A stretch of DNA of 64,000 bases from Agromyces archimandritae (GTDB lineage: Bacteria; Actinomycetota; Actinomycetes; Actinomycetales; Microbacteriaceae): positions 2,666,001-2,730,000 of the forward strand of contig NZ_CP071696.1 in assembly GCF_018024495.1 (NCBI RefSeq). Direction: 5' to 3'. Shown here one piece after another: positions 1-64,000 of this stretch. Made by a program: the position numbers and the translations under genes. Within the stretch, counting starts at the first letter, position 1. Each line of letters begins with the position of its first letter. The notes below the pieces were generated by a model. It ran no database searches and was not told where the DNA came from. It saw only the letters and a program-made list of their open reading frames with translations.

Positions 1-37
1 TGTTCGTCTGTTGAGAACTACATAGTGGACGCGAGCA
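1..37 (+). other. Left strand of the 23S rRNA processing stem
   Basis: These bases are nearly the reverse complement of 3333-3369, on the far side of the 23S gene. Only a few internal positions mismatch, so the precursor RNA can form a long helix that loops out the whole 23S rRNA. Stems of this kind are the normal RNase III entry site. The rest of the 16S-23S spacer, to about 180, shows no tRNA. Confidence 0.75.
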
Positions 38-180
38 TCTTAGATTGACGCCCTTTTTTGGGGTGTTGGTCACAAGATTTGTTCTTGGATGCCTGAGCCT
101 TTCGGGGTTTGGGTGTCTGGACTAATCATTGGTCACCGCCGGCCCTTCGGGGTTGGTGGTTTCTGAAAACTCATGTGATT

Positions 181-3290
<3,110 letters not shown>

Positions 3291-3332
3291 CATTCATCAG
3301 TGTTTGCAAAAGGCTTGATGGGTGGCATTGGT

Positions 3333-3369
3333 TGCTCGCGTCCACTCTGTGGTTCCCGATAGACGAACA
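3333..3369 (+). other. Right strand of the 23S rRNA processing stem
   Basis: This segment pairs with bases 1-37. It lies in the 23S-5S spacer (3291-3486), which holds no other gene that I can see. Confidence 0.75.
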
Positions 3370-3486
3370 GGGAACAACACAATAGTGTTGAATACAAGAG
3401 AACAGTGAAACACTCATACCGGACCAGGTCCGGGTGGGTGTGGTAACGAAAGTTTCACCTACACACAGGTGTGGTGGTGGCAAGAG

Positions 3487-3604
3487 TTACGGCGGTCATA
3501 GCGTGAGGGAAACGCCCGGTCACATTCCGAACCCGGAAGCTAAGACTCACAGCGCCGATGGTACTGCAGGGGGGACCCTGTGGGAGAGTAGGACACCGCC
3601 GGAC
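3487..3604 (+). rRNA. rrf: 5S ribosomal RNA
   Basis: About 118 nt with paired ends (TACGGCGG against CCGCCGG) and the conserved loop motifs CCGAACCCGGAAGCTAAG and GGGGACCCTGTGGGAGAGTAGG. It lies 196 nt after 23S, in the standard 16S-23S-5S order. A rho-independent terminator follows at once. Ends are accurate to a few nt. Confidence 0.95.
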
Positions 3605-3613
3605 AACTTTTCT

Positions 3614-3647
3614 CAGAACGGGCACCCGAGGTCGGGTGCCCGTTCTG
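3614..3647 (+). terminator. Terminator of the rRNA operon
   Basis: A 16-bp perfect stem, with arms 3614-3629 and 3632-3647, sits directly after 5S rRNA and is followed by a weak T stretch. It closes the rrn operon before the leaderless gene at 3682. Confidence 0.88.
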
Positions 3648-3669
3648 CATTTAACCGGTCGCCCAGCCG

Positions 3670-3675
3670 TAGGCT
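3670..3675 (+). promoter_or_regulatory. -10 element for the YyaL-like gene
   Basis: TAGGCT lies six nt before the ATG at 3682, with no Shine-Dalgarno sequence. Transcription would begin at or next to the start codon. Confidence 0.55.
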
Positions 3676-3681
3676 GAGGGC

Positions 3682-5529
3682 ATGGCCGAACGACTTCGCG
3701 GGTCGACGAGCCCGTATCTCCTCGCCCATGCCGACAATCCCGTCGATTGGTGGCCGTGGGACGAAGACGCATTCGCGGAAGCACGGCGGCGCAACGTCCC
3801 CGTGCTGGTCTCCATCGGATATGCGACGTGCCACTGGTGCCACGTCATGGCCAGGGAGAGCTTCTCCGACCCCGAGATCGCCGCGCTCCTCGGCGAACGG
3901 TTCGTCGCGATCAAGGTCGACCGCGAGGAACACCCCGAAGTGGACGCCGCGTACCTCGCCGCCGCCGGCGCGTTCACCTCGCAGCTCGGCTGGCCGCTCA
4001 CCGCGTTCGCGAACGGCGACGGCGCCGTCTTCTACGCCGGCAGCTACTTTCCGCCCCGTGCCGCGCACGGCATGCCCTCGTTCCGCAATGTCCTGGATGC
4101 CGTGTGGGAAGCCTGGACCGAACGCCCCGACGAGGTCGCCGAAACCGCCGACGGGCTTCAGGAGGCGCTGCGGAAGGCGGCCGAAGCCGGCACCGGACCA
4201 TTCGCCCTTCCCGCCGCAGAGCAGCTCGACGCGGCCGCCGGGCGGCTCCTCGCCGGTGAGGACCGCGCGCACGGCGGTTTCGGCGGCGCCCCGAAGTTCC
4301 CGGCCGCACCCATGCTCGAATTCCTCGCCGGCTCGGGAGACGAGGCGCGCGCCGCCGTCGACCGTGCCCTCCAGGCCATGAGCGCTTCGGAGCTCCGCGA
4401 TCCCGTCGAAGGCGGCTTCTTCCGCTACGCGACACGAGCCGACTGGACGGTACCGCACTACGAACGGATGCTCACCGACAATGCGCAGCTCCTCGCCCTG
4501 CTGCTGCCCGCAGCGAGCGACGGCGCCGAATGGGCGCGCACCGCAGCCGAAGGCATCGCGGGATTCCTCACCACCACCATGCGGCTGCCCGGAGGCTGCT
4601 TCGCGAGCGCCCAGGACTCCGAGAGCCTCGTCGACGGCCGGTCGAGCGAGGGCGGCTACTACCGGCTGAACGCCCGGGAACGAGCGGAGCAACCGTCGCC
4701 GAAACTCGACCGGAAGGTGCTCACCGGCTGGAACGGACTCACGATCGGCGCACTCGCCGACGCCTCCGTCGCGCTCGAGCGCCCCGAACTCCTCGTCATC
4801 GCCCGGCGCACCGCCGAAGCGGTCCTCGACGCACACCTCCGGGAGGATGGCACGCTCGTCCGGTCCAGCCTCGACGGCCGGCCCTCGGCGGCGCCGGCGA
4901 CCCTCGAAGACACCGGCATGCTCGCCGGCGGCCTGATCCGCCTCGCGCTTGCGAGCGGCGAACCGCGCCACGCGGTCACGGCGCGAAGCCTGCTCGACGG
5001 AGCGATCGGCACCGACGGGCGCCTGCGGGGCGGCCGCGACCCGGTGCTCGCCGCACACGGCATCGCCGGAGCGGACGATGCCGTCGAAGGGGCCGTGCCC
5101 TCGGGGGCGGCCGCCGCCGCGGATGCGGCCTACCGCCTCTGGGCGCTCGGTGCCGGCGAACGTTTCCGCGATGCCGCCGAACGGACGATCGCGCCGCATA
5201 CGGCGCCGGCGCTCGAGCGGCCCGCCGCGTACGGTGCGATCCTCGCGGTCGCGCGCCGGCTCGCCGAACCCCTCGTGCAGCTCGTGACGGTGACGGCGGC
5301 GGAGGGCGAGGCCGGCGGCGAACTCGTTCGGGCGTCGCGGGGCGCCACGGCATCCATCGCGGCCGTCGTCGACGAGGCGCAGGCGCGCGCATGGGCCGAT
5401 GCCGGCTTCGAACTCTTCGCCGGGCGCGGCGCCGTCGGGGGAGCGAGCACCGCCTACCTGTGCCGTGATTTCGTGTGCCGTCTGCCGGTCACCGACGCGG
5501 CCGGTCTGCGCGCTGCGGCGGCCGGCTGA
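3682..5529 (+). CDS. Thioredoxin-like DUF255 protein (YyaL / SPATA20 family)
   Basis: A 615-residue cytosolic protein. The N-terminal 160 residues are the DUF255 thioredoxin-like fold with an active-site-like CHWCHVM (Cys50, Cys53), preceded by the family signature [14 protein letters not shown]. The remainder resembles the alpha/alpha six-barrel found in N-acylglucosamine epimerase-like proteins, as in family members of about 650 residues. Their biochemical role is not settled; a redox or protein-folding role is inferred only from the CxxC pair. It is a single-gene unit after the rRNA terminator. The ATG is supported by the -10 box six nt upstream. Confidence 0.9.
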
Positions 5530-5532
5530 CGA

Positions 5533-5862
5533 TCACCAGGGCGAGGGCACGCGGTCCAGGAACGACCACACGGCCGGGCTGAGCTCGGGATGCTCGGTGG
5601 CGATACCGCGGAGCAGCTCGAACTCGAACCGCTCGGCCTCGCCGTCGCGGGCGGCCGGATGATACGCCCGTGCCCGTGCGTTCGACCATTCGGCCCACTG
5701 CAGGCGCTCCTCGCGCAGGGTTGCGACGACCTGCTCGTCCACCGACGGCAGGTCGGGCAGGAACGACCACGGATCCTCGCCGAGCCGGCAACGCAGATCG
5801 ATGAGCGCGGCGAGCTCGTCGCGCGCCTCGCGCCTGAGCTGCTCCAGAACCGTGGTCCCCAT
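5533..5862 (-). CDS. Hypothetical protein, 109 aa
   Basis: A small soluble protein with no signal peptide or membrane segment. It is rich in Trp, Glu and Arg, and residues 15-75 look helical (long Glu/Ala/Arg runs). I do not recognise the family. The minus-strand start is preceded by GGGGAGGT, a good ribosome-binding site, which supports it as a real gene. Its stop lies three nt past the convergent YyaL-like gene. Confidence 0.6.
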   Translation of the reverse strand: MGTTVLEQLRREARDELAALIDLRCRLGEDPWSFLPDLPSVDEQVVATLREERLQWAEWSNARARAYHPAARDGEAERFEFELLRGIATEHPELSPAVWSFLDRVPSPW

Positions 5863-5981
5863 GCGACCTCCCCTCCGCCAGTCTCGGCGTTCGTCACGCT
5901 ACGCGCAACATGTGACATGGGGGTTACGGGTGCATGGCGCCCGATGACGACGCCTCGTACGGATACGGCGCGGCGGTGCCA

Positions 5982-5987
5982 TACCCT
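5982..5987 (+). promoter_or_regulatory. -10 element that decides the methyltransferase start
   Basis: TACCCT lies six nt before the ATG at 5994. This spacing favours that codon over the in-frame ATG at 5934. Confidence 0.5.
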
Positions 5988-5993
5988 CGAAGC

Positions 5994-7562
5994 ATGGGGT
6001 TCGCCGACATCTGGGGCGTGGACGCAGGCTCGGTGCCCGCGGCCGGGCTCGCCGCATTCCGCACCGATCTCGCCCAAGCCGGCTACACGGTCGACGGGCT
6101 CGAACACCTGCTTCGCGACGAGGCCACGGGGGTGGATGCCGGTGCGGCGCTCCGACGCGGCTCCCGCGTGCCCGCGATGCGGCTGCTGCACGACGACCGC
6201 ACGCCGGCGGCGCTGCTCGCGCGACTGTTCTTGCTCGGCGACACGCTCGACGAGCGGGAACTGGATGCGGCGCTGCCGCGGAGCGGGCGCGCCGCGGCAT
6301 CCGCACTCGGGATCGTCGAGCCCGTCGCCGGCGGCATGCGGGCCGCGATCGACGTACGCCCCTACGCCTTCACGGACGCCGTGGGGGAGGGGGCCTGGTG
6401 GGTCGCCTCGGACCTCGGCGAGCTGCAGCTCGGCGACGCGCTGCCCGAACGGCACGTGCTCGGCGTCGGCGGCGCCTCGGCGACCCTCGCCGGGCAGGTG
6501 CTGCAGCAGCCGGTCGGCAGCGCCCTCGACCTCGGAACCGGAAGCGGCATCCAGGCCCTCCACCTCGGCCGCCTCGCCCGGCACGTCGTCGCCACCGACC
6601 TGTCGGCCCGAGCGCTGGCCTTCGCCCGCTTCACGCTCGCGCTGAACGAGGTGGGCAACGTCGAACTGCGCGCCGGGAGCCTCTTCGAGCCGGTCGCCGG
6701 CGAGCGATTCGACCGCATCGTGTCGAACCCGCCGTTCGTGATCACCCCGCGCGCCGACGGCGTTCCGGCCTACGAATACCGCGACGGCGGCATGACCGGC
6801 GACGGCATCGTCGAAGCCGTCGTGCGAGGCGCCGCCGCCCACCTCGAGCCCGGCGGCACCGCCCAGCTTCTCGGCAACTGGGAGACGATCGGCGGCCGGC
6901 CCGGGCTCGAACGGGTGCGCGGCTGGGCCGAGGACGCCGGCCTCGAATACTGGATCGTCGAACGCGAACTGCAGGACCCGGCCGAATACGCCGAGACCTG
7001 GATCCGCGACGGCGGCACGAAAGCCGGCACCGCCGCCTTCGAGGACTTGGAGGCCGCCTGGCTCGACGACTTCGCCGCGCGCGGCGTGACCGCGATCGGC
7101 TTCGGGTACGTGCTGCTGCGGCGCCCGAGCGGCATCCACGGCACGACCGGCATCCACCGCCTCGCCCGCGCCGAAGCCGTGCACACGAGCGGCAACGAAG
7201 CGCTCGCCGCCCACTTCGGCGCCGTGCTCGCCGCCGCCGAACGCATCGCCGGCCTGAGCGACGCCGAGCTCGCCTCGCTGCATCTGCGCGTCGCGCCCGA
7301 CGTCACCGAAGAACGTCACCACCTGCCCGGCCACGACGAACCGAGCTCGATCCTGCTCAGGCAGGGCGGCGGCTTCGGCCGGGTCGTGGATGCCGGCACG
7401 GCGCTCGCCGCCTTCGTCGGCGCCGCAGACGGAGAACTGCCCGCCGGCGTCATCGCCGACGCGATCGCCGAGCTGACCGGGGTGGATGCCGCAGCCCTCC
7501 GCGCCGAGCTCGCGCCGCAGCTGCGGGAGCTCGTCTTCGCCGGCATGCTGCTCGTGCCGTGA
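5994..7562 (+). CDS. Class I SAM-dependent methyltransferase with N-terminal extension
   Basis: A 522-residue protein. Residues 1-150 form an actinobacterial winged-helix-like N domain. A Rossmann methyltransferase core follows, with the SAM-binding motif LDLGTGSGIQALHL and then ATDLS. Its SNPPF motif is the (N/D)PPY/F signature of enzymes that methylate planar amide or amino nitrogens (HemK/PrmC, RsmC-like). The last 140 residues are a further helical domain. The substrate cannot be read from sequence; an N-methyltransferase acting on protein glutamine or nucleic acid is inferred. The start follows the leaderless rule. It is an independent unit between convergent and co-directional neighbours. 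Confidence 0.85.
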   Translation: MGFADIWGVDAGSVPAAGLAAFRTDLAQAGYTVDGLEHLLRDEATGVDAGAALRRGSRVPAMRLLHDDRTPAALLARLFLLGDTLDERELDAALPRSGRAAASALGIVEPVAGGMRAAIDVRPYAFTDAVGEGAWWVASDLGELQLGDALPERHVLGVGGASATLAGQVLQQPVGSALDLGTGSGIQALHLGRLARHVVATDLSARALAFARFTLALNEVGNVELRAGSLFEPVAGERFDRIVSNPPFVITPRADGVPAYEYRDGGMTGDGIVEAVVRGAAAHLEPGGTAQLLGNWETIGGRPGLERVRGWAEDAGLEYWIVERELQDPAEYAETWIRDGGTKAGTAAFEDLEAAWLDDFAARGVTAIGFGYVLLRRPSGIHGTTGIHRLARAEAVHTSGNEALAAHFGAVLAAAERIAGLSDAELASLHLRVAPDVTEERHHLPGHDEPSSILLRQGGGFGRVVDAGTALAAFVGAADGELPAGVIADAIAELTGVDAAALRAELAPQLRELVFAGMLLVP

Positions 7563-7623
7563 TCGACGGCATCGCCTCTCCTGTCGGGTAGCGTGAGAAC
7601 CGCGCGTACGCGAGGGGTGTGAA

Positions 7624-9042
7624 ATGGATCGGCGTGGCTTCCTGTTCGGATCGGCAGCGGCCCTCGCCCTCGCGCTGGCCGGCTGCACCCCCGAACCGCC
7701 CGCGCCCACCCGCAGTACCTCGCCGACGCCGACGCGGACGCCGACTCCCGGGGAAGTGCCGGTGCCGGCCGGGCTGCAGCGCTCGAAATGGAGCCGCAAC
7801 CCCTTCTTCCGCGGCGCCTTCAGCTACCCGGGCGTCGGCTCCGACCGCGGCGACCGCGAACGCCTCGGCCGGCCGATCGACGAACGCGTCTTCTTCGCCG
7901 GCGAGGCGACGAGCCTCGACGCCCCCGGAAGCGTGCAGGGCGCCCTCGACTCCGCAGTGCGCGCAAGCGACGCCCTCCTGGAGATCTCCGGCGCCGGCGA
8001 ACGCGTGCTCGTCGTCGGCGCCGGGATCGCCGGGCTCGCGGCCGCGCGCATCCTCACGAGCGCCGGGCACCGCGTCGTCCTGATCGAAGCGAGCGAGCGG
8101 ATCGGCGGCCGCATTCGCAGCGAGGGCGACGACGACTGGCCCGTGCCCGCTGAACTCGGCGCCGCCTTCCTCGGGCCGACCGCGACCTCCTTCGACGCCC
8201 TCCTCGGAGGCTTCGGCGTGCGCACCCGTGCCTTCCGGCCCGCCCCGCTGTTCCGCGGCGTCGACGGCGAACGACTCGACTACGACGACGTCGGGGTGCG
8301 GGCGATCGAACGCGCCCTCTCCTGGTCGGAGGACGTCTCCATCGACCTCTCCGTCGAAGCGGCGCTCGAACGGTCCGGGGCGGCCGAAGCGGCCACGGCC
8401 GAACCCGGCGGCGGGATGTGGCTCGCCCACGCCGCGACCGCCGGGCTCGGTCTGGCGACCGGCGCCGCACCGAAGTCGGTGTCGGCCCACCAGGCTGCGA
8501 ACCGCCTCGTTCCCGGCGCCTCGTTCGGACTCGGCGGCGACGAACTCCGCCGCGTCACCGGATCGTTCCAGGCCCAGCTCGCCGAAGCCGCCGGCGACCT
8601 GAACGTCCTCACCGGCTCCGTCGTGCAACGCATCGCGCACGACGAGGACGGCGTGCGCGTGCGCCTCGACTCGGGCGAGTCGCTCTCGGGCGACCGCATC
8701 GTCGTCACCGTGCCCGTCGGGGTGCTGAAGAGCGACGCGATGCGCTTCTCGCCCCCGCTGCCGCTCGCCCACGCGAGCGCCATCGCCCGCATCGGGATGG
8801 GCCACGTCGAAATGTGCTGGCTGCGCTTCGACGAACGGTCGTGGGACTCGGGCCACGAGAACGTGTGGACCGCCGTCGGCGGCGACGACCCCTTCGCGAT
8901 CTGGCTCGACTACGGGGCGATCACCGGCGACCCCGTGCTCGCCGGCATCTCCGTCGCCGGCAGCGCCGAAACGGTCGCCGCGATGGACGACGGCGAACTC
9001 GTCGACGCGGCCCGTGCGTCGCTCGCGCCGTTCATGGGGTGA
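7624..9042 (+). CDS. Circularly permuted flavin amine oxidase, Tat-type lipoprotein
   Basis: 472 residues. The start MDRRGFLFG plus a hydrophobic stretch and the lipobox LAGC (Cys21) indicates a twin-arginine-exported lipoprotein, and a Pro/Thr-rich linker runs to about residue 45. Residues 55-118 carry the block that normally ends flavin amine oxidases ([13 protein letters not shown] ... FFAGEATS ... [13 protein letters not shown]). Only after it come the dinucleotide-binding GAGIAG (132-137) and [11 protein letters not shown], which normally begin the enzyme. The protein then stops at SLAPFMG, exactly where ordinary family members would continue into the missing tail. All parts for FAD binding are present, in rotated order. 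Substrate unknown. The last 11 nt overlap the convergent membrane-protein gene. Confidence 0.85.
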
Positions 9043-9763
9043 CTCCGGCAGGGGCGGGCGCCGCGGCATCCGCACCCGAAACCCGGGCCGCCGCGCCGCG
9101 ACGCGTACCGACCCGGTTCAGCTGCACGAGCATCCACGTCACCGCCAGCAGGATCGCCAGCACCAGCGTGCAATACACCAGGATCCCCGGCCAGCCGCCG
9201 ACCTCGTACGGATCGAGGAAGAAATACGGATACCAGCCGACCTCCGCACCGCGCATCAGCGTGAACACGAGCCACACCACCGGGAACGGCACCGCAGCCA
9301 GCACCGCCCGCCGCGGGATCGGCCGCGTGTGCGGCAGCAGCCACGACTCGATCGCCCAATCCACGAGCAGTGCGGCCGGCACGACGAAATGCAGCAGCAC
9401 ATCCGACCACGGCACATCCACCCGGTAGTCGCGGGTCGACGCCTGCGCGGCGATGATGCCGAACACGATGCCCGACACGAGGGTGTAGCTCGTGACCGCC
9501 GCCCGAAGCGCATGCAACCACACCCGCTGCTCGGCGCCGGTGAGCGCCCGGATGCCGGAAACGATCAGCACCCCGATCGCGAAGAACGCCGACTGCACCG
9601 TGAAATAGCTGAAGAAGTTCTCGGCCGCGAAACTGCGGAAGCCGAGCACATAGCGGAAGTTCGCCACGAGCGCCGCGATCGCGAGGGCCGCCAGCACGAG
9701 GCGGGTCACGCCCAGCGCACGGCGCAGGCGTCGCCCGCCCCGCTCGCCGATCCACCCGCGCAT
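9032..9763 (-). CDS. Pr6Pr family integral membrane protein
   Basis: 243 residues with about six transmembrane segments. The family pattern includes a GxxxY motif in the first helices ([16 protein letters not shown]), a conserved [12 protein letters not shown] segment and WYPYFFLDP near the end. Members belong to the FAR-17a/AIG1-like fold and their function in bacteria is unknown. A longer reading from 9895 is possible, but the -10 box six nt upstream of the ATG at 9763 and the sharp onset of conserved sequence there favour the shorter start. The C-terminal tail is Ala/Pro-rich and cytoplasmic-looking. Confidence 0.82.
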
Positions 9764-9769
9764 CCCTCC

Positions 9770-9775
9770 ACGGTA
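9770..9775 (-). promoter_or_regulatory. -10 element that decides the Pr6Pr start
   Basis: TACCGT on the minus strand, six nt before the ATG at 9763. It argues against the ATG at 9895. Confidence 0.5.
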
Positions 9776-9821
9776 CGCGGGAAGGTGCTGCGGGCGGCCG
9801 TGCTCCGGGCCGCGGGGCGAG

Positions 9822-9827
9822 TAGTCT
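9822..9827 (+). promoter_or_regulatory. -10 element for the J-domain gene
   Basis: TAGTCT, six nt before a GTG start at 9834. The 70-bp gap holding it is shared with the divergent Pr6Pr gene. Confidence 0.5.
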
Positions 9828-9833
9828 CGATGG

Positions 9834-10759
9834 GTGCCCGACGGTCCCTTCTCCGAGTCGCCGTATGCGGTGCTCCGCATCGAGGCGACGGCCACCGACG
9901 CCGAGCTGAGGCGTGCCTACCGGCGCGCCCTGCGCGAGGCCCACCCCGACACCGGCGGCGACGTCGTCCGCTTCCACGCCGTCCAACTCGCATGGGAGCT
10001 CATCGGCACCCCCACCGCCCGCGCCGACTACGACCGCCGCGGCGCCGGCGCCGAACCCGCTCACGAGAGCTGGGCGCCCGCCCCGCCCCGGCCGCGACGG
10101 GACTCCCGCCCCTCGCCCGCTCGCACGGGCACCCGGGCGGCTGGCGTCGCGAACGCTACCTGAACCTCATCCGCGAGTTCGCCGGACGCGGCGTCACCCT
10201 CGACGACCCCTACGACCCGGCGCTCGTCAGATCCGCCCCCCGCGACATCCGCCACACCCTCGCCGACGCGCTCGCCGAAGAGGCCACGGCACGCTCCCTC
10301 GCGAGCCTCGGCATCGCGTTCACCGTCTGGCACGACCTCGCCACCGACGCCGCCGGCCCCGGCCTGCCGCCGAAGCTCGACCACCTCGTGCTCGGGCCGA
10401 CGGGGCTGTTCGCGATCCAGTCGGAGGACTGGGGCGGGCCCGTGCGGATCCGCCGCGGAGAACTCATCGGCGAAGCGCTCGCCGGCGAACGCCCCGTGCG
10501 CGCCCTCGCCGCCCGTGCGAAAGCCGTCGGGCGGGCCGCGAAGGTCAAGCCCACCGCCCTGCTCGTCGTCGTCCCCGACGACGCCGCCGAGGAACCGCTC
10601 GCCGAGATCGGCCGGGTCCGCGGGGCCGCCGTCGCCCTCGTCCGGCGCTCCCGGCTCGCGAGCGCGGTGCGCGAAGGCATCCCTGGTTCGGCCTCCATCG
10701 GCGGCACCGAGCTCATGGAAGTGCGGACGCGCCTGCAGCAGGCCGTGCGATTCGCGTAG
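9834..10759 (+). pseudogene. J-domain / NERD-like protein split by a -1 frameshift
   Basis: The first frame (9834-10163) encodes a J domain: SPYAVL, then LRRAYRRALREAHPDTGG with the signature HPD, ending in ADYDRRG. The coding sense then continues in the frame one base back, from about 10100 to a stop at 10759. That part runs from WRRERYLNLIREFAGRG to LDHLVLGPTGLFAIQS, a NERD-type nuclease-related domain. Actinobacterial relatives join both parts in one chain of about 300 residues. One base appears to be missing in the C/G-rich stretch near 10075-10110. This is either a sequencing error in a homopolymer or a real disruption. Programmed slippage is unlikely, as I see no slippery heptamer. Confidence 0.72.
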
Positions 10760-10832
10760 GGACCGGCTGCCGGGTGCGCCCGTGCGGGCGCCGGCCGACG
10801 CGTGCGCGCCAGGGCATCCGCACCCGAAGCCG

Positions 10833-11423
10833 TCAGTCGCGCGGGATGATCGTCAGCACCCGGGTGATGAAGTCCGCGAAGCCCTGCATGAACCCGGCGA
10901 GGAACTCGCGCGTGCCTTCGACGGTGACCTCGCCGTCGTCGGTGATGAGGCCCGGGCGCATGTGGATGTACACCTCCGGTGCGTTCATCTGCGGGGCGTT
11001 GCAGAAACTCAGGATGCTGCGGAGCTGCTGCTGCGCCACCGCCGTGCCGATCGCGCCGATCGACGCGCCGGCGACCGCCGTCGGTTTGCGCGTGAACGCG
11101 TTCGTGCCGAAGGGCCGGCTCGCCCAGTCGATCGCGTTCTTCAACGCGCCCGGCACGGAACGGTTGTACTCCGGCGTGACGAAGAGCACCGCGTCGACCT
11201 CGGCGATGGCCTGCTTGAAGTCGCGCGCGGCCGGCGGATAGTCGATGTCGAAGTCGCGGTTGTAGAGCGGCAGATCGCCGATCGGGATCTCGTGCAGCCG
11301 CAATTCGGCCGGCGCGAGGCGGATGAGCGCGCTCGCCAGCGTGCGGTTGATCGACTCGACCGAGAGCGAGCCGATCAGCACGCCGACGGTGTACGGCGGT
11401 TCGTGTTCGTTGATGAGCACCAT
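10833..11423 (-). CDS. NADPH-dependent FMN reductase-like flavoprotein
   Basis: 196 residues with a flavodoxin-like fold. The chain opens with the FMN-phosphate loop VGVLIGSLSVESINRTLA and carries the family signature VLFVTPEYNRSVPGALKNAIDW. Such enzymes (ChrR/YieF/azoreductase relatives) reduce quinones, azo compounds or chromate with NAD(P)H. The real substrate is unknown. The start at 11423 follows a GGGGGG ribosome-binding site; longer readings upstream are low-complexity. It is divergent from the aminopeptidase gene, with 210 bp between. Confidence 0.88.
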   Translation of the reverse strand: MVLINEHEPPYTVGVLIGSLSVESINRTLASALIRLAPAELRLHEIPIGDLPLYNRDFDIDYPPAARDFKQAIAEVDAVLFVTPEYNRSVPGALKNAIDWASRPFGTNAFTRKPTAVAGASIGAIGTAVAQQQLRSILSFCNAPQMNAPEVYIHMRPGLITDDGEVTVEGTREFLAGFMQGFADFITRVLTIIPRD

Positions 11424-11633
11424 GCGTCCCCCCAGAGCATTTCGCGTACCTTCCACTCTGCCCTGCCGCGGCGCGGGTGTCGAGGGTCGGCGGGCGCCGA
11501 GGGCCGGCGGGGTGTCGCGGATGCGCCGCCGGGCGGCCGGCGGATGCCGGTGAGCGGCGGGATTGCGACGTGCACCCCTGCCGGGCGTCCCGTGGCCTCG
11601 CCTGCGCTCGGGTGCGGATGTTTGGATGGTCGC

Positions 11634-12896
11634 ATGAGGCAGACCGACTCCGTCATCGACGACCTCGCCGCATTCGTGCAGGCGTCGCCGTCGTCGTTCC
11701 ACACCGCGGAAGAGGTCGCCCGGCGCCTCGTGGCCGCCGGCTACACCCGCGTCGAGGAGACCGAGGCATGGCCGACCGGACCGGGCCGATGCGTCGCCGT
11801 GCGCGACGGGGCGGTGATCGCCTGGGTCGTGCCCGTGGGTGCGGATGCCGTCACGCCCTCCCGCATCATCGGCGCCCACACCGACTCGACCGGGTTCAAG
11901 CTGAAACCCGGCGGCACCGTGCGCCAGGCAGGCCTCGCCCAAGCGGGCGTCGAGATCTACGGCGGACCGCTGCTGAACTCATGGCTCGACCGCGAGCTCG
12001 CCCTCGCCGGCCGCGTCGTGCTGCGCAGCGGCGAATCGCGGCTCGTCCGCACCGGGCCGCTGCTGCGCATCCCGCAGCTGGCGATCCACCTCGACCGCGA
12101 GATCTCCAAGGGCCTCCTGCTCGACCGGCAGCGGCACACACAACCGATCTGGGGCACCGAGGACGCCGGCGAGATCGCCGAGGTCATCGCCGCCGCCGCC
12201 GGATGCGAAGCCGACGACATCGCCGGAACCGACCTGTTCGCCGTCGACACGCAGGCCCCGGCCCGCTTCGGCGCGGGCGGCGTCTTCCTCGCCTCCACGC
12301 GACTGGACAATCTGAGCTCGGTGCACGCGGGACTGCGGGCGCTGCTCGGCTCCGACGACGCCGACGGCATCCGCGTGCTCGCAGCCTACGATCACGAAGA
12401 GGTCGGCTCCGAAACCCGCACGGGCGCCGCCGGCACCTTCCTCGTCGACGTGCTCGGCCGGATCTACGACGGACTCGGGGCGAGCGACGCCGAACGGCGG
12501 CGGGCGTTCGCGGCATCCTGGTGCGTGTCGAGCGACGCCGGCCACGCCGTGCACCCGAACTACCAGGACCGCCACGACCCCGAGGTGCGGCCCGTGCTCG
12601 GCGGCGGCCCGCTGCTGAAGCTCAACGCGAACCAGCGCTACACGACGGACGCGGCCGGATCCGCACTCTGGCGTCGCGCCTGCGCGGCGGCGGACGTGGC
12701 GACGCAGGCCTTCGTCGCCAACAACGCCATTCCGTGCGGCTCGACGATCGGCCCGCTGCAGGCGACGCGCCTCGGCATCCGCACCGTCGACGTCGGCGTG
12801 CCCCTGCTGTCGATGCACTCCGCCCGCGAGCTCGCGCACGTCGACGACCTCGTCGCCCTCGGGGACGCGCTGACGGCGTTCTACGCGGGGGCGTGA
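11634..12896 (+). CDS. apeB: M18 family aminopeptidase
   Basis: 420 residues, matching the dinuclear-zinc M18 (aspartyl aminopeptidase) family of about 430. Visible features include the first metal His in IIGAHTDSTGFKLKP, the bridging Asp in STRLDNLSSVHA, the catalytic and ligand glutamates in AAYDHEEVGSET, and the final His near LLSMHSARELAH. It removes N-terminal acidic or neutral residues from peptides in the cytosol. It stands alone. The start at 11634 is six nt after TTGGAT, a weaker leaderless -10 match. Confidence 0.93.
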   Translation: MRQTDSVIDDLAAFVQASPSSFHTAEEVARRLVAAGYTRVEETEAWPTGPGRCVAVRDGAVIAWVVPVGADAVTPSRIIGAHTDSTGFKLKPGGTVRQAGLAQAGVEIYGGPLLNSWLDRELALAGRVVLRSGESRLVRTGPLLRIPQLAIHLDREISKGLLLDRQRHTQPIWGTEDAGEIAEVIAAAAGCEADDIAGTDLFAVDTQAPARFGAGGVFLASTRLDNLSSVHAGLRALLGSDDADGIRVLAAYDHEEVGSETRTGAAGTFLVDVLGRIYDGLGASDAERRRAFAASWCVSSDAGHAVHPNYQDRHDPEVRPVLGGGPLLKLNANQRYTTDAAGSALWRRACAAADVATQAFVANNAIPCGSTIGPLQATRLGIRTVDVGVPLLSMHSARELAHVDDLVALGDALTAFYAGA

Positions 12897-13028
12897 GGTC
12901 GGCCGCGTTCTACGCGCGGGAGCCGAGGCGCCGGGTGACCAGAGTCGCCGGAGCCTGTCGGGCTCGGCTTGGCGGGATATCGCGGGGCGATGACCGGATC
13001 CGCCGGGCCCGGCGCGGCCGGCGCCGGG

Positions 13029-13034
13029 CATGAT
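13029..13034 (+). promoter_or_regulatory. -10 element that decides the rhodanese start
   Basis: CATGAT, six nt before the ATG at 13041; it favours this codon over the in-frame ATG at 12969. Confidence 0.4.
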
Positions 13035-13040
13035 GGGCGC

Positions 13041-13574
13041 ATGACGCATTCGCCCGCCAACGCCCCGCATGCCGCCGTCTTCGCCGCCGCGCCCGACGCG
13101 GCCGCCGCCGCCCGCTACTACGCCGAACGGCTCGCGATGACGACGGACCCGTCGGATGTGGCCGCCGAGCTCGCCGCCGGCGACGCCGGATTCGTCATCG
13201 TGGATTCCCGGAACCGGGGCGCCTGGGATGAGGGACACATCCCAGGCGCCCTGCACCTCCCCACGCGCGAGATCGCCGAGCGCGCCGCGGAGCTGATCCC
13301 CGTCGGCACGCCCGTCGTCGTGTACTGCTGGAGCCCCGGCTGCAACGGCGGCATCCGCGCGGCGCTCGAGTTCGCCCTCGCGGGCCACCCCGTCAAGGAG
13401 CTGCTCGGCGGCTTCGAATACTGGGTGCGCGAGGGATACGAGTTCGAGACCGGCGACGGCGGCCGCCACCGCCACCCGGTGGATGCGCGCACGGGCATCG
13501 CGCCGGGTGCGCTCGCGGCGGGTGCGGCCGGAGGCGCCGCGGCCGGAGGCGCTACGGTCGCCTGCGGCTGCTGA
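13041..13574 (+). CDS. Single-domain rhodanese-like protein
   Basis: 177 residues. One rhodanese domain spans about residues 30-137: VIVDSRNRGAWDEGHIPGALHLP, then the active-site loop VVYCWSPGCNGG with candidate nucleophile Cys96 and a second Cys101. This loop departs from the CRxGxR thiosulfate sulfurtransferase pattern. It resembles the subgroup seen beside oxidoreductases and ABC genes, so sulfur transfer is inferred, not certain. The tail after residue 150 is Gly/Ala-rich and ends CGC. The next gene, convergent, is a second sulfurtransferase. Confidence 0.85.
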   Translation: MTHSPANAPHAAVFAAAPDAAAAARYYAERLAMTTDPSDVAAELAAGDAGFVIVDSRNRGAWDEGHIPGALHLPTREIAERAAELIPVGTPVVVYCWSPGCNGGIRAALEFALAGHPVKELLGGFEYWVREGYEFETGDGGRHRHPVDARTGIAPGALAAGAAGGAAAGGATVACGC

Positions 13575-13607
13575 CCGTTTCGGCGGTGGATGCCCGGGCG
13601 CGCCGGG

Positions 13608-14462
13608 TCAGGCGGCGTCGGCCGCGACCGGCCGCGCCGGGTCGGCGAGCCACTCGTTGAGCGAACCGTCGTAGACGGCGACGCCGCGATGCCCCGCGAG
13701 CTCGAGGGCGAAGGCGGTGCCGGCGGCGGCGATCCCGGACCCGCAGTACACGACGACGCGTTCGTCGGCGGGGCGGAGCTCAGCGAGCTCGGCGGCCGGG
13801 CGGTGCAACCCCGTCTGCCGGTCGATCGTCGCCGCGAACGGGATCGTGCCGCTGCCCGGGATGCGGGCGGCGCTGCCGCCGGCCGACGTCGCCCCGGCAG
13901 GCAGGGCGCACACCAGGGTGCCCGTCGCCGTGCCGGCGACGATGGCCTCGACCTCGGCGACGTCCGCCCAACGGCCGGGCTGCTCCTCGACCGTGAGCGC
14001 GCCCGCCGTGCCCGGGGCGACGTATCCCGTCTCGAGCCCGCGGCCCTCGGCCCGCCAGGCGCCCAGGCCCCCGTCGAGCACTGCGACGCGCTCGAACCCG
14101 AAGGAGCGGAAGATCCACCAGAGCCTCGCAGCCCACTGGCCCTGCCCGGAGTCGTAGACGACGACCGTCGAACCGTCGTCGATGCCGAGCCCGCGGGCGG
14201 CGCGGACGAAACCCTCCGCATCCGGCCGCGGGAACCCGAAGGAGCCGGACGGATCCGAGAACTCCTCGAGGAGGTCGGCGAAGCGGGCATCCGGAACATG
14301 ACCGTCGATGAGGTAGCGGTCGAGGCCGCTGAGCCACGACAGGCCTGATTCCCCCTTGACCCCGAGCACGGTCGCGTCGAGCACGACGAGGGTCTCGGCG
14401 CCCTGATGGTCGGCGAGCCACTGCGTCGACACGAGCGGGGTGAACAGTTCGAGATCGGCCAT
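13608..14462 (-). CDS. Two-domain sulfurtransferase (thiosulfate / 3-mercaptopyruvate type)
   Basis: 284 residues, two rhodanese domains in tandem. Domain 1 (about 8-140) is the inactive one, with Asp at the usual Cys position (VVVYDSGQG). Domain 2 (about 160-280) carries the catalytic Cys240 in VVVYCGSGIAAAG. The CGSG(I/V) loop is typical of the SseA family, which moves sulfane sulfur from 3-mercaptopyruvate or thiosulfate to cyanide or thiols. The start at 14462 is backed by a leaderless -10 seven nt upstream, rather than the ATG at 14513. Confidence 0.9.
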   Translation of the reverse strand: MADLELFTPLVSTQWLADHQGAETLVVLDATVLGVKGESGLSWLSGLDRYLIDGHVPDARFADLLEEFSDPSGSFGFPRPDAEGFVRAARGLGIDDGSTVVVYDSGQGQWAARLWWIFRSFGFERVAVLDGGLGAWRAEGRGLETGYVAPGTAGALTVEEQPGRWADVAEVEAIVAGTATGTLVCALPAGATSAGGSAARIPGSGTIPFAATIDRQTGLHRPAAELAELRPADERVVVYCGSGIAAAGTAFALELAGHRGVAVYDGSLNEWLADPARPVAADAA

Positions 14463-14469
14463 GCCGGCA

Positions 14470-14475
14470 ACGCTA
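14470..14475 (-). promoter_or_regulatory. -10 element that decides the SseA-like start
   Basis: TAGCGT on the minus strand, seven nt before the ATG at 14462; no ribosome-binding site is seen. Confidence 0.45.
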
Positions 14476-14586
14476 ACCGAGGGCGCGGCACCCGTCGACG
14501 GGCGCCGCAACACCGCGTCACCGGGGCGACGCGCGGCGTCATCCGCACCTGCGGTCTGGCCGCACCTGCGGCGTGGCCGCGCCGCG

Positions 14587-14787
14587 GGTTCGGATGGGTG
14601 GGGCCGGATCCATCCGGACTCGTGGTTATCTCCGGAGTGGTGGTTTTCTCCGGAGTCGTGGTGGCGCCCGCAGGGGTGGACGGGGGCAGGGGCGGCGTGG
14701 CTGCGTCGTGGTTTCGGGGATCGCCACGGATTCGGATGGATGGGGCTGGATCCATCCGGAATCGTGGTTATCTCCGGAGCCGTGGTG
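14587..14787. repeat. Two direct repeats of about 58 bp in a 409-bp gene-free stretch
   Basis: 14463-14871 has no convincing gene. Within it, 14587-14643 and 14729-14787 are diverged copies of one unit containing GGATCCATCCGGA, then TCGTGGTTATCTCCGGAG. A partial third echo of the CTCCGGAGT element sits at 14648-14657. From 14790 to 14870 the plus strand is a purine-rich GA tract. The units lie downstream of sdaA and upstream of the sseA-like gene. They may form weak hairpins, but I cannot assign a role. Confidence 0.6.
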
Positions 14788-14871
14788 GCCAGCTGGGGAG
14801 GGTGCGGGGGAAGGAGAGTGCGCGGGAGGAGGGTGCGGGGAGAGAGAGTGCGGAGTGGGAAGCGTGCGGGG

Positions 14872-16251
14872 TCAGCACTCGACGACGTTGACGGCGAGGC
14901 CGCCCTCGCTCGTCTCCTTGTACTTCGTCATCATGTCGAGGCCGGTCTGCCGCATCGTCTCGATGACGGCGTCGAGGGAGACGAGGTGCGAGCCGTCGCC
15001 GTGCAACGCGAGGCGCGCCGCCGACACCGCGGTGGACGCGGCGATCGCGTTGCGTTCGATGCACGGCACCTGCACGAGGCCCCCGACCGGGTCGCAGGTG
15101 AGGCCGAGATGGTGCTCCATGGCGATCTCGGCGGCGTTCTCGACCTGCCGGGGCGTGCCGCCGAGCACGGCGCAGAGCGCCCCCGCGGCCATCGCGCACG
15201 CCGAACCGACCTCCGCCTGGCAGCCGCCCTCGGCGCCCGAGATCGACGCGTTCTTCTTCACGAGGCTCGCGATCGCGGACGCGGTGAGCAGGAAGGTGCG
15301 GATGCCCGCGGCATCCGCACCCGGCACGAACCGCAGGTAGTAGTGGCCGACGGCCGGGAGGATGCCGGCAGCGCCGTTCGTCGGGGCTGTGACGACGCGC
15401 CCGCCCGCGGCGTTCTCCTCGTTCACCGCGAGCGCGTACGCGTGCAGCCACTCGGTCGAGGTATCGCGGCCGGCATCCACACGCCCGTCGTCGCAGGCCT
15501 CGAGCCGTTCGCGGATCTCGGGGGCGCGGCGCTTGACGCGCAGGCCGCCCGGCAGCGTTCCGCGTGTGCCGAGACCGTGCTCGACGCACTCGTGCATCGC
15601 CGCCCAGATCGCATCGAGCCCGGTGTCGATGCCGGACTCGCCGTGCACCGGCACCTCGTTGTAGCGGGCGATGTCGGCCAGGCCCACCCCGTACTCGTCG
15701 CACAGGGCGATGAGCTCGGCGGCCGTGTCGTAGGGGAGCGGATGCCGAAGCGCCTCGGCCTCGGCAGCGGTCTCGCCCTCGCGGCGGATGAAACCCCCGC
15801 CGACCGAGTAGTAGGTCTCCTCGACGAGCGGCAGCGGCGACGCGCCCGCCCACGCGCGCAGGGTGAGCGCGTTCGGGTGTCCGGGCAGGCGCGTGCGCGG
15901 CTCGAGCGCGATATCGGCCGGCGACATGCGGATCTCGCGGGTGCCGAGGAGGCGGACGGGGGTGTCGGGATCCATCGCCGACCAGCACCCGCGCACCTCG
16001 TCGGGGTCGCAGTCGTGCGGTTCGAGCCCGCGGAGGCCGGCGACGACCGCGTCGGGCGTGCCGTGGCCGAGGCCCGTCGCGCCGAGCGAACCGTACAGGG
16101 TGACCTCCACGCGGTCCACACGATCGAGCAGACCGAGTGCGGCCATGCCCGCGGCGAAGGCCCGGGCCGCCCGCATCGGGCCCACGGTGTGGGAACTCGA
16201 GGGGCCGATGCCGATCGAGAACAGGTCGAGCGCTGAGACGAACGCGGTCAC
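14872..16251 (-). CDS. sdaA: L-serine ammonia-lyase (iron-sulfur type)
   Basis: 459 residues, the single-chain L-serine dehydratase that turns L-serine into pyruvate and ammonia in the cytosol. The N-terminal beta domain begins [20 protein letters not shown], the serine-recognition signature. The alpha domain has the three cysteines that ligate a catalytic [4Fe-4S] cluster: Cys344 ([11 protein letters not shown]), Cys386 (GLTCDP) and Cys397 (VPCIERN). It also has the PTNGAAGI motif. Length is standard. The GTG at 16251 is six nt after TAGCCT, so the mRNA is probably leaderless. Confidence 0.95.
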
Positions 16252-16257
16252 CCCTTC

Positions 16258-16263
16258 AGGCTA
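16258..16263 (-). promoter_or_regulatory. -10 element for sdaA
   Basis: TAGCCT on the minus strand, six nt before the GTG start at 16251. Confidence 0.55.
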
Positions 16264-16373
16264 CGTCCGCGGGCGCGCACGGAAGCCGCGCATCGTCGCA
16301 GATTCCTGCGCCGATCAGGGCCGGCGCGCATCCGAACCGCACGATCTGCGCGCGCGACTATCGTTGATCCGTC

Positions 16374-17534
16374 ATGACTGCCGCACCTTCCCCGCGCATC
16401 CGCATCCGCCCCGCACACCCCGCGGAATTCGCCGAGGAGGCGGCGCTCGTCGAACGCGCCTTCCGTGCCGGCCCGTACGGGCATCTGCCGCCCGCCGAGG
16501 AGCGCCTCGCCTTCGAGCGCGACACCGCCGGGCGGGCCGCGTCGGGCGTCGTGCTCGTCGCCGTGGATGGCCCGGGTGCGGATGCCGGGGATGCCGCGGA
16601 TGCCGCTGGTGCTGGTGCTGGTGGTGGTGCTGGTGCTGGTGCTGATGCGGGTGCGGATGCCGGTGCCGAACGCATCGTCGGGGCGGCGAGCGTGCTGCGC
16701 GCCCTCACCCCGTACGCGCGGGTCGCCAGGCCCGGCGAAGCCGAGATCCGCCTCCTCGCCGTCGACCCGGCCGGGCAGGGCACCGGCATCGCCACCGCCC
16801 TCATGCGCGCCGCCCTCGAGACCGCCCTGGAATGGGGCGCCGAAGCCCTCGTGCTCGACACCGGCTCGAAGAACACGCGTGCGCAGGCGCTCTACGAACG
16901 CCTCGGGTTCGAGCGCGTGCCCGAGCGCGAACCGGCCGCGAGCGGCACCGTCACGCCCTACGTGTACCGCTTCGCCCTGCAGGAACGCGCCGATGTGCGC
17001 GTGCGCCTCATGCTGCCCGGCGAAGCCGAGGAGGTCGGTGCGCTCACGGCATCCGCCTACGAGCACGACTACGAGATCGGCGAGGGATACCGGGCGCAGA
17101 TGCTCGCGGTCGCCGAACGTGCCGAACGGCATCTCGTCTGGGTCGCGGTGGATGCCGCGAGCGGCGAACTGCTCGGCACCGTCTCGACGCCGCGCCCGGT
17201 GGAGACGATGTCGGCCCTCGCCCGGCCCGGCGAACTCGACTTCCGGCTCCTCGCCGTCGCACCGGACGCCCGCCGGCGCGGCATCGGCGCACTGCTCACC
17301 CGGCACGTGCTGCGGCTCGCGAGGCTTCGCGGGGTCGGCCGCGTCGTCATGAACAGCGGACCGGAGATGACCGGCGCCCACCGCCTCTACGAATCGCTCG
17401 GCTTCACCCGTATGGACGAGCTCGCCCACACCGTCACGCGCGAAGACGGCACGACGTTCGACGTCCTCGCGTTCGGGCGCGACGTGGACGCGGATGCGCC
17501 GGAGCCGGGCGCCGGGGCATCCGCTCGGCCCTGA
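16374..17534 (+). CDS. Tandem GNAT acetyltransferase with low-complexity linker
   Basis: 386 residues with two GNAT folds. The first acetyl-CoA loop is VDPAGQGTGIATALM and the second VAPDARRRGIGALLT, each followed by the usual YERLGF or YESLGF strand. Between strands of the first domain (about residues 67-100) lies a stretch made almost only of Gly, Ala and Asp, coded by a tandem GGTGCTGGTGCG-like run at about 16570-16670. It replaces a normal beta-hairpin loop. The substrate cannot be predicted. It is divergent from sdaA. Confidence 0.87.
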   Translation: MTAAPSPRIRIRPAHPAEFAEEAALVERAFRAGPYGHLPPAEERLAFERDTAGRAASGVVLVAVDGPGADAGDAADAAGAGAGGGAGAGADAGADAGAERIVGAASVLRALTPYARVARPGEAEIRLLAVDPAGQGTGIATALMRAALETALEWGAEALVLDTGSKNTRAQALYERLGFERVPEREPAASGTVTPYVYRFALQERADVRVRLMLPGEAEEVGALTASAYEHDYEIGEGYRAQMLAVAERAERHLVWVAVDAASGELLGTVSTPRPVETMSALARPGELDFRLLAVAPDARRRGIGALLTRHVLRLARLRGVGRVVMNSGPEMTGAHRLYESLGFTRMDELAHTVTREDGTTFDVLAFGRDVDADAPEPGAGASARP

Positions 17535-17546
17535 ACAAGCTCGCGT

Positions 17547-18731
17547 TCAGGCGGCCGGGGCCGCCGCCTGCCACGCGGTGATCTCGAGCTCACCGCCCGT
17601 GATATCGGTGTCGATCGGCACCATCTGCCGCACCGCGCCCGCGTAGGGGGCGATGTGCAGGAACCCGGCCGGGTCGCGGTCGCTCGCCGCCGGGGCATCC
17701 CACGACAGCCACGTGACGGCCTCGCCGCCGGGCACGACCTCGATGCGCACCGGTCCCGCATCCCGCTCGGTGGCATGGCCGTCGCCGTGCAGCACGTGCG
17801 ACTCGAAGCCGTTGCCGACCGGGTCGCTGAACGCGACATCCGGGTAGCCGTCGAGCACGCAGGGCGCGCTGCTCACGTTCCGCGCGGTGATCTTCATGCC
17901 GCGATGCATCATCGCCGAATCGGGGGTCGAGGGCGTGTACTCGAGCTGGTTCTCGGTGCACCATTCGGGGTCGATGTTCCACTCGCCCGGGGCGACCTCG
18001 GGGATCGGAACCCCGACCGGCTCGGGCACCGGAGGTTGCTCGGCCGCCCACTCCGCCTGGTCCGCCGCCCGCTTCGCATCCGTCGCGCCGATGCCGGCGA
18101 TGACGACCGCGACGAGGCCCGTGACGGCGACGACGGCGATCGCGGCGATGAGGGCCGCACGGCGGCGAGGGGCTGCCGGGTGCGCTGCGGCCGCCGCCGG
18201 TTCCGGCTCGGGTTCGGCGCCCTCCGCCGCGGCCGGCGTCGTGGAGGGCGCTGCGGCCGCGGCCGGCTTCGGTGCGAGGAGCACGGCGGCCAGCGCCGGC
18301 ATCCACCCCCACAAGACGCCCCAGTAGGCGGCAAGGCCGATCGAGACGACGTCCGCCGCGGACGCTGCGGCGACGGGATCGAGCACCCCGGCGATGATCG
18401 ACACTGCGACCGGGACGCCGGCGACCAGAGAGCCGGCCAGCACCGCGGCGAACCAGCCCGCCGCGAACCCGGCCGCCCCGCGCCCGGCACGGAACACGAG
18501 GGCGAACACGGCATACGCGGCCGCGACCGCGACCACCGTCGCGAACGCGAGCCAGCCGCCCCAGCCGCCCGGTGCATCCACCGGCCCGATGAGCGCACCC
18601 GGCGCGATCAGGCGGAGCGCCTTCGACACCGTCGTCGAGAACGACGCGGCCGCCGCCTCGGCGATCCGGTCGGAAGCGAACCAGGCGGCCACGGCGAGGA
18701 TGGCGGGAACGAGCACACGGACGACACGCAT
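17547..18731 (-). CDS. Membrane protein with DUF4232-like extracellular domain
   Basis: 394 residues. Four transmembrane segments lie within residues 1-155, with a conserved AYWGVLWGWMPAL at the end of the fourth. A Pro/Glu/Ala linker, a fifth helix (about 190-215) and an exported C-terminal domain follow. That domain resembles DUF4232: WCTENQLEY, an immunoglobulin-like pattern, CVLDGYPDVAF, and a cysteine pair that could form a disulfide. The first half is clearly paralogous to the protein at 25166-25957. Function unknown. The leaderless -10 is seven bases above the start. Confidence 0.75.
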   Translation of the reverse strand: MRVVRVLVPAILAVAAWFASDRIAEAAAASFSTTVSKALRLIAPGALIGPVDAPGGWGGWLAFATVVAVAAAYAVFALVFRAGRGAAGFAAGWFAAVLAGSLVAGVPVAVSIIAGVLDPVAAASAADVVSIGLAAYWGVLWGWMPALAAVLLAPKPAAAAAPSTTPAAAEGAEPEPEPAAAAAHPAAPRRRAALIAAIAVVAVTGLVAVVIAGIGATDAKRAADQAEWAAEQPPVPEPVGVPIPEVAPGEWNIDPEWCTENQLEYTPSTPDSAMMHRGMKITARNVSSAPCVLDGYPDVAFSDPVGNGFESHVLHGDGHATERDAGPVRIEVVPGGEAVTWLSWDAPAASDRDPAGFLHIAPYAGAVRQMVPIDTDITGGELEITAWQAAAPAA

Positions 18732-18737
18732 GGGGGA

Positions 18738-18743
18738 AGCCTA
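18738..18743 (-). promoter_or_regulatory. -10 element for the DUF4232-like gene
   Basis: TAGGCT on the minus strand, six nt before the ATG at 18731. Confidence 0.5.
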
Positions 18744-18855
18744 GGGGCACGCGTGGCCGGCTCATCGCTTTCGACACCGGATTCCCGAACGCAGGAAGCC
18801 TCGGGGCACGCGGGGCCCAGGCCGCAGCATCCCGCGACCGGGCACCGGGAACTGC

Positions 18856-18861
18856 CAGACT
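18856..18861 (+). promoter_or_regulatory. -10 element for the alpha/beta hydrolase gene
   Basis: CAGACT, six nt before the GTG at 18868. Confidence 0.4.
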
Positions 18862-18867
18862 GCAGAC

Positions 18868-19635
18868 GTGACCGAAGCCGCAGGAACCGCCCGCCCCCGC
18901 CGCGCCGGCCGCCGGATCGCCGGCGTGCTCATCGCCCTCGCCGGAGTGCTCGTGCTCGTCATCGTCGCCTTCGCGGTGTGGGCGCACATCCTCTACCCGG
19001 GAGAACGGGCCGCCTCCCTCGACGCCTGGCGCGACCCGGCGATCCGCATCACCGAGACCGAAGCGTCGTTCGTGATCGAACCCACCGACCCCGACCACGC
19101 CTCGGGCGACGGCCTCGTCTTCCTCCCCGGCGCACGCGTCGAGCCCTCCGCCTACCTCGCGAAGCTCCGCGACCTCGCCGGCGAGACGGGGGCGACCGTC
19201 GTCATCACCAAGCCCACCCTGAACCTGGCGTTCTTCGACACCCGCCCGCTGTCGGCCTTCATCGACGGCATCGACGACGTCGACCGCTGGTTCGTCGGCG
19301 GGCACTCCCTCGGCGGCGTCAAAGCCTGCATGCTGGCCGAAGATCCCGCGGTCGCCGGGCTCGTGCTGCTCGGCTCCTACTGCGCGAACGACCTGTCCGG
19401 CACCGACCTCGCGGTCGTCCAGATCGCCGCATCGGAGGATCGGCTCTCATCCGAGGCGGATCTCGCCGCAGCCGCCCACCTGCTGCCGCCGACGACCGCC
19501 CTCGTCGAGATCGACGGCGCGAACCACGCGAGCTTCGGCGACTACGGCGTGCAGCCCGGCGACGGCGTCGCCACCGCGAGCGACGACGAGGTGCGTGCCG
19601 CGATCACCCGCGCCTGGGTCGCCGTCACCGGGTAG
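18868..19635 (+). CDS. Membrane-anchored alpha/beta hydrolase
   Basis: 255 residues. One N-terminal membrane helix (about 15-42) follows an Arg-rich start, so the catalytic part is outside the membrane. The nucleophile elbow is GGHSLGGVKA; a late Asp lies in ASEDRLS and the catalytic His in IDGANHASFGDYG. It matches the alpha/beta hydrolase 5 (YdeN-like) group; substrate unknown. A degraded second copy of parts of this gene lies 1.3 kb downstream, beyond the fic gene. Confidence 0.83.
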   Translation: MTEAAGTARPRRAGRRIAGVLIALAGVLVLVIVAFAVWAHILYPGERAASLDAWRDPAIRITETEASFVIEPTDPDHASGDGLVFLPGARVEPSAYLAKLRDLAGETGATVVITKPTLNLAFFDTRPLSAFIDGIDDVDRWFVGGHSLGGVKACMLAEDPAVAGLVLLGSYCANDLSGTDLAVVQIAASEDRLSSEADLAAAAHLLPPTTALVEIDGANHASFGDYGVQPGDGVATASDDEVRAAITRAWVAVTG

Positions 19636-19653
19636 ACCGAGCCCGGTTCGCGA

Positions 19654-19690
19654 TCCGGTCATATGCAAAGCCAGTTGACATATGACCAGA
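19654..19690. promoter_or_regulatory. Inverted-repeat operator over a TTGACA box, upstream of fic
   Basis: Arms 19654-19665 and 19679-19690 are inverted repeats with a perfect 9-bp core (GGTCATATG / CATATGACC) and 11 of 12 matching positions, separated by 13 bp. A consensus TTGACA (19675-19680) runs into the right arm. An A/T-rich stretch follows (19691-19726), very unlike the surrounding DNA. The arrangement suggests a repressor site over a promoter. Confidence 0.6.
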
Positions 19691-19740
19691 ACGTGTAAAA
19701 AAAATGGCGAAAAATTTATATATAACGCGCCACTCGGCGG

Positions 19741-19746
19741 TAGAGT
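19741..19746 (+). promoter_or_regulatory. -10 element for fic
   Basis: TAGAGT, six nt before the GTG at 19753, so this transcript is probably leaderless. It is separate from the TTGACA at 19675, which is too far upstream to pair with it. Confidence 0.5.
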
Positions 19747-19752
19747 GCCGGT

Positions 19753-20847
19753 GTGACTTGGCGACCCGACGAACCGTACAACATGCTTCCGGCACTCCCT
19801 CCGGTGGCCCGGTTGGAGACGGCCGTCGTCCTCAAGTCCGTCGTCGAAGCCAGAGCGGCGCTCGCTGCCCTCGATCAAGCCGCACGACGGATGTCGAATC
19901 CGGCCGTCTTGCTCAACTCGATCCCGATCCTCGAAGCGCAGGCGAGCTCGGAGATCGAGAACATCGTGACGACGACGGACGACCTCTTTCGGTTCGCAGA
20001 CACAGACTCGGATCTGGCATCACCCGAAACGAAGGAGACGTTGCGCTACCGCGCAGCGCTCTTCGCGGGACTTCACAGCATCCAGACGAGACCCTTATCC
20101 GCCACGACGGCGATCGACATCTGCTCGACGATCCACCGACGAGACATGGACGTGCGAACACTCCCAGGGACGATCATCGCGAACCCCGCGACGCGGCGTG
20201 CGATCTACACGCCTCCGAGCGGCGCCGCGGTCATTCGCGAGAAGCTCGCCAACTGGGCTGATTTCCTCCACGATCCGGACGACCTCGACCCTCTCGTCAA
20301 GATGGCTGTGGCGCACTACCAGTTCGAGGCGATCCATCCGTTCACCGACGGAAACGGGCGAACCGGGCGCATCCTGAACATCCTCGTGCTCGTCGCAAAC
20401 GAACTGCTCCAAGAACCGATCCTCTATCTGTCGCGGTACATCATCGCGCACAAGGAGGAGTACTACCGGTTGCTCCTCGACGTCACTCGTGAGGCCGCAT
20501 GGGAGCCATGGGTGCTCTATATGCTCGATGCCGTTCGGGGGACCGCCCGCGCCACCCTCGCCAAGATCGACGCGATCCAGGTGCTGCAAGCGAAGGTGCG
20601 CGACGAGATCCGTACGACGAGCGCGGGTTCGAACTCCGACTTCCTCGACGTCCTCTTCGAGCAGCCCTATTGCCGAATCTCGAATGTCGTCGCGCGCTGC
20701 AAGGTAAGCAGGCCGACCGCGACGAAATGGCTGCATGAACTCGTGGTTGCCGGGGTTCTCGAGGATCACAAGGTCGGGCGCGAACGTCTCTTCATCAACC
20801 GCGAGTTCTTCGAGGTCCTCGTCCGCGACGATCCTGACGATCTCTAA
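19753..20847 (+). CDS. Fic family protein (predicted AMPylase) with C-terminal winged helix
   Basis: 364 residues. The Fic catalytic motif HPFTDGNGRTGR (195-206) is intact, with His195 as the general base. An N-terminal inhibitory helix motif SxxxEN is present at 65-70, which places it in the class II self-inhibited Fic proteins. These transfer AMP from ATP to hydroxyls of target proteins. Residues about 290-345 look like a winged-helix DNA-binding domain, so autoregulation through the upstream palindrome is possible. The gene is less GC-biased than its neighbours and lies between an intact hydrolase gene and a relic of it, which suggests lateral arrival. No separate antitoxin is visible. Confidence 0.92.
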   Translation: MTWRPDEPYNMLPALPPVARLETAVVLKSVVEARAALAALDQAARRMSNPAVLLNSIPILEAQASSEIENIVTTTDDLFRFADTDSDLASPETKETLRYRAALFAGLHSIQTRPLSATTAIDICSTIHRRDMDVRTLPGTIIANPATRRAIYTPPSGAAVIREKLANWADFLHDPDDLDPLVKMAVAHYQFEAIHPFTDGNGRTGRILNILVLVANELLQEPILYLSRYIIAHKEEYYRLLLDVTREAAWEPWVLYMLDAVRGTARATLAKIDAIQVLQAKVRDEIRTTSAGSNSDFLDVLFEQPYCRISNVVARCKVSRPTATKWLHELVVAGVLEDHKVGRERLFINREFFEVLVRDDPDDL

Positions 20848-20948
20848 CGGTGGCTGCTCGGCACTCCGCCGGGTGTTCGACAGATCACCCACGACCGAAG
20901 TCGATCTTGATTCGGCGGGCGGAGCCCTGAGCATCCGCCGCAGCGTCA

Positions 20949-21058
20949 ATCGACGGCGAGCGGCCCTGGTTCGTCGGCGGGCACTCGCTCGGCGGCGTCA
21001 AAGCCTGCATACTCGGGCGTGTCGCGATCACCCGCGCTTGGGGCGCCGTCACCGGTAG
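20949..21058 (+). pseudogene. Relic of the alpha/beta hydrolase gene
   Basis: 20949-21013 closely matches 19261-19335 of the intact hydrolase, including the codons of WFVGGHSLGGVKAC. 21020-21058 matches its last 39 nt (AITRAW.AVTG and the stop). About 260 bp between them is deleted and the 5' half is missing. It cannot encode a working enzyme. It marks the right edge of the fic island. Confidence 0.85.
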
Positions 21059-21082
21059 AGGGCGCGCGTGGGCGGGCGGGAG

Positions 21083-21088
21083 TAGCCT
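21083..21088 (+). promoter_or_regulatory. -10 element for the squalene-cyclase-like gene
   Basis: TAGCCT, six nt before the ATG at 21095. Confidence 0.5.
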
Positions 21089-21094
21089 CCCGGC

Positions 21095-22066
21095 ATGACG
21101 AACGCGACGACGCGGACCCTCGACTGGCTGCTCGACTCCGACCCGGCGATCCGCTGGCAGGTCGAACGCGACCTGCTCGGCTCGCCGCCCGAGACCTGGC
21201 GGGCCACGCGCGACCGGGTCGCCGTCGAAGGGTTCGGCGCCGCACTCCTCGCCGAGCAGGACGGCGACGGCCAATGGGCGGGCGGAGCATGCTTCCCCGC
21301 CGGATGGAGCCGCGCCGACTCCGACGGAGAACCGTGGATCGCGACCACATGGGTGCTGAAAGACCTTCGCGAATGGGGTGTGGATGCCGGGACGCTCGGC
21401 GACACCGCCGGCAAACTCGACGCGAACTGCCGGTGGGAGTACGAGGACATGCCCTTCTGGGGCGGCGAAATCGACGTCTGCCTCAACTCCTACACCCTGG
21501 CCAACGGCGCCTGGCTCGGCGCCGACGTGTCGAGGCTCGTGAGCTGGTTCCCCGAGCACCGGCTCGCCGACGGCGGCTGGAACTGCGAAGCCGAAGAAGG
21601 GGACTCCGTGCGCTCGTCGTTCCACTCCACCCTCAACGCGATCACCGGCATCCTCGCCTACGAACAGGCCGCTGGCGACGACTCGATGCGGGAGGCGCGT
21701 CACAGCGGCGAGGAATACCTGCTCGAACGCCGGCTCATGAGACGGCGATCCACCGGAGAGCCCGTCGGAGCCTTCGTCACCGACCTCATCTACCCGACAC
21801 GGCACCAATACAACCTGCTGGCCGCACTCGACCACTTCCGCGCCGCATCCACCCACGACGGCACGGCGCCCGATCCGCGGCTCGCCGACGCCGTCGCGCA
21901 CCTCCGAACCGCCCGACGCCCCGACGGCACCTGGGGGCAGGGCAACACCCTGCCTGGTCAGGTCTGGGTCGAGGTCGATGCACCGAGCGGCGAACCCTCG
22001 AAATGGCTCACGCTCATCGCGACCCGCGTGCTCGACTGGTGGGACGGGCGGGCGTCGGTCGAGTAG
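21095..22066 (+). CDS. Squalene-cyclase / prenyltransferase-fold protein
   Basis: 323 residues built of repeated helical hairpins of the terpenoid-cyclase alpha/alpha toroid: GDGQWAGG, LADGGWNCE and RRPDGTWGQG are QW-like motifs. It is half the size of true squalene-hopene cyclases and I see no DxDD cyclisation motif. Terpene cyclisation is therefore not supported; it may be a carbohydrate- or protein-binding relative. The last codons (SVE and TAG) lie inside the first palindromic repeat unit. Confidence 0.7.
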   Translation: MTNATTRTLDWLLDSDPAIRWQVERDLLGSPPETWRATRDRVAVEGFGAALLAEQDGDGQWAGGACFPAGWSRADSDGEPWIATTWVLKDLREWGVDAGTLGDTAGKLDANCRWEYEDMPFWGGEIDVCLNSYTLANGAWLGADVSRLVSWFPEHRLADGGWNCEAEEGDSVRSSFHSTLNAITGILAYEQAAGDDSMREARHSGEEYLLERRLMRRRSTGEPVGAFVTDLIYPTRHQYNLLAALDHFRAASTHDGTAPDPRLADAVAHLRTARRPDGTWGQGNTLPGQVWVEVDAPSGEPSKWLTLIATRVLDWWDGRASVE

Positions 22067-22260
22067 CGACGGAGGAGCGTATCGAGGGTGCGGGTCTCGA
22101 TACGCGAGCTGGCGCTCGCTACTCGACCGGCGGAGGGTGGCGTCGGTCGAGTAGCGACGGAGGAGCGTATCGAGGCCTGTTCGGGTGGGGTCTCGATACG
22201 CGAGCTGTGCTCGCTACTCGACCGGCGGGGAGAGGGGCGCTCGCTCCTCGACCGGCGGGG
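22054..22260. repeat. REP-like palindromic repeats, cluster A
   Basis: Two head-to-head pairs. Left units read GGTCGAGTAGCGACGGAGGA (22054-22086, 22142-22174). Right units start GGTCTCGATACGCGAGCT and end CTCGCTACTCGACCGG (22093-22133, 22189-22230). A partial right unit is at 22237-22260. Each unit is itself an imperfect hairpin. The stop codons of the genes on both sides (TAG at 22064-22066, and at 22214-22216 on the minus strand) fall inside the repeat, so it may end transcription from both directions. Confidence 0.85.
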
Positions 22261-22552
22261 AGGTGGGCGGGGCGAGACGAGGTTTTCGGGCCAAGGCCGG
22301 GAGCAGCGCGTAGTCGCCGGCGATGAGCGCCTCGCGTTTTCGGCGACTCCACCCCTGCACCTGCTTCTCGAGGCGGTAAGCCTCGTCGATCCGGTCGAAA
22401 TCCTGACGGAAGGCGAGCCGAACCGGCAAGCGACGCCGCGTGTAGGCGGCGCCGACCCCGCTCCGGTGTTCGGCGAGACGCCGCTCCAGATCGCGGGTAC
22501 TGCCGACGTAATACGAGCCGTCGGCGCATTCGAGGATGTAGACCGTGGGCAT
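22214..22552 (-). CDS. GIY-YIG endonuclease-fold protein
   Basis: 112 residues. It opens with the GIY-YIG strand pair as VYILECADGSYYVGSTRDLERRLAEH, with the usual Arg and downstream Glu in DEAYRLEKQVQGWSRRKREAL. This matches the short single-domain UPF0213/YhbQ-like family of about 90 residues, whose bacterial members have nuclease activity or unknown roles. The last 15-20 residues (PPVEERAPLSPPVE) are encoded by the palindromic repeat units and extend the normal length. Confidence 0.85.
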   Translation of the reverse strand: MPTVYILECADGSYYVGSTRDLERRLAEHRSGVGAAYTRRRLPVRLAFRQDFDRIDEAYRLEKQVQGWSRRKREALIAGDYALLPALARKPRLAPPTSPPVEERAPLSPPVE

Positions 22553-22658
22553 GCGACGAGTGTGCCGGACACTGCAGCCGGAATACGGCGAGGCGTGGGA
22601 TCTGTGGAGAACCGCCCGGCGGTGGGGGTGCGGGGAGGAGAGGTTCGTCGGGGTGGGC

Positions 22659-23117
22659 GTGCGTCGGTCGAGTAGCGACGGAGGAGCGTATCGAGGCCAG
22701 CTTGGCGGAAGGGTCTCGATACGCGAGCTGTGCTCGCTACTCGACCGGCGGGTGGATGGGCGTGCGTCGGTCGAGTAGCGACGGAGGAGCGTATCGAGGC
22801 CAGCTTGGCGGAAGGGTCTCGATACGCGAGCTGCGCTCGCTACTCGACCGGCGGGGTGGGTGCGGGGTCTCGATACGCGAGCTGCGCTCGCTACTCGACC
22901 GGCGGGGTGGGGTGCGGGGTCTCGATACGCGAGCTGCGCTCGCTACTCGACCGGCGGGGCGGGGTGCGGGGTCTCGGTACGCGAGCTGTGCTCGCTACTC
23001 GACCGGCGGGGAGGGGGTGCGGGGTCTCGATACGCGAGCTGGGCTCGCTACTCGACCGGCGGGGAGGGGTGCGGGGTCTCGATACGCGAGCTGTGCTCGC
23101 TACTCGACCGGCGGGGA
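22659..23117. repeat. REP-like palindromic repeats, cluster B (tandem array)
   Basis: The gene-free interval 22553-23133 is largely this array. Two head-to-head pairs (left units near 22662 and 22766, right units at 22712 and 22815) are followed by five more right units in direct orientation at 22866, 22918, 22970, 23023 and 23075. The period is 51-53 bp. Spacers are short and G-rich (GGCGGGG plus a few bases). The unit is the same as in cluster A. Open frames reading through it repeat one peptide and are not genes. Confidence 0.9.
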
Positions 23118-23133
23118 GGGAGGGAAGGGCGGG

Positions 23134-23760
23134 TCAGCGGAGGGTCTTGCGGGCGGTGATCTGACCGGTGTCGAAGCCGAGGAGGTGGAGGCCGCCGTGG
23201 AAGCGGGCGTGCTCGACCTTGATGCAGCGGTCCATGACGACGGTGAGGCCCTGCTCCTCGCCGTAATAGGCGGCCTCTTCGTTCCAGATGCCGAGCTGCA
23301 CCCAGATCGTCTTCGCGCCCGCGGCGACGACCTGGTCGACCACCGCGGGGATGTCGCTTCCGCGCCGGAAGACGACGACGATGTCGGGCACCTCGGGCAG
23401 GCTCGCGAGATCGGGGTACGCCGGCCGGCCCAGGATCTCGCTCGCGTTCGGGTTCACGAAGTACAGGCGGTAGTCGCTCGACTGCGACAGGTACGTGCCG
23501 ACGAAGAAACTGGAGCGCGTCGGATTCGGCGATGCGCCGACGATCGCGACCGACTTGGCCGCCCGCAGGATCCCGAGCCGGGCCTTCGCATCCGGGCCCT
23601 GCCAGGTGCGCTGCGACTTCAGGAGCTTCGCGAGCGGCGAAGAGGCCGGGACCGAACAGCTCAGGCCGTTCGCGAAGCGAACCGTTTCGGAGGAAGGATC
23701 GGTGCCCGTGGCGGGTGCGGTGCTCGCGGCATCCACCGCGGACGTCGTCGTGTCGGTCAT
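23134..23760 (-). CDS. CoA-binding domain protein (YccU-like)
   Basis: 208 residues. After a Thr/Ala-rich N-terminus, the CoA-binding Rossmann fold runs from about residue 70: SVAIVGASPNPTRSSFFVGTYL, then VNPNASEILGRPAYPDL and VDIVVVFRRGSDIP-type strands, ending with VVMDRCIKVEHARF. These stand-alone domains bind CoA or acyl-CoA; their exact role is not known. Its ATG overlaps the metY stop by 4 nt, so it is translated with the sulfhydrylase. This pairing suggests a role around homocysteine or acyl-homoserine metabolism. Confidence 0.88.
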   Translation of the reverse strand: MTDTTTSAVDAASTAPATGTDPSSETVRFANGLSCSVPASSPLAKLLKSQRTWQGPDAKARLGILRAAKSVAIVGASPNPTRSSFFVGTYLSQSSDYRLYFVNPNASEILGRPAYPDLASLPEVPDIVVVFRRGSDIPAVVDQVVAAGAKTIWVQLGIWNEEAAYYGEEQGLTVVMDRCIKVEHARFHGGLHLLGFDTGQITARKTLR

Positions 23761-25052
23761 CGTGTGCCTCCCGTGGCGGCGCTGAGCGCCTGGTCGAGAT
23801 CGTAGATGATGTCGTCGGCATCCTCGATGCCGACCGAGAGCCGTACGACGCCCGGCAGCACGCCCGCCTCGACGAGCTGCTGCTCGGTGAGCTGCGCATG
23901 CGTCGTCGACGCCGGGTGGATGATGAGGGTCTTCGCGTCGCCGATGTTCGCGAGATGGCTTGCGAGATCCACCGACTCGATGAGCTTCTGCCCGACCTCC
24001 CGGCCGCCCTTCACCTCGAAGGAGAACACCGAACCCGGGCCCTTCGGCAGGTACTTCAGCGCCCGCTCGTGGTGCGGATGGTTCGGCAGGCCCGCCCACC
24101 ACACGTTCTCGATGCGGGGGTCGGCGTCCAGCCACTCGGCGACCGCGCGCGTGTTGTCGATGTGCGCCTGGATGCGGTATGGCAGCGTCTCGACGCCCTG
24201 CGCCAGCAGGAACGCCGAATGCGGCGCCAGCACCGGGCCGATGTCGCGCAGCTGCTCGGCGCGCAGACGCGTGAGGAACGCGTACTCGCCGAAATTGCCC
24301 GACCACTCCAGGCCGCCGTAACTCGGCACCGGCTGGCCGAACAGGGGGAACTTCTCCGAATGCCAGTCGAAGCGGCCCGACTCCACGACGACGCCGCCGA
24401 GGGTCGTGCCGTGGCCGCCGAGGAACTTCGTCGCCGAATGCGTGACGATATCGGCGCCCCACTCGATCGGGCGGTTCAGGTACGGGGTCGCGATCGTCGA
24501 ATCGACGATGAACGGGATGCCGGCGGCATGGGCGACGTCGGCCAGCGCCTCGAGGTCGGCGATCTCGCCCGACGGGTTCGCGATGGTCTCGACGAAGAGC
24601 GCCTTCGTCTCGGGGCGGATCGCGGCCGCGTAGTCGGCGGCGTCGGAGCCCGACACGAAGGTCGTCTCGACGCCGAAACGGCGCAGGGTCACATCGAGCT
24701 GCGTGATCGAACCGCCGTACAGCTGCGAGGAGGCGACGAGGTGATCGCCGGTGCCGACGAGGCTCGCGAAGGTGATGTACTGCGCGCTCAGGCCGCTCGC
24801 CGTGGCGACGGCGCCGAGGCCGCCCTCGAGGCTCGCGACGCGCTCCTCGAAGCTCGCCACCGTCGGGTTCGCGACGCGCGAGTAGATGTTGCCGTACTTC
24901 TGCAGGGCGAAACGCGCCGCCGCATCCGCCGTGTCGTCGAAGACGAACGCGCTCGTCTGGTAGATCGGCAGGGCGCGCGAGCCCGTCACCGGATCGGGGA
25001 TGTTGCCCGCGTGGATCGCACGCGTCTTGAAGCCGTATTCGCGGTCTGCCAT
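23757..25052 (-). CDS. metY: O-acetylhomoserine sulfhydrylase (MetY type)
   Basis: 431 residues, a PLP enzyme of the Cys/Met metabolism family that makes homocysteine from O-acetylhomoserine and sulfide. PLP is held by Lys209 in HSATKFLGGHGTTLGG; the phosphate-binding ATASGLSAQ (85-90) and the substrate-side YSRVANPT are present. The insertions and length fit MetY rather than MetB or MetC. The start at 25052 is preferred over 25112 because conservation begins at DREYGFKTRAIHAG and a -10 lies seven nt upstream. First gene of a two-gene operon. Confidence 0.93.
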   Translation of the reverse strand: MADREYGFKTRAIHAGNIPDPVTGSRALPIYQTSAFVFDDTADAAARFALQKYGNIYSRVANPTVASFEERVASLEGGLGAVATASGLSAQYITFASLVGTGDHLVASSQLYGGSITQLDVTLRRFGVETTFVSGSDAADYAAAIRPETKALFVETIANPSGEIADLEALADVAHAAGIPFIVDSTIATPYLNRPIEWGADIVTHSATKFLGGHGTTLGGVVVESGRFDWHSEKFPLFGQPVPSYGGLEWSGNFGEYAFLTRLRAEQLRDIGPVLAPHSAFLLAQGVETLPYRIQAHIDNTRAVAEWLDADPRIENVWWAGLPNHPHHERALKYLPKGPGSVFSFEVKGGREVGQKLIESVDLASHLANIGDAKTLIIHPASTTHAQLTEQQLVEAGVLPGVVRLSVGIEDADDIIYDLDQALSAATGGTR

Positions 25053-25059
25053 GCGGGTC

Positions 25060-25065
25060 AGGTTA
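25060..25065 (-). promoter_or_regulatory. -10 element that decides the metY start
   Basis: TAACCT on the minus strand, seven nt before the ATG at 25052. I see no SAM riboswitch or other leader element. Confidence 0.5.
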
Positions 25066-25165
25066 CCGAGCCGGCGCGGGGCATCCGCATCCGACGCGTA
25101 ACCCGGCGACACGCTCGCGGTGCGCCGGCCGGTCGCGGCCCTCAGGCTCGTTCAGCGGGGTCGGT

Positions 25166-25957
25166 TCATTCGGCGGGGGCCGTTGCCGGCGCCGACTCGC
25201 TCGGGGCCGCCGGGGCGGTGGATGCCGGAGCATCCGTCTCCTCGGGTTCGGCCGGCTCGGTCGTCTCGGCAGGCTCGCTCGGCTCCGAGACGTCGGCGCC
25301 GACGGCATCCGCCCACGCGTCCTCGGCGATCGGCGTGACGAAGACGAGACCCGCCAGGCCCACCGCGGCGATCACGAGCGTCACGAGGGAGAACACGCCG
25401 CGGAGCGTGCGCGGCTCCTCGGCGGCCGGGTCGGGAACGAAGAGGTCGTCGAGCGCCTCGGTGCGGGCCAGGCCGTACGGGTCGACGTAGACCTCGGCCT
25501 CGATCGGGCGGGCGACGAGCACACCGAGGAGGGCGGGGACCCAGCCCCACAGCACCCCCCAGTACGCGGCGGACGCGACGGCGGCGGCGCTCGCCGTGAC
25601 GTCGTCGCCCGAGACGAGGGCGCCCACGGCATCCACCGCGATCGGCACGCCCGCGGCCAGCACGCCCGTCAGCACCACCCCCATCCACAGGGCGGCGAAC
25701 CCGGCCAGGCTGCGGCGCACGCCGGCGACCGCGGTGAAGAACCCGGCCAGGCCGAACACGGCCACACCGGCGGCCGTGCCGTACAGCACGCCCCACGGCA
25801 ACGGGGCATCGCGGGCGACGGACATGGTGTCGGGGGCGACGAGCCCCAGGATCTCGGCGATCGCCGGATCGGAGGGACGCAGACCGGCGAGGATGTCGCT
25901 CGCGAACCACGCGGCGACGGCGAACAGGGCGGGGAGGATCACGCGGAGGGGACGCAT
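25166..25957 (-). CDS. Membrane protein, paralogue of the 17547-18731 product
   Basis: 263 residues with about five transmembrane helices and a Glu/Pro/Ala/Thr-rich C-terminal tail from residue 215. The start MRPLRVILPALFAVAAWFAS and the segment AYWGVLWGWVPALLGVL match the N-terminal half of the larger membrane protein 7 kb upstream, but this one lacks the DUF4232-like domain. Function unknown. Confidence 0.72.
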   Translation of the reverse strand: MRPLRVILPALFAVAAWFASDILAGLRPSDPAIAEILGLVAPDTMSVARDAPLPWGVLYGTAAGVAVFGLAGFFTAVAGVRRSLAGFAALWMGVVLTGVLAAGVPIAVDAVGALVSGDDVTASAAAVASAAYWGVLWGWVPALLGVLVARPIEAEVYVDPYGLARTEALDDLFVPDPAAEEPRTLRGVFSLVTLVIAAVGLAGLVFVTPIAEDAWADAVGADVSEPSEPAETTEPAEPEETDAPASTAPAAPSESAPATAPAE

Positions 25958-25963
25958 CCCGGA

Positions 25964-25969
25964 AGATTA
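25964..25969 (-). promoter_or_regulatory. -10 element for the 25166-25957 gene
   Basis: TAATCT on the minus strand, six nt before the ATG at 25957. Just beyond, a 17-bp direct repeat (TTCGGGTGTCACGTTCG) occurs at about 25981 and 26047. Confidence 0.5.
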
Positions 25970-26075
25970 GCCGACCCCCGTTCGGGTGTCACGTTCGGAG
26001 GGTGCGCGGTGGGCGAGGGCGGCAGGTTCGCCGAGCCGCGCTGCTTCGGGTGTCACGTTCGCGGGCTCGTGCGCC

Positions 26076-26642
26076 TCACACGAGCGACGCGGTCTCCACG
26101 ACGCGTGCGAAGCCGCCGCCGGCGAGGTTCACCGCCGTCGCCCGGGCGAGCTCGTCGGCCGTGAGCGAGGGGCCGCCGGGGGCCGCGAGATCGAAGGTGC
26201 GGGTCGCATCCATCGGCACGATGACGTCGAAGCCGAGGTTGCCGCCCATGCGTGCGGTCGTCTCGACGCACATGTTCGTCTGGATGCCGCAGACCACGAT
26301 CTGACGGATGCCGCGTTCGGTCAGCCACGCCTCGAGCGAGGGCTCGCCGATGAACGCGGAGTTCACATGCTTCGTGACGAGCAGATCGCCGGTCACCCCG
26401 TCGAGGACGTCGGCGAAGGCGTTGCCGGCGGTGCCGGGCGCGAGCGGCGAACCGGGCGTGCGGGAGTCGTGCCGAACGAGGACGACGGGGCGGCCGGCAT
26501 CCGCCCACGCCGCCAGGAGCCGCGCGAGGTTCGCCTCGGCGTCCGGGTTGTTCGGGCGGCCCCACGAGGGGTCGGCGAAGCCGCGCTGCACATCGATGAC
26601 GACGAGGGCGGCGTTGCGGGCGAGTTCGGGGCGGTCCGGCAT
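26076..26642 (-). CDS. Isochorismatase-family cysteine hydrolase
   Basis: 188 residues with the full catalytic triad of the family: Asp17 (LVVIDVQRGF), Lys91 (LVTKHVNSAF) and the nucleophile Cys125 (CGIQTNMCVETTAR), preceded by the cis-peptide region. This family hydrolyses amides such as nicotinamide, N-carbamoyl compounds or biuret. The substrate is not readable. It lies about 200 bp from the guanidinium exporter, in the opposite orientation. Confidence 0.88.
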   Translation of the reverse strand: MPDRPELARNAALVVIDVQRGFADPSWGRPNNPDAEANLARLLAAWADAGRPVVLVRHDSRTPGSPLAPGTAGNAFADVLDGVTGDLLVTKHVNSAFIGEPSLEAWLTERGIRQIVVCGIQTNMCVETTARMGGNLGFDVIVPMDATRTFDLAAPGGPSLTADELARATAVNLAGGGFARVVETASLV

Positions 26643-26780
26643 GTCTCCATCATCGTGGATGCCCGGGCGCGGCCGCCCCCGTCACGGCAGCCGGACTCGC
26701 GCGACATCCTGCCGCGCCGCGTCCTGCCCAGGGCCTGCCCAGAGGCGGCGGCTAACCTGGTGGGCAACCGGCATCCCCGG

Positions 26781-26833
26781 TTCCGGACGAGGGCACCCAG
26801 TACCCGGCACGCGACAAGACTGGCGATGGAGGA
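26781..26833 (+). ncRNA. Guanidine-III (ykkC-III) riboswitch
   Basis: The compact pseudoknot consensus is visible: CCGGACGAGG (26783-26792), TACCCGG (26801-26807) and GACAAGACTGGCG (26813-26825). The CCAG at 26797-26800 can pair with CTGG at 26820-26823, and the two CCGG blocks belong to the second helix. The Shine-Dalgarno GGAGG (26828-26832) of the exporter gene directly abuts the pseudoknot, so guanidinium binding should free or expose it. Position and downstream gene match the known class. Confidence 0.85.
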
Positions 26834-26839
26834 ATCGTC

Positions 26840-27163
26840 ATGTCGTGGATCGTGCTCATCGTCTCCGGAGTGCTCGAAGCCGTCTGGGCGACCGCACTCG
26901 GCAAGTCCGAGGGCTTCACGAGACTCTGGCCCTCGGTCGTCTTCTTCGCCGCGCTCGCCGCGAGCATGGGCGGCCTCGCCTTCGCGATGCGCGAGATCCC
27001 GACCGGCACCGCCTACGCCGTCTGGGTCGGCATCGGCGCGGCCCTCACCGTCGTCTGGGCGATGGCCGCCGGCGACACCGAGGTGTCATGGGTGAAGATC
27101 CTGCTGCTCATGGGCCTCGTCGGCTGCATCGTCGGCCTGAAGCTCGTCGACACCGGGCACTGA
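26840..27163 (+). CDS. gdx: Small multidrug resistance-type guanidinium exporter
   Basis: 107 residues, four transmembrane helices, SMR family, Gdx (formerly SugE) subgroup. The essential proton/substrate-binding Glu13 sits in SGVLEAVWATALGKSEGFTR, and GTAYAVWVGIGAALTV is the Gdx signature in helix 3. It works as an antiparallel dimer that exchanges guanidinium for protons. The riboswitch just upstream fixes the substrate assignment. The 3' end overlaps by 78 nt the end of the convergent last gene of the RiPP operon. Confidence 0.93.
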   Translation: MSWIVLIVSGVLEAVWATALGKSEGFTRLWPSVVFFAALAASMGGLAFAMREIPTGTAYAVWVGIGAALTVVWAMAAGDTEVSWVKILLLMGLVGCIVGLKLVDTGH

Positions 27164-27673
27164 GGCGGGAGCGGCCCGCGCAGCCCGCGCCGCCCGCGCG
27201 AGCACGATCGCATACGCGAGGCACGCCCCCGAGGCGGCCGCCCCCGCGAGCGGCCACACGGTCGGTAGCGCTCCGGCCGACCACAGCCAGGCCGCGACCG
27301 TCGCCGCGAGCAGGCAGACGCCGAGCCAGGCGTCCAGGGGCCGGCGGATGCTCGCGCCGAGCACGAGCACGTGCACCGTGACCGCCGAAAGCACGATCGG
27401 CAGGGCCGGCCACCAGACCCCGGTGACGGCGCCGAGCACGAGCGCGGCGGCCAGGGCGACGCCCTCGAGCGCCGCGGTGACGGCGATGAGCCGCACGCCG
27501 AGCGGCCCCGGGGCGCGGGCACGACCCCCGAACGACGCCTGGACGCCGAGGCCCACGGCGAGCACCCCGGCGCCGAGGGCGACGGCCGCCAGCGCCGTCC
27601 ACGGCGACCCGGCGACGAGGAGCGTCGCCGCGTAGAGCACCGCGTAGGCGGCGAGCAGCCGGTGCGGGTTCAC
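27086..27673 (-). CDS. RiPP cluster: small membrane protein
   Basis: 195 residues with about six transmembrane segments, each Leu/Ala/Val-rich (for example AAYAVLYAATLLVAG and WLGVCLLAATVAAWLW), and a charged C-terminal tail. I recognise no family. It starts with a GTG whose GTGA overlaps the stop of YcaO-2 by 3-4 nt, so it is coupled to the biosynthetic operon. A self-protection or export-helper role is inferred from position only. The tail runs 78 nt into the opposite strand of gdx. Confidence 0.7.
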   Translation of the reverse strand: MNPHRLLAAYAVLYAATLLVAGSPWTALAAVALGAGVLAVGLGVQASFGGRARAPGPLGVRLIAVTAALEGVALAAALVLGAVTGVWWPALPIVLSAVTVHVLVLGASIRRPLDAWLGVCLLAATVAAWLWSAGALPTVWPLAGAAASGACLAYAIVLARAARAARAAPASVPGVDELQADDAADEAHEQQDLHP

Positions 27674-29421
27674 GAGAACGGGTGCGGCAGACGCCGCGGT
27701 TCGGGCTCGAAGCCGAGCAGTTCGCGTGCGAAGCGGGCCGGGGCGGTGGATGCCGCGGCGCGCTGATTGCCCCAGCCGAAGTCGAGCTGCGAGAGGCCGG
27801 GGGCGATCACGGCGACCGTCTCCAGGCCGAGTTCGCGTTCGAAGGCCGCGGTCTGCACGCGGGCGAAGGTTTCGACGCCGCGCGCTGCGAGCGCCCCGAC
27901 GAGGCGGGCGCGCACGGCATCCGCACCCGAAACCGCATCGGCGCCCCAGCTCTCGTCGACATGGGCCCGCACGGCCTCCTCGAACGCGACGGCCCGGCCG
28001 GTGCCGGCGAGCTCCGCGTAATCGGCCGGGCCGCCGGCCGCGGCCAGCAGGGGGTGATCGTCGATGCCGTGCACGAGCGCGGGGTCGGCGAGCAGCGCCG
28101 CCGCACGTTCCGGTTCGGCGCGGATCGCCTGCTCGCGGTCGGGGGCGTAGGAGACGGCCTCGGCGAGAGCGCGTTCGGCGGCGACGGCCGGCACCGGGTG
28201 GCATGCGGCCCCGATCGAACGGATCGCGCCCGTGTCGACGCAGGCGACGAAGACGGGCAGGCCGAGCGGCGTGCGCAACAGCCCGAGCTCGGGCTTCCAG
28301 CCGAGCAGGCCCACCCGCCGCCGGAGCGGTGCGAAGCGCGCGCCCGGGTCGATCGGGATCGCCGGAACCCGGCCGTACCAGGAGTTCACGAACGCGTCGC
28401 GCTCGATGAGTTCGAGGAGCCCGAAGAGGGCAGCCTCGCCCGTCGTCGACCCCGTCGCACAGCCCGAGGAGGTGCCGAGGCCCCACCGCGATCGCGCGAC
28501 CGGCGCCCCGTAGTGCACGAGCTCGCGCGGCACCCACACCGGCTCGCCGGTGACGAGCGAGCGCGCCCGCACCCACTCGTGCGGCTCGGCGGGGTCGTAG
28601 CGGGAGCCGCCGTGCCGGAAGAAGGCCTCGGGGTACGCGTCGAAGTCGTCGGGGGTGAGCACCCGCCCGGGTAGGCCGGCGCCCGGCGCGACCGTGACGG
28701 TGCCCTCGAGCTGCAAACCGCCGACGAGGCGCTCGATGCCCTCCACGAGGGCCGCGATGCGGGAGGTGCGGAACGATTCGGCATGCCCCGACCAGGTGAG
28801 GCGGCGCACGAGGCTGCCGTTCCACGCCGGCGACGAACCGGAGGCCGGGGCGAGCGTCGGCCAGCCGATCTCCGGGTTCGGCTCGCCGCCGAGGCGGGCC
28901 GCGAGGCCGTTGACGAGGCCAGCCGACTCGAGCGGCCCGGCGAGCTCGTCGAGCCGTCTGGCACGGAGCGGATCGCCGCCCGGCGCGGGAGCGCCGTCCG
29001 GGGCGGCACTCCCGATACGGGGCGGATCGGCATCCGCACCCGGATCATGCGAGACGACGAGCCCGTCGCTGCCGAGCCGCAGCCGGGCGCGACGCACATG
29101 CGCGCTCACCCGGTCGACCTCCCACACGTGCGCCGCTCCGGCATCCACCGCGTCGGCGAACGCCTGCAGGGCCTCGAGCTGGGCCCGGCCCGCGCCGACC
29201 CCGACGAGCGCGGTCGAGCCGGCATCCACCGCCTCGGTGTCGTGCATCGCAGCCTCCCCCTGATGCACCGGCCGCGTGCGCAGCCACTGGGCACGCAGCT
29301 CGGCGCGCATGCCGGCATCCGCCCCGGCGAACCCGGCCGCCGCCACGAGCGCCGTGGCAGACGTCAGCCACGCCCGCGACCCGGCGGCAGACTCCGCCTC
29401 CCAGATGCCGTGCACCGTCAC
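27670..29421 (-). CDS. RiPP cluster: YcaO-2 cyclodehydratase-like protein
   Basis: 583 residues. Residues about 1-200 are a variable N domain. The YcaO ATP-grasp-like core follows: SRIAALVEGIERLVGG, the SSGCATGSTTGEAALFGLLELIERDAF stretch with the conserved Glu/Arg residues that bind Mg-ATP, and an end in RRLPHPFS, the Pro-rich C-terminus found in azoline-forming YcaO proteins. It activates backbone amides so Cys, Ser or Thr can cyclise to azolines. It lies apart from YcaO-1, after the exporter. The GTG at 29421 overlaps the permease stop (ATGTGA). It has no Cys-rich zinc region, unlike YcaO-1. Confidence 0.85.
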   Translation of the reverse strand: MTVHGIWEAESAAGSRAWLTSATALVAAAGFAGADAGMRAELRAQWLRTRPVHQGEAAMHDTEAVDAGSTALVGVGAGRAQLEALQAFADAVDAGAAHVWEVDRVSAHVRRARLRLGSDGLVVSHDPGADADPPRIGSAAPDGAPAPGGDPLRARRLDELAGPLESAGLVNGLAARLGGEPNPEIGWPTLAPASGSSPAWNGSLVRRLTWSGHAESFRTSRIAALVEGIERLVGGLQLEGTVTVAPGAGLPGRVLTPDDFDAYPEAFFRHGGSRYDPAEPHEWVRARSLVTGEPVWVPRELVHYGAPVARSRWGLGTSSGCATGSTTGEAALFGLLELIERDAFVNSWYGRVPAIPIDPGARFAPLRRRVGLLGWKPELGLLRTPLGLPVFVACVDTGAIRSIGAACHPVPAVAAERALAEAVSYAPDREQAIRAEPERAAALLADPALVHGIDDHPLLAAAGGPADYAELAGTGRAVAFEEAVRAHVDESWGADAVSGADAVRARLVGALAARGVETFARVQTAAFERELGLETVAVIAPGLSQLDFGWGNQRAAASTAPARFARELLGFEPEPRRLPHPFS

Positions 29422-30161
29422 ATCCAGCGCATCGTCGCACGCCCGGCCAGGAACAGCACGGCCCCCGCACCGACGAGATACGCGAGACCGAGACCGCTCG
29501 TCGCCCACTCGCCGAGACCCGTGAGCGTGAACGTGATCGCCTCGCGCATATGGTGCACCGGCGTGAACGGCGCCAGATCCTGCACCCATGCCGGCATGAA
29601 CTCCAGCGGCATCATCGCACCGCCCGCGAAGCCGAGGGGGATGACGATGATCATCGACAGCATCGTCACCGCCGTCGTCGACGGCACCGCGTTCGCCAGC
29701 AGCACGCCCAGGCAGAAGAAGAGGACGAACCCGGCCGCGATCGGCACCAGCGCGAGCGGCGCCGTGCCCGCCAGCGTCATGCCGAGCCACGGCGTCACCG
29801 CGATGCCCACGAGCAGCACCGACTGCAGCACCGCCCACAGGGAACCGACGCCCGCCTGCGCGCCGAGGATCATCGCCGGCGTCACCGGCGCCGAGCGCAG
29901 CACCCGCATCATGCCGTTCTCACGCCAGGCAGCGATATGCGAGGCGCCGGCGAAGATGCCCACGAACGCGGTGCCGAAGGCGATCACATTCGACGAGACC
30001 TCGTTGACGGAATCGCCGCCGTGCGGCGACGGCAGGCTTCCGAACGCCGTAACGAGCGCGATCAGCAGCCCGGCCGGGAACGCGAAGGTGAAGAACAGGG
30101 TCGCGAAATCGCGCAGGTCCGCGGTGAACATCACGCGCGAAAGCGCGGTGCGGGTGCTCAT
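29418..30161 (-). CDS. RiPP cluster: ABC-2 type exporter permease
   Basis: 247 residues with six membrane helices, ABC-2 family. Typical are the long cytosolic loop FVGIFAGASHIAAWRENGMMRVLRSAPVTP and the PLGFAGGAMMPLEFMPAWVQ segment before the last helices. It forms the membrane half of an exporter with the ATPase encoded just upstream (4-nt ATGA overlap). Placed directly after the precursor, it is the probable route out for the mature peptide and part of self-protection. Confidence 0.9.
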   Translation of the reverse strand: MSTRTALSRVMFTADLRDFATLFFTFAFPAGLLIALVTAFGSLPSPHGGDSVNEVSSNVIAFGTAFVGIFAGASHIAAWRENGMMRVLRSAPVTPAMILGAQAGVGSLWAVLQSVLLVGIAVTPWLGMTLAGTAPLALVPIAAGFVLFFCLGVLLANAVPSTTAVTMLSMIIVIPLGFAGGAMMPLEFMPAWVQDLAPFTPVHHMREAITFTLTGLGEWATSGLGLAYLVGAGAVLFLAGRATMRWM

Positions 30162-31075
30162 GCTTCGTAGCTCCGTCCGGTCAGGGTGAGGAAGACGTCT
30201 TCGAGGCTGCCGCCGCGCACCTGCGCGTTCGCGGTGTCGACCCCGGCGCCGGCGAGATCGGCGAAGGCGCGTGCCGTGTCGACGGTGCGGACCGTGACGC
30301 CGTCGTCGCCGACGTCGATGCCGGTCACGCTCGGCAGGCCGGCCGCCAGATCGGCCTGGTGCAGGGCGGCCGGCAACAGGATGGATACGCCGAGCCGGGC
30401 CTCGCCGATGAGTTGCGCCGGCGACTTCGTCACGAGCGTGCGGCCCCCGTCGAGGATCGTGACGACATCGCAGAGACGCTCGGCCTCTTCGAGGTAATGG
30501 GTCGTGTAGATCGTCGTCATCTCGCTGAGGTCGGCCCCGCGGAGCAGCTCGACGAGGTTGCGCCGGGCGCCGGGGTCGAGGCCCGCGGTCGGCTCGTCGA
30601 GGAAGAGCACCTCGGGTTCGTGCACGAGGGCCGAGGCGATCGCGAGGCGCTGGCGCTCGCCGCCCGAGAGCTTCTCGGCACGGGTTCGGGCGTGCGGGCC
30701 GAGGTCGAGGGCCTCCATGAGCGTGTCGATCCGCCGGTGCGAGGCGCCGAAGAGATCGGCGATCGCCTCGAGATGCTCGATCGCGGTGAGTTTCGGGAAG
30801 AACGCGGTGCGCTGCGGCTGGATGCCGACGCGCGCAAGCAGTTCGATGCTGCGCGGGCGCGGGGCGCGGCCGAGGAGGCGCACCTCGCCGCCGCTCGGCG
30901 CGCGGAAGCCGAGGAGCACGTCGAAGAGGGTGGATTTGCCGGCCCCGTTCGGGCCGATGATGCCGTGGAACGAGCCGCGTTCGACCGTGAGGTCGACGGC
31001 CTCGAGGATGCGTTTGCGGCCGATCGCGAGCGAGACGTCTCGCGCCGACGCGGCGATGGGGTCTGTGTGGGTCAT
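30158..31075 (-). CDS. RiPP cluster: ABC exporter ATPase
   Basis: 305 residues. Walker A GPNGAGKST (41-49), signature LSGGERQR, Walker B VLFLDEPTAGLDP, then the switch His in YTTHYLEEAE. The C-terminal extension after residue 220 is the DrrA-like regulatory part common in ABC-2 drug and bacteriocin exporters. The ATG at 31075 has an AGAGAGAG purine run just upstream; the longer start at 31168 would read back through the hairpin and is rejected. Confidence 0.92.
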   Translation of the reverse strand: MTHTDPIAASARDVSLAIGRKRILEAVDLTVERGSFHGIIGPNGAGKSTLFDVLLGFRAPSGGEVRLLGRAPRPRSIELLARVGIQPQRTAFFPKLTAIEHLEAIADLFGASHRRIDTLMEALDLGPHARTRAEKLSGGERQRLAIASALVHEPEVLFLDEPTAGLDPGARRNLVELLRGADLSEMTTIYTTHYLEEAERLCDVVTILDGGRTLVTKSPAQLIGEARLGVSILLPAALHQADLAAGLPSVTGIDVGDDGVTVRTVDTARAFADLAGAGVDTANAQVRGGSLEDVFLTLTGRSYEA

Positions 31076-31091
31076 TGCGCTCTCTCTGTTG

Positions 31092-31119
31092 CCGGGCCGG
31101 GTGCGAACACCCGGCCCGG
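31092..31119 (-). terminator. Hairpin between precursor and exporter genes
   Basis: A perfect 12-bp GC stem (arms 31092-31103 and 31108-31119) with a 4-nt loop. It lies in the 178-bp gap after the precursor gene. No T-run follows on the minus strand, so it looks like a partial terminator or a 3' stabiliser that would keep precursor mRNA above the level of the downstream genes. Confidence 0.7.
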
Positions 31120-31253
31120 GTCGTACTGGGTTCGCGGTTACCGCGTGCGACGCGACCGGTTCCCGCACGGGCGGGTGCGCGATAGCTTCGACACGGTGGT
31201 CCTTTCACCGCCGAGGGGGCTGACGCGATCACCCCGCGTCGGCCCCCGCCTGA

Positions 31254-31439
31254 TCACGCGGTCGCGCAGGACGACGTCGAGGTGCAGCACGAGGTGCACG
31301 TCGACGAACACGAGGACGACGACGACGAGGAGCACGTCGACCCGAAGGCCATCTCCGAGTAGTCGACGTAGTCCTTGACCTCGAACGTCTCGGCCTCGAA
31401 GGCGTCGAGCTCCGCCGCGAGGAGCGACATGTTCTTCAT
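31254..31439 (-). CDS. RiPP precursor peptide (azole / thiazolylpeptide type)
   Basis: 61 residues. Leader about 1-33: MKNMSLLAAELDAFEAETF, then an acidic FEVKDYVDYSEM stretch typical of azole-forming and thiopeptide leaders. Core about 34-61: 28 residues of which 14 are Ser, 6 Thr, 6 Cys (positions 36, 44, 48, 51, 52, 58) and 2 Ala, including a run of seven Ser at 37-43. The leader's LDAF/FEVKDY face is the likely docking site for the E1-like protein and the dehydratase. A strong ribosome-binding site, AGAAAGGA, lies at 31446-31453. Cleavage probably falls near Gly33-Ser34, by inference. Met4 is an alternative start. Confidence 0.9.
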   Translation of the reverse strand: MKNMSLLAAELDAFEAETFEVKDYVDYSEMAFGSTCSSSSSSSCSSTCTSCCTSTSSCATA

Positions 31440-31486
31440 GGTGGTTCCTTTCTGTGTGTGCGGATGCCGCGGGGCCGGGATCGGCC

Positions 31487-32560
31487 TCACGGCAGTACCG
31501 ACCGGATGGCCGGCACGCTGAGCGCCGCCGTCGCCAGAACGGAGGCGGCGAGCAAGAACGGGTAGGCCCGGATGACGGTCTTCGCCGCCCCGGGCAGGGC
31601 GCGCGGGATCGAAGACGGCCGTACGAGCGCGCGGAATGCGACGGCCTGCACCTGATCGACCGAGCCGGCGACCTCGAGCAGACGCGTCGCATCCGTATTG
31701 GGGAAGAACGAGAGCGACAGCCAGTTCACGGCCGCTCCGAGCACGACCGCGGCGGCGGCGGCCAGGCCGGCAGGGCCGGCCGGATCGGCGGCGAACACGG
31801 CCGCGGGCACGAGCATCGCCGCGAGCGAGACGAGCGGCCCGGCGGCGACCACGCGCGCCCGTCGCCCGGGGGAGAGGAGGGCGAGGCCGGCCAGTTGCGT
31901 GTTCGGCATCGGCACGACCCCGAGCATCGTGATCGAGAGCCGTGCGGCTCGGCCCGACAGGCGGCGGAACACGGCGGCGTGGGCGGCCTCGTGCGCCCAC
32001 GTGACCGCGCCCGTCCACGCAACGGCCGCGAGGATCGCCGCGACGAGCCAGGCGCCGGCGGCACCGCTCGTGACGGCCGCCCACGCGGCGGGCAGCGCGA
32101 ACACGGCGGCCGCGATGCCGGCGGCCGCCGCGACGCCGAGCACCGCCATCGCCGGGGCCGCGGCGAGCATCCCGAGCGGGTCGCGTCGCCTGGCCGCGCC
32201 GGCCCAGACCTCCGGCCGGGTCGCCGGGGCCGTGGCGGCGTCGCGGTCGGCGCGGGCGACGCCGGCGGTCTCGACCGCGAAGGGCCGCTCCAGCAGCCCG
32301 TGCATCACGAAACCGTTCAGGATCTGCGTGAGCGCCGCCGGCGGCAGCGGCGTGCCCTGCCCGGCGAGTTCGGCGGCGATCGCGCCGGGGGACCGTTCGC
32401 CGTCGACGAGCTCCAGCACCATGCGCTCCCGCAGGCCGAGCGTCAGGATGCGCTCGTGGCCGTCGCAGGAGGCGTCGGTGACCATGCGCGCACCGTCCCA
32501 GCGGGCCGGCCCGACGCGGAGCCCCGCCGCCGGCGCCGGCCGCCACTCGCCGCCGCTCAT
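31487..32560 (-). CDS. RiPP cluster: M50-type membrane metalloprotease with PqqD-like head
   Basis: 357 residues. Residues about 35-100 look like a winged-helix peptide-recognition (PqqD/RRE-like) domain: LRERMVLELVDGERSPG and LTQILNGFVMHGLLE. Then come about six membrane helices carrying the zinc motif HEAAH (in WAHEAAHAAVFRRL) and, later, FFPNTDATRLLE. The latter matches the second site-2-protease signature (N-x-x-P-x-x-D), which supplies the third ligand. A leader peptidase bound to the membrane is the natural inference, since no other protease is in the cluster. ATGA overlap with the upstream gene; 47 nt before the precursor. Confidence 0.82.
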   Translation of the reverse strand: MSGGEWRPAPAAGLRVGPARWDGARMVTDASCDGHERILTLGLRERMVLELVDGERSPGAIAAELAGQGTPLPPAALTQILNGFVMHGLLERPFAVETAGVARADRDAATAPATRPEVWAGAARRRDPLGMLAAAPAMAVLGVAAAAGIAAAVFALPAAWAAVTSGAAGAWLVAAILAAVAWTGAVTWAHEAAHAAVFRRLSGRAARLSITMLGVVPMPNTQLAGLALLSPGRRARVVAAGPLVSLAAMLVPAAVFAADPAGPAGLAAAAAVVLGAAVNWLSLSFFPNTDATRLLEVAGSVDQVQAVAFRALVRPSSIPRALPGAAKTVIRAYPFLLAASVLATAALSVPAIRSVLP

Positions 32561-33624
32561 CGCGCGCCGCCCATCGCCTCGGCGATCTGGAACGCGATGA
32601 ACGCCTCGTCGGCGACCGACACCATCATCCGGTTGTTCGTCATATGGATGAGGGAGTGCGCGAGCGACCACGATGCCGCCGTCGCGCTCTCGGCGAGGCG
32701 GACGCCGTCGTCGTAGGCGAAGGTGAGGCCGGGGCCGCGATGCGCCTCGCGGATGTCGGCGGCGACGCGCGCGTTCATCCGGCCCCAGTCGGCGAGCCAC
32801 GACGGCAGGGCGTCGAAGTCCGCGCGCGCTGCGGCATCCATCAGCGGAGGGATGCGTTCGGCCATGGCCCGCACCGTGCCCGCATGCTCCCGGCGACCCG
32901 CGTCGGCCGTGTACACGGCGCCTTGCCCGTACCCGGCGACCCAGCGCCGGTGGTAGGCGACGAAGAAGTCGTGGACGAGCTCGCGATCGCCGCCGAGCAG
33001 GCACGCGGCGGTGAGGAAGGTCAGCTGGCTCGCCACGCCCAAGAGGATGGTGCGCACGTCGAGATTGCCGAGGCGCATGAGCCGGGCCGCCTGCGCCGTC
33101 GACTCGACGAAGTGCCGTTCGGCGATGAGCATCCCGGTCGGGCCGCCGTACCGCGACCATTCGCGCTCGTACGGGCGGCGGTGCACGGAGTTGTTCGGCA
33201 TGAACCGAGGCCGGCCCGCCGCATCGAAGTAGCGCGGCCGGTCGGCCTCGGTGAACTCGCCCGCGAACAGCCGGTCGTAGAAGCCGTTGTCGGTGAGCTC
33301 GGTCATCGGGTGCAGCGACGGGGAGGCCGCGAGGTACGCCTCGATCTCGCGATGCACCCGGTCGTCGACGGCCTGCTCGGGCACCCCGTACGGCACGCGC
33401 ACCCGCAGGCGCACATGGCTGCCCTCGAGCCAGTAGTTGATGGTGAAGTACTCGGTGGCGACGCCGTCGGCGACGAGGGCGTCGGCCAGCGGCAGCAGGC
33501 ATTCCGAGAGCAGCACGATCGGCGCGCCGCCGTAGAACACGTGGTACGCCTGCCAGCGGTGGCCGGCGTCGAGTTCGCGTTCGCGCGCGATGCGTGCGGC
33601 TGCGGCGGGCGGGGCGAGGGTCAT
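32557..33624 (-). CDS. RiPP cluster: thiopeptide-type LanB C-terminal domain protein
   Basis: 355 residues of the lantibiotic-dehydratase C-terminal family (thiopeptide-type bacteriocin biosynthesis domain). The N-terminal pattern WQAYHVFYGG, then TEYFTINYWLEGSHVRLRVRV, matches the family's conserved WxxYxxYY and YWxxGxHxRLR blocks. In split systems such a protein does one of two jobs. It either removes glutamate from glutamylated Ser/Thr to give dehydroamino acids, or joins two dehydroalanines into the pyridine ring of a thiopeptide. Only one copy is present, directly coupled (ATGA) to the LanB gene, which favours the elimination role. Confidence 0.82.
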   Translation of the reverse strand: MTLAPPAAAARIARERELDAGHRWQAYHVFYGGAPIVLLSECLLPLADALVADGVATEYFTINYWLEGSHVRLRVRVPYGVPEQAVDDRVHREIEAYLAASPSLHPMTELTDNGFYDRLFAGEFTEADRPRYFDAAGRPRFMPNNSVHRRPYEREWSRYGGPTGMLIAERHFVESTAQAARLMRLGNLDVRTILLGVASQLTFLTAACLLGGDRELVHDFFVAYHRRWVAGYGQGAVYTADAGRREHAGTVRAMAERIPPLMDAAARADFDALPSWLADWGRMNARVAADIREAHRGPGLTFAYDDGVRLAESATAASWSLAHSLIHMTNNRMMVSVADEAFIAFQIAEAMGGAR

Positions 33625-36272
33625 GCGGTCTCCTCCTCGGTGAGCACGGCGGTGACCATCGACTCGGCGACATGCGCGGCGCCGTCGACGAGGATCGTGG
33701 CCGTATCGGGATGGGGCAGCGCCTCGACGATCTCGAGCGAGGTGCCCGGCTCTGCCGCCCGCAACCGGCTGTGCAGGTTCGAGACGGCGACGATGAGCGT
33801 GACGTCGAAGAAGAACGGCTTCTGCCGGCGGCCCTCGCCGAGCAGGCGCAGATACACCCGCTCCGGGATGCCGTGGCGCGCCCAGAACCGCAGCCACTCC
33901 GCGTATCCGGCGGCGGTGAGCGGGTCGGCGCTCGGCAGATCGGCGGCGGCGAGGAGCACGGCAGCGCGCGAGACGACGACGCCGGCCATGAGCATCCGCG
34001 GGCGGACGACGAGCTCGCCCGGCTCCGGCCGCTCGGGGTGCAACTCGGCGGGTTTGCGGCTGAGCGTCGCCGACGGCGTGAACAGCGAGAGCACCTGATG
34101 CGTCTTCGGCGTCGCCGCCGGCACGAGGTACCCCGCATATTCGGGGTGCACCGTCATGCCGCTCGCACGGTCGACGAGCACGGCCCGGCCCTCGGAGAGG
34201 CGGGCCTCGAGGCCGGCCGGGTCGATCGCGCCGGCCGCGCCGGTGGGCGGGTCGCCCGGCACCACGATGGATCGCGACAGCAGCCGACCGTGCAGGTTGA
34301 GATTCGTGAAGGCCGCGCCGCCGCCGAGTTCGGCGAGCACGACCCCGTGCGCCTCAGCCGTGCGTTCGAGGCCGGCCGTGAACGAAGCCGCAGCCCCGTC
34401 GAGGGCGTGCGCGAAGCGGGAGACGTGGAAGCCGACGCCGCCGAAGCAGTCGTTCAGGACGACGGCCGGCTCGCCGGCCCCACCCGCCTGCACGAGCAGG
34501 TTCGCGGCGCGGAACGCCCCGTGCATCCGCGGCGCCGTCTCGAACACGGCCGCCCCGCCTACTTCCGCACCCTGGCCGGCGAAGCCCGCCGCGACATCCG
34601 CACCCGACAACGGCATGCGCGCCGTCTGCGCGCGGAGCACGTCGACGAGCCGCCGGCGGGCCGCCTCCCACCGCCACGCCCCGCCCCAGCGCAGCCACGG
34701 GTCGTCGGCGAGCGCATCGTCGGGGATGCCGGTCGTGTCGTACGCGAGGAAGGAGTCGAGCAACTCGCTCGAGAAGCCGCGCACGAGCGGGACGACCGGG
34801 GCGGTGCCGCCGGCCCGCTCGAGGTAGCCGGCCAGCAGCGCCCGGCGCACATGCGATTCGTCGAGCAGGTCGACGAAGCGCACGAGCCGGACGAGCCCGT
34901 CACCGTCCAGGGACGGCGCCGGGGCGTCGACGCCGACCGCGCCGCGCACCACATCCTCGTACACGACCGAACGCGGCAGCCCGGCGTCGAGACCGGCCGT
35001 GTCGTAGAGCTCGCGCACCCGTTCCCGCACCGCCGTGATCGCGGCGACCCGCTCGTGCCCGGTGGCCGCACGCGCCACACGCTCCGCATCCGCGAGGTAT
35101 GCGCGCATCCGCTCGGCAAGCTCCGCACCCCGCACCGAGGAGGCCGCGAGCGGGGCGATGACCTCGGTTCCGTCGGCCCCGCCCAGCGCATCGACCGCGA
35201 GCGCCGGAACGACCACGACGCCGAGCCGGATGAACGAGAGCGCGAGCCGCTCCGCCCGCGCGGCCCCGAGGCCCGTGTGCCGGTCGATGCCGGCCACGAG
35301 CTCGTCGAATCGCATCGGCGCATCCCCGATGACGGACGCGACCAGCGCCGGCACGAGCCCGACACCGATCTCGACCTCCGACTCGGTGCAGTTCGCGTAG
35401 TCGTCGCGCGTGGCCAGGTCTTTGAACACCCATGTGGTGCGGTCGGTGCGGATCGACCCGTCGGGCTGCGCCCGCAGGTGCGGGCTGCGCCGCACCTCGA
35501 GGCCGGCGATCGCGTCCGGGTCCTCGGCGAGGGCGTTCAGCACCCGGGCGACGGGGTGGATCGACCATCGGGAGCGTCGGATGCTCCCGGTCGACCCGGC
35601 AGCGGGCGCGCCGGCCCGCGGGAAGGCCACCGGCCCCAGGCTCGAGAACGGCGTCGTCTTCGCCGCGGCCCGCAGCAGATACGACAGCACGGAGCGTTCG
35701 ACGCGTTTGCCTCTCCGGTCGACGGCGTCGATGCGCGCCCCGTAGCGGTCGAGCCCGGCGATCAGCTCGGGCGAGGCGATCGCGAGCCCCAGCCGGAACG
35801 ATTCGTCGCAGGCCGCGAGCAGACGACGGCGCTCCGCATCGAGCAGGCCCGCGAACGCCGCGTCGAGCTCCGGTTCGAAGGTGAGCCAGATCGCGAGCTC
35901 GCCGGCGGCATCGCCGAGGGCGTCATCGACCGCGGCCCGCGTCGACCGCCCGACGGAGGCCAGCGCGGCGCTCGCCGCGGCGCGGTCGAGGGCGTAGAGG
36001 GCGCGACGGAACCGCACCAGGCGCCGCCGGTCGCCGTCTGCCGCGTCGAGGCCGCCGATCACCCCGTGCAGCGCCTCGCTCAGGCGCTCGCGGCCGGAGA
36101 CGAGGCGGGCGAGGGCGCGGCGGTGCCGGGCGACGGCATCCCGGTGCCGCTCGTCGCCGAGTCCGTCGATCGCGGCGACGGGCAGGCCGCCCAGCCGCAG
36201 CTGCGGGTGCGGATGCAGGCTCGCGCGCACCGCCGGAACGGTGCGGTCCGGTGCGTCGGCGGTGAGGCTCAC
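33621..36272 (-). CDS. RiPP cluster: LanB-type dehydratase (glutamylation domain)
   Basis: 883 residues, the LanB N-terminal family: tRNA-Glu-dependent glutamylation of Ser/Thr in the precursor. The RSVLSYLLRAAAKTTPFSSLGPVAF block equals the family's RxxxRxxxKxTPF signature. It has the length of stand-alone glutamylation proteins in goadsporin and thiopeptide clusters and lacks the C-terminal elimination domain, which is encoded by the next gene. The GTG start at 36272 overlaps the dehydrogenase stop (GTGA). The longer frame upstream is only a shadow of that gene. Confidence 0.9.
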   Translation of the reverse strand: MSLTADAPDRTVPAVRASLHPHPQLRLGGLPVAAIDGLGDERHRDAVARHRRALARLVSGRERLSEALHGVIGGLDAADGDRRRLVRFRRALYALDRAAASAALASVGRSTRAAVDDALGDAAGELAIWLTFEPELDAAFAGLLDAERRRLLAACDESFRLGLAIASPELIAGLDRYGARIDAVDRRGKRVERSVLSYLLRAAAKTTPFSSLGPVAFPRAGAPAAGSTGSIRRSRWSIHPVARVLNALAEDPDAIAGLEVRRSPHLRAQPDGSIRTDRTTWVFKDLATRDDYANCTESEVEIGVGLVPALVASVIGDAPMRFDELVAGIDRHTGLGAARAERLALSFIRLGVVVVPALAVDALGGADGTEVIAPLAASSVRGAELAERMRAYLADAERVARAATGHERVAAITAVRERVRELYDTAGLDAGLPRSVVYEDVVRGAVGVDAPAPSLDGDGLVRLVRFVDLLDESHVRRALLAGYLERAGGTAPVVPLVRGFSSELLDSFLAYDTTGIPDDALADDPWLRWGGAWRWEAARRRLVDVLRAQTARMPLSGADVAAGFAGQGAEVGGAAVFETAPRMHGAFRAANLLVQAGGAGEPAVVLNDCFGGVGFHVSRFAHALDGAAASFTAGLERTAEAHGVVLAELGGGAAFTNLNLHGRLLSRSIVVPGDPPTGAAGAIDPAGLEARLSEGRAVLVDRASGMTVHPEYAGYLVPAATPKTHQVLSLFTPSATLSRKPAELHPERPEPGELVVRPRMLMAGVVVSRAAVLLAAADLPSADPLTAAGYAEWLRFWARHGIPERVYLRLLGEGRRQKPFFFDVTLIVAVSNLHSRLRAAEPGTSLEIVEALPHPDTATILVDGAAHVAESMVTAVLTEEETA

Positions 36273-37900
36273 CGGCGGCCTCCGATCCTCGGGCCGGATG
36301 CGGCTGCGATCGTCGTCGCGGAGACGTCGAGCCGCCCGGCGCGCGGATCGTCGCGGCCGAGCATGATCATGAGCAGCGGCGAGGTTTCGCCGAGGTCGAG
36401 GCCGGCGTGTTCGGCGTGCGCCCTGGCATCGAAGCCGAGCGCCGTGCCCGAGCCGATACCCGCCTCCGTCGCGGCCGCGAGGAGCGCCTGGCAGCCGGCG
36501 CCGATCGCGGCGTTCGCGAGCCGATAGCCGCGCACGCCGTCGCGTTCGGCGAGTTCGAAGACGTTCGCGCACAGGACGACGGTGGCCGCCGCCCGGCGCC
36601 CGTCGTAGTTCTGCAGGAAGTAGGTGGAGGCGAGGAACGCGTCCTGCGGTTCGGGGTCCAGCCGCTCGAATCGGCCGTCGCGCCAGAGGTGCAGGCCGGC
36701 CGGGAGGCCGTCGACGGCCGTCGCCGAGACGAGGGCATCGAAGCGGACCGTGCCGCCGGCGAGCGCGCGGGCGGCCGCCGCGCCCGCTTCGAGGGCGGCT
36801 CGGACGGCGCCCGCTGCGACGGCTTCTCCCGTGAAACGCCCGAAGCTCGTCTCGCGGGCGGCGAGCGCCGCGATGCGCGCGGCCCGATCGGCGTCGGGGG
36901 TGAGTACGGGGGCGAGCGTGCGGGCGACGGCCCGGGTCGGGGGCGGGGATGCGGCATGGTCGCGTTGCAGGGCGAGCGTCGTCGGGAAGCGTTGCGGGCG
37001 GTGCGCGCCGCGGCGGATCGGGTAGGCGCCGGCTGCGGGCACGGGCACAGGCACGGGCAGGCCGGCGGCCGCTGCCGGCGCCCCGCGGTCCGGCCGGGTC
37101 GCCGGGGCACCGCCTGCGGCATCCGGAGCCGGCCAGGCCTGCACCGCGTACACGCCGTCGTCGCGGGCGTCGATGCCGAGCACGGCGGCCAGCGCCGGCT
37201 CGTCGAGCGTCATGTTCCAGGTGCCGGCGACGTCATCGCCCACGAGGCGGTGGAAGGTGCCGAAGAGCGTTCCGGCATCCATCGCCGTGGCCTGGTAGGC
37301 GAAATCGTGGTACTTGAACGCCGACTGCCAGTAGTCGATCGTCGTGACGAGGTAGCGGTGCGCGGCGCGTTCGTCGCCGATCGCCGCCCGCACCTCCTCG
37401 GTGCGGTCGTGGCCGTCGAGCTGCTCCCAGCCGTTGTGCACGTGCGAATAGCGGTGGATGCCGGGCGCGAGGTCGCCGCCGGCGCCCTGCACGAGCCACA
37501 GATCGGCCGTGTAGCGGCCGCCGCCGGACGCCGTGGTGCGCCCCCACTTCGCCGAACGGGCCAGGGTGTGCACCTCGGGCCGGTCGTTGAGGTTGACGCT
37601 CAGGCGGAGGGCGGCGATGCCGTCGGCGATGTGGCAGAGGTCGGTGATGGTCTGCAGCGTCGCGGCCGGGCGGTCGGCGAGGAGGCCTCGGCCGGCCTCG
37701 GGCAGCGGCAGCAGGCGGATGGGCGCGTCGGGGGCGAAGCCGCCGGTGAGGGGCGCGTGATCCCAGTCGACCGGCTGCTCGTCGCCCGGCATGCCGTCGG
37801 CGACGCGGTTCAGGATGAGGGACGCGTAGGCCGTCGCGGCGGTGCCGGGCGGCACGGCGTCCCACCGGGTCGGGCGGAGGCCGGCCGGGGCGTCTGACAT
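36269..37900 (-). CDS. RiPP cluster: SagB-type FMN-dependent azoline dehydrogenase
   Basis: 543 residues with two nitroreductase-like halves. The first half has TIDYWQSAFKYHDFAYQATAMDAGTL, the second RETSFGRFTGEAV, FLQNYDGRRAAATVVL and LANAAIGAGCQALLAAA; the later helices match SagB-family flavoenzymes. It oxidises thiazolines and oxazolines to aromatic azoles using FMN. A long Ala/Pro linker (about 275-330) joins the halves. It starts 31 nt after the YcaO-1 stop and overlaps the LanB start. Double-length SagB proteins are common in thiopeptide and azole clusters. Confidence 0.87.
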   Translation of the reverse strand: MSDAPAGLRPTRWDAVPPGTAATAYASLILNRVADGMPGDEQPVDWDHAPLTGGFAPDAPIRLLPLPEAGRGLLADRPAATLQTITDLCHIADGIAALRLSVNLNDRPEVHTLARSAKWGRTTASGGGRYTADLWLVQGAGGDLAPGIHRYSHVHNGWEQLDGHDRTEEVRAAIGDERAAHRYLVTTIDYWQSAFKYHDFAYQATAMDAGTLFGTFHRLVGDDVAGTWNMTLDEPALAAVLGIDARDDGVYAVQAWPAPDAAGGAPATRPDRGAPAAAAGLPVPVPVPAAGAYPIRRGAHRPQRFPTTLALQRDHAASPPPTRAVARTLAPVLTPDADRAARIAALAARETSFGRFTGEAVAAGAVRAALEAGAAAARALAGGTVRFDALVSATAVDGLPAGLHLWRDGRFERLDPEPQDAFLASTYFLQNYDGRRAAATVVLCANVFELAERDGVRGYRLANAAIGAGCQALLAAATEAGIGSGTALGFDARAHAEHAGLDLGETSPLLMIMLGRDDPRAGRLDVSATTIAAASGPRIGGRR

Positions 37901-37931
37901 GTCTCGCCTTTCGGATCGGGTGGAACTCGGG

Positions 37932-39698
37932 TCACGGGAAGGGGTGGGGCACGAGGTGCAGCGGTTCGGGGTCGCCGCGTGCGCCGCCTGCCGCGCGGGC
38001 GCGGTCGAGCAGCCGCGGCATGGCGAGGGCGCGCTGCTTCGGCCAGCCGAAGTCGATCGGCAGCAGCCCTGGCACGACGGTCTTCCAGCATGCGATCCCG
38101 TGCCGGCGCGACAGGGAGGTCGCCGCGTCGACGGCGAAGGCTTCGAAGCCGGCGGCGTCGATCGCGTCGAGCACGGCGGCGAGGTCGTCGTCGACGTGCC
38201 GGCCGGGGTGCGGATGCCGGGCGAGCGCGGCGAGCGGGCGCCGCTCGGCGGGGCGGCCCGCGGAGTCGAGCCAGACGCCGAGGTAGGGGCGGGCGGCCGG
38301 GTGCGCGAAGAGGTCGGCGTGGTCTTCCATGGCGCGCACCGCGGTGAAGTCGGCGAGCATCCGTTCGATCTCGTCTCGCCGCTGCCGCAGCCGGAGATCC
38401 ACGACCTGATAGTCGGAGGCGACCTCGACGACGGCGGCGGCCATCGCCCGTTCCGGGTCGGGATGGGCTCCGGCGCCGACGCATGCCGACCCGGTCGGGC
38501 TCTCGCAGACCGCGATGACGGTGGGGATACCGATGCCGGTCTCGCTCGCGTCGAAGCAGCGGATGCGCTGCCCGCAGAGCTCGGCGCGCCGCAGGAACCA
38601 GCGCGTTTCGGCATCCCGCACGCTCGCGAGCTCGATTTCGGGCAGCGGCACGCCGCCGTACCAGGCGATGAGGAAGGCGTCGCGTTCGATGAGTTCGAGC
38701 AGGCCGAACAGTTGGGCTTCGCGATCGGTGCCGCCGACGGCGCAGCCGTTCGAGGACTCCTGCACGAAGGGGGCGTCGGTCAGTTCGGCGTCGTAGGCGA
38801 CGAGCCGGGTCGGCAGGGCGACGGCCTCGCCGTTGCGCAGGGCGACGCCCGGGGTCCAGGTCCGCACCTCCGGGGCGGGCAGGAGCCATCCGTCGCCGGG
38901 AACGCCGAAGGCGTCGAGGCCGACTCGCCGCGCCCCGGCCGGCGGCTCGTCGAGCATCGCGGCCGGTGCCGGGCTCGCCGCACCGAGGCGTTCGATGCCC
39001 TCGAGCAGCCCGAGCCGGGTCGCGTCGATCGTGCGGCTGCGATGCCCGCCCCAGGGTCTGGTGTACTGGCCGTACGGGCCGGTCTTCATGAAGAACCCCG
39101 ACGATTTGGCGGTGATGTGGCTCGCGAGGTCGATGTCGATGCCAGCCGAGAGGGGGCCTGCGACAGGGTTGGCGAGGTCGCGTTCGCGGTGGCCGGCGGC
39201 GAAGGATGCGGCGAGCGGGCGAGAGCGGTAGGCGCCCGGAGCACCGGGCTGCGGCGGGGCGGCCGCCGCGTCGGTCGTCGCCTCGGCCGCCGCCTCGGCC
39301 GCCGCCCGCTCGCAGTGCTCGAGGCAGACGAAGTCGACCCGTTCGGTCGCCAGGGTGCGACGGTCGACGGCGAGCGGCCCGGGCAGGGGCAGTGCGGCGG
39401 CCGCGTCGGCCAGGGCTGCCAGGAATGGATGCCGGGCGCCGACGTCGACGGCTTCGCGATGCCGGCTGCGCAGTTGGAAATCGTCCATGTCGCGCATGCG
39501 TGCGAGCGCGCAGTCGGTGCAGACGTCCGCGTCCGCGATCACGAGGTAGCGGTCGCCGAGCAGCCGCCGGGGGCGGTGCCGGTGCGGATCGTGCCGGCGC
39601 GGATCAGGCCGGTCCGGATCGGGCCGGTCCGGATCGGGGCGGCGCGGATCGTGCTGGTGGTGCCGGTGCTCGAGGTGGTGCCGGTCGCCGCCCGTCAT
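37932..39698 (-). CDS. RiPP cluster: YcaO-1 cyclodehydratase with Cys-rich N domain
   Basis: 588 residues. Residues 7-45 are a low-complexity Asp/Pro/Arg/His tract with repeated DPDRP-like units. Two cysteine pairs follow, CTDC (60-63) and CLEHC (125-129), resembling the zinc site that normally ends the E1-like partner domain. From about 200 comes the YcaO core: LGLLEGIERLGA, then SSNGCAVGGTDREAQLF and GLLELIERDAFLIAWY with the ATP-binding Glu/Arg set, ending VPHPFP, the catalytic Pro-rich C-terminus. It should form azolines on the precursor together with the leader-binding protein encoded 3 nt upstream. Confidence 0.9.
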   Translation of the reverse strand: MTGGDRHHLEHRHHQHDPRRPDPDRPDPDRPDPRRHDPHRHRPRRLLGDRYLVIADADVCTDCALARMRDMDDFQLRSRHREAVDVGARHPFLAALADAAAALPLPGPLAVDRRTLATERVDFVCLEHCERAAAEAAAEATTDAAAAPPQPGAPGAYRSRPLAASFAAGHRERDLANPVAGPLSAGIDIDLASHITAKSSGFFMKTGPYGQYTRPWGGHRSRTIDATRLGLLEGIERLGAASPAPAAMLDEPPAGARRVGLDAFGVPGDGWLLPAPEVRTWTPGVALRNGEAVALPTRLVAYDAELTDAPFVQESSNGCAVGGTDREAQLFGLLELIERDAFLIAWYGGVPLPEIELASVRDAETRWFLRRAELCGQRIRCFDASETGIGIPTVIAVCESPTGSACVGAGAHPDPERAMAAAVVEVASDYQVVDLRLRQRRDEIERMLADFTAVRAMEDHADLFAHPAARPYLGVWLDSAGRPAERRPLAALARHPHPGRHVDDDLAAVLDAIDAAGFEAFAVDAATSLSRRHGIACWKTVVPGLLPIDFGWPKQRALAMPRLLDRARAAGGARGDPEPLHLVPHPFP

Positions 39699-39701
39699 CG
39701 C

Positions 39702-41594
39702 TCAGTCGATACAGGAGAGCGCGGCGCGAAGGCCGAGCGAGTCGAAGGCCGCGGAGGCGACGGTGACCGCGTGCATCCGCCCGGGCAGTTCGGCGGGGGC
39801 ATCGGCGGCGGCGAAGCGTCGCGGGTCGAGGTGCGGCAGGGCCCGCATCGTCGGCGTCGCCGGGTCGGGCGGCGACGGGTCCTGGTGGGCGCCGAGCAGT
39901 TCGGTGACGGCGGCGATCGTTGCGGCGCCGCGGGTGCGTCGGGCGGCGGCCTCCCAGCGGAACACGCCTCCCGTCCGTTCGGCGGCGAGCACGCCGTGCC
40001 AGTCGTCGACGGTGCCGAGGTCGAAGAGGGCGAGGGCGGCATCCACCGGCGCAGAGTCCCGCAGGAACGACGCGGCCGCCCCGTCGTCGTCCCAGTCGAA
40101 CGGCACCGCACCGTGCGTGACGGCGGCCGCCAGCAGGGCCTCGACGGCGGAGCTGCGGCAGGCGCGTTCGAGGGCGTGCTCCTCGCGCAGTCCGACGCCG
40201 GCGCCGAAGGGGGCGCGTGGATGCCGGCCGTCGTGGTTCGCGGAGGAGCGTCGGAACAGGCGGGCGGCCGGGGTCGTGATCGTGCCGCCGTCTCGGCGTC
40301 GCAGCTCGATGCCGGCGGACTGCGATCCGGCCGGGCCCGATTCGAGCTCGGACACGAGCTCGGCGTAGACCCGGGCGAGGGCTTCGATGCGGGCGTCGGC
40401 GGCCGTCCAGAGGCTCGCGGCCCGCTCCTCGCGCCCGTCGGCGAGCCGGGCAACGCCGATCTTCAACGGCAGCTGCATGACGTCCTCGTCGTCGAAGCCG
40501 GCCACACGCGAACTCGCCGGGTCGGCGAGCGCGAGCCAGGCGCCGACCTCCTCGGCGAGGGAGTCGTCGATCGTGCCCGTCTCGCCGAAGCCTTCCGCAG
40601 GCGGCGCCGTCGGGGTGAGCTCGAGGGGTCGGCCGGCCGGATGCGGGTGCACGCGGTGCCCGCGGGTTTCGCCGGTGGCCGCGTCGAGCTCGATGGCGTG
40701 CCGGGCGGTCTCGGGGGCGAGGGCGCCGGAGAGGCCCTTGAAGGCCTCGTATGCGAGGAGCGCCCCGAGCATCCGCTGCACGGGTTCGCTGCCGGTGCGC
40801 GGGCCGAGCACCGGGTGCCCGGCCGCGGCCGTCAGCCAGGTCTCTTCGAGGCCGCCGAGGGCGCCGCCCGCTTCGAGGGCGGCAAGGGCGTCGCCCCAGT
40901 CCGGCAGTGCCGGGTCGTCGTCGCCCCAGGGGTGCGGCAGCGCCCACAGTCGTTCGCCGCCGGGCACGACGGCGAGCACGGTGCGCCGGTCGATGCGGCG
41001 GCCCTCTGCGGCGAACCAGGCGAGCGCGGCCGGCGACGGCGTGACGATGAGGTGCTCCGCCCCGGCGAGCTCCGCGGCGTCGGCGAGGCGGGTGGATGCC
41101 GGGGCCGCGAAGTCATCGTCGAACGGCACGACGACGGTGCCCGCGCTGCCGTTGGCGACGAGGTTCTCGGCGATCGAACGGGCCATCGGCGTCGCCCCGA
41201 GGATGTGCACGGGTGCGACCCGGAACCGGGCGAACGCCGCGTTCGGCTCGTCGCTGTACTGCGCGAGGAACGCGATCTGCTCGGCGAAGGTTTCGGCGAC
41301 GCCCGGATCGAGCGCGGCGAAGTCGGCATCGGGGATCCACCGCACGAAGCCGTGGTCGGCCAAGGGGGTGAGGATCGACTCGACCTTCGCCCACTGCTCG
41401 GCGGTGAAGCCCGATTCGAGCTGGCCGATCGTCATCGAACCGTCGAGGAACGGGTGGATCATCCGGAACAGCGCGTAGGCGCGCGGGCCGACGATCTCGA
41501 ACCCCGAGACCGGGTTCGAGATGCGCACCCCCGTGCCCGAGTCGGCGAAGAGCGTGTCGCGGCGCAACCACGGTCTGACGTCCGTCGCGGGCAT
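39702..41594 (-). CDS. RiPP cluster: leader-binding E1-like (ocin-ThiF type) protein
   Basis: 630 residues. The N-terminal 90 residues look like an RRE winged helix (GFEIVGPRAYALFRMIHPFLDG, AEQWAKVESILTPLADHGFVR) that binds the precursor leader. A Rossmann-like E1 part follows (VHILGATPMARSIAENLVANG), then a C-terminal half with HPRAPFGAGVGLREEHALERA. Such proteins deliver the precursor to YcaO, as in thiopeptide clusters. It is the first gene of the operon. The ATG at 41594 has GGAGG eight nt upstream; the frame to 41669 is rejected because it would cover the promoter. Confidence 0.85.
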   Translation of the reverse strand: MPATDVRPWLRRDTLFADSGTGVRISNPVSGFEIVGPRAYALFRMIHPFLDGSMTIGQLESGFTAEQWAKVESILTPLADHGFVRWIPDADFAALDPGVAETFAEQIAFLAQYSDEPNAAFARFRVAPVHILGATPMARSIAENLVANGSAGTVVVPFDDDFAAPASTRLADAAELAGAEHLIVTPSPAALAWFAAEGRRIDRRTVLAVVPGGERLWALPHPWGDDDPALPDWGDALAALEAGGALGGLEETWLTAAAGHPVLGPRTGSEPVQRMLGALLAYEAFKGLSGALAPETARHAIELDAATGETRGHRVHPHPAGRPLELTPTAPPAEGFGETGTIDDSLAEEVGAWLALADPASSRVAGFDDEDVMQLPLKIGVARLADGREERAASLWTAADARIEALARVYAELVSELESGPAGSQSAGIELRRRDGGTITTPAARLFRRSSANHDGRHPRAPFGAGVGLREEHALERACRSSAVEALLAAAVTHGAVPFDWDDDGAAASFLRDSAPVDAALALFDLGTVDDWHGVLAAERTGGVFRWEAAARRTRGAATIAAVTELLGAHQDPSPPDPATPTMRALPHLDPRRFAAADAPAELPGRMHAVTVASAAFDSLGLRAALSCID

Positions 41595-41639
41595 TCCGAA
41601 CCTCCGAGTTGTCTGACAAGGGGGATGGTGCTGTCTGGG

Positions 41640-41669
41640 AAGATAGCGCACGCAACCGGCCCGTGTCAC
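41640..41669 (-). promoter_or_regulatory. Candidate promoter of the RiPP operon
   Basis: On the minus strand, GTGACA (41664-41669) and TATCTT (41640-41645) are 18 bp apart, leaving a leader of about 40 nt with a ribosome-binding site. The -35 overlaps one arm of a small inverted repeat (GTGTCA 41663-41668 / TGACAC 41683-41688) that could be an operator. The gap 41595-41852 contains no gene I can support. Confidence 0.45.
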
Positions 41670-41852
41670 CGGTTCGCGGGTATGACACGCCGACCCGCGC
41701 CCTGCCGGTCATGAAGCGTTCACCGCGGGGGCGGGATGCGTCATCGTCGGTTCATCGACGGAGCCGCATATGTATCGGATCATCTGCGACGATCGTCGGC
41801 TGCAACCGGTCTCAGCCGGGCGGATCTTCGACGCCGAGTGGATGCCGTGGGC

Positions 41853-42830
41853 CTACCCGAGCAGCACCGCGCCGTAGGCGAGGGCGGCGACCAGCACCCA
41901 CGAGGTGAGGCCGACGACGAGGGAGCGCCAGCCGGTGCGGGCGATCTCGGCGAAGCGGATGCTCGCGCCGAGCGCGAAGAGGGCGGCGGCAAGCAGCATC
42001 GTCTGCACGGTGTCGGCGGACGCGAGCACGGGCTCGGGGATCGGGACGAAACTGTTCAGCAGCACGGCCGCGATGAAGCCGGCGATGAAGAGGGGCACGA
42101 TCGCGGGGGCGGGGCCCGCGGCATCCACACCCCGACGCCGTTCGACCGCGGAGGCGACCGCGACCATCGGCGCCAGCATGAGCACACGCGTGAGTTTGAC
42201 GACGACGGCGACCGCGAGGGCCGTCGCGCCCGCGATCTGCGCCGTCGCGACGACCTGGCCGACGTCGTGGACGCCGGCGCCGACCCAGTGGCCGAACTCC
42301 GCCGCCGACAGCCCGAGCGGGAAGCGGAGAGCGGGCAGCACCGCGATCGCGAGCGTGCCGCACAGGGTGACGAGGGCGACCGGCACGCCCTGCTCCTCGT
42401 CCTTCGCACGCACGGCGGCGCTCATCGCGCCGATCGCGCTCGCCCCGCAGATCGAGAACCCGCTCGCGATGAGCAGCGGCTGATGCCCCGGCAGCCCGAG
42501 CAGCCGGCCGAGGCCGAGCGTGCCCGCGAAGGTGAGCAGCACCACCGCGACCGTCGTCGCGATCGTCACCCAGCCGAGCCCGGCGATATCGACGAGCGAG
42601 AGCTTCAACCCGAGCAGCACGATGCCGATCCGCAGCAACCGCCGCGACGCGATCTTCAGCCCGGGGGACAGCACCCCCGACAGGGCCGGGCGCAACGCCG
42701 GAATCTGCCCGACGACGATGCCGAGCACGACCGCCGCCGTGAGGATCGGCACCGCCGGCACCAGCAGATGCACCCCCCACGACAGGAGCGTCGCCGCCGC
42801 AGCGGCGCCGAGACCGGGAAGCAGGCGCAC
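41853..42830 (-). CDS. YeiH family putative anion exporter
   Basis: 325 residues, ten or so membrane helices. The pattern GLKLSLVDIAGLG, SGFSICGASAIGAMSAAV and AEFGHWVGAGVHDVGQVVATAQ is diagnostic of the YeiH (Cons_hypoth698) family, thought to export sulfate or related anions; taurine or sulfolactate degraders use relatives. The GTG start is six nt after a leaderless -10. It runs the same way as the RiPP operon but is a separate unit, with 258 bp and a promoter between them. Confidence 0.85.
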   Translation of the reverse strand: MRLLPGLGAAAAATLLSWGVHLLVPAVPILTAAVVLGIVVGQIPALRPALSGVLSPGLKIASRRLLRIGIVLLGLKLSLVDIAGLGWVTIATTVAVVLLTFAGTLGLGRLLGLPGHQPLLIASGFSICGASAIGAMSAAVRAKDEEQGVPVALVTLCGTLAIAVLPALRFPLGLSAAEFGHWVGAGVHDVGQVVATAQIAGATALAVAVVVKLTRVLMLAPMVAVASAVERRRGVDAAGPAPAIVPLFIAGFIAAVLLNSFVPIPEPVLASADTVQTMLLAAALFALGASIRFAEIARTGWRSLVVGLTSWVLVAALAYGAVLLG

Positions 42831-42836
42831 CGGTCA

Positions 42837-42842
42837 ACGGTA
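42837..42842 (-). promoter_or_regulatory. -10 element for the YeiH-family gene
   Basis: TACCGT on the minus strand, six nt before the GTG at 42830. Confidence 0.5.
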
Positions 42843-42895
42843 CCCCTGGTGCGAGGGCGCGGTGAGATCACCCGAGGGCGAGACGACCTGGAACG

Positions 42896-42901
42896 TAGAG
42901 T
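42896..42901 (+). promoter_or_regulatory. -10 element for the P-loop kinase gene
   Basis: TAGAGT, six nt before the GTG at 42908, the same box and spacing as at fic. Confidence 0.5.
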
Positions 42902-42907
42902 TGGAAT

Positions 42908-43441
42908 GTGGCTCGCGTGGTGTTGATCAACGGTGCTCCGGGTTCGGGGAAGTCGACGGTGGCGCACATGCTGAGCACGCGATGCCGGATGGCGCTGGCC
43001 CTCGATGTCGACCAGATCAAACACTCCCTCGGGGGTTGGGAGGAAGACCCGACTGCCGCCGGACTCCACGCTCGCCGCCTGGCGCTCGCCCTCGTCGACG
43101 AGCAGCTTCGATCAGAACACGACCTGTTCGTGGGGCAGTACCTCGCTCGCACGGACTTCATCGAAGCGCTCGAGGGCGCAGCCGAACACCACTCGGCGTC
43201 GTTTCATGAGTTCGTTCTCGACATCGAGGTGGACGGGCTCGCCCGCCGCTTGCAGGGCCGCTCCGAATCGCCTTCACGCCCGGAGCACGCGATCAACAAC
43301 CGTCTCGTATCACCGTCGGATGCCGGTCACCTCATCCGGTCGTTGGCCGGCCTACGGATCAGCCGCCCCGGCGCGATCTGGATCGACGCGAACGGCGCAC
43401 CGGAGGAGACCGTCGCCGCGATCAGCGCGTCCGTCAGCTGA
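42908..43441 (+). CDS. Small P-loop kinase-like protein (AAA family)
   Basis: 177 residues. Walker A GAPGSGKSTVA sits at the extreme N-terminus (9-19), followed by LALDVDQIKHSLGGW, an Asp that fits the kinase catalytic or Mg-binding position, and a lid-like Arg-rich part (RRLQGRSESPSRPEH). The size and fold suggest a small-molecule phosphotransferase such as chloramphenicol- or gluconate-kinase relatives. The substrate is unknown. It is convergent with murQ, so a link with cell-wall sugar salvage is possible but unproven. Confidence 0.75.
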   Translation: MARVVLINGAPGSGKSTVAHMLSTRCRMALALDVDQIKHSLGGWEEDPTAAGLHARRLALALVDEQLRSEHDLFVGQYLARTDFIEALEGAAEHHSASFHEFVLDIEVDGLARRLQGRSESPSRPEHAINNRLVSPSDAGHLIRSLAGLRISRPGAIWIDANGAPEETVAAISASVS

Positions 43442-43490
43442 GCTGTCCGAGCGGATATGGTCAGACGACCTGCTTCCATGAACGAACGCG

Positions 43491-44408
43491 TCAGGCTTCG
43501 AGGGCGGCGCGCAGATTGCCGTCGTGACGATCGAGGAGGACGCGAGCGTCATCGGTCGAACAGTCGTTCACGATCGCGACCGCTGCCACCTTGACGCTGC
43601 CGTCCGCCTCTGCGAGCGCGGCTTCCGCGACGTCGTCGCTTCGGCCCGTGATCGTCTTCACGAGGTTCAATGCGCGCTGCCGCAGCTTGTCGTTGCTCGC
43701 CGAGACATCGACCATGAGGTTGCCGTACGTCTTGCCGAGCTGCACCATGGTGGCCGTCGAGATCATGTTGAGCACTTGCTTTTGCGCCGACCCGGCCTTG
43801 AGACGGGTGGAGCCGGTCAACACTTCGGGGCCGACTTCGACCTCGATCGGGTAATCGACGAGGCTCGAGAGTTCGCTGCCGCTGTTGTTCGAGATCCCCA
43901 CGGTCGTCGCGCCCGCCTGCGTTGCCGCAGCGATAGCGCCGAGCACATACGGTGTGCGCCCTGACGCGGCGATGCCGACGACGGTGTCAGCCTGGGTGAG
44001 CTGCAGTCCCAGGACGGTTGCGGCCCCCGCGTCGGCGTCGTCTTCGGCGCCCTCGATCGCGTTGCGCAGTGCGAGGTCACCTCCGGCGATGAGCCCGACG
44101 ACCTGCGTCGGGTCGGACGAGAACGTCGGCGGACATTCGGATGCGTCGAGCACGCCCAACCTGCCGGAGGTTCCCGCGCCGATGTAGATCAGCCGGCCAC
44201 CGCCCTTGAGCCCCGCGCTTATCGCGCGAATCGCCGCCGCGATCCGCGGGATCTCGCCCCGCACGGCGAGCGGAACCGACATCTCGGCCTCGTTCATCGC
44301 CGAAAGCACCGAATCGAGCGGAAGCAGATCCAGATCGCGGTATCGTTCGTCGCTCGCTTCGGTCGTGCCGTTCATCGTGGTGGCTGCGCGTTCGGCTTTG
44401 AACTCCAT
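43491..44408 (-). CDS. murQ: N-acetylmuramic acid 6-phosphate etherase
   Basis: 305 residues, SIS fold. It splits the lactyl ether of MurNAc-6-phosphate to GlcNAc-6-phosphate and D-lactate. Signatures: IYIGAGTSGRLGVLDASECPPTF with the catalytic Glu, GIAASGRTPYVLGA and GVSNNSGSEL-like GISNNSGSEL, and TRLKAGSAQKQVLNMIST. Length is standard. The ATG at 44408 has AAGGGAAC just upstream, so it is a leadered transcript, divergent from nagZ across a region with two copies of the putative MurR motif. Confidence 0.95.
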   Translation of the reverse strand: MEFKAERAATTMNGTTEASDERYRDLDLLPLDSVLSAMNEAEMSVPLAVRGEIPRIAAAIRAISAGLKGGGRLIYIGAGTSGRLGVLDASECPPTFSSDPTQVVGLIAGGDLALRNAIEGAEDDADAGAATVLGLQLTQADTVVGIAASGRTPYVLGAIAAATQAGATTVGISNNSGSELSSLVDYPIEVEVGPEVLTGSTRLKAGSAQKQVLNMISTATMVQLGKTYGNLMVDVSASNDKLRQRALNLVKTITGRSDDVAEAALAEADGSVKVAAVAIVNDCSTDDARVLLDRHDGNLRAALEA

Positions 44409-44448
44409 ACGTTCCCTTACTGCGCGTCTGAACGCGGCATCGAGGTAT

Positions 44449-44461
44449 GTAAGTAACCTAC
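44449..44461. promoter_or_regulatory. Putative MurR operator, site 1
   Basis: GTAAGTAACCTAC, form GTA-N7-TAC. It lies inside a larger inverted repeat, GAGGTA-N11-TACCTC. It is 41 nt upstream of the murQ start. Confidence 0.55.
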
Positions 44462-44479
44462 CTCGAAGCGTTGAATTGT

Positions 44480-44492
44480 GTAAAGATACTAC
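44480..44492. promoter_or_regulatory. Putative MurR operator, site 2
   Basis: GTAAAGATACTAC, 31 bp (about three helix turns) from site 1, on the nagZ side. Confidence 0.55.
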
Positions 44493-44551
44493 CTCTGACG
44501 GTGGTCAGCCCCTGTGGTTCGGGCCCGCACCGCGTCGAGGAGGAGAACATC

Positions 44552-46207
44552 GTGGCAACGACCGTGCTGTCGGCGCTCACCGAGGCCGATACCTGGGACG
44601 ACGAGCGCCTTGTCGGCCAGCTCTTCAACATCGCGACCGGGCGCCACGCCGCGCGGAATGTCTTCGCGTTCGGCGACGACGGGCAGGCCCCGGGTGAGCA
44701 GGCCTCGAGCGAGGCGCTGAACGAGCAGCTGAAGCAGTTCATCCGCGAGAACCACGTCGGTGCGGTGACGTACTTCCCACCCGGCGGCCGGTACGAGTCG
44801 CTGCCCGCGATCCGAGCGACGATCCGAGAGCTGCAGGACGTCGCCGACGTGCCGCTGCTGGTCGCGACCGATCAAGAGAACGGCACCGTCGCCCGTGTAC
44901 GCGTGGGTGTGCCGCAATTGCCCGGTGCAATGGCGCTCGGTGCCACGGCCGACGCCGAGCTCTGGCGGCTGTCGGGCGCATACACCGCCGACCAGTTGCT
45001 TGCCGCGGGGGTTCAGCAGGCATTCGCGCCTGTCGCCGACGTCAACACGCGTTCCGCGAACCCGGGCGTCAACATCCGGTCGGCCGGCGCCGACCCGGTC
45101 GCGGCGGCCGCGCAGGTCGCCACCGTGGTGAGAGCCCTCGGCGAGAAGGGCGTCGCTGCCACCCTGAAACACTTCCCGGGGCTCGGGCGCGCCGCCGTCG
45201 ACAGCCACAACGAGCTGCCGATCGTGTCGATCGCACGTGATGCGTGGGATGCCGTGGAGCGGTTGCCGTTCGAAGCCGGCATCGACGCCGGAGCGGATTC
45301 GATCATGCTCGGTCACGTCGTGTTTCCTGCGCTGGACGAGAAGAACCCGGCGACATTCTCGCGCGCGATCGTGCAGGGACTGCTGCGCGCTGAGCTCGGC
45401 TTCGACGGCGTCGTCGTGACGGACGCGATGGACATGGGCGGGGCCGCGCACCCGGACGGAGCCGGCGAGGCGTGTGTCGCAGCGCTGGATGCCGGCGTCG
45501 ATCAGATCCTCATGCCCGCAGATTTTCCGGAGGCGTACGACGCGGTTCTGGCTGCCGTGAAGGATGGGCGTCTGTCGCGTGAGCGGTTGCGGGAATCGGC
45601 GAAGCGGATCCTGCGTCTGAAGCAGAAACGCAGCGTCGGAACGCTCGATCTCGCCGCTGCCGCGACGGTCGACACGGCCGTGCAGGAGCGGTTCGTGCAG
45701 CGATCCGCCGCCCGAGCCATCGCCGTTCGCGATGATGCTGCGCCCGCCACCCTGCAGCCCGGCGCCCACATCCTGCTCTTGCATCCCGGGAACGACCCGT
45801 ACCGGCGCGGTGCCGACACCGGCGGCGTCATCCGAACCGTGCTCGAAACCGCCGGGCACACCGTCACGGCGGCACCCTGGGGTGGCGATGCCGACGCACT
45901 CGCGGCAGCCGTCACATCGGATGCCACCCAGGCCGTCGTGGTGTTGCGCGACGCGTTCAAGAGCGGACTGCCCGTCACGGAGCTGCTCGAGAGCCTCACC
46001 GCGTCGGGCCTGGACGTGTTCGTGATCGCGTCGCGCTCGCCGTACGACGGCGCATCCGTCCCGAGCGCGTATCCGCTCGTGCTGAGCTACGGTGACGACG
46101 CTCCGTCGCTCACCGCCGCCGCGCACGTACTCACCGGCGCGGCCGAGGCACTGGGCGGCAGACCCATGCCCGTCCCGAGCCTCGAGAGCGCCCGACGGAA
46201 GGGCTGA
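44552..46207 (+). CDS. nagZ: Beta-N-acetylglucosaminidase, GH3 (NagZ type)
   Basis: 551 residues. The NagZ catalytic loop KHFPGLGRAAVDSH (206-219) holds the Asp-His dyad (Asp217, His219) and the nucleophile is Asp291 in VVVTDAMDM. It removes GlcNAc from the non-reducing end of muropeptides or GlcNAc-MurNAc. There is no signal peptide, so it acts in the cytosol, unlike the secreted Bacillus enzyme. After about residue 370 comes the second GH3 (C) domain. The GTG at 44552 is preceded by GGAGGAG, which rules out the longer frame from 44471 that would run through the operator. Confidence 0.93.
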   Translation: MATTVLSALTEADTWDDERLVGQLFNIATGRHAARNVFAFGDDGQAPGEQASSEALNEQLKQFIRENHVGAVTYFPPGGRYESLPAIRATIRELQDVADVPLLVATDQENGTVARVRVGVPQLPGAMALGATADAELWRLSGAYTADQLLAAGVQQAFAPVADVNTRSANPGVNIRSAGADPVAAAAQVATVVRALGEKGVAATLKHFPGLGRAAVDSHNELPIVSIARDAWDAVERLPFEAGIDAGADSIMLGHVVFPALDEKNPATFSRAIVQGLLRAELGFDGVVVTDAMDMGGAAHPDGAGEACVAALDAGVDQILMPADFPEAYDAVLAAVKDGRLSRERLRESAKRILRLKQKRSVGTLDLAAAATVDTAVQERFVQRSAARAIAVRDDAAPATLQPGAHILLLHPGNDPYRRGADTGGVIRTVLETAGHTVTAAPWGGDADALAAAVTSDATQAVVVLRDAFKSGLPVTELLESLTASGLDVFVIASRSPYDGASVPSAYPLVLSYGDDAPSLTAAAHVLTGAAEALGGRPMPVPSLESARRKG

Positions 46208-46211
46208 CCTC

Positions 46212-47372
46212 ATGCACGTCCGGACCGGACTCGAACGACTCCTCGCCGATCCTGATCTCGTTCCGGGCCGACGGTGGGGCATGCTCACCAACTACACCGC
46301 GACGACGACCGACCTCGAGTTCGCTCCCGCCGCGATCCGCCGCGTCACCGACCGGCTCGTCGCACTCCTGGGACCGGAGCACGGCGTGCGAGGGGCCGTT
46401 CAAGCGGGCTTCTCCGAGCAGACCGCGGTCGACGACGAGACGGGTCTGCCGATCGCCGACACATACCGGCACGTCGGGGCGGACCTCGATCGGCTCATCG
46501 CGAGCCACGACCTCGATGTCATCGTCGCGGATCTGCAAGACGTCGGTACGCGCTTCTACACGTACGCGTGGAGCGTCATCGACTGCATGCGGAGCGCGGC
46601 CCGACTCGGCATCCCCTTCGTCGTGCTCGATCGGCCGAACCCCATCGGCGGCGGGGCGGCTGGTCCGGGGCTCGTGCCGGAGTGCGCGAGTTTCGTCGGC
46701 CGCGAAGACATCCCGATTCGCCACGGCATGACCCTCGGCGAGCTGGCCCGGGAGATCGCGGCGCGTGACGCTGCATCCGGGAACCCGTCCGATGTGACCG
46801 TGATCGAGATGCGCCGCTGGCGCCACAGGATGACGTGGGCCGACACCGGCCTGCCGTGGGTGATGCCCTCCCCGAACATGCCGACGCCCGACACCGCGAG
46901 GGCCTTTCCCTGCACCGGGCTGTTCGAGGGCACGAACCTCTCCGAGGGTCGCGGGACGACGCGACCGTTCGAGCTCGTCGGCGCGCCATGGCTCCCGGTC
47001 ACGTTCGCCGACGAGTTGAATGCACGTGAGCTTCCCGGCGTGCGTTTCCGCCGCGCGGACTTCACCCCGACGTTCTCGAAGCACGCCGGCGAGCATTGCG
47101 TCGCCGTCCAGGTGCACGTGACCGACCACGGCGCGTTCGAGCCCGTCCGCACGGGCGTCTCGATGCTCCACGCCCTGCATGAGAGGTGCCCCGATGAGTT
47201 CGCGTGGCTGCAGCCGGGCCGGGGCCAGCCGGCCACCCGCTTCTTCGTCGATCTCCTGTGGGGCAGTGAACAGCTGCGCACGGGTCTCGCCGACGGCGCT
47301 TCCGTCGATGATGTGCTGGTTCGTTCCCCGCTCGCCGCAGCGAACCTCACCGGGCCCCTGTACCCAGCGTGA
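46212..47372 (+). CDS. namZ: Exo-beta-N-acetylmuramidase (NamZ, DUF1343)
   Basis: 386 residues. Family signatures: LLGPEHGVRGAVQAG with the catalytic Glu, ETGLPIADTY, and DLQDVGTRFYTYAWSVIDCM, then FVVLDRPNPIGG and PSPNMPTPDTA. NamZ releases MurNAc from the non-reducing end of peptidoglycan fragments, complementing NagZ. No signal peptide is visible, so it is predicted cytosolic. It starts 4 nt after the nagZ stop. This adjacency is the same as ybbD-ybbC in Bacillus subtilis. Confidence 0.93.
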   Translation: MHVRTGLERLLADPDLVPGRRWGMLTNYTATTTDLEFAPAAIRRVTDRLVALLGPEHGVRGAVQAGFSEQTAVDDETGLPIADTYRHVGADLDRLIASHDLDVIVADLQDVGTRFYTYAWSVIDCMRSAARLGIPFVVLDRPNPIGGGAAGPGLVPECASFVGREDIPIRHGMTLGELAREIAARDAASGNPSDVTVIEMRRWRHRMTWADTGLPWVMPSPNMPTPDTARAFPCTGLFEGTNLSEGRGTTRPFELVGAPWLPVTFADELNARELPGVRFRRADFTPTFSKHAGEHCVAVQVHVTDHGAFEPVRTGVSMLHALHERCPDEFAWLQPGRGQPATRFFVDLLWGSEQLRTGLADGASVDDVLVRSPLAAANLTGPLYPA

Positions 47373-47417
47373 CGCGCGCGTTCTGTAACGTGCGGGTTAC
47401 AAATCCACGACGGCTGT

Positions 47418-47430
47418 GTAAGGATGCTAC
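47418..47430. promoter_or_regulatory. Putative MurR operator, site 3
   Basis: GTAAGGATGCTAC, in the 152-bp gap between namZ and the substrate-binding-protein gene. With site 2 it shares a 15-nt block GTGTAARGATRCTAC. A separate palindrome, GTAAC-N6-GTTAC, is at 47385-47400. Confidence 0.55.
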
Positions 47431-47524
47431 GCAAGACCTAGATTGAAGGAAACAAACCTACATAGGATGCCGGGAGTCCCGGCCATCCGATCTGTCCGGA
47501 CAGAGTCGTTCGAAAGGAATCAAC

Positions 47525-49204
47525 ATGTTGGCGAAGAACATGCGCAAACGCGCGCTCGTCGCAACAGGCCTCGTCGCCGCCCTCGGCCTCAGCGCCTGCA
47601 GCAGCAGCGGCGACAATGACAACGGCGCGCCCGGCGACGGCGCCGCGCTCGTGGTGTGGGCGGGGGAGAACCTGCCCCTCGTGGCGAACTTCAACCCGTA
47701 TTCCCCGACGGCGCTGAACGCGACCGCCGGCAAGCTGTACGAACCGCTGTTCCTCTACAACAGCGCTCGCGCCGACGACCCCATCCCGAGGCTCGGCGAG
47801 AGCTACGAGTGGAGCGAGGACGGCCGAGAACTGACCGTCGGCCTGCGGTCGGGCGTCGAATGGAACGACGGGGAGTCCCTGACCCCCGACGACGTCGTCT
47901 TCTCGTTCACGAACGACGCCATGAGCATGGACTACCTCGACGATGTCGAGGTCGTCGACGACACGACGGTGACGTTCCACTTCAACGCCCCGTCGTTCTC
48001 GGACGAGTACACCGTCCTTGGCGCGACCTACATCGTGCCCGAGCACGTGTTCGGCGAGGTCGACGACCTGGTGACGTTCGCCAACGACACCGACCCGGTC
48101 GGGACCGGGCCGTTCGAGGTCGAACACGTCACCGATGCCGCGTACACCCTCGTCGCCAACCCCGACTATTGGGACGAGGGCCACCCGGAGATCAGCCGCG
48201 TGCAGTACCTCGGTATCGAGGACGGCAACACCTCGGCGGAATCGCTGTTCAAGACCGACCAGCTTGACTACGCGACGTTCTTCGTGCCTGACCCCGACTC
48301 GCTCACGAGCTCGCCGGACATCGGATACATCGAGACGGTCGGCTCCAACCCGACGGTCATGCTGATCTGTTCGAATGCAGAACTCGGCTGCGAGGGGGCG
48401 CAGACCGACAAGGCCCTTCGCCAGGCCCTCAACCTCGCAATCGACCGCGACGAGATCATCGAGAAGGCCTACTACGGCCTCGCGAGCCCCGGTTCGGCGA
48501 CGTTCGTGATGCCCGGGCGCGACGATGACTGGATCGCAGACGGCATGCCGATGGTCAACGAGGGCTCGGCCGAAACGGATGCCGCACGCGCTGTGCTCGA
48601 AACGGCCGGCTACACCGAGGGATCCGACGGTATCTACGAGAAGGACGGCGTGCGCGCGTCCATCGAGTTCGAGTCGGTCGAGGGCTGGTCGGACCAGAAC
48701 GCGGCCGCCGACTTGATCGCGGCGCAGGCGAAGCGCGCCGGTATCGAGCTGAAGACCAACACGCTCACGCAGGACCAGTACCTCGAACGTCGGTCCTCCG
48801 GCGACTACCAGATGTTCATGGGTGCGTTGTTCGGCACGTCCATCTCGGATCCGTACAAGATCTACCGCGACTCGTTCACGACGAACTCCACGGAGCCCGT
48901 GGGCACATCGCTGAGCACCACGCAGACGAACTTCTCGCGCTACTCCAACCCGGACGTCGACAACGCCGTGTCGGTGGCTGCCGGAACCAACGACGAGGCG
49001 GAGAAGCAGGCCGCCTACGCGATCGTGCAGGAGAACATCGTCGAGGATGTGCCGTACATCAACCTGCTGCACTCGCACTCGCAGACGTTCATGAACGACG
49101 CCGGGTTCGGCGGTTGGCCGACGGAGGACGACCTGTACATCAGCCCGGCCTCCTACGGCGGTGCCGCGGCAGGCTACCTGCTGTCGCGCCTCAGCTACAA
49201 GTAA
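47525..49204 (+). CDS. ABC importer substrate-binding lipoprotein (family 5)
   Basis: 559 residues. Signal peptide with lipobox LSAC (lipid-anchored Cys about residue 25), then the SBP family 5 (Opp/Dpp) fold: GKLYEPLFLYNS, ESYEWSEDGRELTVGLRSGVEWNDGESLTPDDVVFSF, and a conserved ALNLAIDRDEII. This family captures peptides, and in some systems oligosaccharides or murein peptides, outside the membrane. In this locus it probably delivers GlcNAc-MurNAc or muropeptides, an inference from neighbours. AAGGA precedes the ATG. A strong hairpin follows the stop. Confidence 0.9.
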   Translation: MLAKNMRKRALVATGLVAALGLSACSSSGDNDNGAPGDGAALVVWAGENLPLVANFNPYSPTALNATAGKLYEPLFLYNSARADDPIPRLGESYEWSEDGRELTVGLRSGVEWNDGESLTPDDVVFSFTNDAMSMDYLDDVEVVDDTTVTFHFNAPSFSDEYTVLGATYIVPEHVFGEVDDLVTFANDTDPVGTGPFEVEHVTDAAYTLVANPDYWDEGHPEISRVQYLGIEDGNTSAESLFKTDQLDYATFFVPDPDSLTSSPDIGYIETVGSNPTVMLICSNAELGCEGAQTDKALRQALNLAIDRDEIIEKAYYGLASPGSATFVMPGRDDDWIADGMPMVNEGSAETDAARAVLETAGYTEGSDGIYEKDGVRASIEFESVEGWSDQNAAADLIAAQAKRAGIELKTNTLTQDQYLERRSSGDYQMFMGALFGTSISDPYKIYRDSFTTNSTEPVGTSLSTTQTNFSRYSNPDVDNAVSVAAGTNDEAEKQAAYAIVQENIVEDVPYINLLHSHSQTFMNDAGFGGWPTEDDLYISPASYGGAAAGYLLSRLSYK

Positions 49205-49212
49205 CGCCGCCC

Positions 49213-49247
49213 GTGTTCTCCCCTCCCCGGCGGGGAGGGGAGAACAC
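49213..49247 (+). terminator. Hairpin after the binding-protein gene
   Basis: A perfect 16-bp stem (49213-49228 with 49232-49247) and a 3-nt loop. It has no T-tail and the permease genes follow directly, so it is better read as an mRNA stabiliser or partial terminator that keeps the binding protein in excess. Confidence 0.75.
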
Positions 49248-49276
49248 CATCCCCGAACCCGAAGGAGGGATATCGC

Positions 49277-50272
49277 GTGTCCTACTACGTGCGGCGAATA
49301 TCTTTCTATGTGCTGACACTGTGTGCGGCCGTCTCCCTCAACTTCTTGCTGCCTCGCTTGATGCCGGGAGACCCGCGCATCATCTTCATCGAGAAGGTGC
49401 AGCGTGCCGGCGGTGAGATCACCCCCGCGCTCCTGAACTCGATCGACACGATCTTCGGTGCCGACGACTCCCCACTGTGGTCGCAGTACATCACCTACTG
49501 GGGCAACATCTTCACCGGAGACCTCGGGGTCTCGAGTTCGATGTTCCCGGCGCCGGTCTCATCCCTCATCACGGCCGCACTCCCGTGGACGATCGGCCTC
49601 GTCGGCATCGCCACCGTCATCGCGTTCGTCCTCGGCATCGCACTCGGCGCCTACGCCGGGTGGAAGCGCGGCACCGCTGCCGACGGCATCATCCCCACGA
49701 TGACCCTCCTTCAGTCGCTGCCCTACTTCTGGCTCGCGCTCGTCTTCGTTTCGGTGTTCTCGGTATCGCTCGGGCTGTTCCCCATCATCGGCGGGTACTC
49801 CCTCCGTGAGTTTTACGGTGGACCGGAATGGTCGTGGGCGTTCGTGCAGAGCGTCATCTACCACGGCCTGCTCCCCGCGCTCACCGTGATCGTCGCCTCC
49901 GTCGGCGGTTGGGTGCTCGGCATGCGCAACATGATGGTCTCGGTCATGAGCGAGGACTACGTCACGACCGCGGAGGCGAAAGGGCTGCGCCCATCGCGAA
50001 TCTTCTTCTGGTATGCCGGCCGCAACGCCGCGCTGCCGTCGCTGGCATCCATGGGAATCACGCTGGGATTCGTGGTCGCCGGCTCCGTGGTGATGGAGCG
50101 AGTGTTCAGCTACCCGGGAATCGGACGCCTCTTGATCTCCGCCGTGCAGGATCAGGACTTCGCGCTCATGCAGGGCGTGTTCCTGGTGATCACGGTCACG
50201 GTGCTGCTCGCCAACTTCATCATGGATCTCATTTACGGATTCATCGACCCGAGGGTGAGAAGCAATGCCTGA
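49277..50272 (+). CDS. ABC importer permease 1 (DppB/OppB type)
   Basis: 331 residues with six membrane helices. N-terminal RRISFYVLTLCAAVSLNFLLPRLMPGDP is the DppB start, and the EAA loop region reads TTAEAKGLRPSRIFFWYAGRNAALPS. It pairs with the next gene product to form the pore. GTG start with a GGAGGG-type site upstream. The 3' end overlaps the next gene by 8 nt. Confidence 0.92.
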   Translation: MSYYVRRISFYVLTLCAAVSLNFLLPRLMPGDPRIIFIEKVQRAGGEITPALLNSIDTIFGADDSPLWSQYITYWGNIFTGDLGVSSSMFPAPVSSLITAALPWTIGLVGIATVIAFVLGIALGAYAGWKRGTAADGIIPTMTLLQSLPYFWLALVFVSVFSVSLGLFPIIGGYSLREFYGGPEWSWAFVQSVIYHGLLPALTVIVASVGGWVLGMRNMMVSVMSEDYVTTAEAKGLRPSRIFFWYAGRNAALPSLASMGITLGFVVAGSVVMERVFSYPGIGRLLISAVQDQDFALMQGVFLVITVTVLLANFIMDLIYGFIDPRVRSNA

Positions 50273-51347
50273 TCCGAACCTTGTCAAGGTTGCACCGACC
50301 CTGCCCGAGCAGGTCGATATCACCGACGTCGATGTCCTCATCGTGCAGCAGAGCGGAACAACGACAGCCCGCATCTCCGTCGAACGAGGGAACACACCGA
50401 AAACGCGGAAAGGATTCGCGCGGCACCTCCCGCGGATGGACGTCAAACTCGGCATCGGCCTGTTCCTGACCCTGTCGATCCTGCTCTTCGCCGTCTTCGG
50501 GCCCCTGCTCACCCAGGATCCGCGCGGCTACGACAACCCCACGATGCAGGCCCCGACTGCGCAGCATCTGCTCGGCACCAACAACCTCGGCGCCGACGTT
50601 CTGGCCCAATTGGCCGAAGGCGCTCGCGGGTCGATCCTGGTGGGTGCGACCGCCGGCCTCATCGCGATCGTGTTGTCGCTGTTCTTCGGGATCGTCGCCG
50701 GATACCGCGGCGGATTCACCGACGAGGTGCTGTCGCTCATCACGAACATCATGCTCGTGATCCCGGGCCTGCCGTTGGTGATCGTCGTCGCGGCTTACCT
50801 GCAGAACCGCTCGATGTGGATGATCGCGCTTGTGCTCGGTGCCACCTCGTGGGCAGGATCCGCCGTGGTGCTGCGTCTGCAAGCGAGATCCCTGCGCAAC
50901 CGCGACTACGTCTCGGCGGCCCGCACGGCCGGCGAAAAGACACCACGCATCATCCTGGTGGAGATCCTGCCGAACCTGCTGCCGCTGCTCGCAGCGCAGT
51001 TCCTTTCGGCGGTCGTGCTGTCGGTGCTCTCGGAAGCGGGTCTGTCGTACCTCGGGCTCGGCCCGTCCGGCTCGATCACGTGGGGCACGATGCTCAACCA
51101 GGCGGCGCAGCAGAACGCATTCCACGTCGGCGCGTGGTGGTGGTTCGTTCCGCCGGGGCTCATGATCGCGCTGCTCGGGTGCGGGCTGTCGCTCATCAAC
51201 TTCTCGATCGACGAGACCATCAACCCGCGCCTGAAGGCCGCTCCCGAAGCGGTTCGGCAGGTTCGGAAGGCAGAGCGCGACGCGAAGAAGGCCGCGAAGG
51301 AGAACGGCGGCCGCACGGCATCCGTTCGGGAAGGGAGCACGCCGTGA
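50265..51347 (+). CDS. ABC importer permease 2 (DppC/OppC type)
   Basis: 360 residues. A 65-residue polar N-terminus precedes the first helix. Then come the DppC signature GTNNLGADVLAQLAEGARGSILVG and the EAA loop YVSAARTAGEKTPRIILVEILPNLLP; the C-terminal tail is charged. Stop and next start overlap as GTGA. Confidence 0.92.
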   Translation: MPDPNLVKVAPTLPEQVDITDVDVLIVQQSGTTTARISVERGNTPKTRKGFARHLPRMDVKLGIGLFLTLSILLFAVFGPLLTQDPRGYDNPTMQAPTAQHLLGTNNLGADVLAQLAEGARGSILVGATAGLIAIVLSLFFGIVAGYRGGFTDEVLSLITNIMLVIPGLPLVIVVAAYLQNRSMWMIALVLGATSWAGSAVVLRLQARSLRNRDYVSAARTAGEKTPRIILVEILPNLLPLLAAQFLSAVVLSVLSEAGLSYLGLGPSGSITWGTMLNQAAQQNAFHVGAWWWFVPPGLMIALLGCGLSLINFSIDETINPRLKAAPEAVRQVRKAERDAKKAAKENGGRTASVREGSTP

Positions 51348-52324
51348 CCACGCAGAGCGCGATACGGACGGGCCCGCTCACCACGCCCGACCACGCCGAC
51401 TACATGGCCGAGCACGAACCGGTGCTCACCGCGATGAACATGTCGGTCACGTACGAGGTGAATCCGCCCGTTCGCGCCGTCAAGGGCGTCGACCTCGTCC
51501 TCAACCGTGGCGAGATTCTCGGGCTCGCCGGCGAATCGGGCTGCGGCAAGACGACCCTCGCCTACGCCCTCAACCGCTTGCTCAAGCCGCCGGCACTGCT
51601 CACAAGCGGCTCGGTGACGTTCCACGACAAGGGCGGCGCCGATATCGACGTCACGAAGCTGCAGAAGAACGATCTGCGCGAGTTCCGCTGGGAGAAGTGC
51701 TCGATGGTGTTCCAGGGCGCGATGAACTCGCTGAACCCGGTGATCTCGATTCGAGCGCAGCTCTTCGACGTGCTGAAAACGCACCGGCCGGGAATGTCGA
51801 AGAAGGCCATGACCGAGACGGCCCAGGGGCTCTTGAAACTCGTCGGCGTCGATCCCGAACGGCTCACCGCGTTCGCGCACGAACTCTCCGGCGGCATGCG
51901 CCAGCGCGTCATGATCGCGATGGCACTCGCCCTCAACCCGCAGATGATGATCATGGACGAACCCACGACCGCGCTCGACGTGGTCGTGCAGCGCGGCATT
52001 CTGCGCGAGATCATGCGACTGCGGGAGCAGCTGAACTTCGCCGTGATCTTCATCACGCACGACCTGCCGCTCCTGCTGGAGATCTCGGACCGGATCGCGA
52101 TCATGCGCTCGGGTGAGATCGTCGAGCTCAACACGTCGAAGAACGTGTTCGAGAACCCGCAGCACGAGTACACGAAGCAATTGCTGTCGTCGTTCCCGTC
52201 GTTGCTCGGCGACGAGGGGGCGTTCGTGCGCGACACCGGCCAGGGCGCAGCCGGGGAGGGCGCGGAAGATGTCGGCGCCGACGAATCGGATGCCGCATTG
52301 CACACGGATCGAGCGGAACGATGA
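51344..52324 (+). CDS. ABC importer ATPase 1 (DppD/OppD type)
   Basis: 326 residues. Walker A GESGCGKTT, signature LSGGMRQRVMIAMAL, Walker B MMIMDEPTTALDVVVQ and switch His in FITHDLPLLLE; after about residue 245 the oligopeptide-transporter C-terminal extension. The GTG at 51344 is fixed by the overlap with the permease stop. Confidence 0.93.
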   Translation: MTTQSAIRTGPLTTPDHADYMAEHEPVLTAMNMSVTYEVNPPVRAVKGVDLVLNRGEILGLAGESGCGKTTLAYALNRLLKPPALLTSGSVTFHDKGGADIDVTKLQKNDLREFRWEKCSMVFQGAMNSLNPVISIRAQLFDVLKTHRPGMSKKAMTETAQGLLKLVGVDPERLTAFAHELSGGMRQRVMIAMALALNPQMMIMDEPTTALDVVVQRGILREIMRLREQLNFAVIFITHDLPLLLEISDRIAIMRSGEIVELNTSKNVFENPQHEYTKQLLSSFPSLLGDEGAFVRDTGQGAAGEGAEDVGADESDAALHTDRAER

Positions 52325-53202
52325 GCCTCGTCGTCGACCACGTCACGAAGGAGTTCAAGATCCGCAAAGGTCTCAGCTCCCGCAGACTCGTCGCCGTCGA
52401 TGACGTGTCGTTCACGCTCGAGCCGGGCAAGACCATCGCGCTCGTGGGCGAATCCGGGTCGGGGAAATCGACGATCGCGAAGATGATCATGCGACTGGAA
52501 CGGCCGACGACGGGCACGATCACCGTCGACGGCGTTTCGGCTACGGCCCCCGGCCGAAGGGCGCAGGAGTACCTGCACCTCGTGCAAATGGTGTACCAGG
52601 ACCCGTTCGCATCGCTCAACCCCTTCCACTCGATCCGGCACCACATCGAACGGCCGCTGCGACTGCACGGCCGCGCCACGTCGTCCGCCCAGGCGGAGCC
52701 ACAGGTGCTCGATCTGCTGGAGCGCGTGAATCTCACCCCTGCCGAACTGTACGCCGACCGCAACCCGCACGAACTCTCGGGGGGGCAGCGCCAGCGCGTC
52801 GCAATCGCCCGGGCCATCGCGCCCGGTGCGAAGTACCTCGTCGCCGACGAGCCGGTGTCGATGCTCGATGTTTCGATCCGACTGTCGGTGCTCAATCTGC
52901 TGGCCCGTCTGCAGCGCGAGGACAATCTCGGCGTGTTGTACATCACGCACGATCTCGCGACCGCCCGGCACTTCTCCGACGAGATCATGGTGCTATACAA
53001 GGGTGAAGTCGTCGAGTACGGGCCGAGCGATGAAGTGATCCTCAACCCGCAGCATGACTACACGAAGCTGCTCTTGAGCGCCGCGCCTGAGCCCGCGAAT
53101 CACGGCAAGCTGCGAGACGCCGTGCGCCGAGAGCTGGCCGAGGAAGCGGATGCGGCCAGCGGCCGAGCATCGTTGATCGACGTGGTGACGGAGGAAGCGT
53201 GA
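52321..53202 (+). CDS. ABC importer ATPase 2 (DppF/OppF type)
   Basis: 293 residues. Walker A GESGSGKST, the Q-loop region HLVQMVYQDPFASLNPFHSIRHH typical of OppF, signature LSGGQRQRVAIARA and Walker B YLVADEPVSMLDVSIR. It forms the ATPase heterodimer with the preceding product. Stop and start overlap on both sides. Confidence 0.93.
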   Translation: MSLVVDHVTKEFKIRKGLSSRRLVAVDDVSFTLEPGKTIALVGESGSGKSTIAKMIMRLERPTTGTITVDGVSATAPGRRAQEYLHLVQMVYQDPFASLNPFHSIRHHIERPLRLHGRATSSAQAEPQVLDLLERVNLTPAELYADRNPHELSGGQRQRVAIARAIAPGAKYLVADEPVSMLDVSIRLSVLNLLARLQREDNLGVLYITHDLATARHFSDEIMVLYKGEVVEYGPSDEVILNPQHDYTKLLLSAAPEPANHGKLRDAVRRELAEEADAASGRASLIDVVTEEA

Positions 53203-54092
53203 CGAACGTGGCGAACGGGGTGCCGCTGCACGTGCGGATCCGGGGGCACCTTCCGGAACTCCAACCGGCGATGCGCCGCGTCGGTGAAATCATCGCCGCC
53301 GACCCGGCGGCTGTCGCCCAGATGCCGATCAGCGCGCTCGCGAGCGCGGCGAACACATCCGAAACGACCGTCGTGCGCTTCTGCCGAGAGCTCGGCATCG
53401 ACGGGTACGCGCAGCTGCGCCTCGCGCTCGCGATGGAAGTCGGCGCAAGCAGCCACGAAGAACAGCCCCAGTTCGAAGACGGCGACATCCTGCCGGACGA
53501 CGACATGGCCTCGGTCGTGAGCAAGATCGCATTCGCCGACACGAGATCGGTCGCCGACACGGCCAAGGCCGTTTCGGTGCCGGAACTCTCGGCCGTCGTG
53601 AAGGATGTCGTGGCATCCGACCGGATCGAGATCTACGGTGTGGGGGCATCCGCGCTCGTCGCGATGGATTTCCAGCAGAAACTGCATCGCATCGGGCGCA
53701 CGGCGTTCTCGTTCCTCGACCCGCACCAGGCGGTGACGTCGGCGGGTCTCTCGAACGACCGTACGATCGCGTTCGGCTTCTCGCACGCCGGGCGGACCTT
53801 CGACACGATCGAGCCGCTGCGCATCGCGAAACAGCACGGCGCCCGCACCGTCGCGATTACGAACTCGCCGAACTCGCCGATCGCGAAGCTCGCGGACCGC
53901 ACGCTGCTGACCGCGGCACGCGAAACGACGTTCCGTTCGGGCGCGACCGGTTCGCGACTTGCGCAACTGACCGTCGTCGACTGCCTGTTCGTCGCCATCG
54001 CGCAGCAGACGTTCGAAGAAAGCATGCGTGCGCTCGAAGGCACCCGGGCGGCGATCGAGGATCTTCGGGGCCGGACCCCCAGCGATGAATAG
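53199..54092 (+). CDS. murR: MurR/RpiR family regulator
   Basis: 297 residues. The N-terminal RpiR helix-turn-helix (residues about 20-80: MRRVGEIIAADPAAVAQ, ANTSETTVVRFCRELGIDGYAQLR) is joined to a SIS sugar-phosphate sensing domain (about 130-275: IYGVGASALVAMDFQQKL, FGFSHAGRTFDTIE). Regulators of this type in murQ loci respond to MurNAc-6-phosphate. It is encoded inside the operon it is likely to control; the GTA-N7-TAC sites are candidate targets. GTG start overlapping the ATPase stop. Confidence 0.9.
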   Translation: MTNVANGVPLHVRIRGHLPELQPAMRRVGEIIAADPAAVAQMPISALASAANTSETTVVRFCRELGIDGYAQLRLALAMEVGASSHEEQPQFEDGDILPDDDMASVVSKIAFADTRSVADTAKAVSVPELSAVVKDVVASDRIEIYGVGASALVAMDFQQKLHRIGRTAFSFLDPHQAVTSAGLSNDRTIAFGFSHAGRTFDTIEPLRIAKQHGARTVAITNSPNSPIAKLADRTLLTAARETTFRSGATGSRLAQLTVVDCLFVAIAQQTFEESMRALEGTRAAIEDLRGRTPSDE

Positions 54093-55161
54093 CTCGACGC
54101 GCGCCGACATGCTCGTGGACTCGCTGCAGCCGCTGCTCGAAGAGGGTGTCGAACAACGGCTCTTCAGCGGTGCCTCGGCGGCCGTGACCGTCGACGGGCA
54201 GCCCATGGTGATGAACGTCGGCACCCTGGCGTACGAGGACCCGACCGCCGTCACCGACACGACCCTGTTCGATTTGGCGTCGCTCACGAAAACGGTGACG
54301 GCGACGGTCATCGTGCGGCTCATCGAACGTGGCGTGATCGACCCGGATGCACCCGTACGAGAAGTGCTCCCCGTCGGCACCGGGGAAGGAGCCGACCGGA
54401 TCACCATGCGGATGCTGCTGACGCACACCTCGGGGCTGCCGGCCGCGGCATCCGACTGGCGTACCGTGCCGCATCCTCCGCCGGGCGAGCGTTTGCCCGG
54501 GGTGTTGCGCACGCCGCTCGAGACCCTGCCGGACGCGGTGTTCCGCTACTCGTGCGTCGGATTCATCGGCGCGGCAGCAGTCGCGGAAGCGGCGACCGGC
54601 ACACCGCTCGCCGACCTCGTGCGCGACGAGGTATCGCAGCCGCTCGGGCTTGAATCACTCGCCTTCGGGCCCGTCGACCCGGCGATCACGGCCGCGACGG
54701 AAGAACGGATGGCTGACGGTCGGGGAGTGGTGCGCGGCGAAGTGCACGACGAGTTGAATTGGTACCTCGGCGGTCGTGCCGGCAACGCCGGGCTGTTCGG
54801 GAACGCCGCAGATGTCGCGAAGTTCGCTCAGAGCTTTCTCGACCGCAGCCTGCTGACCAGCGCCGGGCATCGCCTGATGACGACTCAGCAGATTCGGCCC
54901 GAACATCAAGCGGAACACGGCCACGGATTCGGGCTGCGCATCGACGACCGGGGGTTCATGGGCGACATCGGCGGGTACGGCCACACCGGGTTCACGGGCA
55001 CGTCGTGGATGGTGGACCCCGTGCGGCGGACAGCGGCAGCGCTGCTGACGAACCGGGTGCATCCTCGTCGCGAGCATGTCGACATCCAACCGTTCCGACG
55101 CCGGTTCGCCGCGCAGCTTGCCGCGGTCGTCACGCCGAGAGATGAAGCGGCCCATGGCTGA
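54085..55161 (+). CDS. Serine beta-lactamase-like hydrolase (YbbE/AmiE-locus type)
   Basis: 358 residues, no signal peptide. The catalytic SxxK is SLTK (Ser66, Lys69) in FDLASLTKTVTA. The second motif is YSC (155-157), where YxN is usual, so the Asn is replaced by Cys. The third block is GHTGFTG near 305. Counterparts sit in the Bacillus murQ locus (ybbE), where a peptide-trimming or esterase-type role is assumed. A role on MurNAc-peptides inside the cell is inferred. The start overlaps the murR stop by 8 nt. Confidence 0.85.
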   Translation: MNSSTRADMLVDSLQPLLEEGVEQRLFSGASAAVTVDGQPMVMNVGTLAYEDPTAVTDTTLFDLASLTKTVTATVIVRLIERGVIDPDAPVREVLPVGTGEGADRITMRMLLTHTSGLPAAASDWRTVPHPPPGERLPGVLRTPLETLPDAVFRYSCVGFIGAAAVAEAATGTPLADLVRDEVSQPLGLESLAFGPVDPAITAATEERMADGRGVVRGEVHDELNWYLGGRAGNAGLFGNAADVAKFAQSFLDRSLLTSAGHRLMTTQQIRPEHQAEHGHGFGLRIDDRGFMGDIGGYGHTGFTGTSWMVDPVRRTAAALLTNRVHPRREHVDIQPFRRRFAAQLAAVVTPRDEAAHG

Positions 55162-55792
55162 CGCCACGCGCCTTCGGCCGTTTCAGCCCGGGGACGAGCC
55201 GTTCCTCACGGACATCTGCGTGAGAACCGCGGCGTCGGGCGAAGACGCGACGGGGCAGCTGCCGGACGACTCGCTCTGGGCCAACATCTATGCGCTGCCA
55301 TACGCGGCGCGGCACCCCGACCTGACATTCGTCGTCACCGATGACCGCGACGAGCCGATCGGTTACGTGCTCGGAACGGACGACACGGATGCGTTCGAAC
55401 GGTGGTTCGCGGCGGAGTACTGGCCGGCCGTGGCGCACCGGTGGCCGGAGCGCGGGAACGCCGAAGACGAGGTCGATCTCAGCGCAGAGCAGGCGAAGGA
55501 AGCACGGCTGGTGGGCATCGCGTCCGGGATCGGCTCGCACGCATCGCCGCACGCGACGAGGTACCCCGCGCACTTGCACATCGACCTTCTGCCGCAAGCA
55601 CAGGGCTCCGGATGGGGGCGGAAACTCATCGACGCACTCGCCGACGCGCTCCGTGAACGCGGCGTGCCCGGCATCCACCTCGGCGTCGGCGTGAACAACG
55701 CGAACGCGATCGCCTTCTACCAGCACCTCGGCTTCGTGCCCCTCAACGACGACTCAACCGCTCTCGGCTACGACCTGACCGTGGCCGAATAG
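55154..55792 (+). CDS. GNAT acetyltransferase resembling the OGA C-terminal domain
   Basis: 212 residues. The start RLRPFQPGDEPFLTDICVRTAASGEDATG, the ANIYALPYAARHPDLTFVV block and the acetyl-CoA loop LPQAQGSGWGRKLIDAL, followed by VGVNNANAIAFYQHLGF, recall bacterial proteins related to the acetyltransferase-like end of O-GlcNAcases. Last gene of the salvage operon, so an amino-sugar substrate is plausible but unproven. An alternative ATG at 55142 is equally reasonable. Confidence 0.8.
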   Translation: MADATRLRPFQPGDEPFLTDICVRTAASGEDATGQLPDDSLWANIYALPYAARHPDLTFVVTDDRDEPIGYVLGTDDTDAFERWFAAEYWPAVAHRWPERGNAEDEVDLSAEQAKEARLVGIASGIGSHASPHATRYPAHLHIDLLPQAQGSGWGRKLIDALADALRERGVPGIHLGVGVNNANAIAFYQHLGFVPLNDDSTALGYDLTVAE

Positions 55793-55812
55793 GCGCGCTC
55801 GGCGACCGTCCC

Positions 55813-55960
55813 CTACCCCCACGTCGGCAGCGGGACGTGCAGCTGCCGGAAGAGTGAGGGCACGGGGATCGCCGTCCAGACGGGGGAGAAGAAGAGGGTG
55901 ACGAGGAGGACGGCGGCGAGGAAGACGCCGACGGTGGCGAGGCCGTGTGTGCGGCGCCAT
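55813..55960 (-). pseudogene. Relic of the mannosyltransferase 3' end
   Basis: About 148 bp closely match the 3' end of the gene at 57481-59154. Translated, both read RGLATVGVFL-type sequence through VPxLFRQLH to PTWG and the same TAG stop, with scattered substitutions. No upstream part of the gene is present. It bounds the left side of the 56.1-57.4 kb island. Confidence 0.88.
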
Positions 55961-56085
55961 CGGTCGAAGAGCAGCCGCTCGAAGGGTGGACCGGCCCCGG
56001 GAGCGAGCCATGTTCGAGGGAGCGAGTTGGGTGCGTACTGTTCCGTGAATGCTGCGCATGTCCGACCTTCGCTCCCTCCGGCCAA

Positions 56086-56091
56086 TACTGT
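56086..56091 (+). promoter_or_regulatory. -10 element for the island operon
   Basis: TACTGT, six nt before the ATG at 56098. Confidence 0.5.
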
Positions 56092-56097
56092 TCTGCC

Positions 56098-56631
56098 ATG
56101 ACGATGATCAGCGATTTCCTCCTGCGAGACGGATCTCACGACGAGTATGCATCGACCCTGGAGATGAACCCGCTGACGGACCGTGACGCTCTCTTGGAGG
56201 CTCAGATCCTCGACATTCGGCTCGATGCGCTGACTCGCATGGTCGGCGTGATCTTCGACTTGCGTCAAGCACTTCAGCTTCGCCAGGGCAACACCGGTCT
56301 CCTCGTCGGTCGCGGCGTGCGCGCGGCGGCGTGGACCGGTTCAGCAAGGGACACAGCCTTGACTGCGTGGACGGTCGGCGGATCCGTGCCGAAGGTCCGG
56401 AACCGAGGGTTCACACTCGACCTTGCGATGTGGCCTGCTCCGGGAGCCCGGCTCGAACTCACTGCTGAGAGCGCGGCGTTCTTCACCGGAGATGCTCCAG
56501 GCCTTGGAGAGGCGCCGCCGGATCTTGACGTGAACGATCGGCGAATGATCTCCGACGGGCTTGCGGGGTGGGGCTCACCGTTCGAACCCGTCGCCGCCGC
56601 CTTCGTGGCCCCCGCGCGAGGAGCAGCATGA
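56098..56631 (+). CDS. Hypothetical protein 1 of a three-gene island, 177 aa
   Basis: Soluble, acidic, no signal peptide. Residues 20-65 look helical (LTDRDALLEAQILDIRLDALTRM); a beta-rich half follows, with RNRGFTLDLAMWPAPGARLELTAESAAFF. I do not recognise the family. It starts a three-gene operon with tight overlaps whose base composition is less GC-extreme than flanking genes, lying next to a gene relic. Proteins of this size in such settings are often immunity or toxin-partner proteins, which is only a guess. Confidence 0.7.
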   Translation: MTMISDFLLRDGSHDEYASTLEMNPLTDRDALLEAQILDIRLDALTRMVGVIFDLRQALQLRQGNTGLLVGRGVRAAAWTGSARDTALTAWTVGGSVPKVRNRGFTLDLAMWPAPGARLELTAESAAFFTGDAPGLGEAPPDLDVNDRRMISDGLAGWGSPFEPVAAAFVAPARGAA

Positions 56632-57050
56632 GGTTCGACAGCAAGGTCGCCCGGTTGGTTCCCGACTCCGTTCGGTACGCGGCGATCGGTCTGCTTGTCG
56701 TGAGCGCCTTGGAGGTCGTTCATATAGCGGTGAACGGGTGGCGCGAAGCAGTGACGGGCGAACCTTGGATGTTCAATGCCGGAATCATGGTGTTCGCGTT
56801 CGTCGCGGTGTTCGTCGCCGGGCCTCCGATCCTGTTGCGGATGCTGGTGCTCCGCGGGTCCCGTTGGTCTGCGCTGGTCATCTCCGCGTATGCGGTCTGG
56901 TTGACGTCGACGTTGCTGTTGTTCCCGGACGTCCTCGCGGTCGTCACGACGGTCGTCATCCTCACGGTCGTCGTCCTTGTCTGGACACGGTCGGCGCTCG
57001 CGTTCGCCCGTGCCGGGCAGGCGAAGCCTCGGAAGGCAGAGCTCGAGTGA
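56628..57050 (+). CDS. Hypothetical membrane protein 2 of the island, 140 aa
   Basis: Four predicted membrane helices (about 17-36, 50-70, 80-100, 105-125), including VVTTVVILTVVVLVWT, then a basic tail ending KPRKAELE. The ATG overlaps the previous stop as ATGA. Family unknown. Confidence 0.7.
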   Translation: MRFDSKVARLVPDSVRYAAIGLLVVSALEVVHIAVNGWREAVTGEPWMFNAGIMVFAFVAVFVAGPPILLRMLVLRGSRWSALVISAYAVWLTSTLLLFPDVLAVVTTVVILTVVVLVWTRSALAFARAGQAKPRKAELE

Positions 57051-57424
57051 GGTACGAGATGTTGCCTGGTTTCGCAAACGTGTACTTGGAGGACAGCTGG
57101 GTGCTCGGTATTCGCTCGCGGCCGGGAGTGCTCGAGTTCGATCTCGAGCTGGTGCTTACCGAGGAGCATCCCCTTTTCCGACCGCCAAACTCCGACGAGC
57201 AATACTGCTATCGGAACGCCCGGCTGCTGTTCCAGGGCGTCACAGATCTGAGGTGGGGTAACCAGGACGCGAGCCGCCCAGCTATCGATGCGAACGGCAG
57301 CATCGACTTCGGTTCGATCGATTGCTTGGAGCCACACGACGGCATGTACGTCGTGGTCGGCGATTTCGGTCGTATCCAGGTGAGCGCGGATCCACCGGTG
57401 ATCGACTACACCTGCCGCTGGTAG
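57047..57424 (+). CDS. Hypothetical protein 3 of the island, 125 aa
   Basis: Soluble and beta-rich. Notable are VYLEDSWVLGI, LELVLTEEHPLF, EQYCYRNARLLFQGV and an aromatic end VIDYTCRW. The pattern resembles small proteins of unknown function found in polymorphic-toxin neighbourhoods, but I cannot name a family. GTG start overlapping the stop of the membrane protein; ATG at 57059 is an alternative. Confidence 0.68.
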   Translation: MRYEMLPGFANVYLEDSWVLGIRSRPGVLEFDLELVLTEEHPLFRPPNSDEQYCYRNARLLFQGVTDLRWGNQDASRPAIDANGSIDFGSIDCLEPHDGMYVVVGDFGRIQVSADPPVIDYTCRW

Positions 57425-57480
57425 ACGCCCGCGTGGACGGTTCGGCATGCCTGTGAACGGACCGCTGACAGACCTCCGTC

Positions 57481-59154
57481 CTACCCCCACGTCGGCAGCC
57501 AGAAGTGCAGCTGCCGGAAGAGCGGGGGCACGGGGATCGCCGCCCAGACCGGATAGAAGAAGAGGGTGACGAGGAGGACGGCGGTGAGGAAGACGCCGAC
57601 GGTGGCGAGGCCGCGTGTGCGGCGCCATTCGGGGTCGGTGGGGCGGCCGACGATGAGGCCGATGACGAAGACGAGCGCGAGGATCGTGTAGGGCTGGAAG
57701 GCGATCGTGTAGAACTGGAACACGGTGCGCTCGGAGTACATGAGCCACGGCAAGTACCCGGCGACGAGGCCCATCAGGATGAGGCCGACGCGCCATTCGC
57801 GGTAGCGGGCGAGGCGGTAGACGAGGTAGAGCACGGCTGCGGCGGCCGCCCACCAGATGAGCGGGTTGCCGATGCCCATGATCGATTCGACGCAGCTGCC
57901 GGCGCCGCATGTCGGCGTCTCCTGGGTGTGGAAGTACATGTTGGTCGGGCGGATCATGAGCAGCCAGCTCCACGGGGCCGCCTGCCACGGGTGCGGCGAA
58001 TGCACGCCGATGTGGTAGTCGTATGCGCTCGAGTGGTAATGCCAGAGGCTCTGCAGCGCCGTCGGCACCCAGGCGAAGAGTCCGCCGGCGGCGTTCGCCG
58101 GGTCTTCAGCCCAGTGCCGGTCGTAACCGCCTTCGGTGGCGAACCATCCCGTCCAGCTCGCGAGATAGACGACGAGCGCGACCGGCAGGTACAGCAGCAC
58201 GGTCACCGGGCCCTGCTTGAGGATCGCCGCCGACGCCCAGAACGGCAGGCCGGCGCGGCGGCGCGCCAGGGCATCCACCACCACCAGGTACACGCCGAAC
58301 GCGGCGAGGAAGTACAGCCCCGACCATTTCACCGCCGCCGTCGCCCCGAACGCTGCCCCCGCGGCGAACACCCACGGTCTCGCCCACAGCGCCGGCCCCC
58401 AGCCGGGGTCGGCCCCTGAGGCTCGTGCGGCATCCACTCGCCGGCGCAGCCGCTCCTCCGACCATCGTCGGTCGAGCAGCACGAACCAGAACCCGAGCAG
58501 GGCGAAGAACATCACCCAGGTGTCCAGCAGCGCCACCCGCGACAGCACGATCGCGTGCCCGTCGACGGCGAGCAGGAGGCCGGCGACGACGGCGAGCGCG
58601 GTCTGCCCGAAGAGACGGCGGGCGACGAGGGTGAGGATGAGGACGGCGAGTGTTCCGGCCAGCGCGGTCGTCGCACGCCACCAGAATGCGTCGCCGGCGC
58701 CGAAGGCGGCCATGCCGAGGCCGATCATCCATTTGCCGAGCGGCGGATGCACGACATACGAGGGGTCGCTGCCGAACACGTCGGTGTCGCCGGCTTCGAA
58801 GGAGGCGTTGGCGTCGTCGGGCCAGGTCGCCTCGTAGCCGAGGTGGAGGAGGGTCCACGCGTCCTTCACGTAGTAGGTCTCGTCGAAGACGAGGGCGTGC
58901 GGATGCCCGAGGTTCCAGAACCGCAGGATGCCGGCGAGGAGGGTGACGGCGATGGGCCCGGCCCACGTCCATGCGCGGCGGCGGCCGGGGGTGGACAGCA
59001 TGCGCGCCCACCAGCGGTCGAGGCCGCTGCCGCGGGGTTCGTCGGGCGCGTCGGGTTCGCGGATGCCGACTTCCCCGTCTTCGGTTCGGGGGGTGGATGT
59101 CCGGGCGCCGGCTCCGGTCGCCTCACGCGTTCCGGCGTCCCCCGCAGCATCCAT
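57481..59154 (-). CDS. Protein O-mannosyltransferase (PMT family)
   Basis: 557 residues with about 11 membrane helices. The first external loop has the catalytic FDETYYVKD (Asp91, Glu92), and VVHPPLGKWMIGLG is the PMT signature; the C-terminal PMT 4TM region ends in PTWG. It transfers mannose from polyprenyl-phosphate mannose to Ser/Thr of secreted proteins at the outer face of the membrane. It is divergent from rsmI, the common actinobacterial order. A copy of its last 148 bp lies beyond the island at 55813-55960. Confidence 0.92.
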   Translation of the reverse strand: MDAAGDAGTREATGAGARTSTPRTEDGEVGIREPDAPDEPRGSGLDRWWARMLSTPGRRRAWTWAGPIAVTLLAGILRFWNLGHPHALVFDETYYVKDAWTLLHLGYEATWPDDANASFEAGDTDVFGSDPSYVVHPPLGKWMIGLGMAAFGAGDAFWWRATTALAGTLAVLILTLVARRLFGQTALAVVAGLLLAVDGHAIVLSRVALLDTWVMFFALLGFWFVLLDRRWSEERLRRRVDAARASGADPGWGPALWARPWVFAAGAAFGATAAVKWSGLYFLAAFGVYLVVVDALARRRAGLPFWASAAILKQGPVTVLLYLPVALVVYLASWTGWFATEGGYDRHWAEDPANAAGGLFAWVPTALQSLWHYHSSAYDYHIGVHSPHPWQAAPWSWLLMIRPTNMYFHTQETPTCGAGSCVESIMGIGNPLIWWAAAAAVLYLVYRLARYREWRVGLILMGLVAGYLPWLMYSERTVFQFYTIAFQPYTILALVFVIGLIVGRPTDPEWRRTRGLATVGVFLTAVLLVTLFFYPVWAAIPVPPLFRQLHFWLPTWG

Positions 59155-59160
59155 GCGCCC

Positions 59161-59166
59161 ATGCTA
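59161..59166 (-). promoter_or_regulatory. -10 element for the mannosyltransferase gene
   Basis: TAGCAT on the minus strand, six nt before the ATG at 59154. Confidence 0.5.
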
Positions 59167-59225
59167 GGGGAGCGGCCGCGCCCGGCGCAGAGGCGCACGG
59201 CCGGGCGAGCCGGGCGCACGTGCGG

Positions 59226-59231
59226 GAGACT
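59226..59231 (+). promoter_or_regulatory. -10 element that decides the rsmI start
   Basis: GAGACT, six nt before the ATG at 59238. Confidence 0.4.
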
Positions 59232-59237
59232 TGGGGC

Positions 59238-60062
59238 ATGATCATCCTCGCGGCCACGCCCATCGGAAACCTCGGCGATGCGTCGGCGCGCCTGCGGGAG
59301 ACGCTCGAGACGGCATCCACCGTCGCCGCCGAAGACACCCGCGTCGCCCAGCGCCTGTTCGCCGGCCTCGGCATCGCCAACCGGCCGAAGCTCATCGCCC
59401 TGCACGAGCACAACGAACGGCAGAAGGCGGCCGAGCTCGCCGAGTTCGCCCGCGACGCCGACCTCGTCGTGCTGACGGACGCCGGGATGCCGACGGTCTC
59501 CGACCCCGGGTTCCCGCTCGTGTCGGCCGCGGTGGATGCCGGGGTCGAGGTCACCGTGGTGCCGGGCCCGAGCGCGCCGGTGACGGCGCTTGCGGTGTCG
59601 GGGCTGCCGAGCGACCGGTTCGCGTTCGAGGGATTCCTGCCGCGCAAGGCCGGGGATCGCGCCCGCCGTCTCGCGGGACTGGCCGCAGACGAGCGCCCCC
59701 TCATCTTCTTCGAGGCGCCCTCGCGGCTGGCGGCGAGCCTCGCCGACCTGGCGACCGCGTTCGGCGCGGATCGGCGCGCGGCCGTCTGCCGTGAGCTCAC
59801 GAAGCTGCACGAGGAGGTGCGGCGCGGCACCCTCGCCGAGCTCGCCGAATGGGCGGCCGGCGGGGTGCGGGGCGAGATCTGCATCGTCGTGCACGGCGCC
59901 CCGCCGCCCGTCGCCGACGCCGATGCGGCCCTCGGGCGGGTGCTCGAACTCGTCGACGGCGGCGAACGGCTGAAGGATGCGGCCGCGCGCGTCGCCGGCG
60001 ACACCGGCCTCAGTCGCCGCGAGCTGTACGAGGCGGCTCTCGCCGCCCGCCGGGAGCGGTAG
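59238..60062 (+). CDS. rsmI: 16S rRNA (cytidine(1402)-2'-O)-methyltransferase
   Basis: 274 residues, tetrapyrrole-methylase fold. It opens IILAATPIGNLGDASARL, then AAEDTRVAQRLF, TDAGMPTVSDPG, VVPGPSAPVTALAVSGLPSDRFAFEGFLPRK and FFEAPSRL. All are diagnostic of RsmI, which methylates the 2'-OH of C1402 in the decoding centre of 16S rRNA using SAM. Length standard. The following gene is convergent. Confidence 0.96.
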   Translation: MIILAATPIGNLGDASARLRETLETASTVAAEDTRVAQRLFAGLGIANRPKLIALHEHNERQKAAELAEFARDADLVVLTDAGMPTVSDPGFPLVSAAVDAGVEVTVVPGPSAPVTALAVSGLPSDRFAFEGFLPRKAGDRARRLAGLAADERPLIFFEAPSRLAASLADLATAFGADRRAAVCRELTKLHEEVRRGTLAELAEWAAGGVRGEICIVVHGAPPPVADADAALGRVLELVDGGERLKDAAARVAGDTGLSRRELYEAALAARRER

Positions 60063-60065
60063 GGC

Positions 60066-60503
60066 TCAATCGCTCGGCCGCCCGACCGGAACGACCCGCA
60101 GCAGGTGGGCGAGCCCGAGGAAGTCCTCGACGTTCGTCGTGTAGAGCGGCAGCCCGCGTGAGGCGGCGATCGCGGCGATCATCTGCTCGGCGACGCGAGC
60201 GCGCGGCGAACGGCCGGCGTTCCGCACGGCGGCGATGACCTGTCCGTACGAGCGGGCGGCTTCGGCATCGAACGGCAGCGGTTCGAAGACGGCCTCGGCG
60301 CGTTGCAGGACGTCGAGGCGCGCGGCGCGTTCGAGCGCGTCGTCGGTGGCGTGGATGCCGGCGGCGAGTTCGGCGAAGGTGATCGCGCTGACGGAGGCCT
60401 CGTCGGGCAGCACGGTCTGGTCGAGCCGGGCGAGGTGGATGAGGATGTTCGTGTCGAGGAGGCCCCGCGGGATGCGGGCCGAGCGCGTGCCGTCAGCGGG
60501 CAT
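60066..60503 (-). CDS. vapC: PIN-domain toxin (VapC type)
   Basis: 145 residues. The acidic residues of the PIN ribonuclease site are Asp17 (LLDTNILIH), Glu44 (TFAELAAGI) and Asp127 (TTNVEDF). At the usual third Asp position the chain has Glu106 (VAEQMIAAIAA), a conservative change. VapC toxins cut tRNA or rRNA. The start overlaps the antitoxin stop by 11 nt, the normal arrangement. Confidence 0.9.
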   Translation of the reverse strand: MPADGTRSARIPRGLLDTNILIHLARLDQTVLPDEASVSAITFAELAAGIHATDDALERAARLDVLQRAEAVFEPLPFDAEAARSYGQVIAAVRNAGRSPRARVAEQMIAAIAASRGLPLYTTNVEDFLGLAHLLRVVPVGRPSD

Positions 60504-60762
60504 AGGGGTCGTCGACGGTGTGGTCGCTCGCGGCGTCGAGGTCGGCGCGGAACCGGTCGGGATCGGGGGCGGCGGCGCCGCGCCAGGCGGCGAGGAGTCG
60601 CGCGGCCGGCACGAACTCGCGTCGCCGGCGCAGCGGGATGAGTTCGGCGATGCCGCGGCCGTCGCGGGTGACGGTGAAGCCCTCGCCGCGTTCGACGGCG
60701 TCCATGATCTCGCGCGAGCGCATGCGCAGGTCGCGCTGGCTGAGGTCGTGCGGCAGGCTCAT
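60493..60762 (-). CDS. vapB: Antitoxin (Phd/YefM-like VapB)
   Basis: 89 residues. The N-terminal DLSQRDLRMRSREIMDAVERGEGFTVTRDGRGIAELIPL is the Phd/YefM DNA-binding fold; the C-terminal half (about 50-89) is the flexible toxin-binding tail. It neutralises the PIN toxin and should repress its own promoter through the palindrome just upstream. The ATG at 60762 is six nt after TACCAT. Confidence 0.88.
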   Translation of the reverse strand: MSLPHDLSQRDLRMRSREIMDAVERGEGFTVTRDGRGIAELIPLRRRREFVPAARLLAAWRGAAAPDPDRFRADLDAASDHTVDDPYAR

Positions 60763-60768
60763 GCCCCA

Positions 60769-60789
60769 ATGGTAGCACCAGGTGCCACC
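60769..60789 (-). promoter_or_regulatory. vapBC promoter and palindromic operator
   Basis: 60771-60789 is a 19-bp near-perfect palindrome (GGTAGCACC A GGTGCCACC, one mismatch). It overlaps the minus-strand -10 TACCAT (60769-60774), the layout expected for antitoxin autoregulation. Confidence 0.65.
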
Positions 60790-60834
60790 GTGTAGCACGG
60801 ATCGCCGTGCGCGGGCATCCGTAGGCTGGCCGCA

Positions 60835-61382
60835 TGTGCGCGCGCTCGCCGCGAGCGGCACCGAGGTGCTCGTGCCCGTGCGGAACCGGGAGAAGAGGGA
60901 GCGGGCGGCAGCCGGCATCCGCTCATCGGCCCCGGAGGCCCGCATCGCCCTCGCCGACCTCGATCTCGCCCGCCTCGACTCGGTGCGGGCGTTCGCCGGC
61001 GGGCCGCACGAGCCCGTCGGCCTCCTGGTGCTGAACGCCGGCGTCGTCACCGCGGGCGAGCACGGCGCCAGCACCACCGCCGACGGCTTCGACCTCGCGA
61101 TGCAGACGAACTTCCTCGGCCACGCGGAGCTCGTGCTCGGGATGCTGCCGCGGCTCCGCGAGGCGGGCACACGGGTCGTGGTGCAGTCGAGCCTCGCGGC
61201 GGCGTTCGGCCGCATCCCCGGGCGTCGTCTCGCATCGGGTGCGGATGCCGCGGCGCGATCCCTCCGCGGCTACCGCCGATCGAAGATCGCCCTCGCGCGA
61301 ACGCGCGCCGTTCGCCGGCTTCGGCGATCCGGAGGCGGGCCGGTCCGTCTGGGAGTTCGCCGAGCGGATCCACGCCGGCTGA
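60835..61382 (+). pseudogene. Decayed short-chain dehydrogenase/reductase gene
   Basis: The frame shows SDR middle parts: LVLNAGVVTAG (the NAG motif), MQTNFLGHAELVLGMLP, VVVQSSLAAAFG and YRRSKIAL (the YxxxK catalytic pair). The N-terminal nucleotide-binding TGxxxGxG is missing. Part of the segment between the Ser and Tyr regions is deleted. The 3' end continues in another frame (EFAERIHAG and TGA at 61380-61382). At least three lesions show it is not functional. Confidence 0.78.
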
Positions 61383-61465
61383 ATCCCCGCCCGACACGCG
61401 GACGCCTCGACTCCCGCGCGCGAGCGGAGGAGAATAGGAGCGGAACCCGGGGAAGGGGGTCCGAG

Positions 61466-62557
61466 ATGGCACGCGCAGTGCGGTTCTCCGAATTCGGCGG
61501 CGTCGAAACCCTCGAGGTCGTCGAGGTGCCTGATCCGCAGCCCGGCGAGGGCGAGGCGATCGTCGAGGTCGTCGCGACCGGGTTGAACCCGGTGGAGATG
61601 TCGATCCGCTCGGGGGCGCATCCGTCGCGCTGGCCCGTGGAGTTCCCGGCCGCGCAGGGTCGCGACCTCGCCGGCATCGTGCGCGAGGTCGCCGACGACG
61701 TCGACCGGTTCGAACCGGGCGACGAAGTGCTCGGCTGGGTGGATCGCGGCGCGCAGGCCACGCTCGTCGCCGTGCCCGTCGGCCAGCTCGTGCCGAAACC
61801 GAAGGAGCTCCCGTGGGAGGTCGCCGGTTCCGTCTACGTCGCCGGCACCACGGCGTGGGCGGCGATCGACACGGCCGCTCCGGGCCCGGGCGACACGGTC
61901 GTCGTCACGGCCGCCGCCGGCGGCGTCGGCTGCCTGACCGCGCAGCTCGCCCTCGAACGCGGCGCGCGCGTCATCGGTACGAGCGCCGAGGAACGCCTCG
62001 ACTTCCTGCAGCAGTTCGGCATCGAAGCCCTCGCGTACGGCTCCGACCTCGAGCGGCGGATCCGCGACCTCGCGCCGGGCGGCGTCAGCGCCTTCTTCGA
62101 CTTCCTCGGCGGGCAGGCCGACATCGCCCTCGGGCTCGGGGTGCCGCCGGCGCGCGTGCTCACCATCACCGACTGGGATGCGGTCGAGGAGCACGGCGTC
62201 ACCAAGCTCTACGCGGGCGACCGCATCGCGCTCGAACGCGTGACGGCGCGCCTGGCCGCGCACCGGCTGCAGCTGCCGATCGCCGACGTGTTCCCGCTCG
62301 ACCGCGTGCAGGATGCGTACCGCGCCCTCGAGAAACGCAGCGCCGCCGGCAAGATCGTGCTCGGCATGGACCTCGTCGACTACCCGGGCCAGCGGGTGCA
62401 GGGCGTCGACATCAAAGAGCAGGATGCGACCCTCGGAACGCTGACCCCGCACGAACGGCTCCGCAGCGAGGAGGCCGTGCCGGCCGCGATCGGCGACGGC
62501 AGCGTCCGCCGCCGCCACCGCGAGGAGCGCGAACGCGACGAGGAGTCCGAGCGCTGA
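61466..62557 (+). CDS. NADP-dependent oxidoreductase (zinc-free MDR, quinone-reductase type)
   Basis: 363 residues. GroES-like N domain (VVATGLNPVEMSIRSG, FPAAQGRDLAGIVREV), nucleotide loop VVVTAAAGGVGCLTAQLALERGARVIGT with AAxxGVG in place of GxGxxG, and a usual C-terminal KIVLGMD. No zinc ligands are seen. An extra hydrophilic tail of about 55 residues follows the family end. Substrate unknown, likely quinones or enones. The ATG at 61466 is preceded by GGAAGGGGG; the open frame continuing upstream is the SDR relic. Confidence 0.88.
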   Translation: MARAVRFSEFGGVETLEVVEVPDPQPGEGEAIVEVVATGLNPVEMSIRSGAHPSRWPVEFPAAQGRDLAGIVREVADDVDRFEPGDEVLGWVDRGAQATLVAVPVGQLVPKPKELPWEVAGSVYVAGTTAWAAIDTAAPGPGDTVVVTAAAGGVGCLTAQLALERGARVIGTSAEERLDFLQQFGIEALAYGSDLERRIRDLAPGGVSAFFDFLGGQADIALGLGVPPARVLTITDWDAVEEHGVTKLYAGDRIALERVTARLAAHRLQLPIADVFPLDRVQDAYRALEKRSAAGKIVLGMDLVDYPGQRVQGVDIKEQDATLGTLTPHERLRSEEAVPAAIGDGSVRRRHREERERDEESER

Positions 62558-62601
62558 GGGCGCAGCCCCGTCACACGAGCGGGGCATCCACTCGCGGCCC
62601 A

Positions 62602-62607
62602 TAGAAT
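62602..62607 (+). promoter_or_regulatory. -10 element for metG
   Basis: TAGAAT, seven nt before the ATG at 62615. Confidence 0.55.
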
Positions 62608-62614
62608 TGCACGC

Positions 62615-64000
62615 ATGGCCGACGGCTCCTCGTTCTACATCACCACGCCCATCTTCTACGTCAACGACGTGCCCCACATCGGGCACGCGTACACGGAGGT
62701 GGCGACCGACGTGCTCGCACGCTGGCACCGCCAGGCGGGCGACGACACCTGGATGCTGACGGGGACCGACGAGCACGGCCAGAAGATCCTGCGCACGGCG
62801 ACCGCGAACGGCGTCACGCCGAAGGAGTGGGCCGACAAGCTCGTGGCGGATGCGTGGATCCCGCTGCTCGAGACCGTCGACGTCGCCAACGACGACTTCA
62901 TCCGCACCACCGACGAACGTCATGAGCGGAACGTGCAGAAGTTCCTGCAGAAGCTCTACGACGACGGCCACATCTACGCCGGCGAATACGAGGGCTTCTA
63001 CTGCGTCGGCTGCGAGGAGTACAAGCAGGAGTCCGAGCTCGTCGCCGGCACCGGCGAGTACGAGGGTCAGCTCGTGTGCGCGATCCACTCGAAGCCCGTC
63101 GAACTGCTGCACGAGAAGAACTACTTCTTCCGCACCTCGGCCTTCGCCGAACGCCTGCTCGAGCTCTACGAGACCCGCCCCGACTTCGTCCAGCCCGAGT
63201 CGGCCCGCAACGAGGTGCTCGGCTGGGTGCGCGCGGGCCTTGCGGACCTGTCGATCTCGCGCTCGACCTTCGACTGGGGCGTCAAGGTGCCCTGGGACGA
63301 GTCGCACGTCGTCTACGTCTGGTTCGACGCGCTGCTGAACTACATCACCGCCGCCGGCTACGGCGAGGACGAGGAGCAGTTCGCCAGGCGCTGGCCGGCG
63401 CAGCACATCGTCGGCAAAGACATCCTGCGCTTCCACGCCGTCATCTGGCCGGCGATGCTCATGGCCGCCGGCCTCGAGGTGCCCCGCGGCGTCTTCGGGC
63501 ACGGCTGGCTGCTCGTCGGCGGCGAGAAGATGTCGAAATCGAAGCTCACCGGCATCGCCCCCGAGCAGATCACCGAGACCTTCGGCTCCGATGCGTTCCG
63601 CTATTACTTCATGCGCGCGATCCACTTCGGCCAGGACGGCTCGTTCTCGTGGGAGGATCTCGCGGCCCGCTACCAGGCGGAGCTCGCCAACGGCTTCGGC
63701 AACCTCGCCTCGCGCGTGATCGCGATGATCACCCGCTACTGCGACGGCGTCGTGCCGGCCGCCGGGGCCCTCGAGCCTGCCGACGAGCGGATCCGCGCCG
63801 TCGAGCGTGCCGCGACCGAGCGGTCGTGGGCGGCCGTCGGCGGCCTGCACATCGACGAGGCCATCGCCGAGGTGTGGCAGCTGGTGGATGCCCTGAACGG
63901 CTACCTCACCGAGCAGGAGCCGTGGGCGCTCGCGAAGGACCCGGCGAAGCGCGAACGGCTCGGGACCGTGCTCGCGACCGCGTACCGCGGGCTCGGCACG
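62615..64000 (+). CDS. metG: Methionyl-tRNA synthetase, 5' part (runs off the window)
   Basis: The first 462 residues are present. They show the class I HIGH motif (21-24, PHIGHAYTEV), the LTGTDEHGQKI block, the connective insert (CVGCEEYKQESEL) and KMSKS (305-309), followed by DAFRYYFMRAIHFGQDGSFSWEDL. It charges tRNA-Met. The insert has a reduced set of zinc cysteines (CxxC without the second pair), as in the MetG2 type. The anticodon-binding domain begins near the window edge. Confidence 0.96.
   Translation, partial: MADGSSFYITTPIFYVNDVPHIGHAYTEVATDVLARWHRQAGDDTWMLTGTDEHGQKILRTATANGVTPKEWADKLVADAWIPLLETVDVANDDFIRTTDERHERNVQKFLQKLYDDGHIYAGEYEGFYCVGCEEYKQESELVAGTGEYEGQLVCAIHSKPVELLHEKNYFFRTSAFAERLLELYETRPDFVQPESARNEVLGWVRAGLADLSISRSTFDWGVKVPWDESHVVYVWFDALLNYITAAGYGEDEEQFARRWPAQHIVGKDILRFHAVIWPAMLMAAGLEVPRGVFGHGWLLVGGEKMSKSKLTGIAPEQITETFGSDAFRYYFMRAIHFGQDGSFSWEDLAARYQAELANGFGNLASRVIAMITRYCDGVVPAAGALEPADERIRAVERAATERSWAAVGGLHIDEAIAEVWQLVDALNGYLTEQEPWALAKDPAKRERLGTVLATAYRGLGT

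Follow-up and report, generated by a model that had tools for sequence, protein, structure and literature searches.

Which peptide do the eleven genes at 27086–41594 of the window (the whole 64,000-nucleotide stretch analysed here) make, and is it a thiopeptide, as the database name of its precursor implies? The original prediction described a cluster running in one direction, mostly with 4-nt overlaps, and a thiopeptide or goadsporin-like product. Inspection of the open reading frames confirmed the arrangement, with all eleven frames open, on the minus strand and in the predicted order:

39702..41594, minus strand: E1-like (ocin-ThiF-like) leader-binding scaffold protein, 630 aa (TIGR03693 match)
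37932..39698, minus strand: YcaO-1 cyclodehydratase, 588 aa (PF02624, 181.5 bits)
36269..37900, minus strand: SagB-like azoline dehydrogenase, 543 aa (TIGR03605, PF00881)
33621..36272, minus strand: LanB glutamylation-type protein, 883 aa (PF04738, 75.3 bits)
32557..33624, minus strand: LanB C-domain protein, glutamate-elimination type, 355 aa (PF14028, 108 bits)
31487..32560, minus strand: putative leader peptidase, 357 aa, an RRE-like domain fused to a site-2-type M50 intramembrane protease
31254..31439, minus strand: precursor peptide, 61 aa (NF033400, TIGR03892)
31076..31253, minus strand: spacer from precursor to ABC genes, 178 nt, with a 12-bp perfect hairpin
30158..31075, minus strand: ABC transporter ATPase (DrrA-like), proposed export (TIGR01188, 189.3 bits, cut-off 312.45)
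29418..30161, minus strand: ABC-2 type permease (DrrB/SagH-like), proposed export (PF01061, 57.5 bits; TIGR01247, 45.6 bits)
27670..29421, minus strand: YcaO-2 cyclodehydratase, 583 aa (PF02624, 175.7 bits)
27086..27673, minus strand: small membrane protein, 195 aa, with a possible role in immunity or export

Six of the ten junctions measure −4 nt (SagB/LanB, LanB/LanB C-domain protein, LanB C-domain protein/M50, ABC/ABC, ABC/YcaO-2 and YcaO-2/membrane protein); the others are +3 (E1/YcaO-1), +31 (YcaO-1/SagB), +47 (M50/precursor) and +178 nt (precursor/ABC). Family scans fit the named roles, with several scores below the curated cut-offs. The first gene has an RBS-like GGAGG ahead of its ATG at 41594, and a single promoter-like site lies upstream of it at 41669–41640 (0.2 expected by chance). 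The same promoter and terminator scan found one terminator-like site, on the opposite strand (2.5 expected by chance).

The precursor gene is genuine. It passes both NF033400 (49.8 bits, cut-off 30) and TIGR03892 (31.8 bits, cut-off 25), and the family scan places the peptide in the NCBI 'thiazolylpeptide-type bacteriocin' families. Its predicted leader ends in ...SEMAFG and is followed by a predicted 28-residue core, STCSSSSSSSCSSTCTSCCTSTSSCATA, in which 26 residues are Ser, Thr or Cys, six of them Cys. Released after ...AFG with a free N-terminus, the unmodified core would have a neutral mass of 2602.874. Judged by composition, nearly all core residues could be open to chemical change; part of the seven-Ser run could stay unmodified. 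A genome search revealed no convincing second precursor (second match, E 0.38).

Among the azole enzymes, the E1-like protein matches TIGR03693 (ocin_ThiF-like) weakly over residues 11–154 (36.8 bits, cut-off 561.9) and is 41% identical to the G273 copy, and SagB lies under the TIGR03605 cut-off (74.5 against 78.4 bits) and over that of PF00881 (Nitroreductase; 38.5 against 23.5 bits). Both YcaO proteins score above the Pfam cut-off for PF02624 and carry the YcaO motifs. YcaO-1 has EGIER and ELIERD, a CxxC-type N-terminal region, which we read as the mark of a C-type domain, a PHPFP C-terminus and PDB matches to LynD and TruD; YcaO-2 lacks Cys in the part of its N-terminus that was inspected and ends in PHPFS. 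In a tree the two fall into separate clades, which different families have retained together, and the CxxC-type N-terminus occurs in 10 of 11 YcaO-1-type versus 1 of 10 YcaO-2-type proteins. The best reading of the tree and motifs is that the two YcaOs are old and distinct; perhaps they divide the core between them, Cys against Ser/Thr.

As single-sequence PDB searches were uninformative for the LanB pair (no match at E ≤ 0.001 for LanB; only two engineered proteins, E 0.02, for the LanB C-domain protein), profiles were needed. In the family scan of cluster proteins the LanB pair exceeds the cut-offs of Lant_dehydr_N and Lant_dehydr_C. LanB matched TbtB (6ec7, 4.1e-70) and a goadsporin biosynthetic protein (9jhq, 2e-34) as a family profile. 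The profile of the LanB C-domain protein matched best TsrE (1.6e-7), a thiopeptide enzyme, and also TbtD (7.9e-6). In a PF14028 tree, however, this protein groups with glutamate eliminases, apart from pyridine synthases (split 100/100), and both of its elimination motifs, GSHVRLRVR and HMTNNR, are intact.

In fold, the M50 protein, the proposed leader peptidase, resembles an RRE-like (perhaps PqqD/RRE-type) domain joined to an intramembrane protease of the site-2 type. It scores 27.6 bits against the daptide-type metalloprotease family (cut-off 300) and 16.5 bits against Peptidase_M50 (cut-off 27.2), and its N-terminus had no Foldseek match at E ≤ 0.001. The 195-aa membrane protein, with seven predicted helices (pLDDT 77.8), had no match in the family scans and none in Foldseek at E ≤ 0.001, and is present in five relatives at 25–45% identity. 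The hairpin behind the precursor is a possible attenuator. Hairpins there beat all 100 shuffles at seven of eight loci; by longest perfect stem only four of the eight stand out, the window included. By shuffling, the window's own hairpin is weak (3 of 100 shuffles as low; z −2.0, against −1.7 and −0.9 for coding controls).

Comparison with relatives indicates that the cluster is more than a chance assembly, because the eleven-gene order is common to five other genomes, three of which preserve the core with synonymous change only. An identical core is encoded by two Microbacterium genomes and by a further genus of the family; 15, 11 and 11 of the 28 core codons differ synonymously from these three relatives, and none differs non-synonymously. 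Two of the three are almost copies of one another. Clusters with an almost unchanged peptide are found in several other bacterial genera; Microbacterium testaceum NS220 is one carrier. As the core stayed constant while the modifying enzymes, orthologous across the carriers of the same core, diverged to about half identity (about 40–59%), strong selection seems to act on the molecule itself in several genera.

Together, these comparisons suggest that the product is very probably a secreted RiPP without a macrocycle. Core Cys, together with some Ser/Thr, would be converted to thiazoles and (methyl)oxazoles, and other Ser/Thr to Dha/Dhb. The predicted pairing of azoles with dehydroamino acids is supported by the enzyme set and by the intact YcaO and elimination motifs. 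The E1-like protein would bind the leader and present the core to the YcaOs, and SagB would oxidise azolines to azoles. LanB would use Glu-tRNA to glutamylate Ser/Thr, and elimination of the glutamate would fall to the LanB C-domain protein. The M50 protein would then hold the leader via its RRE-like domain and cut in or at the membrane, putatively after the Gly of ...AFG, and the ABC pair would export the product, which may act on other bacteria, conceivably on Gram-positive relatives as originally proposed. A precedent for this reaction order is goadsporin, for which the consulted portion of PMC5303826 describes azoles first, then GodF and an eliminase. Weighing against the model are the sub-cut-off NCBIfam scores of the E1-like protein and SagB, TsrE as best PDB match of the LanB C-domain profile, the thiazolylpeptide label of the precursor, an M50 N-terminal fold unmatched in Foldseek at E ≤ 0.001, and the perhaps partly unmodified seven-Ser run.

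In a true thiopeptide, the [4+2] cycloaddition to a pyridine macrocycle would fall either to the LanB C-domain protein as a further activity or to an enzyme from elsewhere in the genome. The profile matches to TsrE and TbtD and the thiopeptide-like leader family speak for this, as does a weak match to NF045556 (58.6 bits in the family scan, cut-off 325). However, in a genome-wide NF045556 search the LanB C-domain protein was the only match, and its 54.6 bits fall in the range of eight eliminase partners (52.5–96.4 bits), not in that of their pyridine synthases (370.6–501.9 bits). Searches with the protein and its profile found, at the sensitivity used, no second PF14028-type candidate in the genome. 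Moreover, second precursor copies vary around Ser17, with Ala before it (L010, L017, L019) and Thr after it (L017, L019), unlike thiopeptides, in which the Ser is flanked by azoles. The PF14028 tree, the elimination motifs and the genome-wide search led us to reject a thiopeptide identity, and a pyridine macrocycle is very improbable. Although YcaO, dehydrogenase and split LanB are present as in thiopeptides, the thiopeptide half of the original prediction fails because the cluster and, within the sensitivity of the searches, the genome yielded no pyridine or piperidine synthase (TbtD/PbtD/TclM type). The goadsporin-like half stands as a description of how the cluster works. The accompanying remark that the core resembles no known thiopeptide core agrees with this, despite the NCBI family membership.

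Six Cys, many Ser/Thr and a split LanB would also suit a class I lanthipeptide-like product, in which core Cys attack Dha/Dhb to give lanthionines and azoles are minor. Family scans found no LanC cyclase among the eleven genes, and two YcaOs and a dehydrogenase would have no use, which makes such a product very improbable. A question of activity, compatible with the azole and dehydroamino-acid chemistry, is whether the exported polyazole peptide damages membranes, as an SLS-like cytolysin, rather than hitting an intracellular target. The core is dense in Ser/Thr/Cys, the permease weakly matches SagH (29.4 bits, cut-off 450), and family scans of the eleven genes detected neither a ribosome-protecting gene nor one for SRP. 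The 23S rRNA base at what we take to be position A1067 in the window's genome is A, so there is no sign of self-resistance by altered 23S rRNA at the level of sequence, where methylation is invisible. The precursor, however, belongs to another family, and SLS clusters are not known to include a split LanB; we consider a cytolysin unlikely. Finally, the cluster might be silent or decaying in this strain, as it is inserted at a variable site and only one of 60 genomes of the genus, the window's own, has a strong match. Its open frames, intact catalytic motifs, upstream promoter-like site and the purifying selection on the core in relatives make this very improbable.

For the azole and dehydroamino-acid peptide, we tentatively envisage a 28-residue ladder. 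Two cyclodehydratases that prefer different residues might turn almost its whole backbone (26 of 28 residues are Ser/Thr/Cys) into azoles alternating with dehydroamino acids, and an intramembrane protease with its own leader-recognition domain might free it. The window's genus, Microbacterium, Corynebacterium and Brevibacterium would share such a polyconjugated peptide in near-identical form, and a mouth Actinomyces would have shorter ones. The core is constant across genera as against its diverged enzymes, and the open literature searched (subscription papers, supplements and MIBiG lay outside it) reports no isolated product of this type. The cluster raises two enzymological questions, why two YcaOs stand side by side and whether RiPP leaders are removed by a site-2-type protease that carries an RRE-like domain, and it corrects the easy 'thiopeptide' label.

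Among known systems, thiopeptides (thiomuracin, berninamycin) share the F-protein/YcaO/SagB/split LanB logic and a related leader family, and differ in their pyridine synthase, undetected here. Thiopeptide cores are much shorter than the window core, and the goadsporin core also differs from it. Dehydrazoles (carnazolamide) resemble the predicted product as hypermodified azole and dehydroamino-acid peptides, but in the consulted part of PMC10676384 they have a LanM-type dehydratase and long NH-like leaders instead of a split LanB. Goadsporin and the spongiicolazolicins carry azoles plus Dha on a linear chain and use a split LanB (consulted parts of PMC5303826 and PMC10676384); the window has such azole enzymes and split LanB without a pyridine synthase, and its LanB profile match to 9jhq adds to the likeness. 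Goadsporin itself, as far as described in that part of PMC5303826, has a single cyclodehydratase (GodD), an acetyltransferase (GodH) and a peptidase-ABC protein (GodB), whereas the window has two YcaOs and the RRE-M50 protease, and neither an N-acetyltransferase nor a peptidase-type ABC exporter among its eleven genes.

The closest kind, ahead of goadsporin, is coryneazolisin, a described kind that the original prediction left unnamed. It is a TOMM class predicted by Cox et al. 2015, with two YcaOs and, in the consulted part of PMC4603692, no [4+2] enzyme; that paper, the only one with the name found in the open literature searched, isolates no product in the part consulted. We compared its representative in Corynebacterium silvaticum (locus L020). 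The two YcaOs there fall into the window's two clades, with long branches that make their placement less sure, and an E1-like protein, SagB and an eliminase-type split LanB are shared, as are a short precursor, a leader of related sequence (...EVNDYVD... / ...EVKDYVD...) and a core that opens with S-x-C-S-S. Like coryneazolisin, the window has a discrete YcaO (D) protein next to one that carries a fused C-type domain, and a lanthipeptide-like dehydratase with no [4+2] enzyme found. In contrast, the window enzymes are only 24–33% identical to those of L020, where the RRE-M50 protease and the membrane protein were not found. The coryneazolisin core pattern (10 Cys/Ser/Thr, Ile, 5–7 Cys/Ser/Thr) is present at L020, whereas the 28-residue window core runs without the interrupting Ile. 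Overall, the window cluster is new relative to coryneazolisin in its longer core and its protease.

The proposed azole and dehydroamino-acid RiPP cluster lies in a 3.45 Mb genome of one contig. Gene starts, picked by ribosome-binding sites and frame overlap, gave the following feature:

41594 down to 27086, minus strand: cluster of eleven genes

As originally predicted, the genes run in one direction in the order E1-like protein, YcaO-1, SagB-like dehydrogenase, LanB, LanB C-domain protein, M50-type protease, precursor, ABC ATPase, ABC permease, YcaO-2 and membrane protein; overlaps of 4 nt, expected at most junctions, occur at 6 of 10 but not at the other 4. Family matches of the E1, SagB and M50 proteins and both transporters score under the NCBIfam cut-offs. 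The whole genome has two YcaO matches, both inside the cluster.

The predicted precursor proved real: the 61-aa protein exceeds the cut-offs of two NCBI thiazolylpeptide-type bacteriocin families, and its predicted core (14 Ser, 6 Thr, 6 Cys and 2 Ala) is kept in relatives. With the window precursor as reference for codon comparisons, the first precursor of L010, a locus from another genus of the family (genome G273), has an identical core in which 15 of 28 codons are synonymously changed and none otherwise. The first precursors of the Microbacterium loci L017 and L019, which are near copies of each other, carry 11 synonymous core changes and no other, the core of L016 (Corynebacterium sp. MSK297) carries nine and one other, and the two copies of L018 (Brevibacterium) carry 15 synonymous plus one other and 10 plus three. 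Identity to the window proteins in L010, L016, L017 and L019 is about 38–59% for the modifying enzymes and protease, 51–67% for the ABC proteins and 31–45% for the membrane protein. So many synonymous changes would be expected under selection on the peptide, and not after a recent transfer of the precursor.

A second precursor copy is present in L010, L017, L018 and L019, and Actinomyces oris (L044, plasmid of strain WVU627) has four. Substitutions are located at core positions 12–20 and 28, and length changes occur in L044 and in L071 (genome G868). The cores encoded by the four L044 genes (15219–16290 of that locus) differ in length and keep both ends (STCSSS..., ...SSTSSCAT). Between the window precursor and the ABC gene, at about 31165–31220 (minus strand), a second ribosome-binding site and start, closely like the precursor's own, open an 18-codon frame. 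It is possibly what remains of another precursor gene, given that two are present in several relatives.

In a quick tree of 35 YcaO proteins, built without bootstrap, window YcaO-1 groups with 10 others (SH-aLRT 99) and YcaO-2 with nine (SH-aLRT 100); both clades include C. silvaticum (L020), whose rows were marked as long branches. The C-terminus is PHPFP in YcaO-1 types (10/11; the remaining one PHPLP) and HPFS in YcaO-2 types (9/10; the remaining one HPFA), and a CxxC-type N-terminal region occurs in 10/11 and 1/10, respectively. These distinct clades, C-termini and CxxC distribution indicate an old and unequal pair. Both window proteins have the two Glu-rich motifs that we take to be the ATP site; one motif pattern missed YcaO-2 of two further loci (L073 and L074), and the other missed both L020 proteins. 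Streptomyces-type clusters (L021, L077, L078 and also L076) share the enzyme logic; their YcaO pair falls outside both window clades, their well-kept core is different (STSCSSTSTCSSTTSTTSC and variants), and their precursor and enzymes are encoded on opposite strands.

The original prediction left the product as a thiopeptide or goadsporin-like peptide. Clusters with a pyridine synthase above the 325-bit cut-off of model NF045556 carry a second, weaker neighbour of the LanB C-domain family (PF14028), which from its place in such clusters is taken to be an eliminase. We built a PF14028 tree from three sets: eight synthase/neighbour pairs, each from a different genome and together covering 8 of 10 matches above cut-off; 11 mid-scorers (a 240-aa filter removed one of 12 loci); and 11 proteins of the window type. 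A 100/100 split separated window-type proteins (11) and neighbours (8) from pyridine synthases (8) and mid-scorers (11). HxRxR and Hx(2-4)NR, motifs that, going by work on NisB, presumably serve elimination, are both present in 11/11 window-type proteins and 8/8 neighbours; they occur together in 0/8 pyridine synthases and 0/11 mid-scorers, where 2/8 and 6/11 have one motif alone. Against the synthase model, the window protein scores 54.6 bits (model positions 1–255), the neighbours 52.5–96.4 and the synthases 370.6–501.9. Counting against a non-thiopeptide product, the family profile ranked TsrE best in the PDB, followed by a full LanB (9g04) and TbtD; the TsrE and TbtD alignments end before the C-terminal motif, and 9g04 reaches it only via a low-scoring piece (0.7 bits). 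Given its place on the eliminase side of the split, both motifs and its low synthase score, we rejected the thiopeptide reading. Goadsporin provides the working precedent (PMC5303826, available part).

LanB C-domain searches gave a strong match among 60 genus genomes in the window's own alone (one other at 1.8e-4), and among 398 family genomes in its own and G273 (four more at 5e-9 to 9e-4). Among 396 order genomes, a profile search gave values of 8.3e-104 or better for the window's own, G868, G974, G909 and G836, 2e-71 for G1026 and weaker matches for seven more; among 396 phylum genomes, the window's own and four of one family (f26) matched at 7.4e-54 or better, and two weakly. The family, order and phylum sets each sample a larger group, and they all overlap. 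A named-genome scan that used only two short peptide patterns found eight loci (Corynebacterium sp. MSK297, two Microbacterium, a Brevibacterium MAG, C. silvaticum, Streptomyces sp. H39-S7, Virgisporangium ochraceum and one distant), and plasmid records gave three matches, in A. oris (44%) and two Streptomyces (35 and 33%). Five relatives (L010, L016, L017, L019 and L071) keep the full eleven-gene order; L018, cut short by the end of its contig, shows the leading six genes plus two precursors. In L044 the ABC genes are located apart, and no membrane-protein match was found, a 192-aa hypothetical protein occupying that place; L073 and L074 have YcaO-1 reversed, and no membrane-protein match was found in either.

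In 6/6 genus genomes examined, sugE and yeiH are near neighbours, 50 bp apart in G054 and about 2.8–4.0 kb apart in the other five. The window has the cluster between them instead (27163 to 41853), which suggests that it was gained at a variable site. Adjoining it, a Guanidine-III riboswitch (51.2 bits) directly precedes the SMR (SugE-like) efflux gene (26762–27163, plus strand), an ordinary guanidine-exporter arrangement. A 23-nt direct repeat (96% identical; 27344–27366 and 41955–41977) lies near both cluster ends, 14.6 kb apart, and may be chance, as the region has several repeats of like size. Complete 23S and 5S rRNA genes occupy 180–3604 (plus strand); the 23S rRNA is 95% identical to that of G054 and 92% to those of G273 and M. 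testaceum NS220, which makes the host probably a member of the Microbacteriaceae.

Geninthiocin and berninamycin split cyclodehydratase and dehydrogenase in another way (PMC6306032, available part), dehydrazoles use a dehydratase other than the window's (PMC10676384, available part), and a Brevibacterium survey (PMC5719810) mentions, in its available part, LAP clusters that have either one YcaO or two. As far as we found, the kind of cluster to which the window's belongs is unstudied at the bench. The coryneazolisins, named by Cox et al. 2015, are described in the available part of that paper as having two D proteins and dehydratases and no [4+2] enzyme, and as uncharacterised and judged not macrocyclic; the C. 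silvaticum precursor obeys their core rule as given there (PMC4603692). The YcaOs and LanB of the window cluster belong to the same lineages as theirs; its core, protease and identity differ, and comparison of the sequences supports it well as a so far undescribed variant of a kind known in silico.
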